From the NCBI GenBank assembly GCA_947184155.2, contig CAMXCT020000835.1, forward strand, positions 285,001 to 349,000: a stretch of DNA of 64,000 nt, written 5' to 3'. The notes under the pieces were generated by a model. That model was not told the DNA's origin. It worked only from the letters and a program-made list of their open reading frames with translations, and did not search any database. Positions within the stretch are counted from its first letter, which is position 1; each line of letters begins with the position of its first letter. This DNA comes from Cladocopium goreaui. Lineage: Eukaryota > Sar > Dinophyceae > Suessiales > Symbiodiniaceae. The translations under genes were made by a program, and so were the position numbers. Positions 1 through 64,000 of this stretch are shown here, in pieces.

Positions 1-170
1 ATAATAAGAAAAAGAAGAAGAAGAAGAGAAGAGAAAAGAGAAGAAGAAGAACAAGAAGAAGAGGCAAGAGAATAGAAGAAGGGAGAGGAGAAGGGAAAAA
101 AAAGACGAGAGAAGAGAAGAAGAAAACGAGAGGAAGAAAGAAGAGAATAATTACACCGGCAAGAGACCCC
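1..170. repeat. GA-rich low-complexity tract
   Basis: Almost pure purine sequence built of AGA/AAG/GAG triplets. No coding or structural signal was seen. It is a simple-sequence tract. Confidence 0.85.
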
Positions 171-249
171 AAACAGCGCGATGGGTTGGAAATCAATGTA
201 CCAGATACAAGCAAAAATGTTTGTGGAACAGGAACAGATGAGGTGACAC

Positions 250-930
250 ATCATTGCAACTGCAGCCGCAAAACCTTCTTTGTAGATCTATTTCAAAGAG
301 CTCACAAAATTTTCATACAAGAACTTCCCAAAGGTCCTTCATACATAAAAGGACATCTTTGAGGAGGGTTGCAACGAGATCTCCACAAGATCTTCGCACA
401 AGGATCTGTACCAGACCTTGTAAGGACACCACAAAGATTTCACCAGCCTCTTCAAGTGCTCCGCGCAAGGACCTGCACAAGGTCATGGAAAAGCCGCTGA
501 CGGCATGTCACAAGGATCTCCACAAGAGCTGCTCGCAAGGACTCGTAAAGGACCCTGAGCAAGATCTTCATGCCCCCGCTCACAAGATCGTCATAAAAGA
601 ACCTGCTGCTGCTGGGGCGGAGCTCACAAGATCTTGAGACAAGAACCTCCCATGAGCCTCCCACAAGAGCTTTCATAGAAGCACTTGTAAGACATGGCAT
701 CTGCAAGATCTTCATGCAAGGACCTCTTAGAGAGGATCTCACCCGGATCTCCACAAGGTCTTCCTTTGAGGACCTACCTGTACAGGATCCAGAGCATCTT
801 CAAGCGCAAGGCCTCCTAATGAGGACTTGAACAGGATCTCCAGAATCTCCACAAGATCTTCTCAGAAGGATCTTTACATTTCGTAAAAAGACACCCAAAG
901 GCCCAGAGGATTTTACTTCAAAAGTTTCTC
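250..930. repeat. degenerate tandem repeat (CACAAGATCTTC / CACAAGGATCTCC)
   Basis: The stretch repeats, many times and imperfectly, units resembling CACAAGATCTTC and CACAAGGATCTCC with irregular spacing of roughly 20-30 bases. Open frames on both strands here reflect the repeat and not a recognisable protein. It looks like an old minisatellite. Confidence 0.7.
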
Positions 931-2035
931 ACAAGGACCGCGCCCCAGGACCACGACCTACACTTTGCGCGAGCCTGAGCAGTCGAAATGCGCATGTCCC
1001 AGTTTATGCGAAAATTTACAAGTAAAATGCCGCAGACCAAACTCGCGCGACAGACTTTGTCCGAACATGGGCAATCGAAATGCACACGGACATGTCAGAA
1101 GAACCCATTTTACGCCGAAATTTAGAGAAAAAATGCCGGAACCCAGACGGAACCCTGATCAAGCACCAGCCTTTACCCTTACCGTAAGATCCCCTCAGTT
1201 TAGACACACTATTTGACAATAGTAAATATTAGAGATTATCGCTTTACGTGAGTACGCGCGCTTACAAAACAACAAAACAATTCCAGTATAAGTTTCACTA
1301 TACTTAAAATTTGATGGCACTCTGTTTGATTTTTTTTGTCTCTTTGCTTAATTGTCGAAATGGGGCAGGTCCACGCACATCGCAACGCATTGATGACAAC
1401 TTTCCTCGCTTCGCACCAAAAGCACTTGTTGCAGACACACTGCAGGGTCATCTGGAAAAAAATGGCAACTGCATGCCAAGAGATGTATGGTCCTTTGATC
1501 CAAACATGGTTCCGACTTCTCAGAGTTTTTGGTGGCTTACTGTTCTCCCCTTGTGAGCGCAGGGTGGGATACAACGTATCTTTGGGCAGGTCGCGGTCAC
1601 AAAACGACAAACGGTCCCACCCACCCACCACTCTTGAGGCGAGCGCGGGAGAACACAAATTAAAATGGATCCAACAAAAGAAATGAACATGCACTGCAGC
1701 AAGTTTATGCCATAAAATAAATGGCAATCTTTTGTTTGATCATTTTGCGTGTTTCAAATTCGTTTGAGCAAGTGCTTAAGAAAACAAAACAAAGAACGAA
1801 AACACCGTCAGACAAAACCGACGGGAAAGCCACACAAGGCCAGCTCAGACAAATTGAAACACTGCCACCGAAAGTTTTAAAAAGTACTGCGCCCAGTACC
1901 ACACAAGGTACGCGGGAACCAAACATAAAAGAACCTTGGCAGACAACCTAAAGGCTGCCAAGACACATGTATGCGCGCACACTTTTGGACACAACCAAAA
2001 GGGTTTAACTCACTTCACTTTCGATAATGTTACCA
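931..2035. other. no gene seen
   Basis: Short open frames on both strands have no recognisable motif, and no repeat shared with the rest of the window was found. Nothing further can be supported. Confidence 0.5.
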
Positions 2036-2037
2036 CT

Positions 2038-2270
2038 GACCCTGGATTGGTCAAAGGTGCACAAGGCTCAGTCGGGTCTCACCATCCCTGGATTGGACGG
2101 CGTGGTACCTCTTTCTCACCATCCATCTCTCTCCTCCCCCCCCTCTTCCCTTTACTTTCTGGTGTGTGTACTTCCAGCCCTGGATTGGCTGTAGGTGCAC
2201 CCCTTTTTCTCCTCTTCTTTTCCTACTCTCTCTCCCTTTCTGGATCCTCCTTGGCCCTGGATTGGCTGAC
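2038..2270. repeat. four spaced copies of CCCTGGATTGG
   Basis: The 11-mer CCCTGGATTGG (one copy preceded by CCAT) occurs at about 2040, 2087, 2180 and 2252. Two copies are followed within 20 bases by GGTGCAC. Pyrimidine-rich stretches separate the copies. The tract lies just upstream of modular-family copy C. Confidence 0.65.
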
Positions 2271-2343
2271 GAGTTTCCGTTTTTCCCCCCTTCCCTCTTG
2301 CTTCTCTTGTACCCAGTTTTAACGGTATTGCTCTATCTGAGAT

Positions 2344-3384
2344 ATGACAATACACCTTAGAGAAAACGAAGTTTCCAGAGAAGACCGGGTGCACGATTGG
2401 CATGAAGATGACACGACTTTGGGTCTCTCATCACTCTTGAGAGCGCTCCAACGTCCACGGGAGATCTCTACCAATTATGGTCTCAATGACACTATCCAAG
2501 AGGGCTGGACGCTCGGTGATCCCCATATGAAAATGGGGCAACCTGATGTACAAGACTACGAAATTGCGCTGACTGAGGATGGTGAGGTTGCCCCAGGCCC
2601 TCACTGGCGGCACCTCTTTCGATGGCTTGTTGCACAAGCGCATGAAATCCTGGACTTTGATAGTGTATACATCATCACAGATAACAGGGATCCTGTCAGC
2701 TCCGCAGTGGACTCGCAGCCAGGGCTAGCGCACTGGCCTGCTGTTGCAGCATGGTGGAGTGACCGTATCAAATATCTGGGACCCTATCAGGAGAAAACAA
2801 CCGTTCTCTTTGTGCCCATTTGTGCTGATACGGAACTCTCACGTGTCCACCCAACGTGGGCGGGCACCTTTATCCTCGATGCCTGTGTATACCTCTTCCC
2901 TACCATCAACTTTGCCCTCATTGACAGTGACTGCGTCCCAGTCACTCTTTTTGGAATCGAAGAATAATGGAGGTCCGGCGATTGCTTGCCAAAGCGTGAT
3001 GAGGAAATGGCCATGCCTCATCCACGTCAGTCAAGCCCTGTGGCGCCAGCGCACAAGCGAGCCCGATCAGTTGATACTGGCCGGAAAGCACAGCAACACG
3101 GTCCACCCTGCAAATTGTCCAAGGAGTGCAGAACATCTGGCATCGCCAGAAGAAGATAGGCCATCAGGGAGCCACTCATCAGTGGACTACTGCGCCTCAG
3201 ATGATGAGAGCTCGGTAGTGGTCCTCTGATGCTCCCCCCACTAGCCCGGTGTCCTCGTCCAGTGCACCTGATAGATCTGCAGAGCCACCTGCCGGACCAA
3301 CGCCACAAGTCCGAGCCAAGCCTGCCTCCGGCCACTGGAGTTCTCCTAGTCAGTGAATCCTTCACTGAAATCAATGCAGGCCTT
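2344..3384 (+). pseudogene. modular family copy C: GT-A-like domain fragment
   Basis: An open frame at 2344-2967 (207 residues) is closely related to residues of about 80-250 of the copy A protein that starts at 19316. Shared blocks include YIITDNRD / YLVTDNRD, HPTWAGT, and an ending with a DSD triplet (residues 194-196, context FALIDSDCVPVTLF). The DSD triplet in a hydrophobic context resembles the metal/nucleotide-sugar DxD motif of GT-A glycosyltransferases; that assignment is inference. After the stop at 2967, homology to the copy A linker continues in shifting frames to about 3384, where it ends abruptly beside element 3. Only the N-terminal domain and linker remain. It is a truncated, frameshifted copy. 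Confidence 0.7.
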
Positions 3385-3430
3385 TAAAAACCAATTGAAG
3401 CTCAAAGCTTCCGAGACTCACCATACCTTA

Positions 3431-4009
3431 TCATACAAACCGTTGGGCTCGTCCTCTGAACCTATACATCCAACGACCCTGATCATCAAATTCGACTGAT
3501 TTGATGGAGCCGTTCCAACGGTATTCGTTGGGTTTGAATTTAAGCAGGATGTACTTCTCCATCTTACGCATGGACCCCAAAGGCGAAATCTCAATTTGGA
3601 TGGCAACATAGTCCTTAGGGTGAGTCGGGTGAGTCTCACCCTTTTCTCCCTGCGGCGACCAATCCATAAAGAGGTGTGGCCGCTCCACAGCCTTGAGCAT
3701 AGTGCGGCGTAATCCAAATCTCTTGGTGTATTCATCAGGAATCACCTCTTTCCCTTCATTGAGATCCTCATATTGCTGAGGAGAAAAGGCCACCCACACC
3801 CGAAGGCATTCCATTTGGTCGATTTCAATGTTCTCCAGCAAGCCCACATCCACAGGCTCCAAGGTATATGCCTCAACCTCAGGCGTGGTACGTGCCGTCT
3901 TTGATGCTGGTGCTGACTCTTCCATGGCTACCAACAGGTCCAAAAGAAGAACGGATGGCAAATGCTTCACCAATGAGCCAACTCTCTGAGCCATGGTCGG
4001 TGAAAACAA
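3431..4009 (-). CDS. conserved element-borne protein of unknown function (element 3 copy)
   Basis: 192 residues from the first ATG. A start at residue 29 (MEESAPAS) is equally plausible, because the first 28 residues are hydrophobic and have no match elsewhere in the window. From residue about 67 the protein aligns with the ORF at 57776-58142 in element 2: MECLRVWVAF / MESLKLWIAL, EDLNEGKEVIPDEY / EELNKGNEVFPDGY, LFMDWSP / YFMDWTP, KDY, EISPLG / EISALG, EYRWNG / EYRWHG, QGRWMYR / QGRMLYR. I estimate about 40% identity. No known domain was recognised. Conservation between two diverged elements points to selection for element function. It is not Gag-like in any motif I can see: there is no zinc knuckle. 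Confidence 0.6.
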   Translation of the reverse strand: MFSPTMAQRVGSLVKHLPSVLLLDLLVAMEESAPASKTARTTPEVEAYTLEPVDVGLLENIEIDQMECLRVWVAFSPQQYEDLNEGKEVIPDEYTKRFGLRRTMLKAVERPHLFMDWSPQGEKGETHPTHPKDYVAIQIEISPLGSMRKMEKYILLKFKPNEYRWNGSIKSVEFDDQGRWMYRFRGRAQRFV

Positions 4010-5036
4010 GGGGAATCACAACCCAAACAGCAGTTCCACCTTATCACAAACTCAATCCAAGAGTTTAAGACATCTCAGTACTGAGTCAGGTCATAATGGT
4101 TCGCGTATTGGGCTCAAGATACAAAACAAAATAAGCAGACTAAACTCTAGCTCACACAAATTACCTTCCACAACTCAAAGATCTTCCCATGGCAAAACAA
4201 CAAAAACCAAAATAAAATGCAGTGCTCAAAAAGAAGTTCAAAAAACATGTCGCTTGTCAAATTGCAAAAACAGTCACTAATCACATCACCTCACTACTCA
4301 TACCTCTGTGGTGAAGCAAGACTCATCCCAACTGCATCTCCCACCTAGACCAGCCCGCTGAATCGTCCCTCTGAGTACGTCTTCCTGCAGAGCAACTCCA
4401 ACGCCTGCAATCTAGTCGTGGCCAAGCCTACAGCCGGACGGCCGAGCCTGATGAGCTCCTTACACCTTCATTAACCATCTCAACTACAGTTCTAAGTCTA
4501 CTCCCTAGCATCCAACCCCAAACATGCAAGACTCCACAGTACGTCGGGCAGTACTTGCCATGAATGTCGGGCGAAATACACAGTTCTAGGTCTACTCCCT
4601 AGCGTACCAAAATCTTGGTTCAAACTCACAGAAAAATTCTGTCCTTGCCAACTTCCTCCTGTAGCTATCGTGGCCATCCTAAGCAATCATCTCAGTCTAC
4701 CTGCACCTTCAGCCATTCCACCTGAGTACGTCTTCCTCGGTCAACAGCAGTGCCTCTTTCCACTGATGATGATTCAACCCAAGATGCAACCACTAGCTGA
4801 CCTTCAAGTTTCAAGTTCCAAACTAAAATCGCAAGGTTCTACCTGTCCAAAACCAGATCCCTAGATCTTTCAGCACAACCAAAACACCTGCCTCACTTGT
4901 GCTAGTGACTACCTCCCACACTCCCAGACCACCCTGCCAGCCTCGATGATGCCGGCCGGCGTCTATACCAGAATCGTGCCTGAGTTGCCCTCCTTAGCAA
5001 GTGGGTCAGCGTGCAATGGTGTGGGCAGCCCCGCAG

Positions 5037-5049
5037 GGCTCCGCTACCA
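5037..5049 (-). other. primer-binding site of element 3 (TGGTAGCGGAGCC)
   Basis: On the minus strand the 13-mer TGGTAGCGGAGCC directly follows a putative LTR end (...TTTATCA). The same 13-mer follows the 5' LTRs of elements 1 and 2. It resembles the initiator-Met tRNA complement used by plant copia elements (TGGTATCAGAGCC) with two changes, so a tRNA-iMet primer is likely but inferred. Confidence 0.7.
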
Positions 5050-5399
5050 TGATAAAGTCTAGTTTCCTAGATCACAACCCAAGTTCGGAAATCAGAACCT
5101 CGAAAAAAACAAAACAAAGTTTCAACCTCGACTCCTAAGCGCAAACGTCAGCTTCAATCTTTTGCTCGGACGCTACACAGAGAAGTCAGGACTCTCACGC
5201 AGGACACGCCCACGAGAGAGGAGAAACAACAAGGTCCAAGACCGGCAACGGAAACAACCGAAGCCAAACAGCTGAATGTCTGCTTGTGATACTCAGGTCA
5301 TTATGAAATCATGACTCCTTCGAGCCAATGCCTTGAAGAGGAAACGCAATTCCAGGTTCAAAAATCACGATCTTTCCTAAAAGATCGACTGAACCATTC

Positions 5400-6100
5400 C
5401 ACATTGCGTTGATCACAAATTCAGCTTTCTAAAACATGATCTACTTCCAAAAGTTCTCAAATACCCTCGGTTCTCATCCAAACGTGAATAACCAGAGTTC
5501 TTTACACTCAAGAACGAAGTAGATGTCTACAAAATGATCTATACAATGATCCTCTGACTCACAAAACTTCTTCAAACCTCATGCTTGATCTCCATTAGCA
5601 TCTCAATAAGCCAAAACCAATTCCAGCTCATGAAAGGTAATGGAGAGCAGAAGTTCTGCGATACATTACATAGTTTCCAGTAAAGTCAGTGCGTGATATG
5701 TCGTTGAAATCACCAGCAAACCATGTAGTAAAAAAATGCCAGATAACGAAATAAGCGATGCAAACACATCGCCCCATGGTGTTCACAATCACCTCCATAG
5801 ATGAACATAAACACCATAGTCAAGCTCAGCAATAAAGATCAATCACCTAGATCACCGATGAAGACAAAATTGATGTTCTCCTGCTAGAGTCCCACTCCAC
5901 AGTAGTGCACCACGTCATCACGACCAGTGATGACGGCATCAAATGCCAAGGACGGATTTGTGTAATTAACCCAAATGTCCATCTCTTGCACCAAATTCAG
6001 ATGTAAATACACCTTTCTGCAGCAAATCGTCCGGTTATTTTTTTTTCCTCTGGCATGGCCGCTGTCACTCTAAGGCTGATCCTGAAATTGGTATTAACTC
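5400..6100. other. no gene seen; possibly rest of the element 3 LTR
   Basis: AT-rich sequence without a supported ORF. By length comparison with the 1.3-kb LTR of element 2, part of it may be the distal LTR of element 3, but no terminal CA/TG boundary or target duplication could be fixed. Confidence 0.35.
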
Positions 6101-6101
6101 T

Positions 6102-6669
6102 TTGAACGAATATACACTCAGTATGAAACGCAGTGGTTCCATTCAGAAATTGCGTGAGCAAACTCAAAAAAGCAAAAACCACAGAACAAAACAAAAAAGG
6201 CGAAGCGGCAGACGACCCGCAAATCCCCCAGATTTACGTTCGCCACGAGAAACAACAGCAAGAAAACAAGGACCGGGCCCAACGCAAACCAAAACACACA
6301 AGAATTGCCACACGACACAGGGACCTCACAAAAACATCAGAAACATCAGCGGCGAAGCAGAGACATTGTGAGACAAAAGAGCAGCAAATCGTCCAGATAA
6401 GACAATCATTCCTTGCTAGTCCGAGTAAGAAGACCGAAAAGCAAGGGGACAAAGAAAAATGCGCTTGCGCCGTTTTGGTTCCTCTCCTCTCTGTCTTCTT
6501 TCTTGTTTTGCTCGTTTGGTTCCTTTCCTGTTTCCGCCTACTTTCGCTTCTTCTTTCCCGCGGCTGGTCGTCCGAGCTTTTTTTTGAGTTTGGACGACGC
6601 AATACAAACAGAAAGCAAAGCGAATGGAACGCAGTGGTTCCAACTGAGTTTTCCTTCATGCTTTTCCAA
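6102..6669 (-). repeat. dispersed repeat with CGCAAATCTGG..GGGATTTGCG core
   Basis: On the minus strand the core CGAACGTAAATCTGG followed by GGGATTTGCG (6221-6243) matches cores at 33171-33200 and 62401-62430. Flanking similarity at 33120 includes GGGCCC and CCTTGTTG. Open frames across this repeat on both strands are not supported as genes. Confidence 0.55.
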
Positions 6670-6674
6670 GCATC
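6670..6674. other. target-site duplication GCATC (left copy)
   Basis: GCATC immediately precedes the LTR at 6675 and is repeated immediately after the other LTR at 16740-16744. Five bases is the usual duplication for copia integrases. Confidence 0.9.
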
Positions 6675-7534
6675 TGTAAAAATCTTAATGAACCCTCAAC
6701 TCAGCTCAGCGAGTTCCAAATCCTTTTCGCGCCGTCAACAGACAGGTCACACAAGGCACAAAACCAAGTGTCTTAAATTCTCTTGTTACTCGAGCCACTC
6801 TCTGGTTGAGCAACACAAAGTCACACGGACTTCTCAAAAACAAAAGACTGCTGTACCAACTGCGGATTCCAGATCAAAAGTTGTTTCAGATAACATCCTA
6901 CGCAACAATCAACGATTCCGACCTAACGTGTAGCTAGTTAGTACCATAAGTGGTTGATTTAACCAATCCAAACAAAGAATCAACCACTCATAGTACTTTA
7001 GCGTCACAGGCGATGTTGTTAGCTAACAACATCGACAAAATTGGTTGCACCAAAACTTGCCGTTTCCATATCATCCAATGATGATATTCACAGAAATCTT
7101 GACAGCATGATTTGACGAACAACTTCGTGATGTCAAATCATTTCCAAACGGTCCAAAAATGTTTGAAATACTTCTCAACTGTTCCGAACGTTTCCGAAAA
7201 TGTTCAAATGTTTCCAAAACCGTTCCAAACAAACTGTGATCAAATCGGCTAAATCCCTAAAGCTCGAAAAACACTCTCGTCTCATTGAAAACGCAAATTC
7301 CAGCAAATACAGAGGCCAAAACGCAATGTCACCGAAATCGCATCCAATGAAATACCGTCCATTCTAGAACATTCTCAGCTCATCAAAAGTGCAGAATCTC
7401 AATGAATACCGAAGTCAAATGCAGTATCATAGAAGCATCATCCAATGAACTATTGTATCAAATAGAGGTGCACAACGGTCTAATCCCAGCGTACATCGTG
7501 AAGAAGCACGACGGTCCAATACCATATATTCACA
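6675..7534 (-). repeat. element 1 3' LTR (860 bp)
   Basis: Plus-strand ends are TGTAAAAATC and ATATTCACA. Identical to 15880-16739 except for three substitutions (near 7096, 7314 and 7473). It contains a perfect 24-bp palindrome at 7011-7034 and an 11-bp inverted repeat (AGTGGTTGATT 6949-6959 with AATCAACCACT 6978-6988). Confidence 0.95.
7011..7034. repeat. 24-bp perfect palindrome in LTR
   Basis: CGATGTTGTTAG followed by its exact reverse complement; also at 16216-16239 in the other LTR. It could be a cruciform, a transcript hairpin or a dimeric protein site. Function is unknown. Confidence 0.8.
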
Positions 7535-7544
7535 CCCCCTTTCG
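7535..7544 (-). other. polypurine tract of element 1 (CGAAAGGGGG)
   Basis: On the minus strand CGAAAGGGGG lies directly before the 3' LTR start TGTGAATATA. The identical 10-mer precedes the 3' LTR of element 2 at 60660-60669. It is the expected primer site for plus-strand DNA synthesis. Confidence 0.85.
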
Positions 7545-7826
7545 GCGTGCTGCTTCCAAACCCAAAACGACACATCCCACTCGAAAAGTCTTCAGTGTCT
7601 AACAGAAAGGAAGTCTCCTGTATCAAAGGCTGTTGGCCGGAGCCACAATGATCCCATTCTCTTCCAGCTGGAATGCAATAACCCAAAGCGACACCATGTG
7701 TCTAACAGAAATTGTAACCTAAGCCAGATACCTTTGCTTCGATACATAAACCTCTCAAAATCAGGTCTCCTTGGAGACATTCAGAATCTCAAAGCTCATG
7801 CATCGATGACCGAAGTCACGTTGAGA

Positions 7827-8348
7827 TCACGGCTTGATCACTCTCTTCCATGAACCAGATGCCTCTCTCTCAGGATCAAACTCCATATAGAGAAGAAAGC
7901 CAGCCAAATCCACGGCCTGAGTCTTGTGAGTTCCATCAAAAGATCCATGATACTTCTTGTAAATGAATCCCAGATACTTGTTCAGCTCTTTGTCACCATC
8001 AATAGCCATCCTAAGCAGCTCGGAATAAGTCTGTCCGTTCCACTTCGGCTCGCCACTGACTTTCGGAAGCTGACACACTGTGTGAGACCAATCCTTCAGA
8101 TTGCAATTCTTCGGCAATGGAACCTCCTTGCGATCTTCACTTCGGAAAAGTTCGCTTGGCGTAGTTGGAGACCCAACCGCTTCAAACTCTGAATCACTCT
8201 CTCCTCTCAAACGCTTGGAAGCATCAGTCATTGCTGATCCACCAGATACATTCGGAGTCTGCTGAGCCTTGTTCAACAATTCTTTCAATTGTTTTTGCTC
8301 AGCCTCTGTCAAACCACTATATCCAGCTGCATTCTTAGACACAGCCAT
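7827..8348 (-). CDS. element 1 downstream ORF, 173-residue protein of unknown function
   Basis: Lies inside element 1, same strand as Gag-Pol, 402 bp after the Gag-Pol stop and before the polypurine tract. Begins MAVSKNAAGYSGLTEAEQ; a helical, lysine/glutamine-rich N-terminus and a Ser/Thr/Glu-rich linker are followed by a better ordered C-terminal half (DWSHTVCQLPKVSG, KYLGFIYKKYHG, DLAGFLLYMEF). No transmembrane segment, signal peptide or zinc finger is visible, so an Env-like role is not supported. The position is the one used for accessory genes in some plant copia lineages. It does not align with the ORFs of elements 2 and 3. It would need a spliced or subgenomic transcript. The family is not recognised. 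Confidence 0.7.
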   Translation of the reverse strand: MAVSKNAAGYSGLTEAEQKQLKELLNKAQQTPNVSGGSAMTDASKRLRGESDSEFEAVGSPTTPSELFRSEDRKEVPLPKNCNLKDWSHTVCQLPKVSGEPKWNGQTYSELLRMAIDGDKELNKYLGFIYKKYHGSFDGTHKTQAVDLAGFLLYMEFDPEREASGSWKRVIKP

Positions 8349-8750
8349 GGCTTCAGCAAGTGAGGAGAAGAATCCAAACAGATCTCCACAGTAGCTACCA
8401 GAGCAAGGTCAGTGAAACGCAAGAAAGAACGAGACCTGCCTACCTGGCACCCACACAGACCTTCAAGGCCCGCACACATACCAGATACACACACCTCAAA
8501 CTATACCTGTTCCAGTCAAAGATCTTAGACCTTTTAAACTGCAACGCATGTCAAGTCCAGTCTGTTTCAGACAAGTTCAAAACAGTTTGCATCAAGTCCA
8601 GACATGTCCCATGCTTCGCATTGAGATCAGTTTCGAAGTTTCAGTGCACGATAGTTTTAGATCAAACTTTATTTCGTCGGCTCAAGTTCGAAAACCAAAA
8701 AACGAATCAAGAAACCTGTCTTCTTCAATTCGCGACAGCAACAACAAAAA

Positions 8751-11700
8751 CTATCCATCATTTCTTAATGCGTCCAAAGCACCACGAACAATCGAAACAG
8801 CTAGATTCTCATTGTAGAAAGCAGTTTCTGCCCAATCCACATCAGTCAAACCAGCATGTTTCTGAGTGCAGTGACACTGTCCAAAGTCCTTGGCCAATCG
8901 ACCAACCATCAACTTGCTGTTACTGGTGAACTTCAACACCTTTCCAACTGGTTCTCCGTCCTTAGTCATTGAACCTGTCGAACACAAGTGCACAGCCGCA
9001 ACATGTTTATGTTGAGCCTGATTCAGAATCTTCGTGGTCATGGCATGTGTCCAAATTGCATTCCTCCATGGCAACTCAAAAGATGAAAACTTTCCCAACT
9101 TCATGTACTTGGAAACATGAGGAATAACATCAAACCAAACCACATCCGCTTCAGTAGCTGTGTTGTCTCCTCTAAAGTTTCGCAATGGGGACCCAGATGA
9201 ACATGGTGACGAAACATGGACAAAAACTTTTGAATTACCCAGATCTTTCACAGTTTCCAACACACGGTCAAAAACAGCTTTCTTCTCCATGTTCTCAACA
9301 ACACCAATGTACAAGAATCCAAATCTTCTAGCTACCTTGGAGATGCTTGAATCCGGTTTGCAACAAACCTCAATGAACACATAACCACTCGAAATGGCCA
9401 TGATGGCTCCCAGAGGAGCGTCCAGGACCTCGAAACCCATTGCCGCTCTATGAATCCCAAAGATTGAACTCCCCAGGCATTTTGTCAAAGCGTCAGCTGG
9501 ATTACTAGATCCCTTCTCATAGTGGATTTTAAGCTTACCAAGATCCACCCTCTCTCGAAGCCACTCAATTCGAATCTCAAGGTGTCGAGATTTCCGAGGT
9601 AGGTCTAAACCTTTCAACAGTTTGATCGACGACTCAGAGTCGGTCCGCAACACACCTGGAATCTCACTCGAGTCAAGCTCCTTGAAGGACATCAGGATTC
9701 TCCCAAGCATTTTTCCCAAAGAAACCATCTCTTGGCTCACACTCTGCAATGCATACAGCTCGCTCTCCATGGAGCTCAATGAAACCAGAGCCTGATGCCT
9801 CGACAATGTCTTCAATGTGCATCCTCGGAATGTTAGGACTCCTCCGGAAATTCCTCTCCGTCCAGTCGTCTTCAATGGTGCATGGGAAGCATCCGAAAAT
9901 GCAACAATATGTGGTCCTTGAAAAACATCTGACTCCAACAGCTTTGAATCATTTGGAAACCTAACTGCAACATTCATGTCACCTCGAAGGTACCTCAACA
10001 ACATACGCATGGCATGTTCCGTGTGTTGAGTTGGGCGTGCTTGTTGAGTTGCAAGTATCCCAATCCATGCACGCAGGTCACCACGGGTCTGCGCCATCCA
10101 AGACACTTTACCTAGAGCTGCTCTGAAGCGTGCATAGGCATCACAACTCAGCTCCTCCCCATTCTCTTTGTCCATGACCGGAGTCACGTCAGGTGGGCCT
10201 TTGGCATTTGTTTTGATTTGGTAACTGGCAAACGTATCATCCAGGTAGTTGGATGGTAGAGAAATCAGTAAAGACCTTTCACCACGCCTCCTAGTGATAA
10301 GCCTACCCAGAAACCTCAACTGTCCCCCTTTCGAATGATCATGTATCAAACCAGTTCTTTTCAACCTCACACTTTTCCCAACGGTATCAAAGACAAAGTC
10401 AATTGCATCAACCGATGGCCCAACACAAATCAAGTCGTCAACATATGACAGAATCATGCATGGTTCACTGGAAGGCAACAAACCGCTGTACAAGCAAGGT
10501 TCTAGACCACAAGAGCGTAACCTGCACTTATCAACAATCGACGACAAGTACACATTCCACTCCTGGCTGGCACTCCTCAGTCCATTCAGGGCTTTACTCA
10601 GCCACAGGTACAGCGCCTCACCACTTATGGAAGTGATGCTTGCAGGCAACTTGGCGACCACCTTCCGGGTACGCAGCGGCGTGGCCATAAAGGCCGCCGA
10701 AATGTCAGCTGCTCCAACAAGCCAATCTCTTTCACCTGCAAAGCACAGCATGGCAAACAATGCCTCAGCTGAGGGAGTAGGTGACGATATTCCAAGGGAC
10801 CGGGCTGATTCAGCACCCTTTGCAATGTCTTTCAAGACTATCCGCGCACGGACCAAAGACGCGTTCTTTCGCGTAGTCACCCACCGAGATGGGATTACCC
10901 TGCATTGCTTTCTCAAGTCACCTAATTCAGACTCAGTCAACAAGTCACCGCACTGCATGCTATCCAAATTGCCAATTTCAGTCTTCATGCCTTCAAGCGT
11001 CAAGTCACCAGGCAACTCCTCCAATGTTGAATCATCAATGGAGCCACTAGGACACCAGATCCGAATACGCTTGTCACCAAACGAAACAACAGAACTGGAG
11101 GCATTCTTGTCAAACTTCAACGACGCAAGAGGCAAGTGACAAATGAGGTCATCCGAGTCAGTTGTGAGAAATGCCAAAGCATACACTTCATGCAAGTCGT
11201 TGACGGGAGTCTCAGACAACGAAGAATCACATGTCAGGCCAGAAACAAGTCCAGCAACATCAGGTTTCACGTCAATACGCTTGTTGTCATCCCTGACCTC
11301 CCGATCCAAGTCCGCAAGTTCCACATCAGGTTCCCGCTTCAAACCTCTTCTCTCAATCAAGAGATCCTCTTGCGACCATTTTCGCTTGACTCCAACAGAT
11401 GCCTTAGGGTGACTACCAAGAGGATCAGGTCGAGAAACATCACCAGATTGAGAAGAACTCCCAACCTGGGAGGTGTCCCCTTCCCCATTCCCAAGGTTCA
11501 CATCTACCGGCTCCTGGGACTCAATCGTTGGTTCAATTTTCACTTTCGCGGTTTCACCAGTCAATCCATCATCTTGTGGACCAAACGACAAAGGATCGAG
11601 TTCCTCGAAAGAATCCAAGGCATCTTGTCTACGCACAGGAACACTCCCAAGACCATCAAGGTCAGAAACCTCCCTGTTCGAACCTTCCCGTTTCACCTCC

Positions 11701-14700
11701 TGCAAAACGGTTGGTTTGCTTTCTGAAGGCCCAGAGCCTTGTCCCTGTTCAAGCTCAGAACGGATCCATTTCTCATACCGCTCCATACATTCCCTAGAGT
11801 GATTCTTATTCCCACGGGTCCCTCTAATTTCTATTTCCTTACATGCAGAACATTTCAAAGAAACCCCATGTTCATCAAGCCATTTCACTGGCGGTCCTGT
11901 TGAAGGACATTTCAAGTCCGAAGGCAAAGGAACAGAAACCTCTTGGGAAGACCTTGGCGCCTCTGGTAAACCACTACGCTCATCAACCAGTCTCACAAAC
12001 AAACCATGACCATCAAGAATCTCAACAGGCATGCAAAGTTTGATTGACTTGGCTACAAAACGTTGATAAACCATCTCTGAACCAATACGGATTCTCGCAG
12101 AAACCCAAACTCCCATTGACGAAAACTCAGGATGCAAGTAAACCCCTTCGACAAATCTTGGCAGGTTAGGATTCTTTGACATGATTGATTCAGGAAGCTC
12201 TGCAAGAACCTTACAACCAAACAGTGCAAAAACATGGTTCCTGGCTCTGTCTCCAATCACCAAGTCTCTCGGCGTTCGGCTGGACTGCTGAACAGTCGTG
12301 AAATTGTTGTGGGAAAAACAAATGTAGTTCATACAGCATTGCAAAACAGGAGAACTGAAAACCAGGGTGTATCCCATTCTCTGAAAATCCAACTGCAACG
12401 TCTTCAAACCCTCTTTGATTTCCCGAATAGTTCTCTCTGCAGTCCCATTGGCTTGGTGACCCTGTGGAGGGGCTCTTTCAACCACAACACCCATTGGCAA
12501 CCCTGCTGATGAAATGAAATTCCCAACAGAAGATTCAGCGTCTGTGACAACTCTCAAAGAATGTTGATCCTTGCTACCCCCTAAACCCATTTCAAGCAAC
12601 CACTTCTGAAGTTGGCGGTTATCCCTTTGTCGATCACCAGTCATAAGAACACAACCAATGCTTGAACTGTAGGATTCCCGAATAACAAGAAACTTGACAT
12701 TCCCACGTTCACTGTCTTCAGATTCCGGTACCCATTCAAAATCCTTGTTGAGAAAACCAAAATCCGCATGAATCTCAAATTCGGTTCCTTTTGGGGTTTT
12801 CTTTCGGGAATGTTTAGTGACTCCACGGCAACTCTGACAAACCTCGCAAGTCGGCTCGTAAGGCCGATGTCCTCTGAGTCTGTGCTGCACCATCTGGTCT
12901 GCACTCAAGGCGCAAACAGTGTCCCCCTTTGAAAAACTACTCGCAACCACCGGAGATACATTGAGGGCTACATCATTCCCTTCATATGGAACAACACGAA
13001 CCCATGGTGTGTCATGCCAAAACGACAAATCACTAACTTCGTGTTGAGATTTCTTGTGAAACATCCGAACATGGTCCTTGTCAAATGTCACGTCCCAACC
13101 CTGCTGAGTCAACTTGCAAACAGAGATAATTGGGTATGTCGTTTTCCCTACCATGACATCCAAAGGAATGACAGCTGGTTTCACATTTCCGTCTCTGTCA
13201 AAAACCTCAATCTGCAACAGCAATTTACAACTACCTTCCAAATCAACAGAAGTTCCATTAGCAGCTTGCAACGGCCCTACATTGTTTTGGATTTCGGAGT
13301 GTTGAAACTGTTTCAAAACATCTCGGCTAACAACTGACATGCTAGCACCACTATCCAGAAGCCAAAAAGACTCACCCGGACCGATACCATTCAGCATCAT
13401 CTCACATGGTTTTGACACCAGGTGCCCTTCAGTCTCGAAACACTCAGTCATCGACTCTCGTGCTGTCAGCACACCATGTGTGCCGTGCGTATTGGGCTCA
13501 TTTTTCTCATCAATAGGGTCAAGTTCAAAACCAGAATCAATTCCAACATGCACAAAAGGTTTCAAGTCACAACAGCAGGCTTCCAAGTTTCCTGCATCCA
13601 GATCATCACGATCAAGCCACATGTCACCGAAATCATGCATGTCATGAAAGTTGGAATTCAGACAACAACAAGTCAAATCACTGTTCAAGCACAGGTCAAA
13701 CTCCTCAGAATGATCTTCAACGTACAAACCATCACCATCTTCCCAGCTCATGTCAAACACGCAAGGTTCACAAGGCAAACATGGCACATCGGGACAGGAA
13801 ACCAAGGCACTCAAAACAAGCACATCTTGCTTTTGCTGGCCATCCAGTTCCGCACTCGCCTCTTCCGCAACAGGTTGATCATCGTACCAACCTTCAGAGT
13901 ACCACCAAGTGCCACTATCATCGACCATCGCAAACATTTTGCCCTTCTTCCCACCCGATTTTCCCGTACCTTTGCCTGAACCTTTGACACCTTTCTTAGA
14001 TGCTGACGGGGCACCATTAGTGCCACCACTTTTTCCAGTTGAAGATCCCTTTGAACCATCCTTGTCGCCGGTCTTCACCCGACAGTTCACCGATATATGA
14101 CCTGCCTTGCCACATTTATAGCATTTGACTTTCTCCATGTTGGTTGAACAAGCAGACACGTCATGACGTTTTCCGCACTTCGTGCATCTTGGTCCCTGCT
14201 TGTCCTTGTCCAATGCAGCATTCACAATAGGATCCCCCGAACCCTCAGATTCTTCACCTTCCTCTTCCTCAGCCACCGACGTGGCAGGATTCAAGCCTGC
14301 AACAACCTTCCGAGATTGGAGATGCAAGTCCTTGAAGAGCCTGTGCTGTTGTTCAAATCGACGCGCAGCAAGTCGATAACTCGAATACGATTCCCCACCA
14401 CTATGCATCAAACAGTAGTTTCTTACATCGTTAGGCAACGAACGAACCAGCATGGTCAACATGTCAGAATCCCCAATCGCTAATCCAACACTGTCACCCA
14501 ACAAGGTGGAAATCATTCGTGTGTACTTTGCACATGCAAGCTCAATCTGGCGAATCAAATCTGAACTATCTTGTCCTTGAAAGACCCTGTTCAGCAACTG
14601 CACTCGCAATGAAAGACCCTCAGTTCTACTACGGAGACTGAATTCGTGGGACAACTGCCGAAGAAGTTCGAAACCATTTCCAAGGTACAGATTGCTACTG

Positions 14701-15833
14701 CTATATGGATCACCCAAAGTGACTCCCGGGACAATGTCAATCCCTTCCTGAAATGATTGAATCATGACTGCAATCCTACCATGGCTTCCAAAAGTTGCCT
14801 TCAAAATGGCACTAAGTCTCACAGCCCTAGACTGCTGGTCAACACCCAAGGTGCTCCACGCAATACTCGTCGGCCAGTGAGTCGACTGTTCGATCTCTCG
14901 CCCAAACTGGACAGATCCCTGGCTAGCCCATGCTACCAGTTCCTGAACATAGGAAGTAAACCCCAAAACCTCATCTTCGCGGGTTTTCCAGGCTGAATAG
15001 TCAACAGTGGGACTAGGACCCAACCACTTCTCACTTCTTGAGAAAACATCCCTATTCTCAGATCTGCCCTGACTAGTACCCAAACCAGGCAAATTACCAT
15101 TCGCATCAGGAATAAATCCCCCTCCAAACTCAGGTGGAACATCCCCCAATCGATCGGGAACAAACCTCTGGTGGTTACCATCAACCAATCTTTGAGTATT
15201 CTGAAAAACCTGTTGAAGCTCTCTAGCATTCAATCCCTGCAACAGCTGTTGAATCTGGGTTACTCGGTCGAAGTTACTACCACACTGCATCGGAACATTC
15301 TGCAAACCATTTCCGGCCATCGGATTTCTCACATTTCCTGGCCTTTGATTCATGCCCTGCAATGTCGGATTCACAACACCCACCCCATTTACTGGTGGAC
15401 CGTAGCCATACACAGGCATAGGTGGCACAACTCTTCCAGGCTGAGGCCCTACACTACCTCCCCCACTGCCACTTCCGTGGCTACCTGAAGAAGGCGGCAC
15501 AGGAACTCCAGCTCCTGGAGCAAAGACCATTCCTTGGTTCTGAAAACTCTGAGCTCCTTGGTTCACAAGATCAGGTTGCACAGTGTTCCTGTTACCTGTC
15601 CAGTTAGTCCACGGGTCCTCTACTTGCAACGGATCACAACCTTGACACGCACCACCTGCACAAGATCCACGACCTGCCTCACCCTGGCTACCAGCACCTC
15701 CGGCACACCCTGGGCAAGCACCCGCAGTCACCCCTGCCGCAGCAGCACGACCTGCACCAGCTTGACCTCGTTCAGCTTGACCTGGACTAAAGAACGACTC
15801 AGGACCAACACCTCCTGCACCTGGACTGTTCAT
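8751..15833 (-). CDS. copia Gag-Pol polyprotein with C-terminal methyltransferase-like extension
   Basis: 2360 residues, uninterrupted; the ATG is 33 nt after the primer-binding site. Approximate domain order: Gly/Ala/Cys-rich N-terminus and Gag (1-540); two zinc knuckles (about 546-585; the second is CYKCGKAGHISVNC, CX2CX4HX4C); aspartic protease (LLDSGAS near 824); integrase with CEVCQSC zinc region and D-D-E residues in HADFGF (about 1022), VTDAESS (1098) and AERTIRE (1131); reverse transcriptase with ADISAAF (1710) and SYVDD (1798); RNase H with FSDASHA (1979), SMESELYAL, RTDSESS (2066) and NPADALTK (2112). The final 230 residues carry FIEVCCKPDSS and HVSSPCSSGSPLRN, which resemble a SAM-binding motif I and the PC motif of cytosine-5 methyltransferases; this last reading is inference. 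All catalytic residues looked for in Pol are present. Confidence 0.95.
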   Translation of the reverse strand: MNSPGAGGVGPESFFSPGQAERGQAGAGRAAAAGVTAGACPGCAGGAGSQGEAGRGSCAGGACQGCDPLQVEDPWTNWTGNRNTVQPDLVNQGAQSFQNQGMVFAPGAGVPVPPSSGSHGSGSGGGSVGPQPGRVVPPMPVYGYGPPVNGVGVVNPTLQGMNQRPGNVRNPMAGNGLQNVPMQCGSNFDRVTQIQQLLQGLNARELQQVFQNTQRLVDGNHQRFVPDRLGDVPPEFGGGFIPDANGNLPGLGTSQGRSENRDVFSRSEKWLGPSPTVDYSAWKTREDEVLGFTSYVQELVAWASQGSVQFGREIEQSTHWPTSIAWSTLGVDQQSRAVRLSAILKATFGSHGRIAVMIQSFQEGIDIVPGVTLGDPYSSSNLYLGNGFELLRQLSHEFSLRSRTEGLSLRVQLLNRVFQGQDSSDLIRQIELACAKYTRMISTLLGDSVGLAIGDSDMLTMLVRSLPNDVRNYCLMHSGGESYSSYRLAARRFEQQHRLFKDLHLQSRKVVAGLNPATSVAEEEEGEESEGSGDPIVNAALDKDKQGPRCTKCGKRHDVSACSTNMEKVKCYKCGKAGHISVNCRVKTGDKDGSKGSSTGKSGGTNGAPSASKKGVKGSGKGTGKSGGKKGKMFAMVDDSGTWWYSEGWYDDQPVAEEASAELDGQQKQDVLVLSALVSCPDVPCLPCEPCVFDMSWEDGDGLYVEDHSEEFDLCLNSDLTCCCLNSNFHDMHDFGDMWLDRDDLDAGNLEACCCDLKPFVHVGIDSGFELDPIDEKNEPNTHGTHGVLTARESMTECFETEGHLVSKPCEMMLNGIGPGESFWLLDSGASMSVVSRDVLKQFQHSEIQNNVGPLQAANGTSVDLEGSCKLLLQIEVFDRDGNVKPAVIPLDVMVGKTTYPIISVCKLTQQGWDVTFDKDHVRMFHKKSQHEVSDLSFWHDTPWVRVVPYEGNDVALNVSPVVASSFSKGDTVCALSADQMVQHRLRGHRPYEPTCEVCQSCRGVTKHSRKKTPKGTEFEIHADFGFLNKDFEWVPESEDSERGNVKFLVIRESYSSSIGCVLMTGDRQRDNRQLQKWLLEMGLGGSKDQHSLRVVTDAESSVGNFISSAGLPMGVVVERAPPQGHQANGTAERTIREIKEGLKTLQLDFQRMGYTLVFSSPVLQCCMNYICFSHNNFTTVQQSSRTPRDLVIGDRARNHVFALFGCKVLAELPESIMSKNPNLPRFVEGVYLHPEFSSMGVWVSARIRIGSEMVYQRFVAKSIKLCMPVEILDGHGLFVRLVDERSGLPEAPRSSQEVSVPLPSDLKCPSTGPPVKWLDEHGVSLKCSACKEIEIRGTRGNKNHSRECMERYEKWIRSELEQGQGSGPSESKPTVLQEVKREGSNREVSDLDGLGSVPVRRQDALDSFEELDPLSFGPQDDGLTGETAKVKIEPTIESQEPVDVNLGNGEGDTSQVGSSSQSGDVSRPDPLGSHPKASVGVKRKWSQEDLLIERRGLKREPDVELADLDREVRDDNKRIDVKPDVAGLVSGLTCDSSLSETPVNDLHEVYALAFLTTDSDDLICHLPLASLKFDKNASSSVVSFGDKRIRIWCPSGSIDDSTLEELPGDLTLEGMKTEIGNLDSMQCGDLLTESELGDLRKQCRVIPSRWVTTRKNASLVRARIVLKDIAKGAESARSLGISSPTPSAEALFAMLCFAGERDWLVGAADISAAFMATPLRTRKVVAKLPASITSISGEALYLWLSKALNGLRSASQEWNVYLSSIVDKCRLRSCGLEPCLYSGLLPSSEPCMILSYVDDLICVGPSVDAIDFVFDTVGKSVRLKRTGLIHDHSKGGQLRFLGRLITRRRGERSLLISLPSNYLDDTFASYQIKTNAKGPPDVTPVMDKENGEELSCDAYARFRAALGKVSWMAQTRGDLRAWIGILATQQARPTQHTEHAMRMLLRYLRGDMNVAVRFPNDSKLLESDVFQGPHIVAFSDASHAPLKTTGRRGISGGVLTFRGCTLKTLSRHQALVSLSSMESELYALQSVSQEMVSLGKMLGRILMSFKELDSSEIPGVLRTDSESSIKLLKGLDLPRKSRHLEIRIEWLRERVDLGKLKIHYEKGSSNPADALTKCLGSSIFGIHRAAMGFEVLDAPLGAIMAISSGYVFIEVCCKPDSSISKVARRFGFLYIGVVENMEKKAVFDRVLETVKDLGNSKVFVHVSSPCSSGSPLRNFRGDNTATEADVVWFDVIPHVSKYMKLGKFSSFELPWRNAIWTHAMTTKILNQAQHKHVAAVHLCSTGSMTKDGEPVGKVLKFTSNSKLMVGRLAKDFGQCHCTQKHAGLTDVDWAETAFYNENLAVSIVRGALDALRNDG

Positions 15834-15866
15834 TGAAGACCTGGATCTCTAGTAGAGATACCCGAA

Positions 15867-15879
15867 GGCTCCGCTACCA
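15867..15879 (-). other. primer-binding site of element 1 (TGGTAGCGGAGCC)
   Basis: Directly follows the ...TTTTTACA end of the 5' LTR on the minus strand. Identical to the sites at 5037-5049 and 55826-55838. Likely pairs with the 3' end of an initiator tRNA. Confidence 0.85.
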
Positions 15880-16739
15880 TGTAAAAATCTTAATGAACCC
15901 TCAACTCAGCTCAGCGAGTTCCAAATCCTTTTCGCGCCGTCAACAGACAGGTCACACAAGGCACAAAACCAAGTGTCTTAAATTCTCTTGTTACTCGAGC
16001 CACTCTCTGGTTGAGCAACACAAAGTCACACGGACTTCTCAAAAACAAAAGACTGCTGTACCAACTGCGGATTCCAGATCAAAAGTTGTTTCAGATAACA
16101 TCCTACGCAACAATCAACGATTCCGACCTAACGTGTAGCTAGTTAGTACCATAAGTGGTTGATTTAACCAATCCAAACAAAGAATCAACCACTCATAGTA
16201 CTTTAGCGTCACAGGCGATGTTGTTAGCTAACAACATCGACAAAATTGGTTGCACCAAAACTTGCCGTTTCCATATCATCCAATGATGATATTCACAGAA
16301 ATCTTTACAGCATGATTTGACGAACAACTTCGTGATGTCAAATCATTTCCAAACGGTCCAAAAATGTTTGAAATACTTCTCAACTGTTCCGAACGTTTCC
16401 GAAAATGTTCAAATGTTTCCAAAACCGTTCCAAACAAACTGTGATCAAATCGGCTAAATCCCTAAAGCTCGAAAAACACTCTCGTCTCATTGAAAACGCA
16501 AATTCCAGCAAATACAGAGGTCAAAACGCAATGTCACCGAAATCGCATCCAATGAAATACCGTCCATTCTAGAACATTCTCAGCTCATCAAAAGTGCAGA
16601 ATCTCAATGAATACCGAAGTCAAATGCAGTATCATAGAAGCATCATCCAATGAACTATTGTACCAAATAGAGGTGCACAACGGTCTAATCCCAGCGTACA
16701 TCGTGAAGAAGCACGACGGTCCAATACCATATATTCACA
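15880..16739 (-). repeat. element 1 5' LTR (860 bp)
   Basis: Partner of the LTR at 6675-7534, three differences in 860 positions, ends in TG/CA, followed by target duplication GCATC at 16740-16744. It should hold the promoter for the element; no specific promoter motif was identified. Confidence 0.95.
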
Positions 16740-16744
16740 GCATC

Positions 16745-17545
16745 TGCCATTAGTTGGTGGGAGCCACAGACAATGTTGGAGGCCAGAAAAGCAAGTCCGG
16801 CAATGCCACTTCGAGGTGGACATACTTTTATGTGTCGCACTCAAAAGGTGGGCATGCCATGTAGAGATGTCGCGACAGCATCGGATGTTTTTCAGGCACC
16901 TTGAGCGCACAATGTCCGCACACTCTCGAAAGCGCACAATGGTGGGTGCACTGAAGACAGCTCGGAAGCATCCACGTTCCACTGTTTGATCAATCTGGGG
17001 CCTTTCAGGCCAGCTGCCTCCACAGTGTCCGTGCATTCCGGGAGACCAACTTCCTCCGGTGCTGTGGCAATCAACATAACCATGAGCGCTGTTGCGACAA
17101 TTATATTGAGATGCTCAAGCGTTCGTGGGTCCAGTCGTTGAAAGCAGATGGCAGGTGTTGCCTCTGTCCTGTTCCCACCTATGTCCCAGTGTAGATCTTG
17201 ACCTTCTCTTCGAGTCTGAGCTTTATCAGAGTTGTCATCTTGACACGCATCAGGCCACAGCCTAGCGATAATATGAGAGTCGTGCAGGCGGAAGCTGGAC
17301 ACCATGATGGCCAACATCTTCTTACACCTGAGAATCTTGGTACGCTGCCGGCTTTGTGGCTCCAGGCCAAATTTCGGCAACACTAACCACTCCTGAAACT
17401 GAGTGCCTGCTTCGTCAATCTTGTTGTTTCCGATTTCCCAGAACTCATTGGGGCAGCCACCGAGACGGCGCCTATCAATCCAAATCGTGCGCCTGGTGGA
17501 TCTATTAAGGTATCGGTGCCCACTCAGCACCGTCTTGACCTCGTA
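16745..17545 (-). pseudogene. modular family copy D: helicase fragment
   Basis: Minus-strand frames align with the part of copy A (24060-24480) downstream of helicase motif III. Diagnostic blocks are ARLWPDACQD (copy A AQLWPDASQD) and LIATAPEEVGLPECTDTVEA (copy A LIATASEEFGVPECTTTLEA), then GLKGP / GLCGP. Upstream, WIDRRRLGGCP is a decayed match to the motif III block (copy A FIGNHRQTPGG). Stops interrupt the frame after about 16890. One end abuts the target duplication of element 1, the other the tRNA-like sequence at 17547. It is a short, decayed fragment. Confidence 0.65.
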
Positions 17546-17546
17546 C

Positions 17547-17628
17547 TCGCGGACCAGCGGGGAATCGAACCGCCACCGGAAGTCTCTCAGCACCAAGAGT
17601 GATGCCCTACCAACTTCACCACGAGGAC
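17547..17628 (-). tRNA. tRNA-like sequence (probable tRNA pseudogene or SINE head)
   Basis: On the minus strand an A box (TGGTGAAGTTGG, 17610-17621) and a B box (GGTTCGATTCC, 17561-17571) both match the Pol III consensus and are 49 bases apart. An anticodon-like stem (CACTC/GAGAG) has a mismatch. The T stem has an extra C and no convincing acceptor stem pairs. A functional tRNA is therefore doubtful. It may be the promoter head of a SINE or a decayed tRNA. Confidence 0.4.
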
Positions 17629-17897
17629 GACTGGATTAAGTTGTTGTTAGGACCCAAATAGGCCAAATTGACTTAAACCCGTGTGGTGGGCTCTGCTATA
17701 CCCATCCGATACCCACGCAGGGTATTGTCACTGCCTCCTTAATGCAGAAAGCAGGGGGTTTTTTGGCCCAGTTCGCCGGAAACCACGCCAAGAGCGCTGC
17801 GACACCGCTAGTGAGGCTAACACCTCCTCGTAGTCGTTCCTGTGGGCTCGGACAAAAAAAAAATCTAAAGAACAACTTTCAAATGATACAATGCTCC

Positions 17898-17953
17898 AGT
17901 TGAACGACCTGGCGGAAGCCATGAAGGCGTTGGACGGAAAAAAAGGGAAAAAA
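17898..17953 (+). mobile_element. SINE-like repeat S2, truncated, with 20-bp target duplication
   Basis: 56-nt insertion containing ACGACCTGGCGGAAGCC, ATGAAGGCGTTGGACGG and an A-rich tail. It is flanked by TTCAAATGATACAATGCTCC at 17878-17897 and 17954-17973, a 20-bp direct repeat. A-tail plus long target duplication is the mark of LINE-type target-primed reverse transcription. Confidence 0.85.
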
Positions 17954-18111
17954 TTCAAATGATACAATGCTCCGTATAGCGCAGAGTGTCCCTGCCCCTT
18001 ATCTCCTTCTCCCCCGTCCCTTTCTTGTCTCACTGAGAGGCGATGGCCTCCGCTCTCACGTCGCGTGGTCATTGCTGGCCAGTCGGCTTCTGCCTTCGCG
18101 TTGCCGTACCC

Positions 18112-18160
18112 TTTTTTTCCGTCCAACGCCTTCATGGCTTCCGCCAGATCGTTTAACACG
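18112..18160 (-). repeat. SINE-like repeat S2, truncated 3' end
   Basis: Reverse-oriented copy of the S2 3' end: poly-T then CCGTCCAACGCC and GGCTTCCGCCAGATCGTTT. No target duplication was found. Confidence 0.65.
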
Positions 18161-18390
18161 CTCTATGGCATTGCAAAAGCAGCAATTTAACTCGCGAGGC
18201 CGTCTGCTATTTTGGGCCACAAACGGGGCAACCATTTTCCAGCTGCGTCTTGATCAGCTCAAACCTTCCCAGCCTGCTAAGCGCTCACAGCCTCCGACTC
18301 CACCGAAACCAAACAGATCGACGGAACGACCTGAAGAAAACAGACCGTGCAAGCACCACCGGGCCATGTGGCTGGCGGTGACAGTGGCGC

Positions 18391-18870
18391 TTTTTTTTCC
18401 GTCCAACGCCTTCATGGCTTCCGTTAGGTCGTTACAGACATTCAATCGCGGCAAACAGTTGAATTGTAATTTACATGCAGGGCTGTCAACTTCTCGAAAG
18501 CCACAAAAGTGCTGGTAGTGGACCAGTACGCAGTCCAGAAACTGTCCCAGCAAGGTGGGATCGCCATCAGCAATGGGAATTACATACAAATTGACATCTT
18601 ATGTGTTAGTGAGAATGACCCAAAACAAGAAGCAAAACCGGAAACCCACAAAAACACCAATGGGCCATGTTGGTGGGTGCGCGAAGCAACAAAGCTCCAT
18701 GCGGAAACCAAGGATCCCCGCAGTCAGGATTCTAAAGATCACAAAGGCATACCCAGGCACTCCGAAGCAAACATCGACAACGCAGAATCGCAATGGGAGT
18801 AGTGAGAAACGAAAAAACGGTGAAATAGTAAGGCGAAACAAGATCTAAGCTGAAAATGACGCCAATAGCT
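18391..18870 (-). repeat. SINE-like repeat S2, long copy
   Basis: On the minus strand this roughly 480-bp stretch runs parallel to 53660-54268. Shared parts include GGGACAGTTTCTGGACTGCG, GACAGCCCTGCATGTAAA, and the tail AAGGCGTTGGACGG plus A8. Open frames on both strands across it are repeat-derived. Confidence 0.65.
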
Positions 18871-19257
18871 GGCGGTATCTGGCGCGTGAACCAGAAACGG
18901 ATACCCCGGGTACCGGTGCGTTATCCTCACACTCCCATTCCATAGCGCACAACAGAGCTGAACAGCAGCAGCCTCCCAATAAGGAGCAACCCAGTGTTGA
19001 CAAGGAGACACCGACAGAGGAATCTACGCCTCTTAACACACCAAATGAATCGCCAGACACGCAAGCCACTGACACTGTTGCAGAACCTGCAGAGGGCAGC
19101 CAGTGAAAAAGTGGCGTATCACGAAACGCGACCAGCCAGTGCTCGTCAGAACCTATGGCGTATCACGAAACGCCTCAAGACAATACAAGATGGCCAGGAA
19201 CCAGATACTCCTCAGGCTTCGCCGATCGTAGATATAGAAATGGAAATCATTGATTGA
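18849..19257 (+). other. upstream region of copy A, acidic open stretch
   Basis: A frame open from 18849 to 19106 encodes a Thr/Pro/Glu-rich sequence (KETPTEESTPLNTP) without an initiating ATG. It starts just before the motif CCCCGGGTACCGGTG (18903), which is similar to motifs ahead of copy B. The 18-mer TGGCGTATCACGAAACGC occurs twice (about 19111 and 19158). It may be a decayed N-terminal part of copy A. Weak support. Confidence 0.3.
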
Positions 19258-19315
19258 GTGAACTTGCAGCCAGCTAGCACGGAGTGCATATGACTGCCTT
19301 GAAATCACCCGATCA

Positions 19316-21508
19316 GTGCCGGCTTATGTTGTCGCCTACTCCACAGATGCGCCAAGAGAAAAAGCAGTCAGGATTCTCAACACCTTCCCATCCCTCCCCC
19401 TTTATAACCTTTACACCCTAATCAGCTACACAGGAACTGAACAGGAACTGAACAGTATGATGTCTCTGCTGTCCAGGGAACAAGTTGTGAAGTCCTGGTA
19501 TGCGAAGAACCCTGCAATTGGCTTCTTGGATCTGCTTTACGCACTCGAACAGCACAAGAGCATTTCGACTGAGTACGGGCTGAATGTATCTATTGAACAG
19601 CACTGGCGATTTGGAGACCCCCATAAGAAGACAGCTGAACCTGATCGACATGACTACGAGATTGCAATGGCAAACGGGAGTGAAACTCCACCTGGACCTG
19701 ACTGGCACAAGTTGTACCGATGGCTGGCTAGTCAAAGCTCTGCTTTCTTGCCTTACCACACCGTGTATTTGGTGACGGACAATCGTGATTTGCAATCGGA
19801 CAAGGTCAAATCCGTGCATGGACTCAGCCATTGGCCAATGGTCGCTGCTTGGTGGAAAGAACGGTTACGCTATGTTGGCCCTTATGGAGAACTCACCACA
19901 GTTGTCTTTGTTCACATATCAGCTGACACTGGTCTTCATAAGGTGCACCCAACATGGGCAGGGACGTGCATCCTTGATGCTTGTGTGTTCCTCTTTCCGA
20001 CCATTAATTTTGCACTGATTGACAGCGATTGTGTCCCAGTTACCCTCTTTGAGATACGAGAACTTTGGCTTGCGAGCACTGACCCAACCCAACCAGCTAC
20101 ATCAAGCAAAGTTGCAAAGAGCAAACTGTCAAGCCCCATTGCGTCATCGCACAAACGTGCGCGCTCTGTTGACACGGGAAGGGACATGCAGCAGCCTGGT
20201 CCACCATCGAAGTTGTCTAGATCGCATAGTGCGGACAACCTTGCTATCCGAAAAGCTGACCCACCACGCGCCCCTCCCCTCACCTATGGTGCCAATTTGG
20301 CAGACGAGGTTGACTATGGTGATTCGCCAGACCCGAGTCCCCGCATGTCTAGGCGGGCGACGTCTAGCAGCAATGACTCTTCCCCGGCTGGGTCAACCAA
20401 ACCTATCCGGAAGGACCATTCAGACGTAGATGAAGCTGCCAGTGCGTGCAGACCCAAAGGAGTCATCCTTGTGAGTGAGGCATTCACTGAAATCAATGCG
20501 GGTCTGGTCATTGTATTAGCTTCGGGTCATGAGAGCCCTGTACCTGTCACTGCCTTGGAGGACTCGGACACGGATCCTGATGAAATAGCCCACGTCATTA
20601 CTCGTGCTTACCACAGGCATGTTGAGGCCTACCTTGCTACCACGTATCCACCTGCAGATGTTGAGCAGGCAGTAGCTAGTGGATTACTTGGTTCTCCTCT
20701 GCTTGGCACGTCCACTCGTGTTACTGCAGATTGGTGCCATGCGTGGAGCATATTGGGCCAGTGGTCTGGATTAGTCACTTTTCCCGTCCCAGCCTCTGGA
20801 GTCTGGCCGCGCCATGGTCATTTACGGAAGATCCTTGATGGCTACCAAGGCAGACAGCCAAATTTCCATAAATGGGCTCGGCCTGCCTACGAGCAAGGTG
20901 CCCTTCCGACCCTTAGCCTGCTGCCAGGTGAGGTCAGTGTACGAGTGCTACCAGGAGACAAGATGTACCAGGCCATGGAAATCGAGCCACATTACATGCG
21001 GCCTGTTATTCTGCATGGGTTTGGCACCAATGCCAAAAAAAGAATGCCTAGCAGTCTCGCTGACCTCGCCCAATATGGCTGGTTGCCGTTGGCTGCAGCT
21101 TTATTTGGTACACAAGAATGGAAGCCTCAATGGCTACATCACAACTTCCTTCTAGTGGTTGGTCTGCGACTGCATGCCAAAGTGCCTCCTCCTCCACTTT
21201 CCCAAGCTCAACTAATTTTGTTGTGTGGACTATGGCAACGAAAGGAACAACCAGAACCTTCATGTACATCGCTGCAGCAAGCAGCTCCCCTGAAGTTTGG
21301 TCTTCCGGTACCTTTCAGAGAGATGGCTAAGTGGGACGTCACTGTCAATGAGCAGACCATTACATTGGAAGGACACCTGCTGCTACGCTGCCCGCAGCAC
21401 TCAAGGGCTCTGACGACTGGGCATCCTGGGTTTTTTCCCTCTCAGAAGTCTGGCAAGATGACGCCCCAATACAAGACCGACCCCTTGAAGTGCACTGCAG
21501 TGGATTAG
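19316..21508 (+). CDS. modular family copy A, N-terminal part with GT-A-like domain
   Basis: 730-codon frame; it opens at 19258 and the listed GTG start is arbitrary. Residues about 80-250 form a compact domain shared with copy C: YLVTDNRD, SHWPMVAAWW, HPTWAGTCILDACVFLFP, and a DSD triplet at 236-238 (FALIDSDCVPVTLFE), resembling the DxD metal site of GT-A glycosyltransferases. Residues 260-390 are a Ser/Pro/basic linker; from about 390 a second conserved region follows with an acidic patch (EDSDTDPDE). The frame ends beside LEVHCSGLGGG, which in another frame continues the family homology (copy B LDVQCTGLGGG), so the stop is a frameshift and not the true end. Copy B lacks the GT-A-like domain. 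Enzymatic activity is inferred only from the DSD context. Confidence 0.65.
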   Translation: MPAYVVAYSTDAPREKAVRILNTFPSLPLYNLYTLISYTGTEQELNSMMSLLSREQVVKSWYAKNPAIGFLDLLYALEQHKSISTEYGLNVSIEQHWRFGDPHKKTAEPDRHDYEIAMANGSETPPGPDWHKLYRWLASQSSAFLPYHTVYLVTDNRDLQSDKVKSVHGLSHWPMVAAWWKERLRYVGPYGELTTVVFVHISADTGLHKVHPTWAGTCILDACVFLFPTINFALIDSDCVPVTLFEIRELWLASTDPTQPATSSKVAKSKLSSPIASSHKRARSVDTGRDMQQPGPPSKLSRSHSADNLAIRKADPPRAPPLTYGANLADEVDYGDSPDPSPRMSRRATSSSNDSSPAGSTKPIRKDHSDVDEAASACRPKGVILVSEAFTEINAGLVIVLASGHESPVPVTALEDSDTDPDEIAHVITRAYHRHVEAYLATTYPPADVEQAVASGLLGSPLLGTSTRVTADWCHAWSILGQWSGLVTFPVPASGVWPRHGHLRKILDGYQGRQPNFHKWARPAYEQGALPTLSLLPGEVSVRVLPGDKMYQAMEIEPHYMRPVILHGFGTNAKKRMPSSLADLAQYGWLPLAAALFGTQEWKPQWLHHNFLLVVGLRLHAKVPPPPLSQAQLILLCGLWQRKEQPEPSCTSLQQAAPLKFGLPVPFREMAKWDVTVNEQTITLEGHLLLRCPQHSRALTTGHPGFFPSQKSGKMTPQYKTDPLKCTAVD

Positions 21509-22471
21509 GAGGTGGCCTACTCAGTGGCGAACACGACTATGATATTTTCCTACAAAATCAGGCAGAAACCTAGGTGTATGGCCCATCGCTCGCTATGACA
21601 GATAATTGGAAAGCACATGTCACCCAATTGGGCCTCACCGAAACAGTGCACGAATATGCGATCTACCAGTTACTCTCCACTGCAGAAGGATGAACAGCTT
21701 GGCGAGATTTCCTCCCTGAACATTTCTCCAATCATCAACTGTTGCTCACGAGAGCGATTCGTCTCATTGAGACTGCGCATATCCGGCCAGCCCATGCCAG
21801 ACCACCGGATCCGACCTGATCAACGGCAATCAGGCAGATCTTTCGTTGTTACCATCTGCAAGGTAAACATCGTTTCCTGAAGTCATGTTTTCCTCATTTA
21901 GTCACTACAGCGGACACAAGAGGTGTCAGGGACATCAACGTCTATGGGTTCTCGGCAGGGTCCTACACGGGCCTTGCACTTCACGAGATCCTGAGTGATT
22001 TTGCTGCATTCCCAGGCCTCACTGAAGTTGCAGCGATTGCGACGCCGCCAGAGATGATGCGACTTGCCACTGGCGAACGCAGAGTCACTCTGGTGCACTG
22101 CCTTGAAGACCGGCTGTGTGTGGAGACCGGACTCTCTGACAGAATTCAATTATCAGGTGGTTCTTACAGAAGGGCACCCCACATGGAGTGGGCGTGCCAA
22201 ACACTCATATGGCCACTTGCTCTTCATTGACCTTGATGAAGGGGTCCATGAAGTTCAAAGATTACAAATCACCACCCCTCAGGTCATTCCACACGGGGTA
22301 CGGTGCGAGGGATTGCTGCGAGTACTCTCATGGGTGAGCTTTGACCTTCCTGTGCACCTCAAGACGACGCTAAGCACTCTGTTAGTAGCAGCTGGAGAAG
22401 GGAACACTGAGCTACAAACAGTACCTATTGTCGGCCGGGACATTCGGGATGGTCAGCCTGAGACGGAAGCT
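21509..22471 (+). pseudogene. modular family copy A, alpha/beta-hydrolase part
   Basis: Homology to copy B (aa 180-470 of the ORF at 46100) runs through three frames with stops near 21572, 21823 and 22230. Recognisable blocks are VYGPSLAMTDNW, then GFSAGSYTG (nucleophile elbow G-x-S-x-G), HCLEDRLCV (acid residue) and HSYGH (histidine). The three together match a Ser-Asp-His hydrolase in the same order as copy B (GHSAGS, HADDRLCV, HNYSH). The breaks show this copy does not encode an intact hydrolase domain. Confidence 0.65.
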
Positions 22472-22529
22472 TACGCAATTGTAAGGACCGTGCCTAGTGC
22501 GAATCGGCCAAATCGGAGGGAAAAAAAAA
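22472..22529 (+). mobile_element. SINE-like repeat S1 with 16-bp target duplication
   Basis: 58-nt insertion (TACGCAATTGTAAGGACCG ... CGGAGGG and A9) flanked by GCCTGAGACGGAAGCT at 22456-22471 and 22530-22545. The insertion plus one duplication is 74 nt, which shifts the reading frame of copy A. Removing it joins PETEA to ELQAALIAMIP in one frame. Nearly identical to 33312-33368. Confidence 0.92.
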
Positions 22530-22545
22530 GCCTGAGACGGAAGCT

Positions 22546-25390
22546 GAACTACAAGCAGCACTGATTGCGATGATTCCCACACTAGGAGGATCCCACAATG
22601 AGGGAGGGCTGCTGGTTCGCAACTTACTGGCGGAATTCCTGCGTGGTTTTTCATTAAGAACCCTCATCTTCCTACTGGACATGGTGCTTCCGCAACTAGA
22701 CGCTGGACGGCAGCTCCAACACCTTCAGCCCTGGGTCAGTGTAGAACTAGCTCAACAGAAGAATCGAGGACAAACTGGAACACGGTTGCAGGTCACCTAC
22801 CAATATGAGGCGTATGCTGATTTTCATGTCATTCACCTACATACGGAAGGTGCCCCTCTCCTACTCTTTAGTGCACCTTCGGATGTTCCAAAGATCTCGC
22901 CGCGTGATCTCTGTGAAGCTGGGAATCTAGGCAACCTGGAAGCCAACGTGATGGCGGGCAGAGCGCTACTAGGGGTACTCCAGTTGCCAGACACTCAGCA
23001 GCGGTGTGTTATACTACTGGTACATGAAAAGGTGATGCACAGCGGAACCAGCAAGAACCCTGCTCAGCGAGCAATCAAACGCATTGCCCCGAAGCTACTA
23101 GAGCTTGTAATCGTCTCACTACCCATTGCGCGGACGTTTTGTGGACGACTTTTGGACCAGTATCTCAAAACAATGAGTTACTTTGATCCTGCACAGGACT
23201 GGCCGAAACCCATTGAAGAACACGTGTCTATGGCCGTAGTGTGGGAAGAGCTAGCCTTCCTGGGTGACACACGCAGCCGCCATGAACTCTTGGTGTTTGC
23301 ACAAGCTAATCAGTCGCGCCTACCATTGGCCATGGGCATCGTACAGCCGCATATATCTGTTCGCCGCATGGCCAGCGAGCGCAAAACGAAGCTGACCGAT
23401 GCACTAGTCAGAATCTTGAGCCGGTTCCTGACACCAGCCACGATCTCGATGGAAGGGGCCCATGACAGTTATTACCGTGAGTACCTCCTCCCTCTAGCAG
23501 CCCACGGTGATGGACATGTCTTAACGGTCTCAATTGCACTGTTGCTGGCAATTCTGACAGGTCGATCCGACTTATGTATTGCAGGAGTCTTTGGTGCTGG
23601 CAAAACGCGGTCCCTTGCGGTCTTGCTCATTGCACTGAGCTGTGACTCAAGGACTTTGTTGCGATCGTCTATACGAAAGAGAATGTAGCTGCCAAAGCAC
23701 TTGCGGATCAATTAAGTGATCTCGTGCCCCCCACAATCAGGAGCTTCGGTAGGCTAATTGGTCGCATGGAAGAAAGTAAAGGAGAAGCATATGCCTCCAA
23801 AATTGATGTCCGGTGCAGTGACCGTAATAAAATCATCGCGTACAAGAATGTGCATTGCAACAGGTGGCTCAGCCACGGCTGAAATGGCGATGCGTTATTC
23901 CACTTTTGGTCATTGGATCTCTCGCACCTGGCTAGCTTTCATGGACGAAAGCCAACAGTATGACAACTACCATGAGATCGCAGCTCTTGCTGCCATTCAA
24001 CAACCAACTCTCACTGTCTTCATTGGCAATCACAGGCAAACTCCAGGAGGGCTGTCAAAAGGTCGAGCAATCGACGCAAACTGCTGCAACGGCCGTTAGG
24101 GCTCAAAGCGCTTGATAGGCCAGGAGATTATCTTCCACCGGCACGAATGGCAGCACTTGTAGCTCAGCTTTGGCCTGATGCGAGCCAAGATCCGGAGTCA
24201 GATCTCTTTAGTCTGCTGAGACTTGCAAACAAGCCGCATAGTGGCCCATGGACATCCACTCTGCAAGACTACGAGCTGCCTGTCGCCCTAGGGCGGGTGT
24301 TTCACTGCCGAATCTCGTGCCAGCTGGATGCACACAGCAGCCTAATTGCAGCAGCTCTAGCAGTCCTGCTGATTGCCACAGCATCAGAGGAGTTTGGAGT
24401 ACCTGAGTGTACCACAACCCTTGAAGCATCCGGGCTATGTGGTCCTCACCGTTGGGGTATCATTCTCCCTAACAGCTCACGGGTCTCAATGCTGACGTAC
24501 CAAGCCATCGTGGCAGTTCGGTATCCTGAGTTAGTCCTCCACGAGCCCAATTATTTACATTGGACACTTCGTGCCACATGAGTCCACTGTGGCACAAGGA
24601 GGTTTCCGGACGGTACTGTGGAATGCACCTAAAGATCTAAGAGCTGCTGTTGAGGACGTCGTTGCTTTCTGCACCTATCTGAAGAATTATTATCGCAACT
24701 TGCAACAGGGAGCGACCTCGCAGCTGCTTGTCTTATTCAACCGTACTGCGGTGCACAACTTGCTACTCCAACATGGCTTCCAGTCTATGTGGTATGGTGG
24801 GCTGTGAGTTTCCACCACTTCCTCTGCTGCGGGGGCAACAGCACGCATTGCGGTCATTGTTCAAACAGGCTGTGTGGAGGACGCAGAGATGTAACAGCAG
24901 ACGAGCGTGAAGACTGCTATGGGAGAGCAACTGTAGCGCTCACAAGAGCCATTGAACATACCTATATTGTCTCGCCTCTTGATATGGCAGGCATGATTGG
25001 CATGGCCCAGACACTGGGAGTGTACCACTATGGATACTTCACATTGAAAGACCGAGACATTCAGTATCATGGCCCTACAACCCACCCCAGCGACAAAATT
25101 GCTATACTGGACTGGGGATTGGGGGCATCTTTTATTCCCCAAGACAAACCCCCTCTTGCTATTGCCATGATTGTGACATCAATGGCACGCGAGCGTGGCG
25201 ACGATATCGGTTGGTTGTGGCATGCAGAGATAAGTTACGTCTTCCCCTTAATGTCCTTGCAGCGCTAGAGTCTCGCACACGTGACCATGTGCTGACGACC
25301 AGCGGTTTTTTCCCCTGCTCGATCGATCGTGAATACTTGTATGGTGCTGCTGATGGTTACAGATCTCCTCTCTGGCTGTGTGCAGCCTAT
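22546..25390 (+). pseudogene. modular family copy A, UPF1-like SF1 helicase part
   Basis: Follows the S1 insertion. The longest piece (22546-23688) ends soon after motif I, VFGAGKTRS (about 23595). Then, after a frameshift, FVAIVYTKEN (motif Ia region) and SFGRLIGRMEES; another shift gives ATGGSATAEM, motif II as MDESQQ (about 23943) and motif III as IGNHRQTPGG. Further shifts lead to LWPDASQD (24173), IATASEEFGVPECT, motif VI as GRATVALTRA (about 24930) and SPLDMAGMIGMAQ. These match the motif order of superfamily 1B (UPF1-like) helicases and align along their length with copy B. Multiple frameshifts make this a pseudogene. The family C-terminal region resumes at 29135 beyond an insertion. 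Confidence 0.75.
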
Positions 25391-27073
25391 ACTGCAGAGG
25401 TACTTCCAAGTGTCTCCAAAGTTGCTGGGGTTTGGAGAAGCTTGTCCTGGTGTCTTGAAAGTGCCATGCTGTGGCGTGGCATTAGGGACTTTACGAAATT
25501 TGGCAACAAGCGTGTCAGTGATTTGGATATGCTTTAAGGTTATATAGTTGGAGTCGCATGCTTGCACCGGGAAATTCCATGCAGGCGGATCTGCATACGC
25601 CTCGCTTCCCATACGTCTTGATCATCTATTTTTTACCCGTCCTTCTGTTTGCAACGCTTTGTTCCTCTTCCTTCTGCTGTATTTTCATATGTACAAACCT
25701 CAAACAAACCTTGTTCATGTCTGCGTGCAGCTCATTTCATTGAGGAATGAGCACTTTCTGGGTGACACCTTCGATGTGCTGTGTTTTCATATGTACAAAC
25801 TCCAGACATACTTTGCAAACGTCTCTATGCCCCGCATTCTATTGGAGAAAGCCATGCCATGACCGCACCTTCGATCTATTGTTTTTTCATATGTACAAAC
25901 CCCAAGCAAACTTCAATTCTAGGCAGCGGAGGAAATCTACAGTTGCCGCGCGCAAAAAAAGAAATTAATTGAACTTTCCTTTAAATCCTGTCGCACCTGA
26001 TGGCATGGTCCGGCCCCATAGGCTTGAGGTTTGAAGAAGGTTTGCTTGAGGTTTGTACATATGAAAAACCAGCATGCCAGAGCTTTGCCACTTGAAGTGT
26101 TCCTGCCATTGTAAACTGTCTGATTGGACGCGTATTCTGAGTTTGTTTGGGGTTTGTACATATGAAAACACAGCATGCTAGAGTACTGGCAGCCAACGTG
26201 CATTTCTCGAGTCTTTCCCGTTGGGTTGATGCTTGCTTATGTTGCCGGAAGCTTTAGTGCAGACCTCAATGTTTGAGAGAGAATGGCAGGTCCATGTGTC
26301 TCACAGGAAGTTTGCCACTCAGCAACTACTGTGTCTGTAGTCTGGCTGCTGGCTTTAGAGTTCATCTTTACTCGATGTGTCTCCCTTGCCCCAGAATTTC
26401 AATGTTGGATGTTGTGCAAACGGGAGGCCTCTTAGATAGATCCCGCACCGGCGCGTTCGATTTTTCACGTCTTTTCAAGTGTGGAAGCCTTCCTACATTT
26501 AGAGTTGAGAAGAGACCATATGATGATGTTACAGGTCACCTGAAGGTTGACAATGCCCTGCACCCGTCCTTCTTGCCAGGCCGAGTGCTGTCGACATTCC
26601 AAAAGTTGCAGAAGTCGCAGAACCCAAGAGTGAAGGCTCGGCTATGAGATGTCAGGGGGTAGTACGGCGTCCAACCCCTCCACCCCCGTAGACTCTTAAC
26701 GCCTGGTGTGTCTGCGTGTGTTTCTTCCTGCTTGAACTGGCCGTGGAGTAATTCTAGTCCACCATAAAATAACAGTGTATTCTTAAAACGGGCCGAAATT
26801 ACTCCACGCATTTTGTATTGGGCCTGCCATATATTTCTGCATTTTTTACTCCGCGGATGGTCTACTCCATATTTACTCCACATCTTCTCTATTGGCTGAA
26901 GCATGTGGACGCCTCTTGGAATTACTCCGCCGGCCTTCTCAGCTTGTTGGTTCAGACATGGCTGCTTATATCTGTGTCAACATTGGCATTGGGGGCAGGG
27001 GGAGCTCATTGAATCCAATTCAAGCCTCAGAAAATATTGTGATTCTGGAGACTAATGTGTGTACCTCCTCAGT
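25391..27073. repeat. R1, 1683-bp repeat unit
   Basis: Direct repeat of R2 (27628-29134) with high identity but two extra internal blocks of about 95 and 95-100 bp. Contains several TTACTCC heptamers near 26750-26940 and internal inverted motifs (see 25680-26170). A 124-codon frame at 26273-26647 is mirrored in R2, but its conservation equals that of the flanking non-coding sequence. Confidence 0.85.
25680..26170. repeat. internal inverted repeats around CATATGTACAAAC
   Basis: In R1, TTTTCATATGTACAAAC occurs three times on the plus strand (about 25683, 25784, 25885) and its reverse complement GTTTGTACATATGAAAA twice (about 26051, 26152). R2 has two forward copies and one reverse. The arrangement would allow a long-arm hairpin in the single-stranded element. 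Confidence 0.75.
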
Positions 27074-27627
27074 GCCAACATGACATAGAAAAAACCGGTG
27101 TATGATCTTTACTTCTGGCATGATGACGCATGAAGAGAGTTACGTGCTTCGCTGTTTGAAGAATGGAACTTTATGCTAGACACACGGCTCGGTTATGCGA
27201 GCATCTGCAAAAGGGTTGCTGGGCACACTCATTGGGATTTTTTTTTTGGCGCCGCGGCATTTCTTTTCGTTTTGGACCGTTTGTGTTTCTTTTGACGGGC
27301 CATTTTTAGCTTCAATTTCGGGAAGGCCGCTTCTATTGTTTCATTAGGCGAAGCCAAAAATGGCTTCATTTTTGTGACCAAACTTTGTCTTCGAGTTTGG
27401 AGCCAAGACTTGTCTTTTTTAGAGTTTGTGGTAGATAATTCCCGCTTGGCTTGTGTTGGAAGCGGCAGGATGCGAGCAGAGTGAGTTGTCGCTGCTCTGC
27501 TGTGGTTCTACAAGCATGATTCCGGCAGCTAAGTTCTGAAACAAATCCCTTGCCACAGGCTGCTCCATGACGGTGTATCGATGAGTTGACACATGCTGCC
27601 TTCCAGGCTTCAAGACGATGCAATGGA
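27074..27627. other. spacer between R1 and R2, no gene seen
   Basis: 554 bp with a T-rich stretch at 27238-27250 and no supported ORF or tRNA-primer or polypurine signal. Not found elsewhere in the window. Confidence 0.5.
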
Positions 27628-29134
27628 ACTGCAGAGGTACTTCCAAGTGTCTCCAAAGTTGCTGGGGTTTGGAGAAGCTTGTCCTGGTGTCTTGAAAGTG
27701 CCATGCTGTGGCGTGGCATTAGGGACTTTACGAAATTTGGCAACAAGCGTGTCAGTGATTTGGATATGCTTTAAGGTTATATAGTTGGAGTCGCATGCTT
27801 GCACCGGGAAATTCCATGCAGGCGGATCTGCATACGCCTCGCTTCCCATACGTCTTGATCATCTATTTTTTACCCGTCCTTCTGTTTGCAACGCTTTGTT
27901 CCTCTTCCTTCTGCTGTATTTTCATATGTACAAACTCCAGACATACTTTGCAAACGTCTCTATGCCCCGCATTCTATTGGAGAAAGCCATGCCATGACCG
28001 CACCTTCGATCTATTGTTTTTTCATATGTACAAACCCCAATCAAACTTCAATTCTAGGCAGCGGAGGAAATCTACAGTTGCCGCACGCAAAAAAGAAATT
28101 AATTGAACTTTCCTTTAAATCCTGTCGCGCCTGATGGCCTGGTCCCGCCCCATAGATTTGAGGTTTGAACAAGGTTTGCTTGAGGTTTGTTCGGGGTTTG
28201 TACATATGAAAACACAGCATGCTAGAGTACTGGCAGCCAACGTGCTTTTCTCGAGTCTTTTCCCGTTGGGTTGATGCTTGCTTATGTTGCCGGAAGCTTT
28301 AGTACAGACCTCAATGTTTGAGAGAGAATAGCAGGTCCATGTGTCTCACAGGAAGTTTGCCACTCAGCAACTACTGTGTCTGTAGTCTGGCTGCGTCTGG
28401 CTGCTGGCTTTAGAGTTCATCTTTACTCGATGTGTAAATTCCCTTGCCCCGGAATTTCAATGTTGGATGTTGTGCAAACGGGAGGCCTCTTAGATAGATC
28501 CCGCACCGGCGCGTTCGATTTTTCACGTCTTTTCAAGTGTGGAAGCCTTGCTACATTTAGAGTTGAGAAGAGACCATATGATGATGTTACAGGTCACCTG
28601 AAGGTTGACAATGCCCTGCACCCGTCCTTCTTGCCAGGCCGAGTGCTGCCGACCTTTCAAAAGTTGCAGAAGTGGCAGAACCCAAGAGTGAAGGCTGGGC
28701 TATGAGATGTCAGGGGGTAGTACGGCATCCAACCCCTCCACCCCCGTAGACTCTTAACGCCTGGTGTGTCTGTGTGTGGGTTTCCTCCGGCTTGAACTGG
28801 CCGTGGAGTAATTCTATTCCACCATAAATAACAGTGTATTCTTAAAACGGGCCAAAATTACTCCACGCATTTTGTATTGGCCCTGCCATCTATTTCTGCA
28901 TTTTTTACTCCGCGGATGGTCTACTCCATATTTACTCCACATCTTCTCTATTGGCTGAAGCATGTGGACGCCTCTTGGAATTACTCCGCCGGCCTTCTCA
29001 GTTTGTTGGTTCAGACATGGCTGTTTATATCTTGTGTCAACATTGGCATTGGGGGTAGAGGGGAGCTCATTGAATCCAATTCAAGCCTCAGAAAGTATTG
29101 TGATTCTGGAGACTAATGTGTGTACCTCCTCAGT
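27628..29134. repeat. R2, 1507-bp repeat unit
   Basis: Direct copy of R1 lacking two internal blocks. Same ends, ACTGCAGAGGTAC and GTACCTCCTCAGT. Confidence 0.85.
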
Positions 29135-30780
29135 AATGGGTCCCCAGCACTTGTTCATCGACATCGAGGCCACAAGGTCTTCTTTCACGTGGGTATACAG
29201 GATCGGCAACTCGTCGTAATACCGGGTATTCATTATTTCGATGCCCATCGGTTGCAACCGGACCTCTTGGACACATTGGATCGCCAGATTGATCCTGGGT
29301 CTATGAAACTCGCAAGCCCCGAGGGTGCAGGAGACACAGTGAATGACCCCTCCTCGGATGAGGAAGCAGCCTCTACCGATGACGAGAGTGATCCAGAAGA
29401 CCCCACAGTTGCATGGTGCCCACCCATACCTGATGCAGCTGAAGATCCCTCTGAAGATGAGATCGCGAGTGCAGCTGACCAGCTAGCAATCCTGATTTCT
29501 AATGTCCAACCCAACGGAAACCCTTTTTGTATACCCGAAAACCTTGGAGCTCTCCCATCGTTGTGGCTACAGGCAAGATTGACGTTGTCTTTGACTGCCA
29601 TCCAAGAAAAGTTTGCGCGCATCTTGCTGAGTGTGGCCTGTGAACTGTGGTTGCGCGGGCAAATTGCCAGGGTGGAGGATGTCCTCCTGCAGGTGGCAAG
29701 GGCTCTCACAATTCGTTTGGCAGAGAAGCTCGCCCAGGCGATGAGCTCTTTGATGAGATTGGCTGAATCCATGGTGACTCCAGAAACTGAATGCTTGCTG
29801 TATGCCACGTACTGGTTTCGGCCCATCCTGTCTGAACTCATTGGCTCGGCCCGAGAGAGCTCTGAGGTGAACCGGAGTCGAGCGCCGAGTGGCCCAGTTA
29901 AAGTCCTGGTCACAGATCGGCCGCATCGACGACTGGTCTGGTGGACCTTACGAGTGGTGCCTCTGCCCTACTGGCATGGTTCCCGGCCAGCTGGGCCAGC
30001 AAAATCGCTCCCAAACTTCTCGAGAATGCTCCTGAGAATGCGCAGAAACCACAAGAAATTAACATCGCTTGCCCGAAACGTTCCTGTGACGAGACTCCGG
30101 TGGAGGGAGCAAAGCAGTTGCTCCAGGCAGTTAAATTTGCTGCCAAAAACATGCCTGGTTTTCGTCTTGGTTTGGATGAAGACTTTCAAATGGCTGGATG
30201 TTTCCAGGAGCTCATCCATGGATATACAACAGGGCTTGTTGAACCATACATGATGCGAGGTCTCCAACCACTGGGACCGAATCGCACTACTCTGGAAATT
30301 ATCATTCCCTCTCAAGCAGGGCTCACACCCGAGAAGTGGAAAGAAACAGCCACACTGTGCCCACTTGATTGGCCTTCCAACTACAGTCTTTTGCGATTGT
30401 GGCATACCAATGGGAGCCTCCATCAAACGGAAGCGCGACTCAGGAATCAACTGTCGCACAGCCATATGTTTGCTGAGTGGACAGTGCATCTCCACAGATT
30501 TGCAGAGCGTGTCTTATTCCAGCAACCTGCAGTTTATGTAGCGGGACATGCCTTGCAAACCAACCTGCGGGAACGAAACTTCCCAGACAGGAAAGTCCGC
30601 AGGAGGGTTCCTCCGGAAGACCTGGACGAACATCAAAGGGCGATCCGAGCGCTTCTGCAGCGTGCTAGTGATCAGCAAAGCGTGAACCCAGTTTCGTTTG
30701 GACTCACCAACGAATGGAACGACACCATTACATCAGATAAAAAGCATCATTTGGAACATTTCACGAGAGGTATGACATGA
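29135..30780 (+). pseudogene. modular family copy A, C-terminal region
   Basis: Continues copy A after the insertion. IPGIHYFDAHRLQPDLL matches copy B LPGIYFFDGWRVHPTLP; ENLGALPSLWLQARLTLSL matches copy B STLPDPWPLAKITIDM; ECLLYATYWFRPI matches copy B SFMLLKEYWFREL. An acidic linker (SSDEEAASTDDESDPED) lies between. One frameshift falls near 29940, after which the frame continues to 30780 (LQPLGPNRTTLEIIIP, LTPEKWKETATLC). No known domain was recognised. Long helices are likely. This marks the 3' end of the family protein. Confidence 0.65.
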
Positions 30781-33170
30781 TCCCCCGCTCACCCCAATTC
30801 ACATCACTGTTACCCGTGTTTTGAGTGTCCACCCCTTCTCTCTCTTCTTCTTTCCCCTCTTTTCTGTTTCACTCCGCATTGTCCCGCAATATGTGGCTTT
30901 TGCTTCATCAACAATGCTGGTGGGAGTTGACTTACTTTACATTTTGTCCTTTCGTCATTTCCACTTAAGGTTACTGTCCATATCGGTGTGTCTGTCCAAA
31001 GACGTGACAGGTGCACTGGTATGTAGCAGGTTACTCAGGATTCCTCATGTATAATTGTCAGGTTCATTGTGCTGTGCATGCCCGGCCCCTACATATTCAG
31101 ACCACTCAAACAGTTGGTAGCCCCACTTATATACAGTAGGTGTGAGTGCCAGCTAAGGGGTAACAGATCGGGCAGTATGGGTCACCTTTGCACTGGTGTT
31201 TTGAATGTGCTGTCCAGTCGAGAGCTTAGATTATACTAGGGTCTCGTCCACCATGAAGCCTATTGCACTGGCGCGTGCCCTCGCATCCTTTGCCTGACAA
31301 TCATAGATGGGTGACGAAACTGATGTTATTACTCCGAGACTTAGTATTGACGAGACAACCACTCTCCCACCCTTCCCACTAGTTAAGGTATTTGAATTCG
31401 TTTATTGATCCCTAGGTTTTGCCCTTAGCAGAGGCACCTTAGGTGTTGGTGCCTTGTATTATGGTTCTGTCTTGTTTGTTTGTTCCCTGCCTGACGTGGC
31501 CCTCCCTCCCCTCGGATCGTCCTCTTTGGCGCCTTGGTCCAGGTTTTACTGGTGCCTCCCTCTGGGTATCGTTGCTTCCGGCGACGGCCTGGCTGCCTTG
31601 CCTCTGTGCGTGGAGTGTTGTGGCGCATTGTCTCCCCTCTTCATTGTGTCTCATGGCAACAAAGGCCTGTGGCCCTGTGTGGGGATCTGTCCCTCTACAC
31701 CATGCTTCCTGTGTTGTTGGGGTGCTGTGTGCTCCCTCACTGAGGTATTCATCCTTGTATGATCCTTGGCCCCTTTTTGGATACCGCTAAGGCACGTTCG
31801 TACCCCTTCTGGTGCGTGTGTGTCACGTTCTCCATCTGTCCTCTGCTGCCTCCTGGCTCCTCTCCTCTCTTCTTCTGTGTGGTTCGAAGTGTGTGGTGCT
31901 TTGGCCACCCCCCTCTTCCTCTTCCCCCTCTTGATGGCAGGTTTTTTGTTTGTTGGTTGCGTGTTGTTTGTTGATTCTTTTGCCTGGATACCGAGGATAC
32001 CACCCTGCATAATAGCTCTGTCGTTTCACCCTGGATACATTGTTCTTATGTTTTTGTGACTAAGGATTCGTCTGAGGCGGGGTAGCTTTTCAATGTCCCC
32101 CCCTCGCCCCTCCCATTTAATTCACGTTGAATTTGTTTGATTTCTTTTGTGGCTTTTTTGTTCGGCTTTGTATTGGGGAGGGCCCTTCTCACTTGTGTTG
32201 TTTCTGCCTTTGTACCGAGAGGGGCGGTAGATTCCCGGTAGAGCCATGGACTAGGCTGCACTGCAGTGAACTGTACTGGCGCTGTCCAGTTGAGCTTCCT
32301 GCAGTTCAGACTGGTGCGCCCGCGTGCAGCAAAGCCTGCCCACATGGTTCGTTGTGCGGCTGTTCTGTAGTGCCTTGGCGGATGGCCCACTCGGTGGGAG
32401 AGTGGCCTGGTCTGGAATACACTGCTAACGTACGGTACATCTGGTCCTCCCCGCAGGTTGCTGGGACGATGACGCCTAGTGACTCCTGTCAGAGAATCTG
32501 GTACTGGCACTGCGAACCATTTCAACCTTGCTAGCTTAGGGGGACGAGTTCGACTGCAATGCGAATGCAACATGTGCTTACATTTCGGCAGTAGCATACT
32601 GGTTGTGTTCACGAACCCATGCTATGGTCAGAAGCTTCGTCTGTCTGCAATGGCTGTACAGTGACATTCAGGCGTTTTCAGTCACCTTTTTACCCTCTGC
32701 CCATTTGGGTCTTGGGCCCTTTACTATATGACGGTTCCTGTGAGGGCCTACAGCAGCTGGCATGTCTTACAGGCCGTCAGTACTCTCCTCCCCATCTAGG
32801 GGGGGCAATAGATCACAATCCCTTGCGGCGGTGTATATTGAATGGAACAGACTTACTTGTGTACGCTGAACGATGCAGGATGAACAGTAGCGATGCTGGA
32901 GTTGATATTGACAAGACGTCCATACAAGCGGCCTCTGTCGTGTTCCACATCAGTCTGCCTGCAACGTGGATTCTCTTATCTGTTCTCAGGTGAGACATTC
33001 CTGGCGATCTTGTATATACTTCACGCACTGCCGCAATGGATAATTAGTTTGCATGTTTTTGAGGATGATACGGTGGCTAAGGTCACTGTATCTAAGGCAA
33101 ATCTGAATGCGTTTTTTGTTTTTTTTGGGCCCTGCCCCGTTCCTTGTTGCTTCGCTGTTTTGCTTTGTGG
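30781..33170. other. no gene seen
   Basis: About 2.4 kb without a supported gene. A stretch near 32240-32340 (GTGCAGCAAAGCCTGCC and surroundings) recurs near 63220-63340, so dispersed repeats are present. Frames open on both strands are shadows of pyrimidine-rich sequence. Confidence 0.5.
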
Positions 33171-33200
33171 CGAAACGCAAATCTGGCTGGGGGATTTGCG
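33171..33200 (+). repeat. dispersed repeat core CGAAACGCAAATCTGG
   Basis: Matches cores at 62401 (plus) and 6221-6243 (minus). The repeat probably extends on both sides (from about 33110), but its ends are not clear. Confidence 0.55.
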
Positions 33201-33311
33201 GGTCGTTTTTGGTTGTGGTGGTTTTTTGTTGTTTGTTTGTTTGTGTTTTGTGATGATTTGCCTAAGTTTTTGGACCACACGTGTCCGTGTACATTCCTGC
33301 TTTTCACTGCT

Positions 33312-33368
33312 TACGCAATTGTAAGGACCGAGCCTAGTGCGAATCGGCCAAACCGGAGGAAAAAAAAA
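33312..33368 (+). mobile_element. SINE-like repeat S1
   Basis: Nearly identical to 22472-22529: TACGCAATTGTAAGGACCG, AGTGCGAATCGGCC and CGGAGG followed by A8. No clear target duplication was found. Confidence 0.8.
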
Positions 33369-33562
33369 TGCGTGCCAGGGTTTTACCCCCCAAACTTGTA
33401 GGACTTTTGGGGGCTTACCAACTTAATTTGACCACCCCAAGGTAGTTTAAGGGGATTTGTATGTGGGTACTCACTTGGTTGGTCTTATCAGGCTTGTGTC
33501 CCATATCCCTTCGTCTCCAGTCAATCCTGCTTCCATTGGTACTGATGCTTTGTTAGTGAAGA

Positions 33563-35176
33563 ATGCTTCTAACATGTGCCACGGCAATGTTCTGGTGCCA
33601 CCCTTGTGGCTTTGCCTTCTGCTTGGAATGCCGCACCTGCGGCTTGGCTTGCAATCATAGCATTGTTAATTATTCCTCTGAGTTGTCCGCCGATTTCTTG
33701 CCAGACAGCGTCGGATCATCCAAGTCGCCTTTCGATATCGCAGATTTGGTTGATGCTGTTCTTGCTGAATCTTCGTATTTCGAGCCACACGAAGCGAACA
33801 TGCTCAAAATCGCCAGGAAAAATTCTCGGAACTTATCACGCATCTGCGTGAAGGCCGCTCTTTGGGAAACACCTACCTTGAGTCTTTTGCTCGTCATGGA
33901 ATTGAGGATTTTGATTATACAGAATTATTTATGAAATGCCTTTTTGGATTTCGAATTCCGACTCTCCAGCAGCACTTTGTTGATGCCCAGGACCAGACGC
34001 CACTTCCGATCTGGCGACCTGAGGCTTTCTTCAAGTACCCTGATGGCGGTGACCTTAAGGAAGGAGAGATTCTCCGTTTATTGGAGCTCTTCAGATCGTG
34101 CCTTCTTGGAAAAAGAGCAGTCCTCGGTGTTACCAAGCGCACTAAGGAGAACATCCATGAATTTCAGAAGGACACGTATCAGCTTGGTATTTTGACGTTG
34201 AACGTTGGTCACATCAACCGTCTTCCGTGTATCGGAGGTTGTGCCAAATTTCCAAAATGGGTCAGAACTGATATTAACCATCGTGCCTTGCCACATTTAG
34301 TGTTCCGCAATGCGGCCCATATTGTGTGCCTGTGCGAAGCTTCCGATGAGTACGGAGGGATTGCCATCCATAGAGAACTTGCCGAAGAGTACGGGATGCT
34401 AGGAATGGTGGTGCATCCGGCAATCCAATCGCAGTCCATTGCAATTTTTCTCCGTGGCTCACATGATGCAGGTTCCTTTATTGAACTTTTAAATCATCAT
34501 CAGATCAAAACAGCCAATAAAGATTCGCCTTTTTGGATTTTGCATGCCGCCATTTTTCGCCTTTGCCATGGCATGAATACGTCAGGAGAATTTGTGGACC
34601 CTGCCACTGGCGCTCGTGTTCCGAAACCGGACATCGAGAAAAATGACGATTCTACTGTTTATCAGCATGATCGCCCACTTGCAACGACGCTTGATTTCCT
34701 TGATCACTCGATCTGCGAGATCGACGGAGACGATAAGCTTGCCGTGTCCGGCGTAGAAGTCTGCGAAGTGAATCTTGGTGCTGACACTCATGACGTACGA
34801 CGTCTCATGTTAGCTGAATGCCGTGTAGCGGTTTTTCATATCTCCTCCTATGCATGGAGTAGTGCCTATCAAGAGACTTGCCAGAAGCGGCTCCAATTTG
34901 TCGCAAGCTGTGTCGAGCACCAGTGCGACTTTTTGTCTGGCGACGGCAATCTTTTCGCACAGCGAAGTTTTAAGTCTGATGACCATTCCGATTTCCGGAC
35001 GTGCATCATGATCGACATTCTTGAGCGTTTTCTCCAACAGATCAACCTTCATCGCAGTCCGGTCAACCTTATTACGTATAACGTAGTTTCATCAACCACT
35101 GCTGCTGATTACATCCAAAGCATGCGTGGAGATGATGCCGATTGTGATTCAATGCTTTTAATTTCTCTTTGTTACG
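33563..35176 (+). CDS. host-like gene, exon with Cys-rich motif and EEP-fold nuclease/phosphatase domain
   Basis: The 5' part (33563 onward, frame of 33563) encodes a Cys-rich block CHPCGFAFCLECRTCGLAC, a probable zinc site. Near 33820 the frame must change by one base at a run of five A residues to join EKFSELITHLREGRSLGN in the frame used from 33862; this is either a one-base loss or a sequence error. The main domain shows endonuclease/exonuclease/phosphatase features: LTLNVGHINR, IVCLCEASDEYGG (acidic residue), LSGDGNLF (GDxN-like), and after the intron DCAWHSPLL in place of the SDH motif. Substrate is unknown. The frame continues through a 53-nt intron and then across the retrotransposon insertion at 35836. 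The true 5' end is not established. Confidence 0.6.
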
Positions 35177-35229
35177 GTAAGCAGATAGCTGTCACGGAAG
35201 CACATCTGCTTCTGCTGATGGATTTGCAG
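35177..35229 (+). other. 53-nt spliceosomal intron (GTAAGC ... TTTGCAG)
   Basis: Donor GTAAGC, acceptor TTTGCAG|G. Removal joins ISLCYG to SAFSDEVMLN in frame; retention leads to a TGA at 35257-35259. A G after the acceptor AG is typical of dinoflagellate introns. Confidence 0.8.
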
Positions 35230-35835
35230 GATCAGCTTTTTCAGATGAAGTTATGCTGAACGATGTTGAACAGTTGAAACATCTGCTACCATATGACCTT
35301 GGTTTGGCAGAAAAGGACTGTGCTTGGCACTCACCTCTCCTTACATATGCCTCCTTAAAAGCATTGAAAAATATGCGCATCCGTTCCAAGGAATCTGAAG
35401 ATAAAAGACGTGAAAAATGGATGCAGAAAACCCAAGGATATCTCGAAAAACAAGAAGAGAGAAGAGACAGTGTTCCGCCTTTGCGGACTGATTCACACCG
35501 AAATGTTGGACGCACTCGAAGTCGATCGGTCAGTAGGACCAGAAGCTATCGACCCAAGGCTGAAACACCAACACCGCCTCCGGCACCCGCTCGAGGTCCA
35601 GCAGTGAATCCAAAACCAGTGCAATATAAAGCTGCACCTATGTCTCTCAAACAATTGTCCGAACCGAAGTCGTCGGGATCATCCTCCAGTGCTAGGCCAC
35701 CTGTCAAAGCACCTCCAGTTCCGACAACCGGACGCGGACGAACACTAGGTTCACAACAACCAAAGTCGCCACCTGATCCGCCAGGACCACCGAAGACTCC
35801 ACCGCCGTGGAGAGAGAGATCACAGCAGGCTGATC
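35230..35835 (+). CDS. host-like gene, second exon up to the insertion
   Basis: Contains the end of the EEP-like domain (EKDCAWHSPLL), a charged helical stretch (RSKESEDKRREKWMQK), an RS-like segment (RSRSVSRTRS) and a Pro-rich linker (PPDPPGPPKTPPP). It ends at ...RERSQQAD, where the tyrosine-recombinase element begins. The apparent 16-residue tail after 35835 is element sequence. The gene continues at 44508. Confidence 0.65.
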
Positions 35836-35953
35836 TTTTACTGTACTCGTTCAGTAATGTTTGTAGGGGGTACTTCATTATATGAAATAACCACTACATT
35901 TTGGCTCAAGGTGGCGTTCATTACATTTGCTTTGTGGTTCAACAAATTTTTTA
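35836..35953 (+). repeat. A1 terminal repeat (118 bp)
   Basis: Starts TTTTACTGTACTCG and ends AACAAATTTTTTA; identical by eye to A2 (43813-43930). Contains CATTTTGGCTCAAG at 35897-35910. Confidence 0.92.
35897..35910 (+). promoter_or_regulatory. spliced-leader-like sequence CATTTTGGCTCAAG in A1
   Basis: Identical to the last 14 bases of the dinoflagellate spliced leader (ending ...CCATTTTGGCTCAAG), followed by GTGG, which could read as a splice donor. Also at 43874-43887 in A2. It may be a relic of a trans-spliced transcript captured by retroposition, or a functional signal. Confidence 0.6.
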
Positions 35954-36019
35954 TTAGCGGCATAGGATCTGTTTCAGGGTTCATGTCTCAGATTCCGCTG
36001 TCAGCTTTTTCATGCGTCA

Positions 36020-38314
36020 TTGGTTTTCATGTCAGGGTGCTGTTTCTTCTTTTGCATTTTCACCTTCTCCCGCGGGCGTGTCCGCATGGTCGATTGGGCA
36101 TCGGTGGTGGCCCTTGCAGTATTTGCAACAGTGCTTCTTTGGCGTAGTTTCACGGTGGTTTCTGTTCAAACAGATTTCCATTTGAATTTCACCTCACTTG
36201 AATTCAGCTGCAATTTCAGTGATTTTCACGTTTCTTTGCCGGACATGAGTGATGACCTGTTTTTCGACAGTTCGAACCTCAGTTTTGCAGACGGCGATGA
36301 CTGGACAGTCGTGGAAGGAGAAGGTGTTAGGTCATCAGATTGCATGCATTCTCAGTCAAATCGAGTGACACCACAATGCAAAGCACAACCTTTGGCAGCA
36401 CCTCAATACAGATTCAATTTGTCAGTTTCGCGGATGGAACATAGGGGCAGGACGGTACCGCCATTAGGGGGACTTGCACGACCGTCTCAACCTCAGCGTA
36501 TTCAACATGATGCTACATCACCTGCAGAAGGGCTTCCAGCTCCAATTTGTCAGATTGCTGTTCCAAGAAGTTTGCAAATTCCTGACTGTAGTGATGTAGC
36601 CTTTTCAGAAGAGGTTTCTGCGTTTCCTTTGGTTGCAGTGCCATCGGCTGGCAAACGCCCTCGGTTGCAGAACAAGATCCCTGGACATGCTGACACAGGG
36701 CCAGTTGATTTGGTGCGGACCAGACGGGCATCAGACTCACCGTTAGTGATGTCATTATTGGCAGTGATACTCAACCTTTATGAGATCCATTCACCGTTTT
36801 TACAGCAGATCCAGCGGAGTGCATATCGACAACAGCATTTTTCCAGGTTGATGGATAATTTCGCAGCTTCTACTTTGGTCAAATACCTTTCAGCTCTTCA
36901 AGTTTTTCACACATTGGTGATGGACATGAGATTTCACCTGGCAGGTTTATCTGAACTCCAGATGGCGGACATTCTGGTGGCGGGACGGCTCTCCAAGCAT
37001 TCAGAGGGGGCCACAGCATCACCATCCATGTTGATCAAAGCGGTTCGTTGGGGTTTCAAGCAATTACAGATTGAACCATTTTCAGTGGCATTTGGGCCGT
37101 TGATTGCATCCTTTCAGATGAAGGTCCCCAAGGACAGGCGTGAGAGCTTACCATTTGGTCTTTACATTTTGACGCAGTTTGAACGGCATATTCTGGTCAG
37201 AGAAACCTCCAGGGAGGATGTACTGATTTTGGGCTCATACCTGTTGCTGCTTTTTTCAGGTCTACGGTTTGCGGACCTGCAGAGGACTTCGCCAAGTTCA
37301 CTGCAATGGGACGGAACATCCCTGCGAGGATTGGCATGGAGGACGAAGACTAGCTGTGCGGGCACTCCTTTCGGTGCATTGGCATGCGGTTTTTTGTCAC
37401 TGGGAAGTTACAACTGGTTATTCAAATTTTTAGTGCATTTGGATGGCGTGTTGGCGGATGCTGGGATTCCAGACATTGACTTTTTAGTGCCAAGCATTGG
37501 ACCAGATGGGATACGGACACCTTTGAGGCCGATGAGCTACGCAGAGAGCTTGTTTTTTCTGCGGCAATTTCTGCTATTACCATGGAAAAAAACCCCATTG
37601 GATTTGGGAGTAGCACCTCAATCGTATACCATCCATGGTTTGAAATCTACGCTGATTTCATGGGCCACCCAGTTGGACCTCCCAGACGAACATAAAAGAC
37701 TACAGGGCAAGCATCAAGCTCGCAACTCATCAACCCGGCTTTACAGCAGGGACGACGTCCACGGGACCTTATCGCTGCAGAGAGCCATTGTCAAGGCCGT
37801 GCATGAAGGTTGGAAACCGACAACACCACTTGCAAGAGGGGGACAGTTGCCCCTGGCTGAGCCAGCAGTACAATTAGAGCGTTTCAACAAACAAGCACCG
37901 GAGCATGTTTGGCGTTTCTTGAAGTTTCAGAGTCAGGATTTTGCTGTCCCTGAGGACGATGTGGCATTGCCTCAGGATGTGGCGGATGCAGTGGAAGCAT
38001 CATCATCTTCAGATTCAGAGTCCAGCTCCTCAGATTCATCAAGTTCCGATGTTCCTGAACCTCACAAAACAGGGTCGCATCCTAAGGATTTAGATACTGC
38101 AGACGAAGTGTTGGGGGCACTGCATCGCAATACATGGCATGTTATGCTGTCAAAATCTTGGCGTGGCCATTCTGAAGTTGTCCAAACAGCATGTGGCCGT
38201 TTCTTTGATGTGGCCCAAATTCAGGCCATTCAGGAGCTGGAACTTAAGGCGTCTCAGGCCCTTTGCGGTCACCCAGGCTGTAGGAAAGGCTGGCTTGCAG
38301 TTGGAGCTCAGTGA
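36020..38314 (+). CDS. tyrosine recombinase of the YR retrotransposon
   Basis: 764 codons from the first ATG; the hydrophobic first 75 residues are probably not coding, and ATG at 36245 (MSDDLFFDSS) is the likelier start. N-terminal half: Pro/Ser-rich linker then helical core-binding region. Catalytic domain: Arg I in LLLFSGLRFADLQ (about 416), box II HGLKST (about 539, Lys where Arg is usual), HQ in QGKHQ (about 563), Tyr nucleophile in LYSRDD (about 575). The order and spacing fit the recombinases of DIRS-like elements, which insert a circular cDNA. The Lys in box II is unusual, but K/R variants occur. After an acidic Ser-rich stretch a small Cys/His segment (CGHPGC) ends the protein. It precedes Gag, the reverse of the usual DIRS order. 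Confidence 0.85.
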   Translation: MVFMSGCCFFFCIFTFSRGRVRMVDWASVVALAVFATVLLWRSFTVVSVQTDFHLNFTSLEFSCNFSDFHVSLPDMSDDLFFDSSNLSFADGDDWTVVEGEGVRSSDCMHSQSNRVTPQCKAQPLAAPQYRFNLSVSRMEHRGRTVPPLGGLARPSQPQRIQHDATSPAEGLPAPICQIAVPRSLQIPDCSDVAFSEEVSAFPLVAVPSAGKRPRLQNKIPGHADTGPVDLVRTRRASDSPLVMSLLAVILNLYEIHSPFLQQIQRSAYRQQHFSRLMDNFAASTLVKYLSALQVFHTLVMDMRFHLAGLSELQMADILVAGRLSKHSEGATASPSMLIKAVRWGFKQLQIEPFSVAFGPLIASFQMKVPKDRRESLPFGLYILTQFERHILVRETSREDVLILGSYLLLLFSGLRFADLQRTSPSSLQWDGTSLRGLAWRTKTSCAGTPFGALACGFLSLGSYNWLFKFLVHLDGVLADAGIPDIDFLVPSIGPDGIRTPLRPMSYAESLFFLRQFLLLPWKKTPLDLGVAPQSYTIHGLKSTLISWATQLDLPDEHKRLQGKHQARNSSTRLYSRDDVHGTLSLQRAIVKAVHEGWKPTTPLARGGQLPLAEPAVQLERFNKQAPEHVWRFLKFQSQDFAVPEDDVALPQDVADAVEASSSSDSESSSSDSSSSDVPEPHKTGSHPKDLDTADEVLGALHRNTWHVMLSKSWRGHSEVVQTACGRFFDVAQIQAIQELELKASQALCGHPGCRKGWLAVGAQ

Positions 38315-38991
38315 CACATGCTTTAGTGGACCCTAGCAGTCTACTTGCGTGCAGCAGGATTCAGACGAATCACATGATCTGTTGTTTCACTTTGCATGGA
38401 TCATTCAATATGAGTGAAAACAGCAGCAGTGGAGCGGCGCGTGGACCAGACAGGCCCAATTTGTTTCCACTAGAGTGGACAACCGTGCAGTTTGATTTGC
38501 ATTTTGGTTTGAATTTTTTTTTCCCATTGAGTTCAGTTGCGTGTCATTCAAATGGGTCCACAGCTGGACAGACATGTATTGTCACTTGATCTCATGGGTT
38601 GAGATGCATTGCATTGGGATGCCAGCGCATCACTTTGAATTTGGTGATTCATATGCGTGTGCGCCTGAGACCAGTTGGCTCAGTTTGCAAAGGAGAGTTT
38701 GATCTCCTGCGTTGAAGTGCTTTGGTATGCAGGGTTTAGGCCAGACGGTCTTCCCACACAAATTTCCACATGTGGTCATATTCGATTTCATTTCAGCAGC
38801 TGTTCCATTGTTGCGGCAGGTCACGGTCATGATAGCCCTAGATACCTCAGGCAAACGTTTGCACAGCTTCACATTTTCAACTTTGCAGGTTTAACGTCTC
38901 AAACTTAGTTTTTTTTTTACATGTCACCCATTGCAATGCAAGTTACACTGCAACACATTTTCATGCGTTTCTCTTTCACTCTGTAGCTGCC
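38315..38991 (+). other. intergenic region of the YR element, no gene seen
   Basis: 677 bp between recombinase and Gag-like ORFs. Short frames lack motifs. It may hold the leader of a separate transcript for the following ORFs. Confidence 0.45.
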
Positions 38992-40200
38992 ATGCCTCTG
39001 TCAGAGACATTGGTGGCAGCTAATGTGCTTCCACAACACGTGGACCACCTATTGAATGAAGGGTGGACAGCAGAACATTTTGCTCTGTGCGCTTCATCTA
39101 TGGATGAATTGGACAATGTGATGGCCGAGCTTTTGGAGGGTCCGTTGACTCACCTCAACAAAGCTGCATTGCGCTTGGCATGGACGAAATGTCAACCAGG
39201 CAAATCGAATGTATCAGCAGACATGCCAGGCTCACAAGGGCCGACAAGTGCAGAAGGCAGTCAGCCATCTGGGTCTTGGTCAGAGACTTTTGCGCCCAAG
39301 CTCAATGCATTGAATGTCAGTCAGTTGAAGGCCACCTTCAAGAAGAATTACCCAGCAGAAATTCTTCTTCCGGAGAATTCCCCGAGCCTTCGTTTACTGT
39401 CTATGGTGGTACATCAGAAGCAAAAGATGGACTTCAAGTGGATTCCATGGAAGTTTCGGTTGACAGCAGCGAAATGCGATGAGCTGTTGGCCGCCAAGCC
39501 TCAGAAAGTTGCTCGTGCAGAGGGCTTACAATTGCATACAATCCTGATGGACGAGCCACCGGCCATGGAGATTGCCAACGGTGCCATTGGCATGAATGCC
39601 CTCCGGCAGATGTTTGAGACACACTCCTTTGCGATGGCCATGGCTGAAGTCGCTCACTTGTCTTCCTGGAAAGGGTACTATTTGAAATTTTTGTCATTGA
39701 TGACACATCGGTATGATCCAGACACGGGTCTTAGGGGACCCACTATCCTTGAGGCCCAAGCTGCAGACAAATCCTTGATGAACACAGCCATTGACTTGGT
39801 GACGGAGCGGGCTTGGTCGTGGGATGATGCACTTTACGAAATCACCCACATACGTGCAGATATCACCTCCTTGCTGCAGCCTTGCCCCAAGCTACCGAAA
39901 GCAGCTGTTGCTTCTCGACCAGAAGCTCCTAGTGGCAAAGGTAATTTTCAGACCTTTCGACCAGGACCTTACAGTAAGGGCCAAGGCAAGCAAGGCAAAT
40001 CAAAGAGTAAGTCGAAGGTACAGTGGTTGACTGAGACCACGGTGAAAGGAGAACGAAAGCAGTTATGTATGCGGTTTCAGACTGGCAAGTGCACACTGGG
40101 GGAGGCTTGCAAATTTCATCATGGCTGTGCTTTTCCGGTGGGAGATGGCGCTTGCAATAAGGCGCACGGGGCTTTGGCACATGAGAAGACTCCGCACTGA
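38992..40200 (+). CDS. Gag-like protein with CCCH zinc finger
   Basis: 402 residues. N-terminal two thirds are helical without a recognised domain; from about 300 it turns basic (QGKQGKSKSKSKVQW) and ends with a CCCH finger (CMRFQTGKCTLGEACKFHH, C-x7-C-x5-C-x3-H, about 360-380) and a second partial Cys/His pair (CAFPVGDGACNKAH). Position directly before the RT ORF and nucleic-acid-binding C-terminus support a Gag role. A CCCH finger in place of a CCHC knuckle is notable. Confidence 0.7.
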   Translation: MPLSETLVAANVLPQHVDHLLNEGWTAEHFALCASSMDELDNVMAELLEGPLTHLNKAALRLAWTKCQPGKSNVSADMPGSQGPTSAEGSQPSGSWSETFAPKLNALNVSQLKATFKKNYPAEILLPENSPSLRLLSMVVHQKQKMDFKWIPWKFRLTAAKCDELLAAKPQKVARAEGLQLHTILMDEPPAMEIANGAIGMNALRQMFETHSFAMAMAEVAHLSSWKGYYLKFLSLMTHRYDPDTGLRGPTILEAQAADKSLMNTAIDLVTERAWSWDDALYEITHIRADITSLLQPCPKLPKAAVASRPEAPSGKGNFQTFRPGPYSKGQGKQGKSKSKSKVQWLTETTVKGERKQLCMRFQTGKCTLGEACKFHHGCAFPVGDGACNKAHGALAHEKTPH

Positions 40201-40236
40201 CTTCCGAACAATCCAGTTTCACATGGATCAGACATT

Positions 40237-43200
40237 TTGTTGGATACCATTTCAGCTACGGCTATGGAGCACACTGCCTCATCAGCATCGGCACCGTGCA
40301 GTTCAGAGTTTGTGCATGTAGTTTCACCAATGCATGACAACACCGAGTCAGCTCTCCCCAAGGAGACACCTTTGGTTAGCGAAGCACCTATATATGAGGT
40401 ACCGACAGTTCCAGTTCCTAATGCAGTTTCCAGTTCTCAGAGCGCACCAGCATTGCCGGCCTCATCCAGCCAATCACCTCGAATTTTTTTGGATATTTGC
40501 TGTGGGGTGCAATCACCATTGTCCAAAGCCGTGATGGAATTCCATGGGGATACGTTGCGTTTTGATATTCTAATCAACACTGCTGATGATTTATTGAATG
40601 ATATCCGATATGAACGGTTGTTGCGCGTTTGCGCTTCAGGCATAGTGGCTTATGCAGGAGCTTCTCCAAGTTGCTGTGAGTATTCAAGGCTCAAACTCCG
40701 TCCAGGCGGACCACCTGCACTTCGAACCCCGGAGCACTTGGATGGAAAACCGGGTATATCGGGACATCAACTTCTCAAAGTTCAGGAAAGCAATTTAATG
40801 TTGGAAAGGTGTATTCATTGCCTGCGATTAGTGGTCTCCTCAGGAGGTCATGGCCACCTCGAGCAACCAAAAACGGCCATGAGTTGGATCGAGCCCATGG
40901 TACAACAATTTATACAGCAGGAATCTTGTGTATGTGTTTCAATAGCAGCTTGCAGCTTCGGCAAGGATTGGCACAAGCATTGGATGCTAGCATCAACGTA
41001 CCCGGAAGTGGCACGTATGGCCTCCGAATGTCTTCATCCGCCGGGCACACACCAACAGATTGCTGGTGCATTGTCCGAGACTGGCCAATTTTTGAGTCGC
41101 GAGACAGCAGAATACCCAGTTGCCATGGCGACAAAGTTTGGGCAAATCATCAAACCTCTGCTGACCAAGCAGGGTCTGGACATTAGCTTGGATCAGGTTG
41201 AACAATTTTTTCCGATCAAATCACAATCTGCAGTCCCATTTGCGCGCCAAGACGGGGGCGGGTTTGCTTCCCAGGCAGATTGGAGCGCAGGACACAAATT
41301 TGCGGACTGCTTTCAAACTTTGAGACGGAATTTTTTCAGACAGATCATGAAGGATCGCTTGGATCAAGTTATCTTGCGATCATTTACAAATCGAACGGAC
41401 GCCCCACCGTTTTCCATGGAGCAGGTTGCCCCATTCAAGAGTTTTCTGGACGAATTTTTGCTGGCTCAGGGTTTGGAACCCAACTGGTCGGTCCCCAAGG
41501 ACCAAAACTTGTGTCTCTTTATTCTCCAGCACATGTGCGTATGCATGGATGATCCGGATACATCTCTTTTTAAATACCTCATCGAAGGGGTGCCCTTGGG
41601 AATCCATGAGGAGATTACTCCATCTAGCTGCTTTCCGATTCAAACTCAGGAGACTGAACTTGATCCTCCATTGTTGACAGTGCACCACACGAACTGGAGC
41701 TCTGCTGATGAAGATCCTTCAACTGTTCAGGAACTTATTGATAAGGAGGTCGCTGCAGGTTGGGTGGAGATTTTTCCTGGTTCCTTGGAAGATGCACAAC
41801 AATTTTTTGAACATGGGTTAGCGATCGGCAAATTGGGCTTGGCGCTGAGCGATTCTCGCCCTCCAAGATTGGTCTTGGACTCGACAGTATGTGGAGTCAA
41901 TCCACAGTGTCGAATACCTGAGCGAGCGACGCTCCCTACAGCTCGTGATGTCATGCGGGCCTATCCTCTCCGACAATCGAGGAGAGAGCTGTCAGGTGTG
42001 TCATTTGATGTGCGTAGTGCACACAAGCAAGTGGCGGTTCACCCCAAGTATAGGGGTTACCTTTGTTTTCAGTTCAATGGCAAGATCTACTACTACAAGA
42101 ATTGTCCTTTTGGGGCTGTGGTATCCGCCCATTTTTGGTCACGTCTTGGCGGCGTCTTCCAGCGTTTATTTCACAGGATTTGTTACCTTCCTCATGCGTC
42201 ATTCATATACGTTGACGACATGCTTTGGATTCAAGAATCTCAGATCATTGGGTTGAGCGCTGCGGTCATCGCCATCTTGTGTATTCTTACAGGCTTGCCA
42301 ATCTCATGGAAGAAATGTGAAGTTGGTGCAACAGTTATTTGGATCGGGTGGTCCTTTAACCTTCGCTCTGGGTATATCACTCTCCCTGACGTCAAACGAC
42401 GCAAACTGCTGGAATTGCTGGAAAAGCTCTTGACCTCCAGTCACTGTTCCAAGAAAACGTTAGAGCGTTTTCTTGGTTTGGCTTTATGGGTTACACAACT
42501 TTGGCCAGAGATGAGGATTTGGCTGCACTACTTATACAGGGACTTGCACTCCATACCAGCATCCCAGTTCTCAGTGGACCCGGGTAGCTGGGAAGAACTC
42601 ATCGCATGTGTTTCCGATGACCTTATCTTTGTTCGAAAACCTCCATTTTCAGCGATTCCACTTCAAGGCCGTTTGGTACAGGTGCGGCATCAACCAGTTA
42701 AAACTCGATCCGATTTGCGCACTTGTGCATTGACGGACAAACGAATTTGGTTACGGGTCAGAGACCCCAATAGCCTCAAACGAAAATTATCTCCATCATC
42801 CATCCGTATGTTGCGGATGTATATGGCTTGGCTGGGCAGACTGTCCCCAGTTCGATCTATGTGGCCTAAACAAACCTGGTCTGGATTGTGTGTGGCAGAT
42901 GCATATGCAGCTGGTAGCAAATGCGGTATTGGCGGTGCCTTATTTTTTCCTTCCGGTTCATGTGCATGGTTCAGTTTGCAAATGACATCGAGCGATTTTC
43001 AATCTTTGCAAATCCCAATGCATGATGACTTGCAGACAGACATAGCTTCTTTGGAGACTTTAGCACAGATTGCGCTAATCTTCATTGCAGTTCGCTCTTT
43101 TCCTGGTTCTCGGATCCCTATCAAGATCCCGACATTATCAGACAACACGGGTGCCGAGGCTGTGTCAAATAAACTTTTTACAACTCAACTCCCATTGGCG

Positions 43201-43452
43201 CTTTTTTTGGAGAAACTCTGTTTGTTAATTGCAACCTCACACACGGAAGTCCAAGTGGGACATATCCCAGGGAAGGACAACGAGTATGCTGATGCACTGA
43301 GCCGCTGGGATAACAATGGTTCTCCTCCTCATAATTTTTTACCTTCAGACAGAGTTCAACTGCAGCTCGCAGATCTTTGGAACTTGGCCAGACAACCACA
43401 ACTTGTTCCTGCGAATACCTGGATTCCATGGCAACTGCCTCATGCTTCGTAG
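40237..43452 (+). CDS. methyltransferase-like / reverse transcriptase / RNase H polyprotein
   Basis: Frame opens at 40237; first ATG is at 40264 (MEHTASSASAP). About residues 84-270: FLDICCGVQSPLS (SAM-binding motif I-like) and GASPSCCEYSR (motif IV-like, Cys-containing), reading as a class I, possibly cytosine-5, methyltransferase-like domain; inference. RT: SFDVRSAHKQV (motif A, about 590), PFGAVVSAHFW (motif B), FIYVDDML (motif C, about 657), GLPISWKKC and WIGWSF. RNase H: CVADAYAAG (about 885), SLETLAQ, LSDNTGAE (968), KDNEYADALSRW (1012-1023). In DIRS1 the methyltransferase domain follows RNase H; here it precedes RT. All core acidic residues of RT and RNase H are present. Confidence 0.88.
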   Translation: MLDTISATAMEHTASSASAPCSSEFVHVVSPMHDNTESALPKETPLVSEAPIYEVPTVPVPNAVSSSQSAPALPASSSQSPRIFLDICCGVQSPLSKAVMEFHGDTLRFDILINTADDLLNDIRYERLLRVCASGIVAYAGASPSCCEYSRLKLRPGGPPALRTPEHLDGKPGISGHQLLKVQESNLMLERCIHCLRLVVSSGGHGHLEQPKTAMSWIEPMVQQFIQQESCVCVSIAACSFGKDWHKHWMLASTYPEVARMASECLHPPGTHQQIAGALSETGQFLSRETAEYPVAMATKFGQIIKPLLTKQGLDISLDQVEQFFPIKSQSAVPFARQDGGGFASQADWSAGHKFADCFQTLRRNFFRQIMKDRLDQVILRSFTNRTDAPPFSMEQVAPFKSFLDEFLLAQGLEPNWSVPKDQNLCLFILQHMCVCMDDPDTSLFKYLIEGVPLGIHEEITPSSCFPIQTQETELDPPLLTVHHTNWSSADEDPSTVQELIDKEVAAGWVEIFPGSLEDAQQFFEHGLAIGKLGLALSDSRPPRLVLDSTVCGVNPQCRIPERATLPTARDVMRAYPLRQSRRELSGVSFDVRSAHKQVAVHPKYRGYLCFQFNGKIYYYKNCPFGAVVSAHFWSRLGGVFQRLFHRICYLPHASFIYVDDMLWIQESQIIGLSAAVIAILCILTGLPISWKKCEVGATVIWIGWSFNLRSGYITLPDVKRRKLLELLEKLLTSSHCSKKTLERFLGLALWVTQLWPEMRIWLHYLYRDLHSIPASQFSVDPGSWEELIACVSDDLIFVRKPPFSAIPLQGRLVQVRHQPVKTRSDLRTCALTDKRIWLRVRDPNSLKRKLSPSSIRMLRMYMAWLGRLSPVRSMWPKQTWSGLCVADAYAAGSKCGIGGALFFPSGSCAWFSLQMTSSDFQSLQIPMHDDLQTDIASLETLAQIALIFIAVRSFPGSRIPIKIPTLSDNTGAEAVSNKLFTTQLPLALFLEKLCLLIATSHTEVQVGHIPGKDNEYADALSRWDNNGSPPHNFLPSDRVQLQLADLWNLARQPQLVPANTWIPWQLPHAS

Positions 43453-43554
43453 TTTCATGCTGACATCTTTCCGGTTTGTCAATTGCTGGATAATTCCCCT
43501 CTGAATAAAGGGGATAGTTGGCGTTATTATCCTCAATTGTCAATAGTTGTTTGT

Positions 43555-43812
43555 GGGGTATCAGATGCCATTGACAATTTTTGGCTGCTGTGTTGAATTC
43601 AGAATTCAACTGCGTTACAATAAATCCAGCAATGAAAAAAAGGAAAGATTAATAAATTCGTGCTGAAGATGAGAGGGACGGGAATTTCAAACTGTTGTCG
43701 TTTTTGCGTTTTCGACGTTTTTAATAAATTAATAGGTCTCGGCGTTTTTATATGTTATATCAACCTGTATGTGATATAACTGTTTAGAATGTAATGAATG
43801 TCCACCTTGAAC
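43555..43812 (+). repeat. B1 repeat (258 bp)
   Basis: GGGGTATCAGATGCC to CACCTTGAAC; identical by eye to B2 (44250-44507). Directly followed by A2. Confidence 0.92.
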
Positions 43813-43930
43813 TTTTACTGTACTCGTTCAGTAATGTTTGTAGGGGGTACTTCATTATATGAAATAACCACTACATTTTGGCTCAAGGTGGCGTTCATTA
43901 CATTTGCTTTGTGGTTCAACAAATTTTTTA
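43813..43930 (+). repeat. A2 repeat (118 bp)
   Basis: Copy of A1 abutting B1. The B1-A2 unit is the internal template expected in split-direct-repeat elements. Confidence 0.92.
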
Positions 43931-44005
43931 CCCTCCCTCCACACCTCTTTTAGCTTTAATTAGCTATTAGTTCCGGTCCAACCTTGTGACAGCTGAACAG
44001 ATCGT

Positions 44006-44242
44006 ATGGACTTTTCGACACGGAAATTTGACTCATTTCAATTCTCTGGGAATGCGCTGATTTCGAATGAGCTTTTACACGACCATCCCGGTCGACCACT
44101 GACCTTGCTGCAATTTGACCTTCCGGCCTTCAATGCTTTGGATTATGGGATGACAAATTTTGAGTTCATCCAGATGCGCTTCGCAAAGGTGTATTCGACC
44201 AGACCGAATTCACAATTTTTCACCTCATTTCCCTATGTTTAA
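44006..44242 (+). CDS. small ORF in the A2-B2 spacer, unknown
   Basis: 78 residues (MDFSTRKFDSFQFSGNAL...) between A2 and B2, ending 7 bp before B2. No recognised motif. It may be coding, or chance in a spacer that the element keeps for replication. Confidence 0.3.
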   Translation: MDFSTRKFDSFQFSGNALISNELLHDHPGRPLTLLQFDLPAFNALDYGMTNFEFIQMRFAKVYSTRPNSQFFTSFPYV

Positions 44243-44249
44243 AACATGG

Positions 44250-44507
44250 GGGGTATCAGATGCCATTGACAATTTTTGGCTGCTGTGTTGAATTCAGAAT
44301 TCAACTGCGTTACAATAAATCCAGCAATGAAAAAAAGGAAAGATTAATAAATTCGTGCTGAAGATGAGAGGGACGGGAATTTCAAACTGTTGTCGTTTTT
44401 GCGTTTTCGACGTTTTTAATAAATTAATAGGTCTCGGCGTTTTTATATGTTATATCAACCTGTATGTGATATAACTGTTTAGAATGTAATGAATGTCCAC
44501 CTTGAAC
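44250..44507 (+). repeat. B2 terminal repeat (258 bp)
   Basis: 3' end of the element. Ends CACCTTGAAC, after which host coding sequence resumes (AGAGGCAGAG). Confidence 0.92.
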
Positions 44508-44872
44508 AGAGGCAGAGATCGCAGCAGGCCGACCAAAGGCAAACAACCAGAAAAAGGCCTATTAACGTACCTGAGCCTCCTGCGCCTCCATCCCGCATGA
44601 CGGGCACGCAATGGCTTGACCAAGGAACAGCTTCCAGCTCTTCCGGACACCGCAATTACGGTTACAGCTATGATCAGCCGTCATACTATAGCGTGAATCC
44701 TCATACCACTAATGTAGAATACGTCCCAGGGTACCAAGTACCCAGACAGCGTTGGGTTCAGAAATTTGACGGATCGTGGCTTGACATGATTCCGCAAACA
44801 CCGGATCAGTCCATTTTCTTTCATCAGACCGGTGAGCTCAGAAGGAGAAACGAATTGAGTTTCTACGGTTAG
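44508..44872 (+). CDS. host-like gene, C-terminal part beyond the insertion
   Basis: In frame with 35230-35835 once the element is removed: C at 35835 plus AG at 44508 form Gln, giving RERSQQADQRQRSQQADQRQ, an internal tandem peptide repeat. Continues with a Pro-rich and Tyr/Ser-rich tail (PEPPAPPSRMTG, YGYSYDQPSYYS) to the TAG at 44870-44872. No domain was recognised in this tail. The gene is interrupted and presumably non-functional in this allele. Confidence 0.65.
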
Positions 44873-45523
44873 TTACTATTTCACTATGGGCTTGTAGCCC
44901 CAAAAATTTTGCTATGTTCCGCATTTGCGGTCGCTTGCCAACAGCCGAGAACAACCGCTTGCCAACAGCGGAGAGTAGCTTTTTGTACAGTTTTGTTTTT
45001 GTCTTCGGACCGTCTCACAGCAGATCACAGGCTGAGCGCTACCTGTGAAACAGAGTTGCATGTTCCGACACGAAGAAACTTTGTGTCTGTTTGTGATTTC
45101 ATGTTGTTTACGTGTCTACACAATGCTGTCATGCATGTTGACATGTACAACTAGTTCATATGTTTCATGCGTACTCCGCATGGCTCAAGCAAAGCCGCGT
45201 AGAAAAGAATCGCAGTCTTGCCGCTGACCGCAGGTGTTAGATCCGTAATTCAGGGCTCCCCTAATACGGGGATAGCTACCTCACCCCCCCTTAAGGTACC
45301 CCTTAAGCCCCCCCTTAAGGTTGCGCTGTTTGAAGGGTGAAGGGCCCAGTATGTAGTTTCTATAGCTAGGTCAGCCATAAGCCACCCAATTCGCACCTCA
45401 AGGCGATAGATAAGCTTCAATCTGTATTTTGTGTTTTTGTTTTTTAAACTCCACTTGAATTGGCCCTGCAACGAGGGACCCCGACCCCGGGTACCGGGTG
45501 TTCGGGGTTTCCCTAGCTCCGCT
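44873..45523. other. no gene seen
   Basis: 3' flank of the host-like gene. CTTGCCAACAGC occurs twice (about 44935 and 44959). A CCTTAAGG-rich stretch lies near 45290-45320. No supported ORF. Confidence 0.45.
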
Positions 45524-45740
45524 GATTCACTGGAAACATTTCCTGTCCTTGTACAAACGTATTTCCGACAGCTTATGCTCATGTAAGGACCGAGCCTTTA
45601 GCGCGACATCGGCCAAACTCGAGGAAAAAAAAAAGATTCACTGGAAACATTTGAACCCTACCGCCTTGACAGTATTTCACAGTCCTAGTTGTACACTGGG
45701 AACCTGACACCGGGTACCGGTTGTTCAGGGTTACGCCCAC
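45485..45740. repeat. two CCGGGTACCGG motifs upstream of copy B
   Basis: CCCCGGGTACCGGGTGTTC (about 45485) and CACCGGGTACCGGTTGTTC (about 45709), each followed by GGGGTT/AGGGTT, form a direct repeat about 224 bp apart. A similar CCCCGGGTACCGGTG precedes copy A (18903), and GGGGTACCC palindromes follow copy B (about 52680 and 52750). Confidence 0.5.
45542..45634 (+). mobile_element. SINE-like repeat S1 with 18-bp target duplication
   Basis: 93-nt insertion ending GGCCAAACTCGAGG plus A10, flanked by GATTCACTGGAAACATTT at 45524-45541 and 45635-45652. Its 3' half matches the S1 copies at 22472 and 33312; its 5' half is longer (CCTGTCCTTGTACAAACG). Confidence 0.9.
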
Positions 45741-45746
45741 GCCAGA

Positions 45747-46211
45747 ATGATACAGCAGCTCATGACAGCAAATAGGTTCATTTCATTGGCGTCGGATGAC
45801 CCTGACGACTCAGATACAGACATCGAGCCAACGGTACCAACCATCACCGAAAAAACCCGCGAGGATGCGTCAGCTGACAGTGACCAATCAGTCTACTTCG
45901 ACGCTCTAGAGGCCGAGGATGACGCTCCCTACTTCCTACAAGGAACTGAGCCTCCCCCAAGAGAGGAGTGGGAAATTGCCGCGCCCATAGATTTCTCCAA
46001 TGTCCAGGGGGTCTTGCAAATAAGCCACCAACTGGACGAGCTCTTCCTGTCGGAGAAAGAGATTGAAACCCCACTCGGTATGGATGACACCAAGCAGAAT
46101 TGGAAGTGGGCAGACGTAGGCTCTCGTCGAATGCCCCGATCACCCCTGACATACCCAACAGTAATGGTGGACGAGGGGAATGGAATCCGCTCGTCAGAGG
46201 AAGCAAATTAG
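45747..46211 (+). CDS. modular family copy B, acidic N-terminal segment
   Basis: 154 codons (MIQQLMTANRFISLASDD). Acidic, with DDSDTDIEP similar to the EDSDTDPDE patch of copy A. It overlaps the next frame by 112 nt, and a one-frame change is needed to join them, probably in 46100-46211. The GT-A-like domain of copies A and C is absent upstream. Confidence 0.5.
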   Translation: MIQQLMTANRFISLASDDPDDSDTDIEPTVPTITEKTREDASADSDQSVYFDALEAEDDAPYFLQGTEPPPREEWEIAAPIDFSNVQGVLQISHQLDELFLSEKEIETPLGMDDTKQNWKWADVGSRRMPRSPLTYPTVMVDEGNGIRSSEEAN

Positions 46212-49200
46212 TAGCAAGACCACACGTCGCACGACAGCGCAGCCTTACCAAGACGCAGGTATTGCTGCTCCAGAGCCTCTGGACGCCAGTGGAACTCCCT
46301 AATTACAACAACGACCACACACCCTGGCCCCAGACCTGCCAGACCGCCCACGTCCTCTGCGGACAGCAAGCTAGCCTCCAACTGCCCACTGCCCAAATTC
46401 TCCCTCTTCTTGAAGCACTGCAGCAACGACTGGGAATTGACCCTAGCAACGCAGAACTGGCCATTAACGAAGTTCTTGCCAGCCATGCCGATCCTCAATA
46501 CACTGATTGGAAGATCATTATCATGGATAACACCACCTGGCAACTCAATCCCGCTGACCCAGGGTCCCTGGATGTTCAGTGCACTGGATTGGGTGGAGGA
46601 GAACTCGACGACGAGTGGGATGTACTGCTAGCTTGCAAAAAGGAAGCACATGTTTACGGACCATCTCTCAGCAAGCAGGACGATTGGAATGCGAGAGCTG
46701 GCACAATTGCAGGAACCGCCCACACACAAGAATATTTGTTACTGCATATAGCCATGTTCCCAATTGGTGCCCACACCTGGTGCCATGTTCTTGGAGTGCC
46801 CGACGCTGATCAATTGCAAGCACAGATCATCAGCCGTGCCATGAAACTGCTACGTTTCTGTCCCATTACCCCGGCGCATAGGAAACCGCCATGGCCAGGG
46901 TACAAGCACGGCCTGCGACTCTTTACCAAACTGTTGGTTGCGCACCCATTGGTCGGAGTGTGCCTGCCCCCCGAAATCCGTCCGGCAGAGTATCTCAAAT
47001 TAACAGGTTACATGGTAGGTTCCCTCTTCATTCGAGGGCACAGTGCAGGCTCGTATGCAGGAATGGTATGGGAAGCCATCCTTGCTGAATTCCCGGACAT
47101 TGAAGGCAAAACGGTGCTAGCAGCCATTGCTCTGCCACCATCGCTTCTAACGACACACAGACTGTCCCATCACCGAAAGGTACACCTCATCCATCATGCA
47201 GATGACCGACTGTGTGTCTGGAACCCGTCCAATCAAGACATCAAACTGCTCCAACAACAGGGGTTCGCAATCACACACATCACAGGATGGCGAGTATACC
47301 TCGGCACTGCCCAACATAACTACTCGCACTGGACACGAGTTACCCTTCCAGAGGGACGACCGGACATGGCACAACTAGAGAGTACCCCAGGGGTGCTTCC
47401 CTTTGAAGTTTACTCACAAGCCCCCCTGCGGCTGATATCATGGTGCAGCTTTGAGCTCCCACAGGCAGCTAAGCGTCTCCTTCGTGAGTTAGCAATTATG
47501 TGCGAGCTACCAGAGACCACAACACAGGCACTAGTCAGCCACATTGCCGTACACAACTCACAGGTACGAACGGAGCAAGATGCAACTCAATATTTGGCCT
47601 CATTGGCAACTGTCACCATTGCGTCTAGGGCCAAATTGCTCAGTTATACTACCATGGTTCAACACTTCCTCGGCACCCTGCAACTGCCTATGGCTGTCTA
47701 CATGCTAGACTACTATCTGCCAATGCTCAGCCCCAATGAAGGCTACAATGAGACGGGGCTTACAATGCAAAGTGCTGGACCAATCCGTCAACCATGGCAA
47801 CCAATTGCATTCGAATTTCTTTTCAAAGGCAGCGAGTTTGGTCACTGGAGAGTTAAAGGAGGACAGGATGCATTCGCGTTCCGACACCCAAGCCTAGGCC
47901 AAACAGAAGTCTTCAGCCTCCTAGCAAGTGATGCACACCACCGCAAGGTTAGCCCTATAGGCACGGGAAGGCTCGTTGCAATGGTAGGAACCACAGATGC
48001 TCCAGCGGGCGACGTCAGAAACCTACAAATCCTTTTTGGGTTAGTCCTTGCCATCACGTCACGCTCATCCAAAAACAAGGATGAACTGCCTGCCACCCGA
48101 ATACACAGGCAGTGCAACCCCAGATTCATCGAAGTAGCCTTTCTCTCGGGGCCTGACATTGAATTTTTTGCCCATGAGCAATTCCTAGCCCTTCAAGACT
48201 GGTATCTTGCCTTTGGCCAAAGCCTGGAACCCATCGATGCTACCGTTCAGGGGAACGGAGGCCCACTCCCAGGCACCTTTTTCCTCAATACTATGTGGAT
48301 GTTTGGATGCACCAAGCCCACCAGAGAGGTGACTGCTGTCGCACAAACTCCCCCCTGCAGGTACCACCTTGGCCTAGGCATCTATAATGTCCAAACAGCA
48401 GTTGAAGGAATGGATGGCAACAAGCGATCACATTTCCTACATTTGTGCGGACAGTTACTACGCCTGGTACTTATCCCATGTCATGTGGAGGGTGAACCCC
48501 ATCAATGGACCCGCACAACTGCACTTTCCTTCGCTGCTGAACTAGATGGACATGTCTTGGGCACGCTATGTGCAGTGACAATGGCGTTACTCACCAATCG
48601 GCTAGACCTGTGTATTCAAGGACTCTTCGGTGCAGGCAAGTCCAAATCGATGGCAATCCTCATCCTGGCCTTGATTGAAATCGATACCACTGACAGCTTC
48701 AAGATTTTGTTTATATGCAAAGAAAACTCAGGCACTCGATCCTTTGCTGACCTGCTTCTATGGCTCGACCCCCCGTCGGGGGTGTTTGGGCGCATAGGTA
48801 GGTTGGTGGGGGACCAAGAACGGAACAAGAGCAGTTACTCCCACACTAAATTCGATATTTATCCCAGAGAAAGAAGGCAAATGCTGAACAAATGCCAGCT
48901 TGTGTTGGCTACAGGGGGTACGGTAGCTCAGGATCTCACCATGCAATGGTCCACGCTAGGAGGTTTCATGCAAGAGCTTTCCCTCATGGTCATTGATGAA
49001 GGGCAACAATATGGCACTGACCGGGAAATTGCAGTCATCAGCCTAATGAGGCAACAACCCCTAGTCCTGTGGACGGGAGATTCAGAGCAGACGCCAGGCG
49101 GCATTGATCGTGCAGCCCGTAACGCTAAACGATCCAGACAACTCCTCTTGTCCAAAAAACATGGGCTGCGAAGTGACCGGAATTATTATATGCCAGCTAA

Positions 49201-50110
49201 TTTAGCAGATGCAATGATCCGGCTGTTGGACGGCTCGTCCAATGAAGGCCTAACTACCCTCAGCCAAATCCTCCGTCGAGGCCAGCACACGTTAGGCCAA
49301 CTATGGACAAGCCAACTCTCGCCACAAGCTACGGAAGACCTAAAGGCAGCCAATACTGTTTTCCCAGGCCTGAGAGCACAATTTGAAGCCGCCCAGCCAC
49401 ATGCGCAAAGACAACCCTCCACTTTTGTGGACGCAGAACTACTGGCATGCACAACAGTCAACTTCCCACGGTCCCTGGTCCGCCTTGCCTGGATCTTGCA
49501 GCATGCCGCTACCCTCCTACCCATGGCTGGCGACATCCAAGCAGCTTCAAACCCTCAGACCGCCGGAGTAAGCGACATCCATGCCTGGGGGTTGATGCTC
49601 CCGTCCAGTTCAAGAGTCAGTCCTGTGACATACCACTCCGTAGTGGCAGTTAGATACCCTGATCTCTGCAGATTCATCAACGAAATGTGGGAACTGGGGA
49701 GTTTTGCCTCAGGAGGACTTCCAGACCGGCCACCGGGGTTCCAATTCGTGCTGTGGGACACCAATGCTAGAATTAGTGGGCTAGTGGCGACAGACTTGGA
49801 GACGCTCGTGTCAGAGGTACTCTCCCCCTTCCCCAGAAATGCCGGGTTTGCCGATGGGCTTTTCGTAATGACCACTGCAACAGACCACAAGAATAACTTG
49901 AACCGTTCAGTGCTTAAGAAGGATTATGCCCGCACTCTGCGCGTAGAAACAATAGCCAACTCAGCAGGAGGAACAGCACAAGTATCAATCGTAGCCCAGC
50001 CCAGTATTGGATTCCTGAACACCAATGCTACTCCAATGGTTCCCCTACAGAGGATACGGAAGACTGCCTTGGCCGAATCACTGTCGGACTCACCCGTTCA
50101 AAATCCTTGA
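46100..50110 (+). CDS. modular family copy B: alpha/beta-hydrolase plus SF1 helicase
   Basis: 1336 codons, the best preserved member. Hydrolase domain about 240-420: RGHSAGSYAG (nucleophile Ser, about 313), HHADDRLCVW (Asp, about 369), HNYSHW (His, about 410). Middle region 420-820 has no known domain. Helicase: motif I GLFGAGKSKS (about 841), Ia FKILFICKEN, LVLATGGT, motif II VIDEGQQYG (about 966), motif III WTGDSEQTPGG (about 992), and at the end VETIANSAGG and IGFLN, the segment preceding motif VI in UPF1-like proteins. Motif VI itself (GRITVGLTRS) lies in the next frame at about 50075, so a one-base frameshift occurs near 50045. Target (RNA or DNA) and hydrolase substrate are unknown. The family was not recognised by name. 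Confidence 0.75.
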   Translation: MEVGRRRLSSNAPITPDIPNSNGGRGEWNPLVRGSKLVARPHVARQRSLTKTQVLLLQSLWTPVELPNYNNDHTPWPQTCQTAHVLCGQQASLQLPTAQILPLLEALQQRLGIDPSNAELAINEVLASHADPQYTDWKIIIMDNTTWQLNPADPGSLDVQCTGLGGGELDDEWDVLLACKKEAHVYGPSLSKQDDWNARAGTIAGTAHTQEYLLLHIAMFPIGAHTWCHVLGVPDADQLQAQIISRAMKLLRFCPITPAHRKPPWPGYKHGLRLFTKLLVAHPLVGVCLPPEIRPAEYLKLTGYMVGSLFIRGHSAGSYAGMVWEAILAEFPDIEGKTVLAAIALPPSLLTTHRLSHHRKVHLIHHADDRLCVWNPSNQDIKLLQQQGFAITHITGWRVYLGTAQHNYSHWTRVTLPEGRPDMAQLESTPGVLPFEVYSQAPLRLISWCSFELPQAAKRLLRELAIMCELPETTTQALVSHIAVHNSQVRTEQDATQYLASLATVTIASRAKLLSYTTMVQHFLGTLQLPMAVYMLDYYLPMLSPNEGYNETGLTMQSAGPIRQPWQPIAFEFLFKGSEFGHWRVKGGQDAFAFRHPSLGQTEVFSLLASDAHHRKVSPIGTGRLVAMVGTTDAPAGDVRNLQILFGLVLAITSRSSKNKDELPATRIHRQCNPRFIEVAFLSGPDIEFFAHEQFLALQDWYLAFGQSLEPIDATVQGNGGPLPGTFFLNTMWMFGCTKPTREVTAVAQTPPCRYHLGLGIYNVQTAVEGMDGNKRSHFLHLCGQLLRLVLIPCHVEGEPHQWTRTTALSFAAELDGHVLGTLCAVTMALLTNRLDLCIQGLFGAGKSKSMAILILALIEIDTTDSFKILFICKENSGTRSFADLLLWLDPPSGVFGRIGRLVGDQERNKSSYSHTKFDIYPRERRQMLNKCQLVLATGGTVAQDLTMQWSTLGGFMQELSLMVIDEGQQYGTDREIAVISLMRQQPLVLWTGDSEQTPGGIDRAARNAKRSRQLLLSKKHGLRSDRNYYMPANLADAMIRLLDGSSNEGLTTLSQILRRGQHTLGQLWTSQLSPQATEDLKAANTVFPGLRAQFEAAQPHAQRQPSTFVDAELLACTTVNFPRSLVRLAWILQHAATLLPMAGDIQAASNPQTAGVSDIHAWGLMLPSSSRVSPVTYHSVVAVRYPDLCRFINEMWELGSFASGGLPDRPPGFQFVLWDTNARISGLVATDLETLVSEVLSPFPRNAGFADGLFVMTTATDHKNNLNRSVLKKDYARTLRVETIANSAGGTAQVSIVAQPSIGFLNTNATPMVPLQRIRKTALAESLSDSPVQNP

Positions 50111-52107
50111 CTCTGTTGGTCTCCCCCTTAGACATGATGGGGCTCATGGGCATGGCCCAGGTGGTCGCGACCATAGCATATGGCATCAGGGGCCTTCGAA
50201 GAGGAGAGACGACATGGGGCTGGCCCGACTTCGATGCCGACCCAGAACAGGAGAATCTTGCACAAATAAGTAGGTGGTCACTGAATTCTGCGCCTGCATG
50301 GGAATTCCCTCCACTCGCAATCGCCAACCAATACCAGGATCAGCAAACCAGCGAGGTGAAGCGAGCGAGATACCGTCTAATATTGGTTCGAGGGTCAGAT
50401 CTTCGCTGGCTGAACAGAGATCGCCTCCAGGAAGTCAAGACAGGCCTAGCAGCTCAACATAAATGGATTCCTGTTCAGAATCTCCCGTTCCCGGAAGTGG
50501 TCCTGTATGCCTACGCGGCTGACCGCACACCCTTTCCCACATATGTGTGCCTGCCTTCAGGACTGTACAAGGCGCGCACTGGGCAAGTTGTGGCGCAGAC
50601 CGGCCCAGAGCAGGAAATCCTGTCTTTGCCAGGTATCTACTTCTTTGATGGATGGCGGGTACACCCAACGTTACCAATCCCCGGCCACCTGCCACGCACC
50701 AAAGAGGCGCCAGTCCAAGATATCGCTCTGACTGCACCTGCACCTGGTACAGAACCTACTCGGTCGCCGGAAGAAGAAGCGAGAGACATCCTTGCGACAG
50801 CTGCTAAGAATCAGGCCGAGGATGGGCCAAACACAAGGAGAGCAGCAGTCCGCGCATGCAAGTACTTAAGGGCTATGGTCAACCAATATGAGTCCACCAT
50901 ACAAGAAGTGCATAAGGCAGCCCCCACCCATACACAAAGGAGCAAGGGCGCAGCAGGGGCAACTGCAGATTATCGACCACAAGGAGAGGCTCTCCCAGTT
51001 ATATCCCCAGAACTAACTTCAGAGTTACTGCATTGCTTGTCCACGCTACCCGACCCATGGCCCCTGGCTAAGATCACGATTGATATGGAGAAACCTAGCC
51101 AGTGGGTTTCCAAATTGTGCCGACTCTACTTTGCTGATGAATATGCCAGGCGAACAGTCGGACTGCCCTCACCTACACATGTCCCAGACATTGAGGCAGC
51201 GCTTCGAGCGGTCCAGGAAATCCTCCCAAAGCTTGAAGCAAGGATGATTGAATTTTTGGCCGAATGGTTAGTCACCTTTCTGATACCAGCAACGCACGTA
51301 TTGGAAGTGAGGGCACCTCATCTTTCCTTTATGTTGCTCAAAGAATACTGGTTTAGAGAACTATACCTCGGCTTGAAAGTCACAGCATCGTTTGACCGCT
51401 CTGAATCATACACGCGAGTCATAGATGGTCAGGTTAGATGCATCACTCCTGAAATTAAGCCGCAGAACCTGCAGGTCATCTGGAACGTACAGTTTATCAC
51501 TGTTTTTGTGCCGGCATGGATGATCCCTCCTGTATACCACAGCCTGCGCAGGGAAAGCATCAAAAACGCAAGTTCCGCCATTGCAATAGGTGTCCAGTCG
51601 GTCCGCCCCACCTGGTTTGAAGACATCGCAGTATCCAAAGAGACCACGCCTCAACCAAACCAAGGTCCCCAATGGCAGCAGCCCCAACCGCTACACGGGC
51701 TTAAGTTAGTCATCAAGGAAGAGGTGCTACCGATGAAAGACCAACCGGAATTCCCAGCACTTGCATTACTGGCCGAGCGTGGTTTACTCGCACCAGATAC
51801 ATGGAAGTGCAAACGTGCGCAGGTTAGCCTGAAGGCAACAATTGATGTTCCTATGCTAGGCACAATCATCGAGCAAAATGGGGATGGACTCCTTGAAGAC
51901 TCCCACATGCCAGTAGGATGGCCACTGCACATCGACGGTGCCGTCAGACAATGTTGTATTCACCGATCTGCGACCCAGCAAGAACTGGATGACATGCTCA
52001 AAGAATATGACATGAAAAGAGATTCAGTTGAAATAAACCATGACGCACCCCAATGGTCTCACAATGCAGTATGGAACAGAAGGTATATGGAACCGAAGAC
52101 AGGATAA
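50107..52107 (+). CDS. modular family copy B, continuation (helicase end and C-terminal region)
   Basis: 666 codons from TTG 50107, but the frame is open from before 49981 and includes helicase motif VI GRITVGLTRS just upstream of the listed start. It is therefore the continuation of the preceding ORF and not an independent gene. SPLDMMGLMGMAQ matches copy A. The C-terminal region aligns with copy A 29135-30780 (LPGIYFFDGW, KEYWFREL). It ends with a TAA at 52105-52107, after which the same frame stays open to 52662. Confidence 0.65.
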   Translation: MTLLVSPLDMMGLMGMAQVVATIAYGIRGLRRGETTWGWPDFDADPEQENLAQISRWSLNSAPAWEFPPLAIANQYQDQQTSEVKRARYRLILVRGSDLRWLNRDRLQEVKTGLAAQHKWIPVQNLPFPEVVLYAYAADRTPFPTYVCLPSGLYKARTGQVVAQTGPEQEILSLPGIYFFDGWRVHPTLPIPGHLPRTKEAPVQDIALTAPAPGTEPTRSPEEEARDILATAAKNQAEDGPNTRRAAVRACKYLRAMVNQYESTIQEVHKAAPTHTQRSKGAAGATADYRPQGEALPVISPELTSELLHCLSTLPDPWPLAKITIDMEKPSQWVSKLCRLYFADEYARRTVGLPSPTHVPDIEAALRAVQEILPKLEARMIEFLAEWLVTFLIPATHVLEVRAPHLSFMLLKEYWFRELYLGLKVTASFDRSESYTRVIDGQVRCITPEIKPQNLQVIWNVQFITVFVPAWMIPPVYHSLRRESIKNASSAIAIGVQSVRPTWFEDIAVSKETTPQPNQGPQWQQPQPLHGLKLVIKEEVLPMKDQPEFPALALLAERGLLAPDTWKCKRAQVSLKATIDVPMLGTIIEQNGDGLLEDSHMPVGWPLHIDGAVRQCCIHRSATQQELDDMLKEYDMKRDSVEINHDAPQWSHNAVWNRRYMEPKTG

Positions 52108-52662
52108 TACACGCTGCAGCAACTATGGGCTGATTCCGAGCCAGCCATTGGGAAGAAATCGTCCCCTTCGTATGATATTAAAGAAGGGGACATTTCACGT
52201 GCAGTAGCGGCTATCACAAATCTGCCATCTCCCACGCTGCCTGACAGTCCCTTCATCCGTGCATTGGGGACACCGGCAGCTCACAAGGCCCCACCGCAAA
52301 CTGGCACCCTAGCGCAAAGAGCCCTGGAGGAATGGGAACGCACCCTGTGTGAAAACAAGGCAGTGGCGATCCTTGCACAGATGCAAGCCGGCCGACCAGC
52401 CCTGATCCAGAAAGACGGCGGCGAAATGCTCATTGCCATTGTCCTTGATAAGCCACTGGCTGAAGCTAAGGCACTAGTGGACGACCCTGCAGCTTTCACT
52501 CGCGAAATGACTAGGATTCTGCTCGAAAAGCAAAGCCATCCACTTATTGCCCAAATGATGAAGCCAGCAGGAAGTGGTGACCCACCCCCTGCAAATACCA
52601 CAGTCAGTGGCACCGGCAGCCACGAGCACCCCAGCGCCAGTCAGCCCGTACAGTTCCAGTAG
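52108..52662 (+). pseudogene. modular family copy B, sequence after an in-frame stop
   Basis: Same frame as 50107-52107 with one TAA between them. Encodes YTLQQLWADSEPAIGKK and a helical region with ALEEWERTLCENKAVAILAQ, then PQFQ-like end. The uninterrupted 184 codons after the stop suggest a recent nonsense change, stop readthrough or a sequence error. Confidence 0.55.
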
Positions 52663-52892
52663 CCTCACGCGGGTAACGTGGGGTACCCACGGTTGCCACA
52701 CATGACAGGGAACCATTTGGTGATAGGGGTAGATAGGTGCTGTCACCATGGGGTACCCATGGTTGACTACTGCCTTGTGTAGCTGATGAGGTGGTAAGCT
52801 TGCATTTGTAACTGCGGTAAAGGAGGAAGGGGGAGGGGGGCAATTTTTAATAGGCCATTACATATATATCTAGGTACTGGTAGCGTAGGACG
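52663..52892. other. no gene; GGGGTACCC palindromes
   Basis: Contains GTGGGGTACCCACGG (about 52679) and CCATGGGGTACCCATGG (about 52748), two palindromes 70 bp apart just after copy B. Confidence 0.5.
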
Positions 52893-53420
52893 ATGTCAAA
52901 GTACATCAAGCCATGGCGCCCGTTGCTGTTTTGCTCAGCACAATCCAGTACCTTCATTGCTCGCATGCCGCCTGGCCAGATGAGTACAGCGCAACCGAGT
53001 GAATTGACATGCCTGCCTCATGAACCTCAGAGTCGCAATGAGGCACAGGATCTACTCCTTTTGCAGGACTATGTTTGCAAACTGACGCACACCCTTAGAA
53101 CACTGGAAGACACCCATGCCTTATTGCAACAAACTGAACTCCTTGAAGGCGTTCTCAGCGATCAAGATTGCAGAAACATTCGCACAGCCTGCTGTTGCAT
53201 CAGGAGTCTGCGCACTCGTGTGGAGGCCCGTGCCAATGTCACAGAACGTGAAGTTATAAGTCGACAGCTACAGCTCATGCAAGCGAGCGTACAACATTAC
53301 CCGACAGAAGAACTCAACACAGCTGACACAAGTTGCTTGTCCAGAACCTCGGCTGAACACTTTGATGACAGACCTGGTCCCTGTTCAGTGAAAAACGCTC
53401 GCATTCCTGTATCAATGTAA
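52893..53420 (+). CDS. small ORF after copy B, unknown
   Basis: 175 codons (MSKYIKPWRPLLFC; a second Met at about residue 30, MSTAQPSEL). Largely helical, with Cys residues clustered at CRNIRTACCCIRSLR. No known domain. No counterpart after copy A was found. It may be a real small gene or a chance frame. Confidence 0.35.
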   Translation: MSKYIKPWRPLLFCSAQSSTFIARMPPGQMSTAQPSELTCLPHEPQSRNEAQDLLLLQDYVCKLTHTLRTLEDTHALLQQTELLEGVLSDQDCRNIRTACCCIRSLRTRVEARANVTEREVISRQLQLMQASVQHYPTEELNTADTSCLSRTSAEHFDDRPGPCSVKNARIPVSM

Positions 53421-53659
53421 TTGAGCCAGCTACCATGGCCAACCGACCGCATCAAATGCAAGTGGTTGCAACACCTGTTAAGTTGACCGCTCGAGCAGCT
53501 CTACGCTTGCAAGCCTGCATCAATGCTGTCGAGCTAGCGATCATCGCTAACTCGATCGCATTGGATTCAGCTTTGAAAGCGGTATGCACCGCAAGAGTGC
53601 ACTACAGCTCCCAATGATGATGATGCTTGGAAAAGAACAACTGAGCGGACTCTGAGTGT

Positions 53660-54268
53660 GCCCTGAGTGCCGTAGCTATTGCTGTCATTTTCACCTTAGC
53701 TCTGTTTCACCTTCCCGTTTCACCATTTGTTTAGTTTCTCACCACTCTCGTTGCGACCCGGCGTTGTCGGTGTTTGCTTCGAAGTGCCTGGGTGTAATGT
53801 CATGCCTTATGGCTGCTCTTTGTGATCTCGGGGATCCTGGCTGGGGGGATCCCTGGTTTCCGCAACGAGCTTTGTTGCTTCTCTCACCCACCTACGTGGC
53901 CCTTTGGTGTGTTTTGTGTTTGCTCCGTTGTGTTTTTGGTGCTGGGCCAGTTTCAGAACGACACATAAGATGTCATCATGCATGATTTCCCATGCTGGTT
54001 GCGATCCCACTTCTCTTTGTTGTTTTTGTTTGGGTTTGGTTTTGGTTGTGTGTTTTTCCGGTTTTTGCTGTGTTGTTTTTGGTTTTCTCTTTTGTTTCCT
54101 TGTTCCCTTGCTGGGACAGTTTCTGGACTGCGTACTGGTCCACAACCGGCACTTTTGTGGCTTTCGACAAGGTGACAGCCCTGCATGTAAACTACAATTC
54201 AACTTTTTGCCGCGAAAGAATATGTGTAACGACCTGGCGGAAGCCATGAAGGCGTTGGACGGAAAAAT
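53660..54268 (+). repeat. SINE-like repeat S2, long copy
   Basis: Runs parallel to 18391-18870 (minus) and in part to 62540-63136. Blocks: TTTCTCACCACTCTCGTTGC, GATCTCGGGGATCCTGG, GGGACAGTTTCTGGACTGCG, and tail GGCGTTGGACGGAAAAA. About 600 bp. Confidence 0.65.
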
Positions 54269-54310
54269 AATTTCCGTCCAACGCCAGATGGCTCTCGCCA
54301 GGTCGTTTAT
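54269..54310 (-). repeat. inverted truncated S2 end forming a hairpin
   Basis: TTTCCGTCCAACGCC ... CGCCAGGTCGTTT is the reverse complement of the S2 end at 54228-54264, separated by a few A/T bases. It would fold into an arm of roughly 35-40 bp. Confidence 0.7.
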
Positions 54311-54513
54311 CAAGCCGGAAAGACAATTACATTTTGAAAATTCACGAATTGGTACAAAGGGCAAACAACAAAAACCAGAAAAACAACACACCAAACACAC
54401 AAACACCAAAAAATGAGGCTCTGCTGAAGATCGTCCTAGGCCCACCGCTCTGCTATATTGGTCGAAGTGTACCTCTTGGAGTGCCTAAGAGTCATATTTT
54501 TGTTTTCATTTTC

Positions 54514-55825
54514 TGTGGAAGTTTGTCACCCTTATGGGGTTGCAACTTGGCATTGGTGCGACAAGCCTTCATCTACAACAGACTTAAGTAGTTTCGATAT
54601 TCCTTTCTGGTACACGGAGGTGCAAGAGATGATTTGAGATATCGACCTGTGGGTCTGAGTGAATCTACACGGAGCTCAAGCTACTTTGAATACAGTTTGA
54701 AGCTTTATTTAGCTTTGTGACAGTGGGCGAATGCTTTCAGAAGCATTCGCTATACAGTTGAGTCGGGATGATATGGTTTCATCGATCTCGGAGGTTCCTT
54801 GACTCCTTATGGGAGTGTGAATCTGACGGAGATGGTTTTGGAACATCCGTTTCGATTCTTGACGTTGCTTCGTACATCTGAGATGTTTGTGAAGCCTTTT
54901 GATTACCTCTTGCGAGTATGTGAGATACTCCGGCATTGTGAGGACAATGCCTACGTATAGTATTCGACCTCTGGGTATTTGATCTGGAAGTCTACTTTGT
55001 GACCTTTGTATTTGTGACTTATTGCTGACGTTTGGTTATTGCAGTAAGCGAACTACTTTAGCGCTGTGACTGCTGATGACTGGATATTAGCTGAGAAGTC
55101 GAGCAGAACATTCTGCTCTCCACGGTGGTTTGGAGCTATGAGAAGACATCTCTGTGTGAAGAACTGTTTTGGAGATGGAACATGAGGTTCCCATGTTGTT
55201 CTGTATTGCAAGAGAATTTTGTAAAGGAATTTGAATGGATCATTTCGTTCTTGAATAGCCGTGTAACTAGTCTAGACGTTTGGTAGAGACTAGTAACACC
55301 GGCTAGCTGGTTATTTGCGTTTGGACGAGAACCAGTTTGACTTGAGAACTTTTGGAAATGTTTCTGACGTTTTGTGACTAGGTGATCTGTATATCATAGC
55401 AGTTTGGAATTGTTTCAACAACCTTTGAGGGAAGGTTGTGTATTGGAAACCTGGAATCGAGTTTCCCAGTCGAGACATCGGCTCAAGGGAGTGGTGTCAA
55501 GTGTTCCGAAGCGAACTGAACTGCAGTGTCACCTAGGGCATTTGAAACAGTAGCCAGCCACACTGGAACACCTTTTGGTTTGTGGCCGTGTGCCTGCCTT
55601 GGTTCCTGTTGACCTGTTCCGTTGTGTGTGGCGTCTGGAGAGAAAAGAAGGAGTCTGACGTGCACTTAGGAGTCAGGGTGGAACAAGTTCCTTTATTTTG
55701 ACATTGCAGAGAAGTAAGTAACTGCGGGGCCGCAACCACAGTAGGTGTTTGCGTCTGGCGTAGTGGGACAACGAAAGCGTTGATTTGGGTACACGAGAGG
55801 TGTACTTGGGTTTACGTTTCTCACA
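54514..55825 (+). repeat. element 2 5' LTR (1312 bp)
   Basis: Starts TGTGGAAGTTTGTCACC and ends GTTTACGTTTCTCACA. Lacks a short block present near 60722-60770 in the other LTR. Confidence 0.93.
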
Positions 55826-55838
55826 TGGTAGCGGAGCC
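55826..55838 (+). other. primer-binding site of element 2 (TGGTAGCGGAGCC)
   Basis: Immediately follows the 5' LTR; identical to the sites of elements 1 and 3. Confidence 0.9.
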
Positions 55839-56917
55839 CTGAAAAGGGCTACCCACACCATCTTCCGCTGACCCTTGTTTGTGACAAGATGCTAAGGACG
55901 TCATCTAAGGTGAGATTGGGATCTTGGATATTGGAGCTCCGTGATCTGGACGCAGAGGCAGAGATGAGCTCGTACTAAGGTGCACCTGTTTCACAGGAGG
56001 TGATGATCTGAAAGTATAAGGTCACTAGGGAGTGTGAAGTTGGTTGGAGTCTGTTTGGTTCAGGTGACTTTGAGACTCTGTTTTTTTTTGTATAGATTTC
56101 TACGGATCATGAGGATCGTGGACCTATCGTTTTTTGGACGACTATTCGTTTGCAAGTTGAGCAAGAATCCGCAGGGTGTGTGCTTGGTAGGCTGGACAGA
56201 AGTGGATCCATGTAAACTGTCGACAGTGGTACCTGTAGAAGAGCATACAAGATTAGTCAGCTCTGGGCAGGACACTTGTGACTTGGACGGAGGAGTTGAG
56301 TTTGTGTTGACAGTGGATTCTGTCAGAGCAAGTTTTTATTTCCACCTTGTATAGGTGCGTAGTCTTTGGAAGGCGTCCATGTGGTATTGGCAGTATTTTG
56401 GTAGGGGTCTGTGTCATGGCGTGACGTGTTGCTAGCGTAGGGTCACTATTGCAAGGCTACGCTGGAGTATCTGGAGATGTATGCATGGATGGGACGTTCC
56501 TGGACGTAGGAGATTCGTTTCGGCAGCATGAAGTGACAGTAGGTAATTTACTGCAAAATTGGAGATGAAACACACTAAGGTGAGGACGAGAAGAACTGGT
56601 TCGCATAATCCGGTGGGACAACTGGTTGCCAGGTTTGACACCCAAGGACACTGAGGTATTGGATCAAAGTGCAAAGGTTGGGAACTGATGGTGTTAGGTA
56701 CTTGGTTCTTGCAAACGATTAAGGCGTGTCTTAGATCTTGAACTCAGTTGGTCCATGGAGGAGGAGTGACAGGAAAAGGTGTATCAAGTGACTGGAATGA
56801 GTATGTAAAGAGCACTTTCTGAGTTGTCGTTTCAGTGTTACTCAATCTGAAGGTAGATTTGAATTTTTGGAGCCCAATACGCATGAAACTTTATGTTTTG
56901 GAGTGCGCTGTAGATGA
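55839..56917 (+). other. element 2 leader, no gene seen
   Basis: About 1.1 kb of leader. The first 60 bases resemble the element 3 leader. No supported ORF. Confidence 0.5.
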
Positions 56918-57437
56918 TTGAAAGTGGGGATCATGCCTGTCGCTGATGGTGCCAAGTGTTGCTCAAGCGGTTCAAAAGTATATCAGATTGCCATGTCCAC
57001 TCGGGAAGACCAGAAAGAACTTTCGAACGAGGAGCCAACCTCAAGTGGAGCTGGAATGTCTCACTCCAAGGAATTTCAATACAAGAAGGCTACAAAGTTG
57101 GATCGTCCAAAGAGTAAGATGGCTGCTGCAAAGGTGAAGGATAAGTCCTGTAAGAGTCAACCTTTCTCCACCAGGAAACGTCGGGCACCTCTCGTTGATG
57201 CTGCCACAGCGCCTACTCATAGATGTGGAAGAAGATGTGGCATGTATCAGGAGAGAACTACCTCCGGTAGATGCAGCGAAATCTCCAAGTGAGTGTGGAG
57301 AAGCAGTACCGAATTCTGGTGATGATGTGCGTAGCGTCTCAGACAGTGAGCTGATGGACGTAGTCGACATCCCAGAGGCTACTTTGGAAGAAGAACTACT
57401 CAAAGAAGTTGGATTGAGTGTTACTGCTGAGCCTTAG
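56918..57437 (+). pseudogene. element 2 ORF region 1, basic then acidic protein
   Basis: Frame 56918-57292, probable start ATG 56993 (MSTREDQKELSNEEP), is Lys/Arg-rich (KATKLDRPKSKMAAAKVKDK). An overlapping frame at 57195-57437 encodes an acidic segment (SVSDSELMDVVDIPE, EEELLKEVGLSV). A frameshift near 57200-57230 would join them. No known domain. Confidence 0.4.
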
Positions 57438-57775
57438 CTTGTTTGTTTGTGAGGAGACATCAGTAGAAACAGTCTTAGTACCCTGTGGTTGGTTGCCTGG
57501 ACAGAAATGAACAAATGAGTTTTGTTTTGCTGCGAGAGTGAAACGTTGATCATATGTGACCTAGAGGTGTAGAAGGTCGTTGGCTGAGAAAGATAAAGCT
57601 GAAAGCGACAGAGAAATCCGTTAGGTCAGTCTTGTGATGTTTTCACCCGCGAGCTGCTTGAGAGTTTTTGAGGGTATGAGTTTTGGAAAGAACACCTGCT
57701 CGTGTTTCCGCAGCTGTTTTCTAACTGTTTCGTGTCAAGAGCATTGAGACTGTTGCAGTGTGTGTATTTCAGAAC

Positions 57776-58142
57776 ATGGAGTCACTTAAGCTCTGGATCG
57801 CTTTAGCGGTTGGAAGAGTTGAACAAGGGCAATGAGGTTTTTCCAGATGGATACTCCGGTCGCTTTGGTCTGCGTTTGGGACCTGCGGAAGCTGTGGATC
57901 GTGCCCAATACTTTATGGATTGGACGCCTGATGGATTGAAAGGTGAGTACCATCAGAAAGACTATGCAGTGATGGAGATGGAAATCTCAGCGCTTGGCTA
58001 CCTTCAAAAGGTTGAGGGCGGAATCTTGGAGAAGACAAAGACCACCGAGTATCGCTGGCATGGGCCTGTGAAGCATGAAGAACGGGATAGCCAAGGACGC
58101 ATGTTATACCGTATTAGTGAGATGGCCACCAAGTTCATTTAA
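57776..58142 (+). CDS. conserved element-borne protein of unknown function (element 2 copy)
   Basis: Homologue of the element 3 protein at 3431-4009. ATG at 57776 gives MESLKLWIAL, then a frame change near 57805-57815 leads to EELNKGNEVFPDGYSGRFGLR and on to the stop at 58140-58142. Conserved: FMDWTPDG, KDYAVMEMEISALG, EYRWHGPVK, DSQGRMLYR. Compared with the element 3 protein it lacks 3 residues after FMDW and the N-terminal 65 residues. It probably carries one frameshift. Confidence 0.55.
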
Positions 58143-58327
58143 CTGGTCAGGGTCCAGGTACAGAAGTTGGGCAGACCATGGAGTATTAGGTATATTTTTA
58201 ATTTGAAACTCCAGTTTGAAATGCAGAGGAGAAAGAAGAAAGGGTATCTTCAGCAGCCTGTGGGTCTGCGTTGCTCATGTGACGGTGGGCTGCCACTGGT
58301 CGTTGGGCTCTAACTGGCAACCAGTCA

Positions 58328-58871
58328 GTGGAAGCCAACATACAGGGAGTCCAAAGTGAAGTAGAGAAGCAAACAAAGAAGTTGGAGACCAACCTCAGTC
58401 GTGGCTTTGATAGCATTGGAAGGCATCTTCGAGAGATGGTGAGACTCCTAGAGGAACGAGCTCAGAATGCTGCAGCTCCAGATGCCGTGGGAGATGCAGG
58501 AACTCCTCTCACACCAGGGACGGTCAGTGCCCCTGGAACTACTGGGCCTGCTGGGACTGCAAATCCGGGAGGATCAACATCACCCGGACCTGCCCCTGCC
58601 CCTTCCACCACCTCCGGCAGAGCCAGTGTCACTCTTTATGGCGTTCTGTCCGGAACAGCCGAACGGGCCGAGACCAAATACTCCCCTTCCGATCCCAACA
58701 CCGTGCCAGCGTGTGGGCATCGTTACCAGAGATGCGGGAACCATTGTACAGAGGACATTGTCACCGACGGCATACCGTCCTGAACAAACCAGCGGAATCA
58801 CCAGTATCTGGGCTCCCCAGGGATTGGGGATGATTCGTGATGGGAACTCTCAGTTCAGGAGGATTTACTGA
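58328..58871 (+). CDS. element 2 ORF, coiled-coil then Pro/Gly/Thr-rich protein
   Basis: Frame 58328-58783: MEANIQGVQSEVEKQTKKLE and REMVRLLEERAQ form a likely coiled coil; then a Pro/Thr/Gly-rich stretch. A second frame, open to 58871, may continue after 58640 (PTPCQRVGIVTRDAGTIV, SIWAPQGLGMIR). The coiled coil is what structural proteins of retroelements often have, but no Gag homology is seen. Confidence 0.4.
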
Positions 58872-60659
58872 GAATGTGAAGATTCGGGACATCGACTACT
58901 GAGAGTTGAGGGAAGCCCGTCCGCTTCTTTTGGGTGGAACCCTTGATGTATATTCTTTTCTGAATTTCTTGCAACCTGTGCGGTAGAGAGAATAGTTGGT
59001 AATTGGTATTCCAACCTTTGGCCAGCTCGAGGTTCACTCTATTCAGCATGTATTCGTTGCCGTCACTTCAGATCTCTGTGCTCAGCAGAAAAGGAGAGAG
59101 GGAAAGCGGATCTTGAAAGGGGGCGAGTGGTTGCATTAGTGCAACCTAGAAGAAGTTCGCATCATGGAGTTGAGTTGTATCCTGGAAGGATCAACTCTTG
59201 GTAGTGAAAGTGGATGTGCAGTACATGCATGAGACATAAGTTGCACATGAGCATGTTTGTGGATTTGTTGTGAGTTTGTGTTTTGTGATTGTTGTTTTTT
59301 GTTGTTGATGGTGGTTTGTATTTGTCTGCCGCCATTTTCCAGATGATGACATGGCCAGGTCCGATTCTCGAATGAAAGAAGAATCAAAGAGGATCCAGGC
59401 TAAATGTCTGATGGAAATACATGTAAAATCTTTTGTTTGGTCAAAGTGTTTTAGTTTTTTTGCCCATGGATGTCAGTGGATTGGACATCCCTGACTTAAG
59501 GTACATGTCAATATTGTTGGAATTGTACTCTTGACGTTTTTCACATGTTGATGTCAGTGGAATGGATTTCCCTGACGTTGTTAATATATGTTTGTGAGTA
59601 AAATTGGTTGTAAGTTTGTTTTGGTAGTTTTTCACTATGCGATAGATCAGCTTTTATGCTGACCAGAATTCATTTCTTTAGTGATGTTTGAGGATTGATG
59701 GATTTTACCTCAAAAGGGGGGCAAGGTCTGTCTTTGGAAATATGTCATGAGCTTAGCGCGCCTAATACTTAGCTTGTCCGAAGCTGAGTCTGCGTGGTGC
59801 AACAATGTCTTGAACTTAATTTTATTTCCACGAATGTGGATTTTATCTGAGTATTTTTAGACTGATGACAGTTTCGCTTGTCTGACACGCCTATCTTCCA
59901 TTGGAAGACGTGGATTAGCTGAAACAGTCGGCCTTTGTTTTTGTGTTGACTCCGACAGTGCTTCGTCTGTCTTTGTCTTGGATCTCGTGTGTGTTGTTGG
60001 TGTTTTTTCGTTTGTTCTAGGGAACAACAAACAGCACTGTAGTTGATCGCGAATTGACGCCATGGTCTCTTCGATCAGTTGATGATCTGGTATTGGAAGA
60101 AAGAAATCGTTCCGAAGAGACACCTCGGGACGGTTGATGGATTCTGAGGGATTCTGAGCTGGTGATGTTGACTGGTTGAGGATAGATGGGAGATTTGCCC
60201 ATGGAGACGTCTATGGAGTATTGCTGAAATCAGCGTTGGCGATGTTTATGGATATGAATAGACTGTTTATTTATGATGAACGAAGCGTTGGAGGGACAAC
60301 CGTTTTTTTTGGAGAATCATCCAGAGTTGGAGCGATTCTATTCTACTTTCAATCTTGAACGACTTCAAGCTGCAAGAACTTTTGAGAATCAGTTGATTTC
60401 TCAGAGACAGCTATATTTTTGGGAAACTTCGTGTATTTCAGAAGAGTTTAGACTTCATTTACGCTGGTGGATGAAGAACATCTACAAGCACTTCAACAAA
60501 GTCTTCAACATTATTTCGAAGATGTGTGCTGAACTGATGGAATATCGAAGTCTATTGGCGAATACAACGTCTTCTACACCTCTGACATTGAAGGTATGTC
60601 GAAGTTCATGCTGGATGTGAATTTTAGTATGTATGTAAAGAGAGAGATGAATGTCATGT
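58872..60659 (+). other. element 2 distal interior, no gene seen
   Basis: 1.8 kb with scattered short frames. GTCAGTGGATTGGACATCCCTGAC-like sequence occurs twice (about 59470 and 59552). A 115-codon frame at 60273-60620 has no recognised motif. Confidence 0.4.
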
Positions 60660-60669
60660 CGAAAGGGGG
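60660..60669 (+). other. polypurine tract of element 2 (CGAAAGGGGG)
   Basis: Directly before the 3' LTR; identical to the element 1 tract at 7535-7544. Confidence 0.88.
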
Positions 60670-62017
60670 TGTGGAAGTTTGTCACCCTTATGGGGTTGCA
60701 ACTTGGCATTGGTGCGACAAGCATTCATTGAGTCTTCAGTAGTGAAACTGGACTATGGGAAGGTGTCTACAACAGACTTAAGTAGTTTCGATATTCCTTT
60801 GTGGTACACGGAGCTGCAAGAGATGATTTGAGATATCGACCTGTGGGTCTGAGTGAATCTACACGGAGCTCAAGCTACTTTGAATACAGTTTGAAGCTTT
60901 ATTTAGCTTTGTGACAGTGGGCGAATGCTTTCAGAAGCATTCGCTATACAGTTGAGTCGGGATGATATGGTTTCATCGATCTCGGAGGTTCCTTGACTCC
61001 TTATGGGAGTGTGAATCTGACGGAGATGGTTTTGGAACATCCGTTTCGATTCTTGACGTTGCTTCGTACATCTGAGATGTTTGTGAAGCCTTTTGATTAC
61101 CTCTTGCGAGTATGTGAGATACTCCGGCATTGTGAGGACAATGCCTACGTATAGTATTCGACCTCTGGGTATTTGATCTGGAAGTCTACTTTGTGACCTT
61201 TGTATTTGTGACTTATTGCTGACGTTTGGTTATTGCAGTAAGCGAACTACTTTAGCGCTATGACTGCTGATGACTGGATATTAGCTGAGAAGTCGAGCAG
61301 AACATTCTGCTCTCCACGGTGGTTTTGGAGCTATGAGAAGACATCTCTGTGTGAAGAACTGTTTTGGAAATGGAACATGAGGTTCCCATGTTGTTCTGTA
61401 TTGCAAGAGAATTTTGTAAAGGAATTTGAATGGATCATTTCGTTCTTGAATAGCCGTGTAACTAGTCTAGACGTTTGGTAGAGACTAGTAACACCGGCTA
61501 GCTGGTTATTTGCGTTTGGACGAGAACCAGTTTGACTTGAGAATTTTTGGAAATGTTTCTGACGTTTTGTGACTAGGTGATTTGTATATCATAGCAGTTT
61601 GGAATTGTTTCAACCACCTTTGAGGGAAGGTTGTGTATTGGAAACCTGGAATCGAGTTTCCCAGTCGAGACATCGGCTCAAGGGAGTGGTGTCAAGTGTT
61701 CCGAAGCGAACTGAACTGCAGTGTCACCTAGGGCATTTGAAACAGTAGCCACACTGGAACCTCCTTTTGGTTTGTGGCCGTGTGCCTGCCTTGGTTCCTG
61801 TTGACCTGTTCCGTTGTGTGTGGCGTCTGGAGAGAAAAGAAGGAGTCTGACGTGCACTTAGGAGTCAGGGTGGAACAAGTTCCTTTGTTTTGACATTGCA
61901 GAGAAGTAAGTAACTGCGGGGCCGCAACCACAGTAGGTGTTTGCGTCTGGCGTAGTGGGATAACGAAAGCGTTGATTTGGGTACACGAGAGGTGTACTTG
62001 GGTTTACGTTTTTCACA
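60670..62017 (+). repeat. element 2 3' LTR (1348 bp)
   Basis: Same ends as the 5' LTR, followed by target duplication TTTTC at 62018-62022. Confidence 0.93.
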
Positions 62018-62022
62018 TTTTC

Positions 62023-63136
62023 TCGTGTTTACATCCTTCTGATTTTCTTGTGATACTAGGATACCCAGGTTCACGAAGAGCCGCGAGCTAAGCTGTGAGT
62101 CGCCCACCTGAATCCCTAAGGTACACCTACCTTGCCCGTACTCTTTTGGAAGGTTTCTTACCCTTGGCTGCCCTTGGCTGTCCCTGACATGGCTGCTTGG
62201 GGGGGTGCAGTGCAGCCTCTATTCGAGGAAGACAAAGCACGCCTGAGAGGACTCTGAGGTGTCTCCCGTTGTGTACATTAGCTTTTAGCAACCGAAACAA
62301 CACAAAACGGGGCCGGAGCCACACCAAACAAAAAACCACTCTGGTCCAAACAAATTAAAAGGGGGCGTAAAAATCAGCAACAAGCTGTTTTCTCTGCTGG
62401 CGAAACGCAAATCTGGCCGGGAGATTTGCGTGTTGTCGCTGTTGGCGTGTTTCTTCTCGTTGTTAGTTTTTCCATGATTTGCCTCGCTGGTGAAGCCAAA
62501 GTGTTTCATACTTTTTTGCACGCTTTTCTACCGCCATCAGTGACGCTTTCTCACCACTCTGGCTGCGACCCGGCGTTGACGGCGTTTGCTTCGAGGTGCC
62601 TTCATGTGAGTCGTTATGCCTTAACGGCCTGTGCCATGTGATCTCGGGGATCCTGGTGGGGGGAATTCCCAGTTTCCGCATGGTACTTTGTTGCTTCACT
62701 CACTCGCTGGTATGGCCTGGTGGTCTGGGTGCTTTTTTGATTTGTTGCTTTGCCATACCATACTGAGATGATACAAGGTTATCACCTCTTGCATCAATTC
62801 ACCCATTTCACCCATGAACTGCTGGAACCTGTCACGTTGCTGTTTTGTTTGTGTGGGTTGTTGTTTGGTTTGTGTGGTTTTGTGTTTTTGTGTTTTTGTG
62901 TTCTGTGTTTTGTTTGTTTTTGGTGTTTTAGTTTTTGTTTCGGTTTGCGCTTTGGTGATGACATTGTGACAGTACACGGGACTACGTATCGGTCCTTCAC
63001 CAGTTCACTTTTGAGGCCACTCAACCGCAGACGGCCTACGTATGCCATAATTAATAAATTAATCCCAATTTGCAACTGGAAATAAAACATGTTGAACGAC
63101 CTGGCGAAAGCCATGAAGGCGTTGGACGCAAAAAAA
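62023..63136 (+). repeat. dispersed repeats including an S2 copy
   Basis: Core CGAAACGCAAATCTGG at 62401; S2-like block from about 62540 (TTTCTCACCACTCTGGCTGC, GATCTCGGGGATCCTGG); S2 3' end at 63091-63136 (GAACGACCTGGCGAAAGCC, AAGGCGTTGGACGC plus A7). A block at 62225-62280 (GACAAAGCACGCCTGAGAGG) recurs at 63779-63835. No gene. Confidence 0.55.
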
Positions 63137-63158
63137 TTGCGCTTTCCACCGCTTCTCT

Positions 63159-63213
63159 CACTGTCAGGACCGAGCCCTAGAGCGAGATCGGCCGCAACCG
63201 AGGAAAAAAAAAA
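63159..63213 (+). mobile_element. SINE-like repeat S1, diverged
   Basis: TCAGGACCGAGCCC, GAGATCGGCC and ACCGAGG followed by A10, matching the 3' half of S1. No target duplication was found. Confidence 0.6.
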
Positions 63214-64000
63214 TCGGGGGGTGCAGTGTAGCCGATGCCATGGACTGGGCAGCATTGCAGCGAGGGGAACTGGCCTGTCCGGACCCGCTCCTCTGCTGCC
63301 TAGGGCGCCCGCGCGCAGCAAAGCCTGCTTTCATGGCTCGTTCTGGAGTTGGAATCAGCAGACTTCTGGCCCACTCTTTGGGCGGGTGGACGCGTTGTCC
63401 TGGACTGAGCCCCCCCTTACTGCATGCACTGGTTGATGGCCATGATCCTCACGAAGTGCCTGAACAGTCAGTGCAATGATGCATGTTTTAATGTTTGACC
63501 CCTTCACCAACGAATTTGATGACGCTTGTCCTGGACGACTTCTTCGACAAGTCGCTTAGTTATATGCTGGCAGTCTGGGCCTGCCAGCTTTCTGTGTGTC
63601 TGGGCCCGCGGTGCCGTCCTGTTTTGGGACGGCACTGCTCAGAGCAACTGACTATACTACCAGGAACTGATGACACAGCAACGCGCGTCCTTGGATTCCT
63701 GTAACCTCCCACGGACTGTACACCCATGCTTTGTGGCAACTACCAGAACCTTTGAAGCTGACCAACCTGTTCGAAGATAGACAAAGCACGCCTGAGAGGA
63801 CTCTGAGGTGGCTGCCGTAGTGTACAGTAGCTTTTAGCAATTTTGTTGCTGCTTTTCACAGTTGCACAGCTTTTCACCCTCTTTTTGTTTGGGCATAGAC
63901 TTGCTAATTCGTTTGTGCTTATTTCGGAGACACGGTGGGCTTATCCCTATCGTGTCGGAGGCAATCCTGGTGATTTTGGTATGGGCTTTTTTGGTATGGC
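63214..64000. other. no gene; dispersed repeats
   Basis: 63220-63340 resembles 32240-32340 (GCGCAGCAAAGCCTGC). 63779-63835 repeats 62225-62280. No supported ORF. Confidence 0.45.

Follow-up and report, generated by a model that had tools for sequence, protein, structure and literature searches.

Within a 64,000-nucleotide stretch of the dinoflagellate Cladocopium goreaui (hereafter the window) lie four copies of a gene that joins a GT-A-like part to an alpha/beta hydrolase and an SF1 helicase. An earlier note on this DNA had counted the four copies, all of which were recovered here as two fragments and two longer copies, A and B (Table 1).

Intact, the protein (ORF-D) comprises ~2,700 aa, the GT-A part being followed by the hydrolase, the helicase and a C-terminal region. 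Structure prediction, proposed as a check in the earlier note, gave one model in which fold comparison recognised two folds, GT-A and alpha/beta-hydrolase, within a single chain, with the Ser-Asp-His of the hydrolase at canonical places, whilst the SF1 (UPF1/RecD-like) helicase part was identified from a second, poorer model together with its motifs. In the alignment, conserved GT-A columns comprised D254 (56/57 sequences), D256 (55/57), the three NAG columns (63/63, 63/63 and 62/62) and the three EQG columns (64/64, 63/64 and 63/64), the DxD, NAG and EQG motifs being in line with a GT8-like glycosyltransferase. The hydrolase nucleophile column held Ser in 33 of 37 aligned sequences and the Walker A column K in 30 of 31; helicase motif II retained D in 29/29 and E in 28/29, and the T and R of motif VI were each present in 27/27. 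Helicase motifs I, II, III and VI were all found in ORF-D. Across 231 proteins, 10 carried all three motif sets, in identical order in each and all of copy-B type. A total of 116 proteins matched the large ORF of copy B, whose 1,340 open codons are not a product of chance; one relative, symbB.v1.2.034242.t1, is a gene model of Breviolum (Symbiodinium) minutum.

Family resources had little to say about this protein. Pfam returned weak matches only, including AAA_19 and AAA_30 matches to the helicase part that scored under the Pfam cut-off, and NCBIfam a single match (E 0.1), whilst a precomputed DEAD label (PF00270, an SF2 family) was present on 3 of the 116 relatives. No relative was found in the PDB by sequence or profile search, or in GTDB contigs by a pattern-based scan, and a limited search of the open-access literature found no publication naming the GT-A, hydrolase and helicase combination, in agreement with the earlier note, which knew of no such named family. 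ORF-D is like the SF1B helicases UPF1, IGHMBP2, Dna2 and RecD in having motifs I, II, III and VI and perhaps, to judge by the poor model, a RecA-like fold, but differs from them in that its motif V is unusual (SAGGTA), it is weak in Pfam, and its helicase sits inside a retrotransposon protein.

Every ORF-D copy in the window is broken. Copy B is a dead, 5'-truncated element whose approximate 5' junction precedes the big ORF by ~390 bp; its ORFs span 45747-46211, 46088-50110, 50107-52107 and 52264-52662 (the last from stop to stop 52108-52662), and an in-frame TAA stands at 52105-52107. The hydrolase-helicase fusion described for this copy held in part, as GHSAGS, GLFGAGKS and DEGQQ share one frame, but VGLTRS lies in the next ORF. 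Relatives such as P0001, P0002 and P0029 carry these motifs and VGLTRS in a single frame, and copy B therefore has a frameshift near 50029. Likewise, the GT-A part was lost through an internal deletion at about 46190-46205, past which the N-terminal frame (45747-46208) ends; this part is kept in relatives such as P0001 and P0114, and P0001 and P0029 are among those that run without a break through the places of both the deletion and the frameshift. Of three stretches around the GGTACC sites of copy B, one had a better predicted fold than the majority of its shuffled versions (z -2.39).

Copies A and B share about 30% protein identity. The N-terminal GT-A-like part with a DSD motif that had been reported for copy A was located, with DSD at 20021-20029. 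Searches by tblastn and profile traced copy A over 19262-25265, in several frames; its C-terminal part behind the insertion came from direct comparison, as did the minus-strand helicase fragment of this type, which profile search had missed. Five occurrences of the element's 3'-terminal motif lie in the window, against none expected from shuffles, and 18391-18746 on the minus strand is a 3'-UTR fragment resembling that of copy B. Copia-like and RT/CCCH ORFs neighbour the copies within the window, and spliced-leader-like sites are present, which gives it the look of dinoflagellate DNA. Rolling-circle, DIRS and LTR mechanisms for ORF-D were considered and rejected, a DIRS-like element at 35831-43930, upstream of copy B, being a separate neighbour.

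Table 1. Features of the ORF-D copies and associated element parts in the window
Feature	Position	Strand	Basis
Copy-A-type fragment, N-terminus and GT-A part	2371..3384	+	47% over 346 aa, E 4e-90
Copy-A-type helicase fragment	16892..17635	-	E 2.8e-6, 41% over 97 aa
3'-terminal motif, either from the element or from short repeats having the same motif	17903..17934	+	
3'-terminal motif	18122..18153	-	
Copy A, ORF-C remnants just upstream of ORF-D	18237..19254	+	similarity to 553-aa ORF
3'-terminal motif	18402..18433	-	
Copy A, whole, with 3.7-kb insertion inside	19262..30253	+	tblastn, profile, direct comparison
Copy A ORF-D, second lineage, GT-A part present, frameshifted	19262..25390	+	tblastn, profiles
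Insertion, two tandem ~2.1-kb units inside copy A	25391..29116	.	
Copy A ORF-D, C-terminal part resumes	29117..30253	+	E 7e-7 to P0107, 23% over 333 aa
Copy B, 5'-truncated dead giant LINE	45355..54266	+	homology to 10 compared genome copies starts ~45355
N-terminal ORF-D piece, acidic N-terminus	45747..46208	+	85% identical to P0001 residues 1-148
ORF-D, alpha/beta-hydrolase and first helicase part	46190..50035	+	comparison with relatives
GHSAGS nucleophile elbow of hydrolase	47036..47053	+	sequence, alignment
Walker A GLFGAGKS	48620..48643	+	sequence, alignment
Helicase motif II DEGQQ	48995..49009	+	sequence, alignment
ORF-D after the frame change, carrying helicase motif VI and the C-terminal region	50029..52104	+	comparison with relatives
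VGLTRS (helicase motif VI), not in the frame of motifs I-III	50083..50100	+	sequence, alignment
ORF-D C-terminal end (ends VQFQ), behind TAA	52108..52659	+	comparison with relatives
Element 3'-terminal motif AACGACCTGGCGGAAGCCATGAAGGCGTTGGA, then short A-run	54228..54259	+	0 mismatches
3'-terminal motif	63095..63126	+	

Beyond the window, the 1,165,616,438 bases (1.17 Gb) of the same genome were searched. Copy-B-type sequences occupy at least 35 places (scored, of 4,246 candidates), the window's own included, the 34 others listed being 88-95% identical to copy B; 10 of the 35 scored places have stop-free open frames of 2,600-2,744 aa. Copy-A-type sequences occupy at least 60 places (scored, of 3,319 candidates), with stop-free open frames of up to 2,562 aa. 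ORF-D is under strong purifying selection: dN/dS was 0.05-0.20 (mean 0.09) over 26 pairs drawn from eight genome copies, pairs that are not independent of each other. Two of the 28 pairs contributed no ratio, one having an overlap under 500 codons and the other (L004/L005) being nearly identical. Copy A and the fragment at 2371 differ by pS 0.80 and pN 0.30 (198 codons). These dN/dS values indicate that ORF-D has stayed functional in the transposing lineages, and with the near-invariant columns they bear out the proposal that the catalytic blocks are real and selected. Folds, conserved columns, dN/dS and the relatives holding all three cores together support the presence of the GT-A, alpha/beta-hydrolase and SF1 helicase parts in one protein, as first suggested.

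ORF-D does not form a gene family by itself: when the flanks of the 10 stop-free copy-B-type places were compared, the copies proved homologous for a further ~20 kb upstream. Upstream homology continued through the entire fetched stretch in 7 of the 10 and stopped early in C3710, C6053 and C946; between C4976 and C3402 it reached ~20.8 kb upstream of the reference point, and in C1425 and C1299 it stopped earlier than in these two. The unit reads ORF-A, ORF-B, a 4.3-kb gap, ORF-C, ORF-D and a 3' UTR with a conserved end. In C4976, ORF-A measures 2,419 aa stop to stop and contains a methyltransferase-like stretch (PF00145, E 0.19, 11.6 of 22 bits, below cut-off) without a PDB sequence match, in which the motifs GSPCQ and LLENAG are typical of methyltransferases. 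ORF-B, split into 1,254 and 882 aa in this copy but stop-free (2,091-2,097 aa) in 12 of the 37 reverse-transcriptase loci listed, matched RVT_1 (E 3.6e-13, 50.1 bits, Pfam cut-off 29.6), Exo_endo_phos (E 5.3e-10, 39.9 bits, cut-off 24.5) and, also above the Pfam cut-off, the RNase-H-like RVT_3 (E 9.6e-5). ORF-C (552-553 aa) matched no family in a Pfam scan, and ORF-D is open for 2,736 aa. Remnants of ORF-C also precede ORF-D in copy A of the window (56% over 39 aa at 18237-18353, 41% over 132 aa at 18882-19244 and 58% over 62 aa at 19069-19254), so the placement of ORF-C ahead of ORF-D probably predates the split between copies A and B.

Two full units were delimited, C4976:273405-303689 (30.3 kb), the sole uninterrupted full-length copy seen, and C3402:505173-544944 (39.8 kb, a nested stretch of about 8.9 kb included). 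A sharp 3' end, ...AACGACCTGGCGGAAGCCAT..GGCGTTGGA.GGAAAAAAA, with only 7-8 A, is common to 7 of the 10 copies, whilst C32 and C946 lose downstream homology early and C2985 carries an insertion and stops short of this end. The 5' starts differ among copies, consistent with variable 5' truncation. The C4976 element part shows no clear CpG depletion, a trait of SymbioLINE-Dnmt (see below), with an observed/expected ratio of 0.637 against 0.665 for the window and 0.628 and 0.415 for two nearby stretches.

The C3402 copy is bounded by a 21-bp target-site duplication, ATTCTGCAGTCTGCCTATTCT, one repeat abutting the onset of homology and the other the 3' end; C1425 has a 16-bp duplication, and no exact duplication of at least 11 nt was found in the other five of the seven copies tested (C1299, C4976, C3295, C6053 and C3710). 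The marks of target-primed reverse transcription are therefore present in the insertions, as are its enzyme domains: an ORF with AP endonuclease and reverse transcriptase, target-site duplications in two of seven copies, and a common 3' end. A duplication around the whole unit, combined with this shared end and varying 5' truncation, identifies a LINE, and ORF-D very probably stands last, as the 3'-most ORF, in a dinoflagellate non-LTR (LINE) retrotransposon ~30 kb long, which fits the earlier suggestion of a mobile unit.

The C3402 element starts with CCGTAACCCATTGGCTCAAGCC..., and the same repeats occur in C4976; they resemble the dinoflagellate spliced leader CCGTAGCCATTTTGGCTCAAG, several in a row. 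Spliced-leader remnants are described as tags of dinoflagellate retrogenes (PMC12014239), and ORF-D is without introns in copies having one open frame, as would be seen in a host gene family multiplied by mRNA retroposition via borrowed LINE machinery. This origin is nevertheless extremely improbable, as the reverse transcriptase ORF of C3402 lies inside the same insertion as ORF-D.

Linkage between the two halves of the unit was also assessed from the reverse-transcriptase side. Four loci taken from the 37 listed, chosen without regard to ORF-D, all had ORF-C at the expected place (83-97% identity), and at least five of the 37 had one of the 35 ORF-D places 11-20 kb downstream on the same strand (C4976, C2985, C1299, C3402 and C1180, among the matches listed). 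Over 16 kb, C2985 matches C4976 at 99.6% identity; the two may represent one insertion, or C2985 a segmental copy. Gene-model fusions were observed with an endonuclease (P0051), a methyltransferase-like part (P0113) and a copia integrase (P0116); in a by-eye comparison with the upstream ORFs, two of the three partners are element parts and not the chance neighbours that they had seemed. A composite, in which a LINE like SymbioLINE-Dnmt lies beside a separate ORF-C/ORF-D element and the two are at times copied together, could draw on the A-run in the ORF-B/ORF-C gap, where C1425 begins with its own duplication, and this start does suggest that ORF-C and ORF-D may also move as their own unit. 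Such a composite is unlikely, however, given the duplication that bounds the whole unit in C3402, the near-constant distance of ORF-C in the four reverse-transcriptase loci, the broadly similar divergence of both halves between copies, and family scans that recognised no transposition enzyme in ORF-C or ORF-D.

A viral source also deserves consideration, since a glycosyltransferase and an SF1 helicase occur together in endornaviruses, and ORF-D resembles a polyprotein and has no Pfam family of its own. That the copies are those of an endogenous virus encoding a large polyprotein is again scarcely credible: pattern-based scans of IMG/VR viral contigs found no relative of ORF-D, the ORFs scanned matched no capsid or RNA-dependent RNA polymerase family, and LINE enzymes and duplications account for the copies.

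At ~30 kb, the LINE favoured here would be several times longer than those usually described. Its closest counterpart is SymbioLINE-Dnmt, a Symbiodinium LINE for which the main text of de Mendoza et al. 2018 (PMC5890265) describes a methyltransferase ORF followed by an ORF for endonuclease, RT and RNase H; it falls into several subfamilies, shows target-site duplications and purifying selection, and has no poly-A. The 5' half of the present element shares this layout, with a methyltransferase-like ORF upstream of the RT ORF, but the element is ~30 kb long and has two extra downstream ORFs of 553 and ~2,700 aa; it looks like SymbioLINE-Dnmt plus ~16 kb behind ORF-B (gap, ORF-C, ORF-D and 3' UTR). 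The terms helicase, glycosyltransferase, ubiquitin, ORF3 and spliced leader do not occur in that main text. Terminons, or Athena elements, of rotifers likewise reach giant size for retroelements (up to 40 kb) and carry ORFs for accessory enzymes, GDSL esterases among them, but they are Penelope-like and telomeric, carry accessory functions on other ORFs, and in the parts of their descriptions available (PMC6431247, PMC5408684) show no GT-A, hydrolase and helicase fusion. CR1/L2 LINEs with an esterase ORF1 are also LINEs that encode a hydrolase, but theirs is an SGNH esterase upstream of the RT (PMC5408684), whereas ORF-D, behind the RT, fuses its hydrolase, of the alpha/beta type, to a helicase.

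From this arrangement, we infer that ORF-D acts in the cycle of target-primed reverse transcription. The element RNA would receive a spliced leader by trans-splicing, and ORF-B would nick the target and copy the RNA from its conserved 3' tail. Each full round would copy one more leader back into DNA, so that leader relics would accumulate. With less confidence, ORF-D may travel in the same RNP, where its helicase could assist the reverse transcriptase in copying so long an RNA or clear the RNA/cDNA hybrid. Helping to copy or free the ~30-kb RNA is the most likely role for the helicase, the largest conserved part of ORF-D, and is put forward tentatively, at somewhat less than even chances. The hydrolase might, by analogy, act in RNP localisation, a role proposed for esterase ORFs in CR1-like LINEs, whilst the GT-A part may modify a host protein or DNA. 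A more elaborate and very improbable reading is a ~30-kb LINE with one spliced-leader-capped RNA and its own complex for marking and remodelling DNA, the helicase opening the new cDNA, which the methyltransferase-like ORF-A and the GT-A part would then mark. 5-Hydroxymethyluracil is abundant in dinoflagellate DNA, and the GT-A part could, for example, glycosylate this base; if true, new copies would be hidden from, or tuned to, the host.

The published SymbioLINE-Dnmt layout is apparently extended by two ORFs, and the functions carried by retrotransposons gain a three-enzyme protein with dN/dS near 0.1. The length of ~30 kb raises the question of how target-primed reverse transcription is completed, and whether a resident helicase enables it. 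Rounds of retrotransposition might be countable from the spliced-leader relics that lie precisely at the 5' end. Ultimately, a set of unnamed multi-copy 'genes' in dinoflagellate annotations is explained as transposon parts.

Within ORF-A of the giant LINE, the N-terminal ~1,400 aa matched nothing in Pfam, sequence comparison with PDB gave no good match either, and a stretch within this region (MCYAVTALRVL ... HHFLLIERW) looks like a ubiquitin hydrolase by eye. On visual inspection, the region behind the RNase-H-like part of ORF-B (CEVDLKGSFYELV ... LVWLHDGFLVA) also recalls polymerase motifs A and C. Two contig pairs from the window's own genome, C906/C1450 and the LINE-carrying C4976/C2985, showed near-identity across kilobases. 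Such pairs are either haplotigs, duplicates arising in the assembly or segmental copies of recent origin, and may inflate copy counts.

Features of the giant LINE (L037 and L031, stretches carrying its ORF-A and ORF-B) and of the window
Feature	Position	Strand	Details
ORF-A, N-terminal region	L037:3-4277	-	~1,400 aa
ORF-B part with the stretch behind the RNase-H-like part	L031:677-3322	-	Stretch of ~350 aa
Copia-like ORF	8751-15848	-	2,365 aa; RVT_2, E 2.6e-15; zinc knuckle
Repeats flanking copia-like ORF	6675-6974 and 15880-16179		Identical; reported length 300 nt
SINE-like short repeat	22469-22534, 33309-33374, about 45542-45634		A-tail
Insertion in copy A	25391-29116		Two tandem units, each about 2.05-2.24 kb
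DIRS-like element	35831-43930	+	Tyrosine-recombinase-like, CCCH and RT ORFs; direct repeats
Tyrosine-recombinase-like ORF	35966-38314		Likeness judged by eye
Direct repeats of DIRS-like element	35831-35953 and 43808-43930
Direct repeats downstream of copy B	54572-55826 and 60766-62018		99% identity; spacing 6.2 kb

Upstream of copy B, the RT ORF of the DIRS-like element matched RVT_1 (Pfam, E 1.3e-7) and is separated from the CCCH ORF by a single stop. The tyrosine-recombinase-like ORF of this element had no Pfam match. Both direct repeats of this element contain ACATTTTGGCTCAAG, one mismatch from the spliced-leader pattern. The direct repeats downstream of copy B are perhaps the ends of another element. 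Two of the three SINE-like repeat copies have target-site duplications, one 17 and one 18 nt long (AGCCTGAGACGGAAGCT; GATTCACTGGAAACATTT), and TTTTCATATGTACAAACC inverted repeats were abundant in the tandem units interrupting copy A. Because its flanking repeats are identical, the copia-like element is probably a recent insertion.
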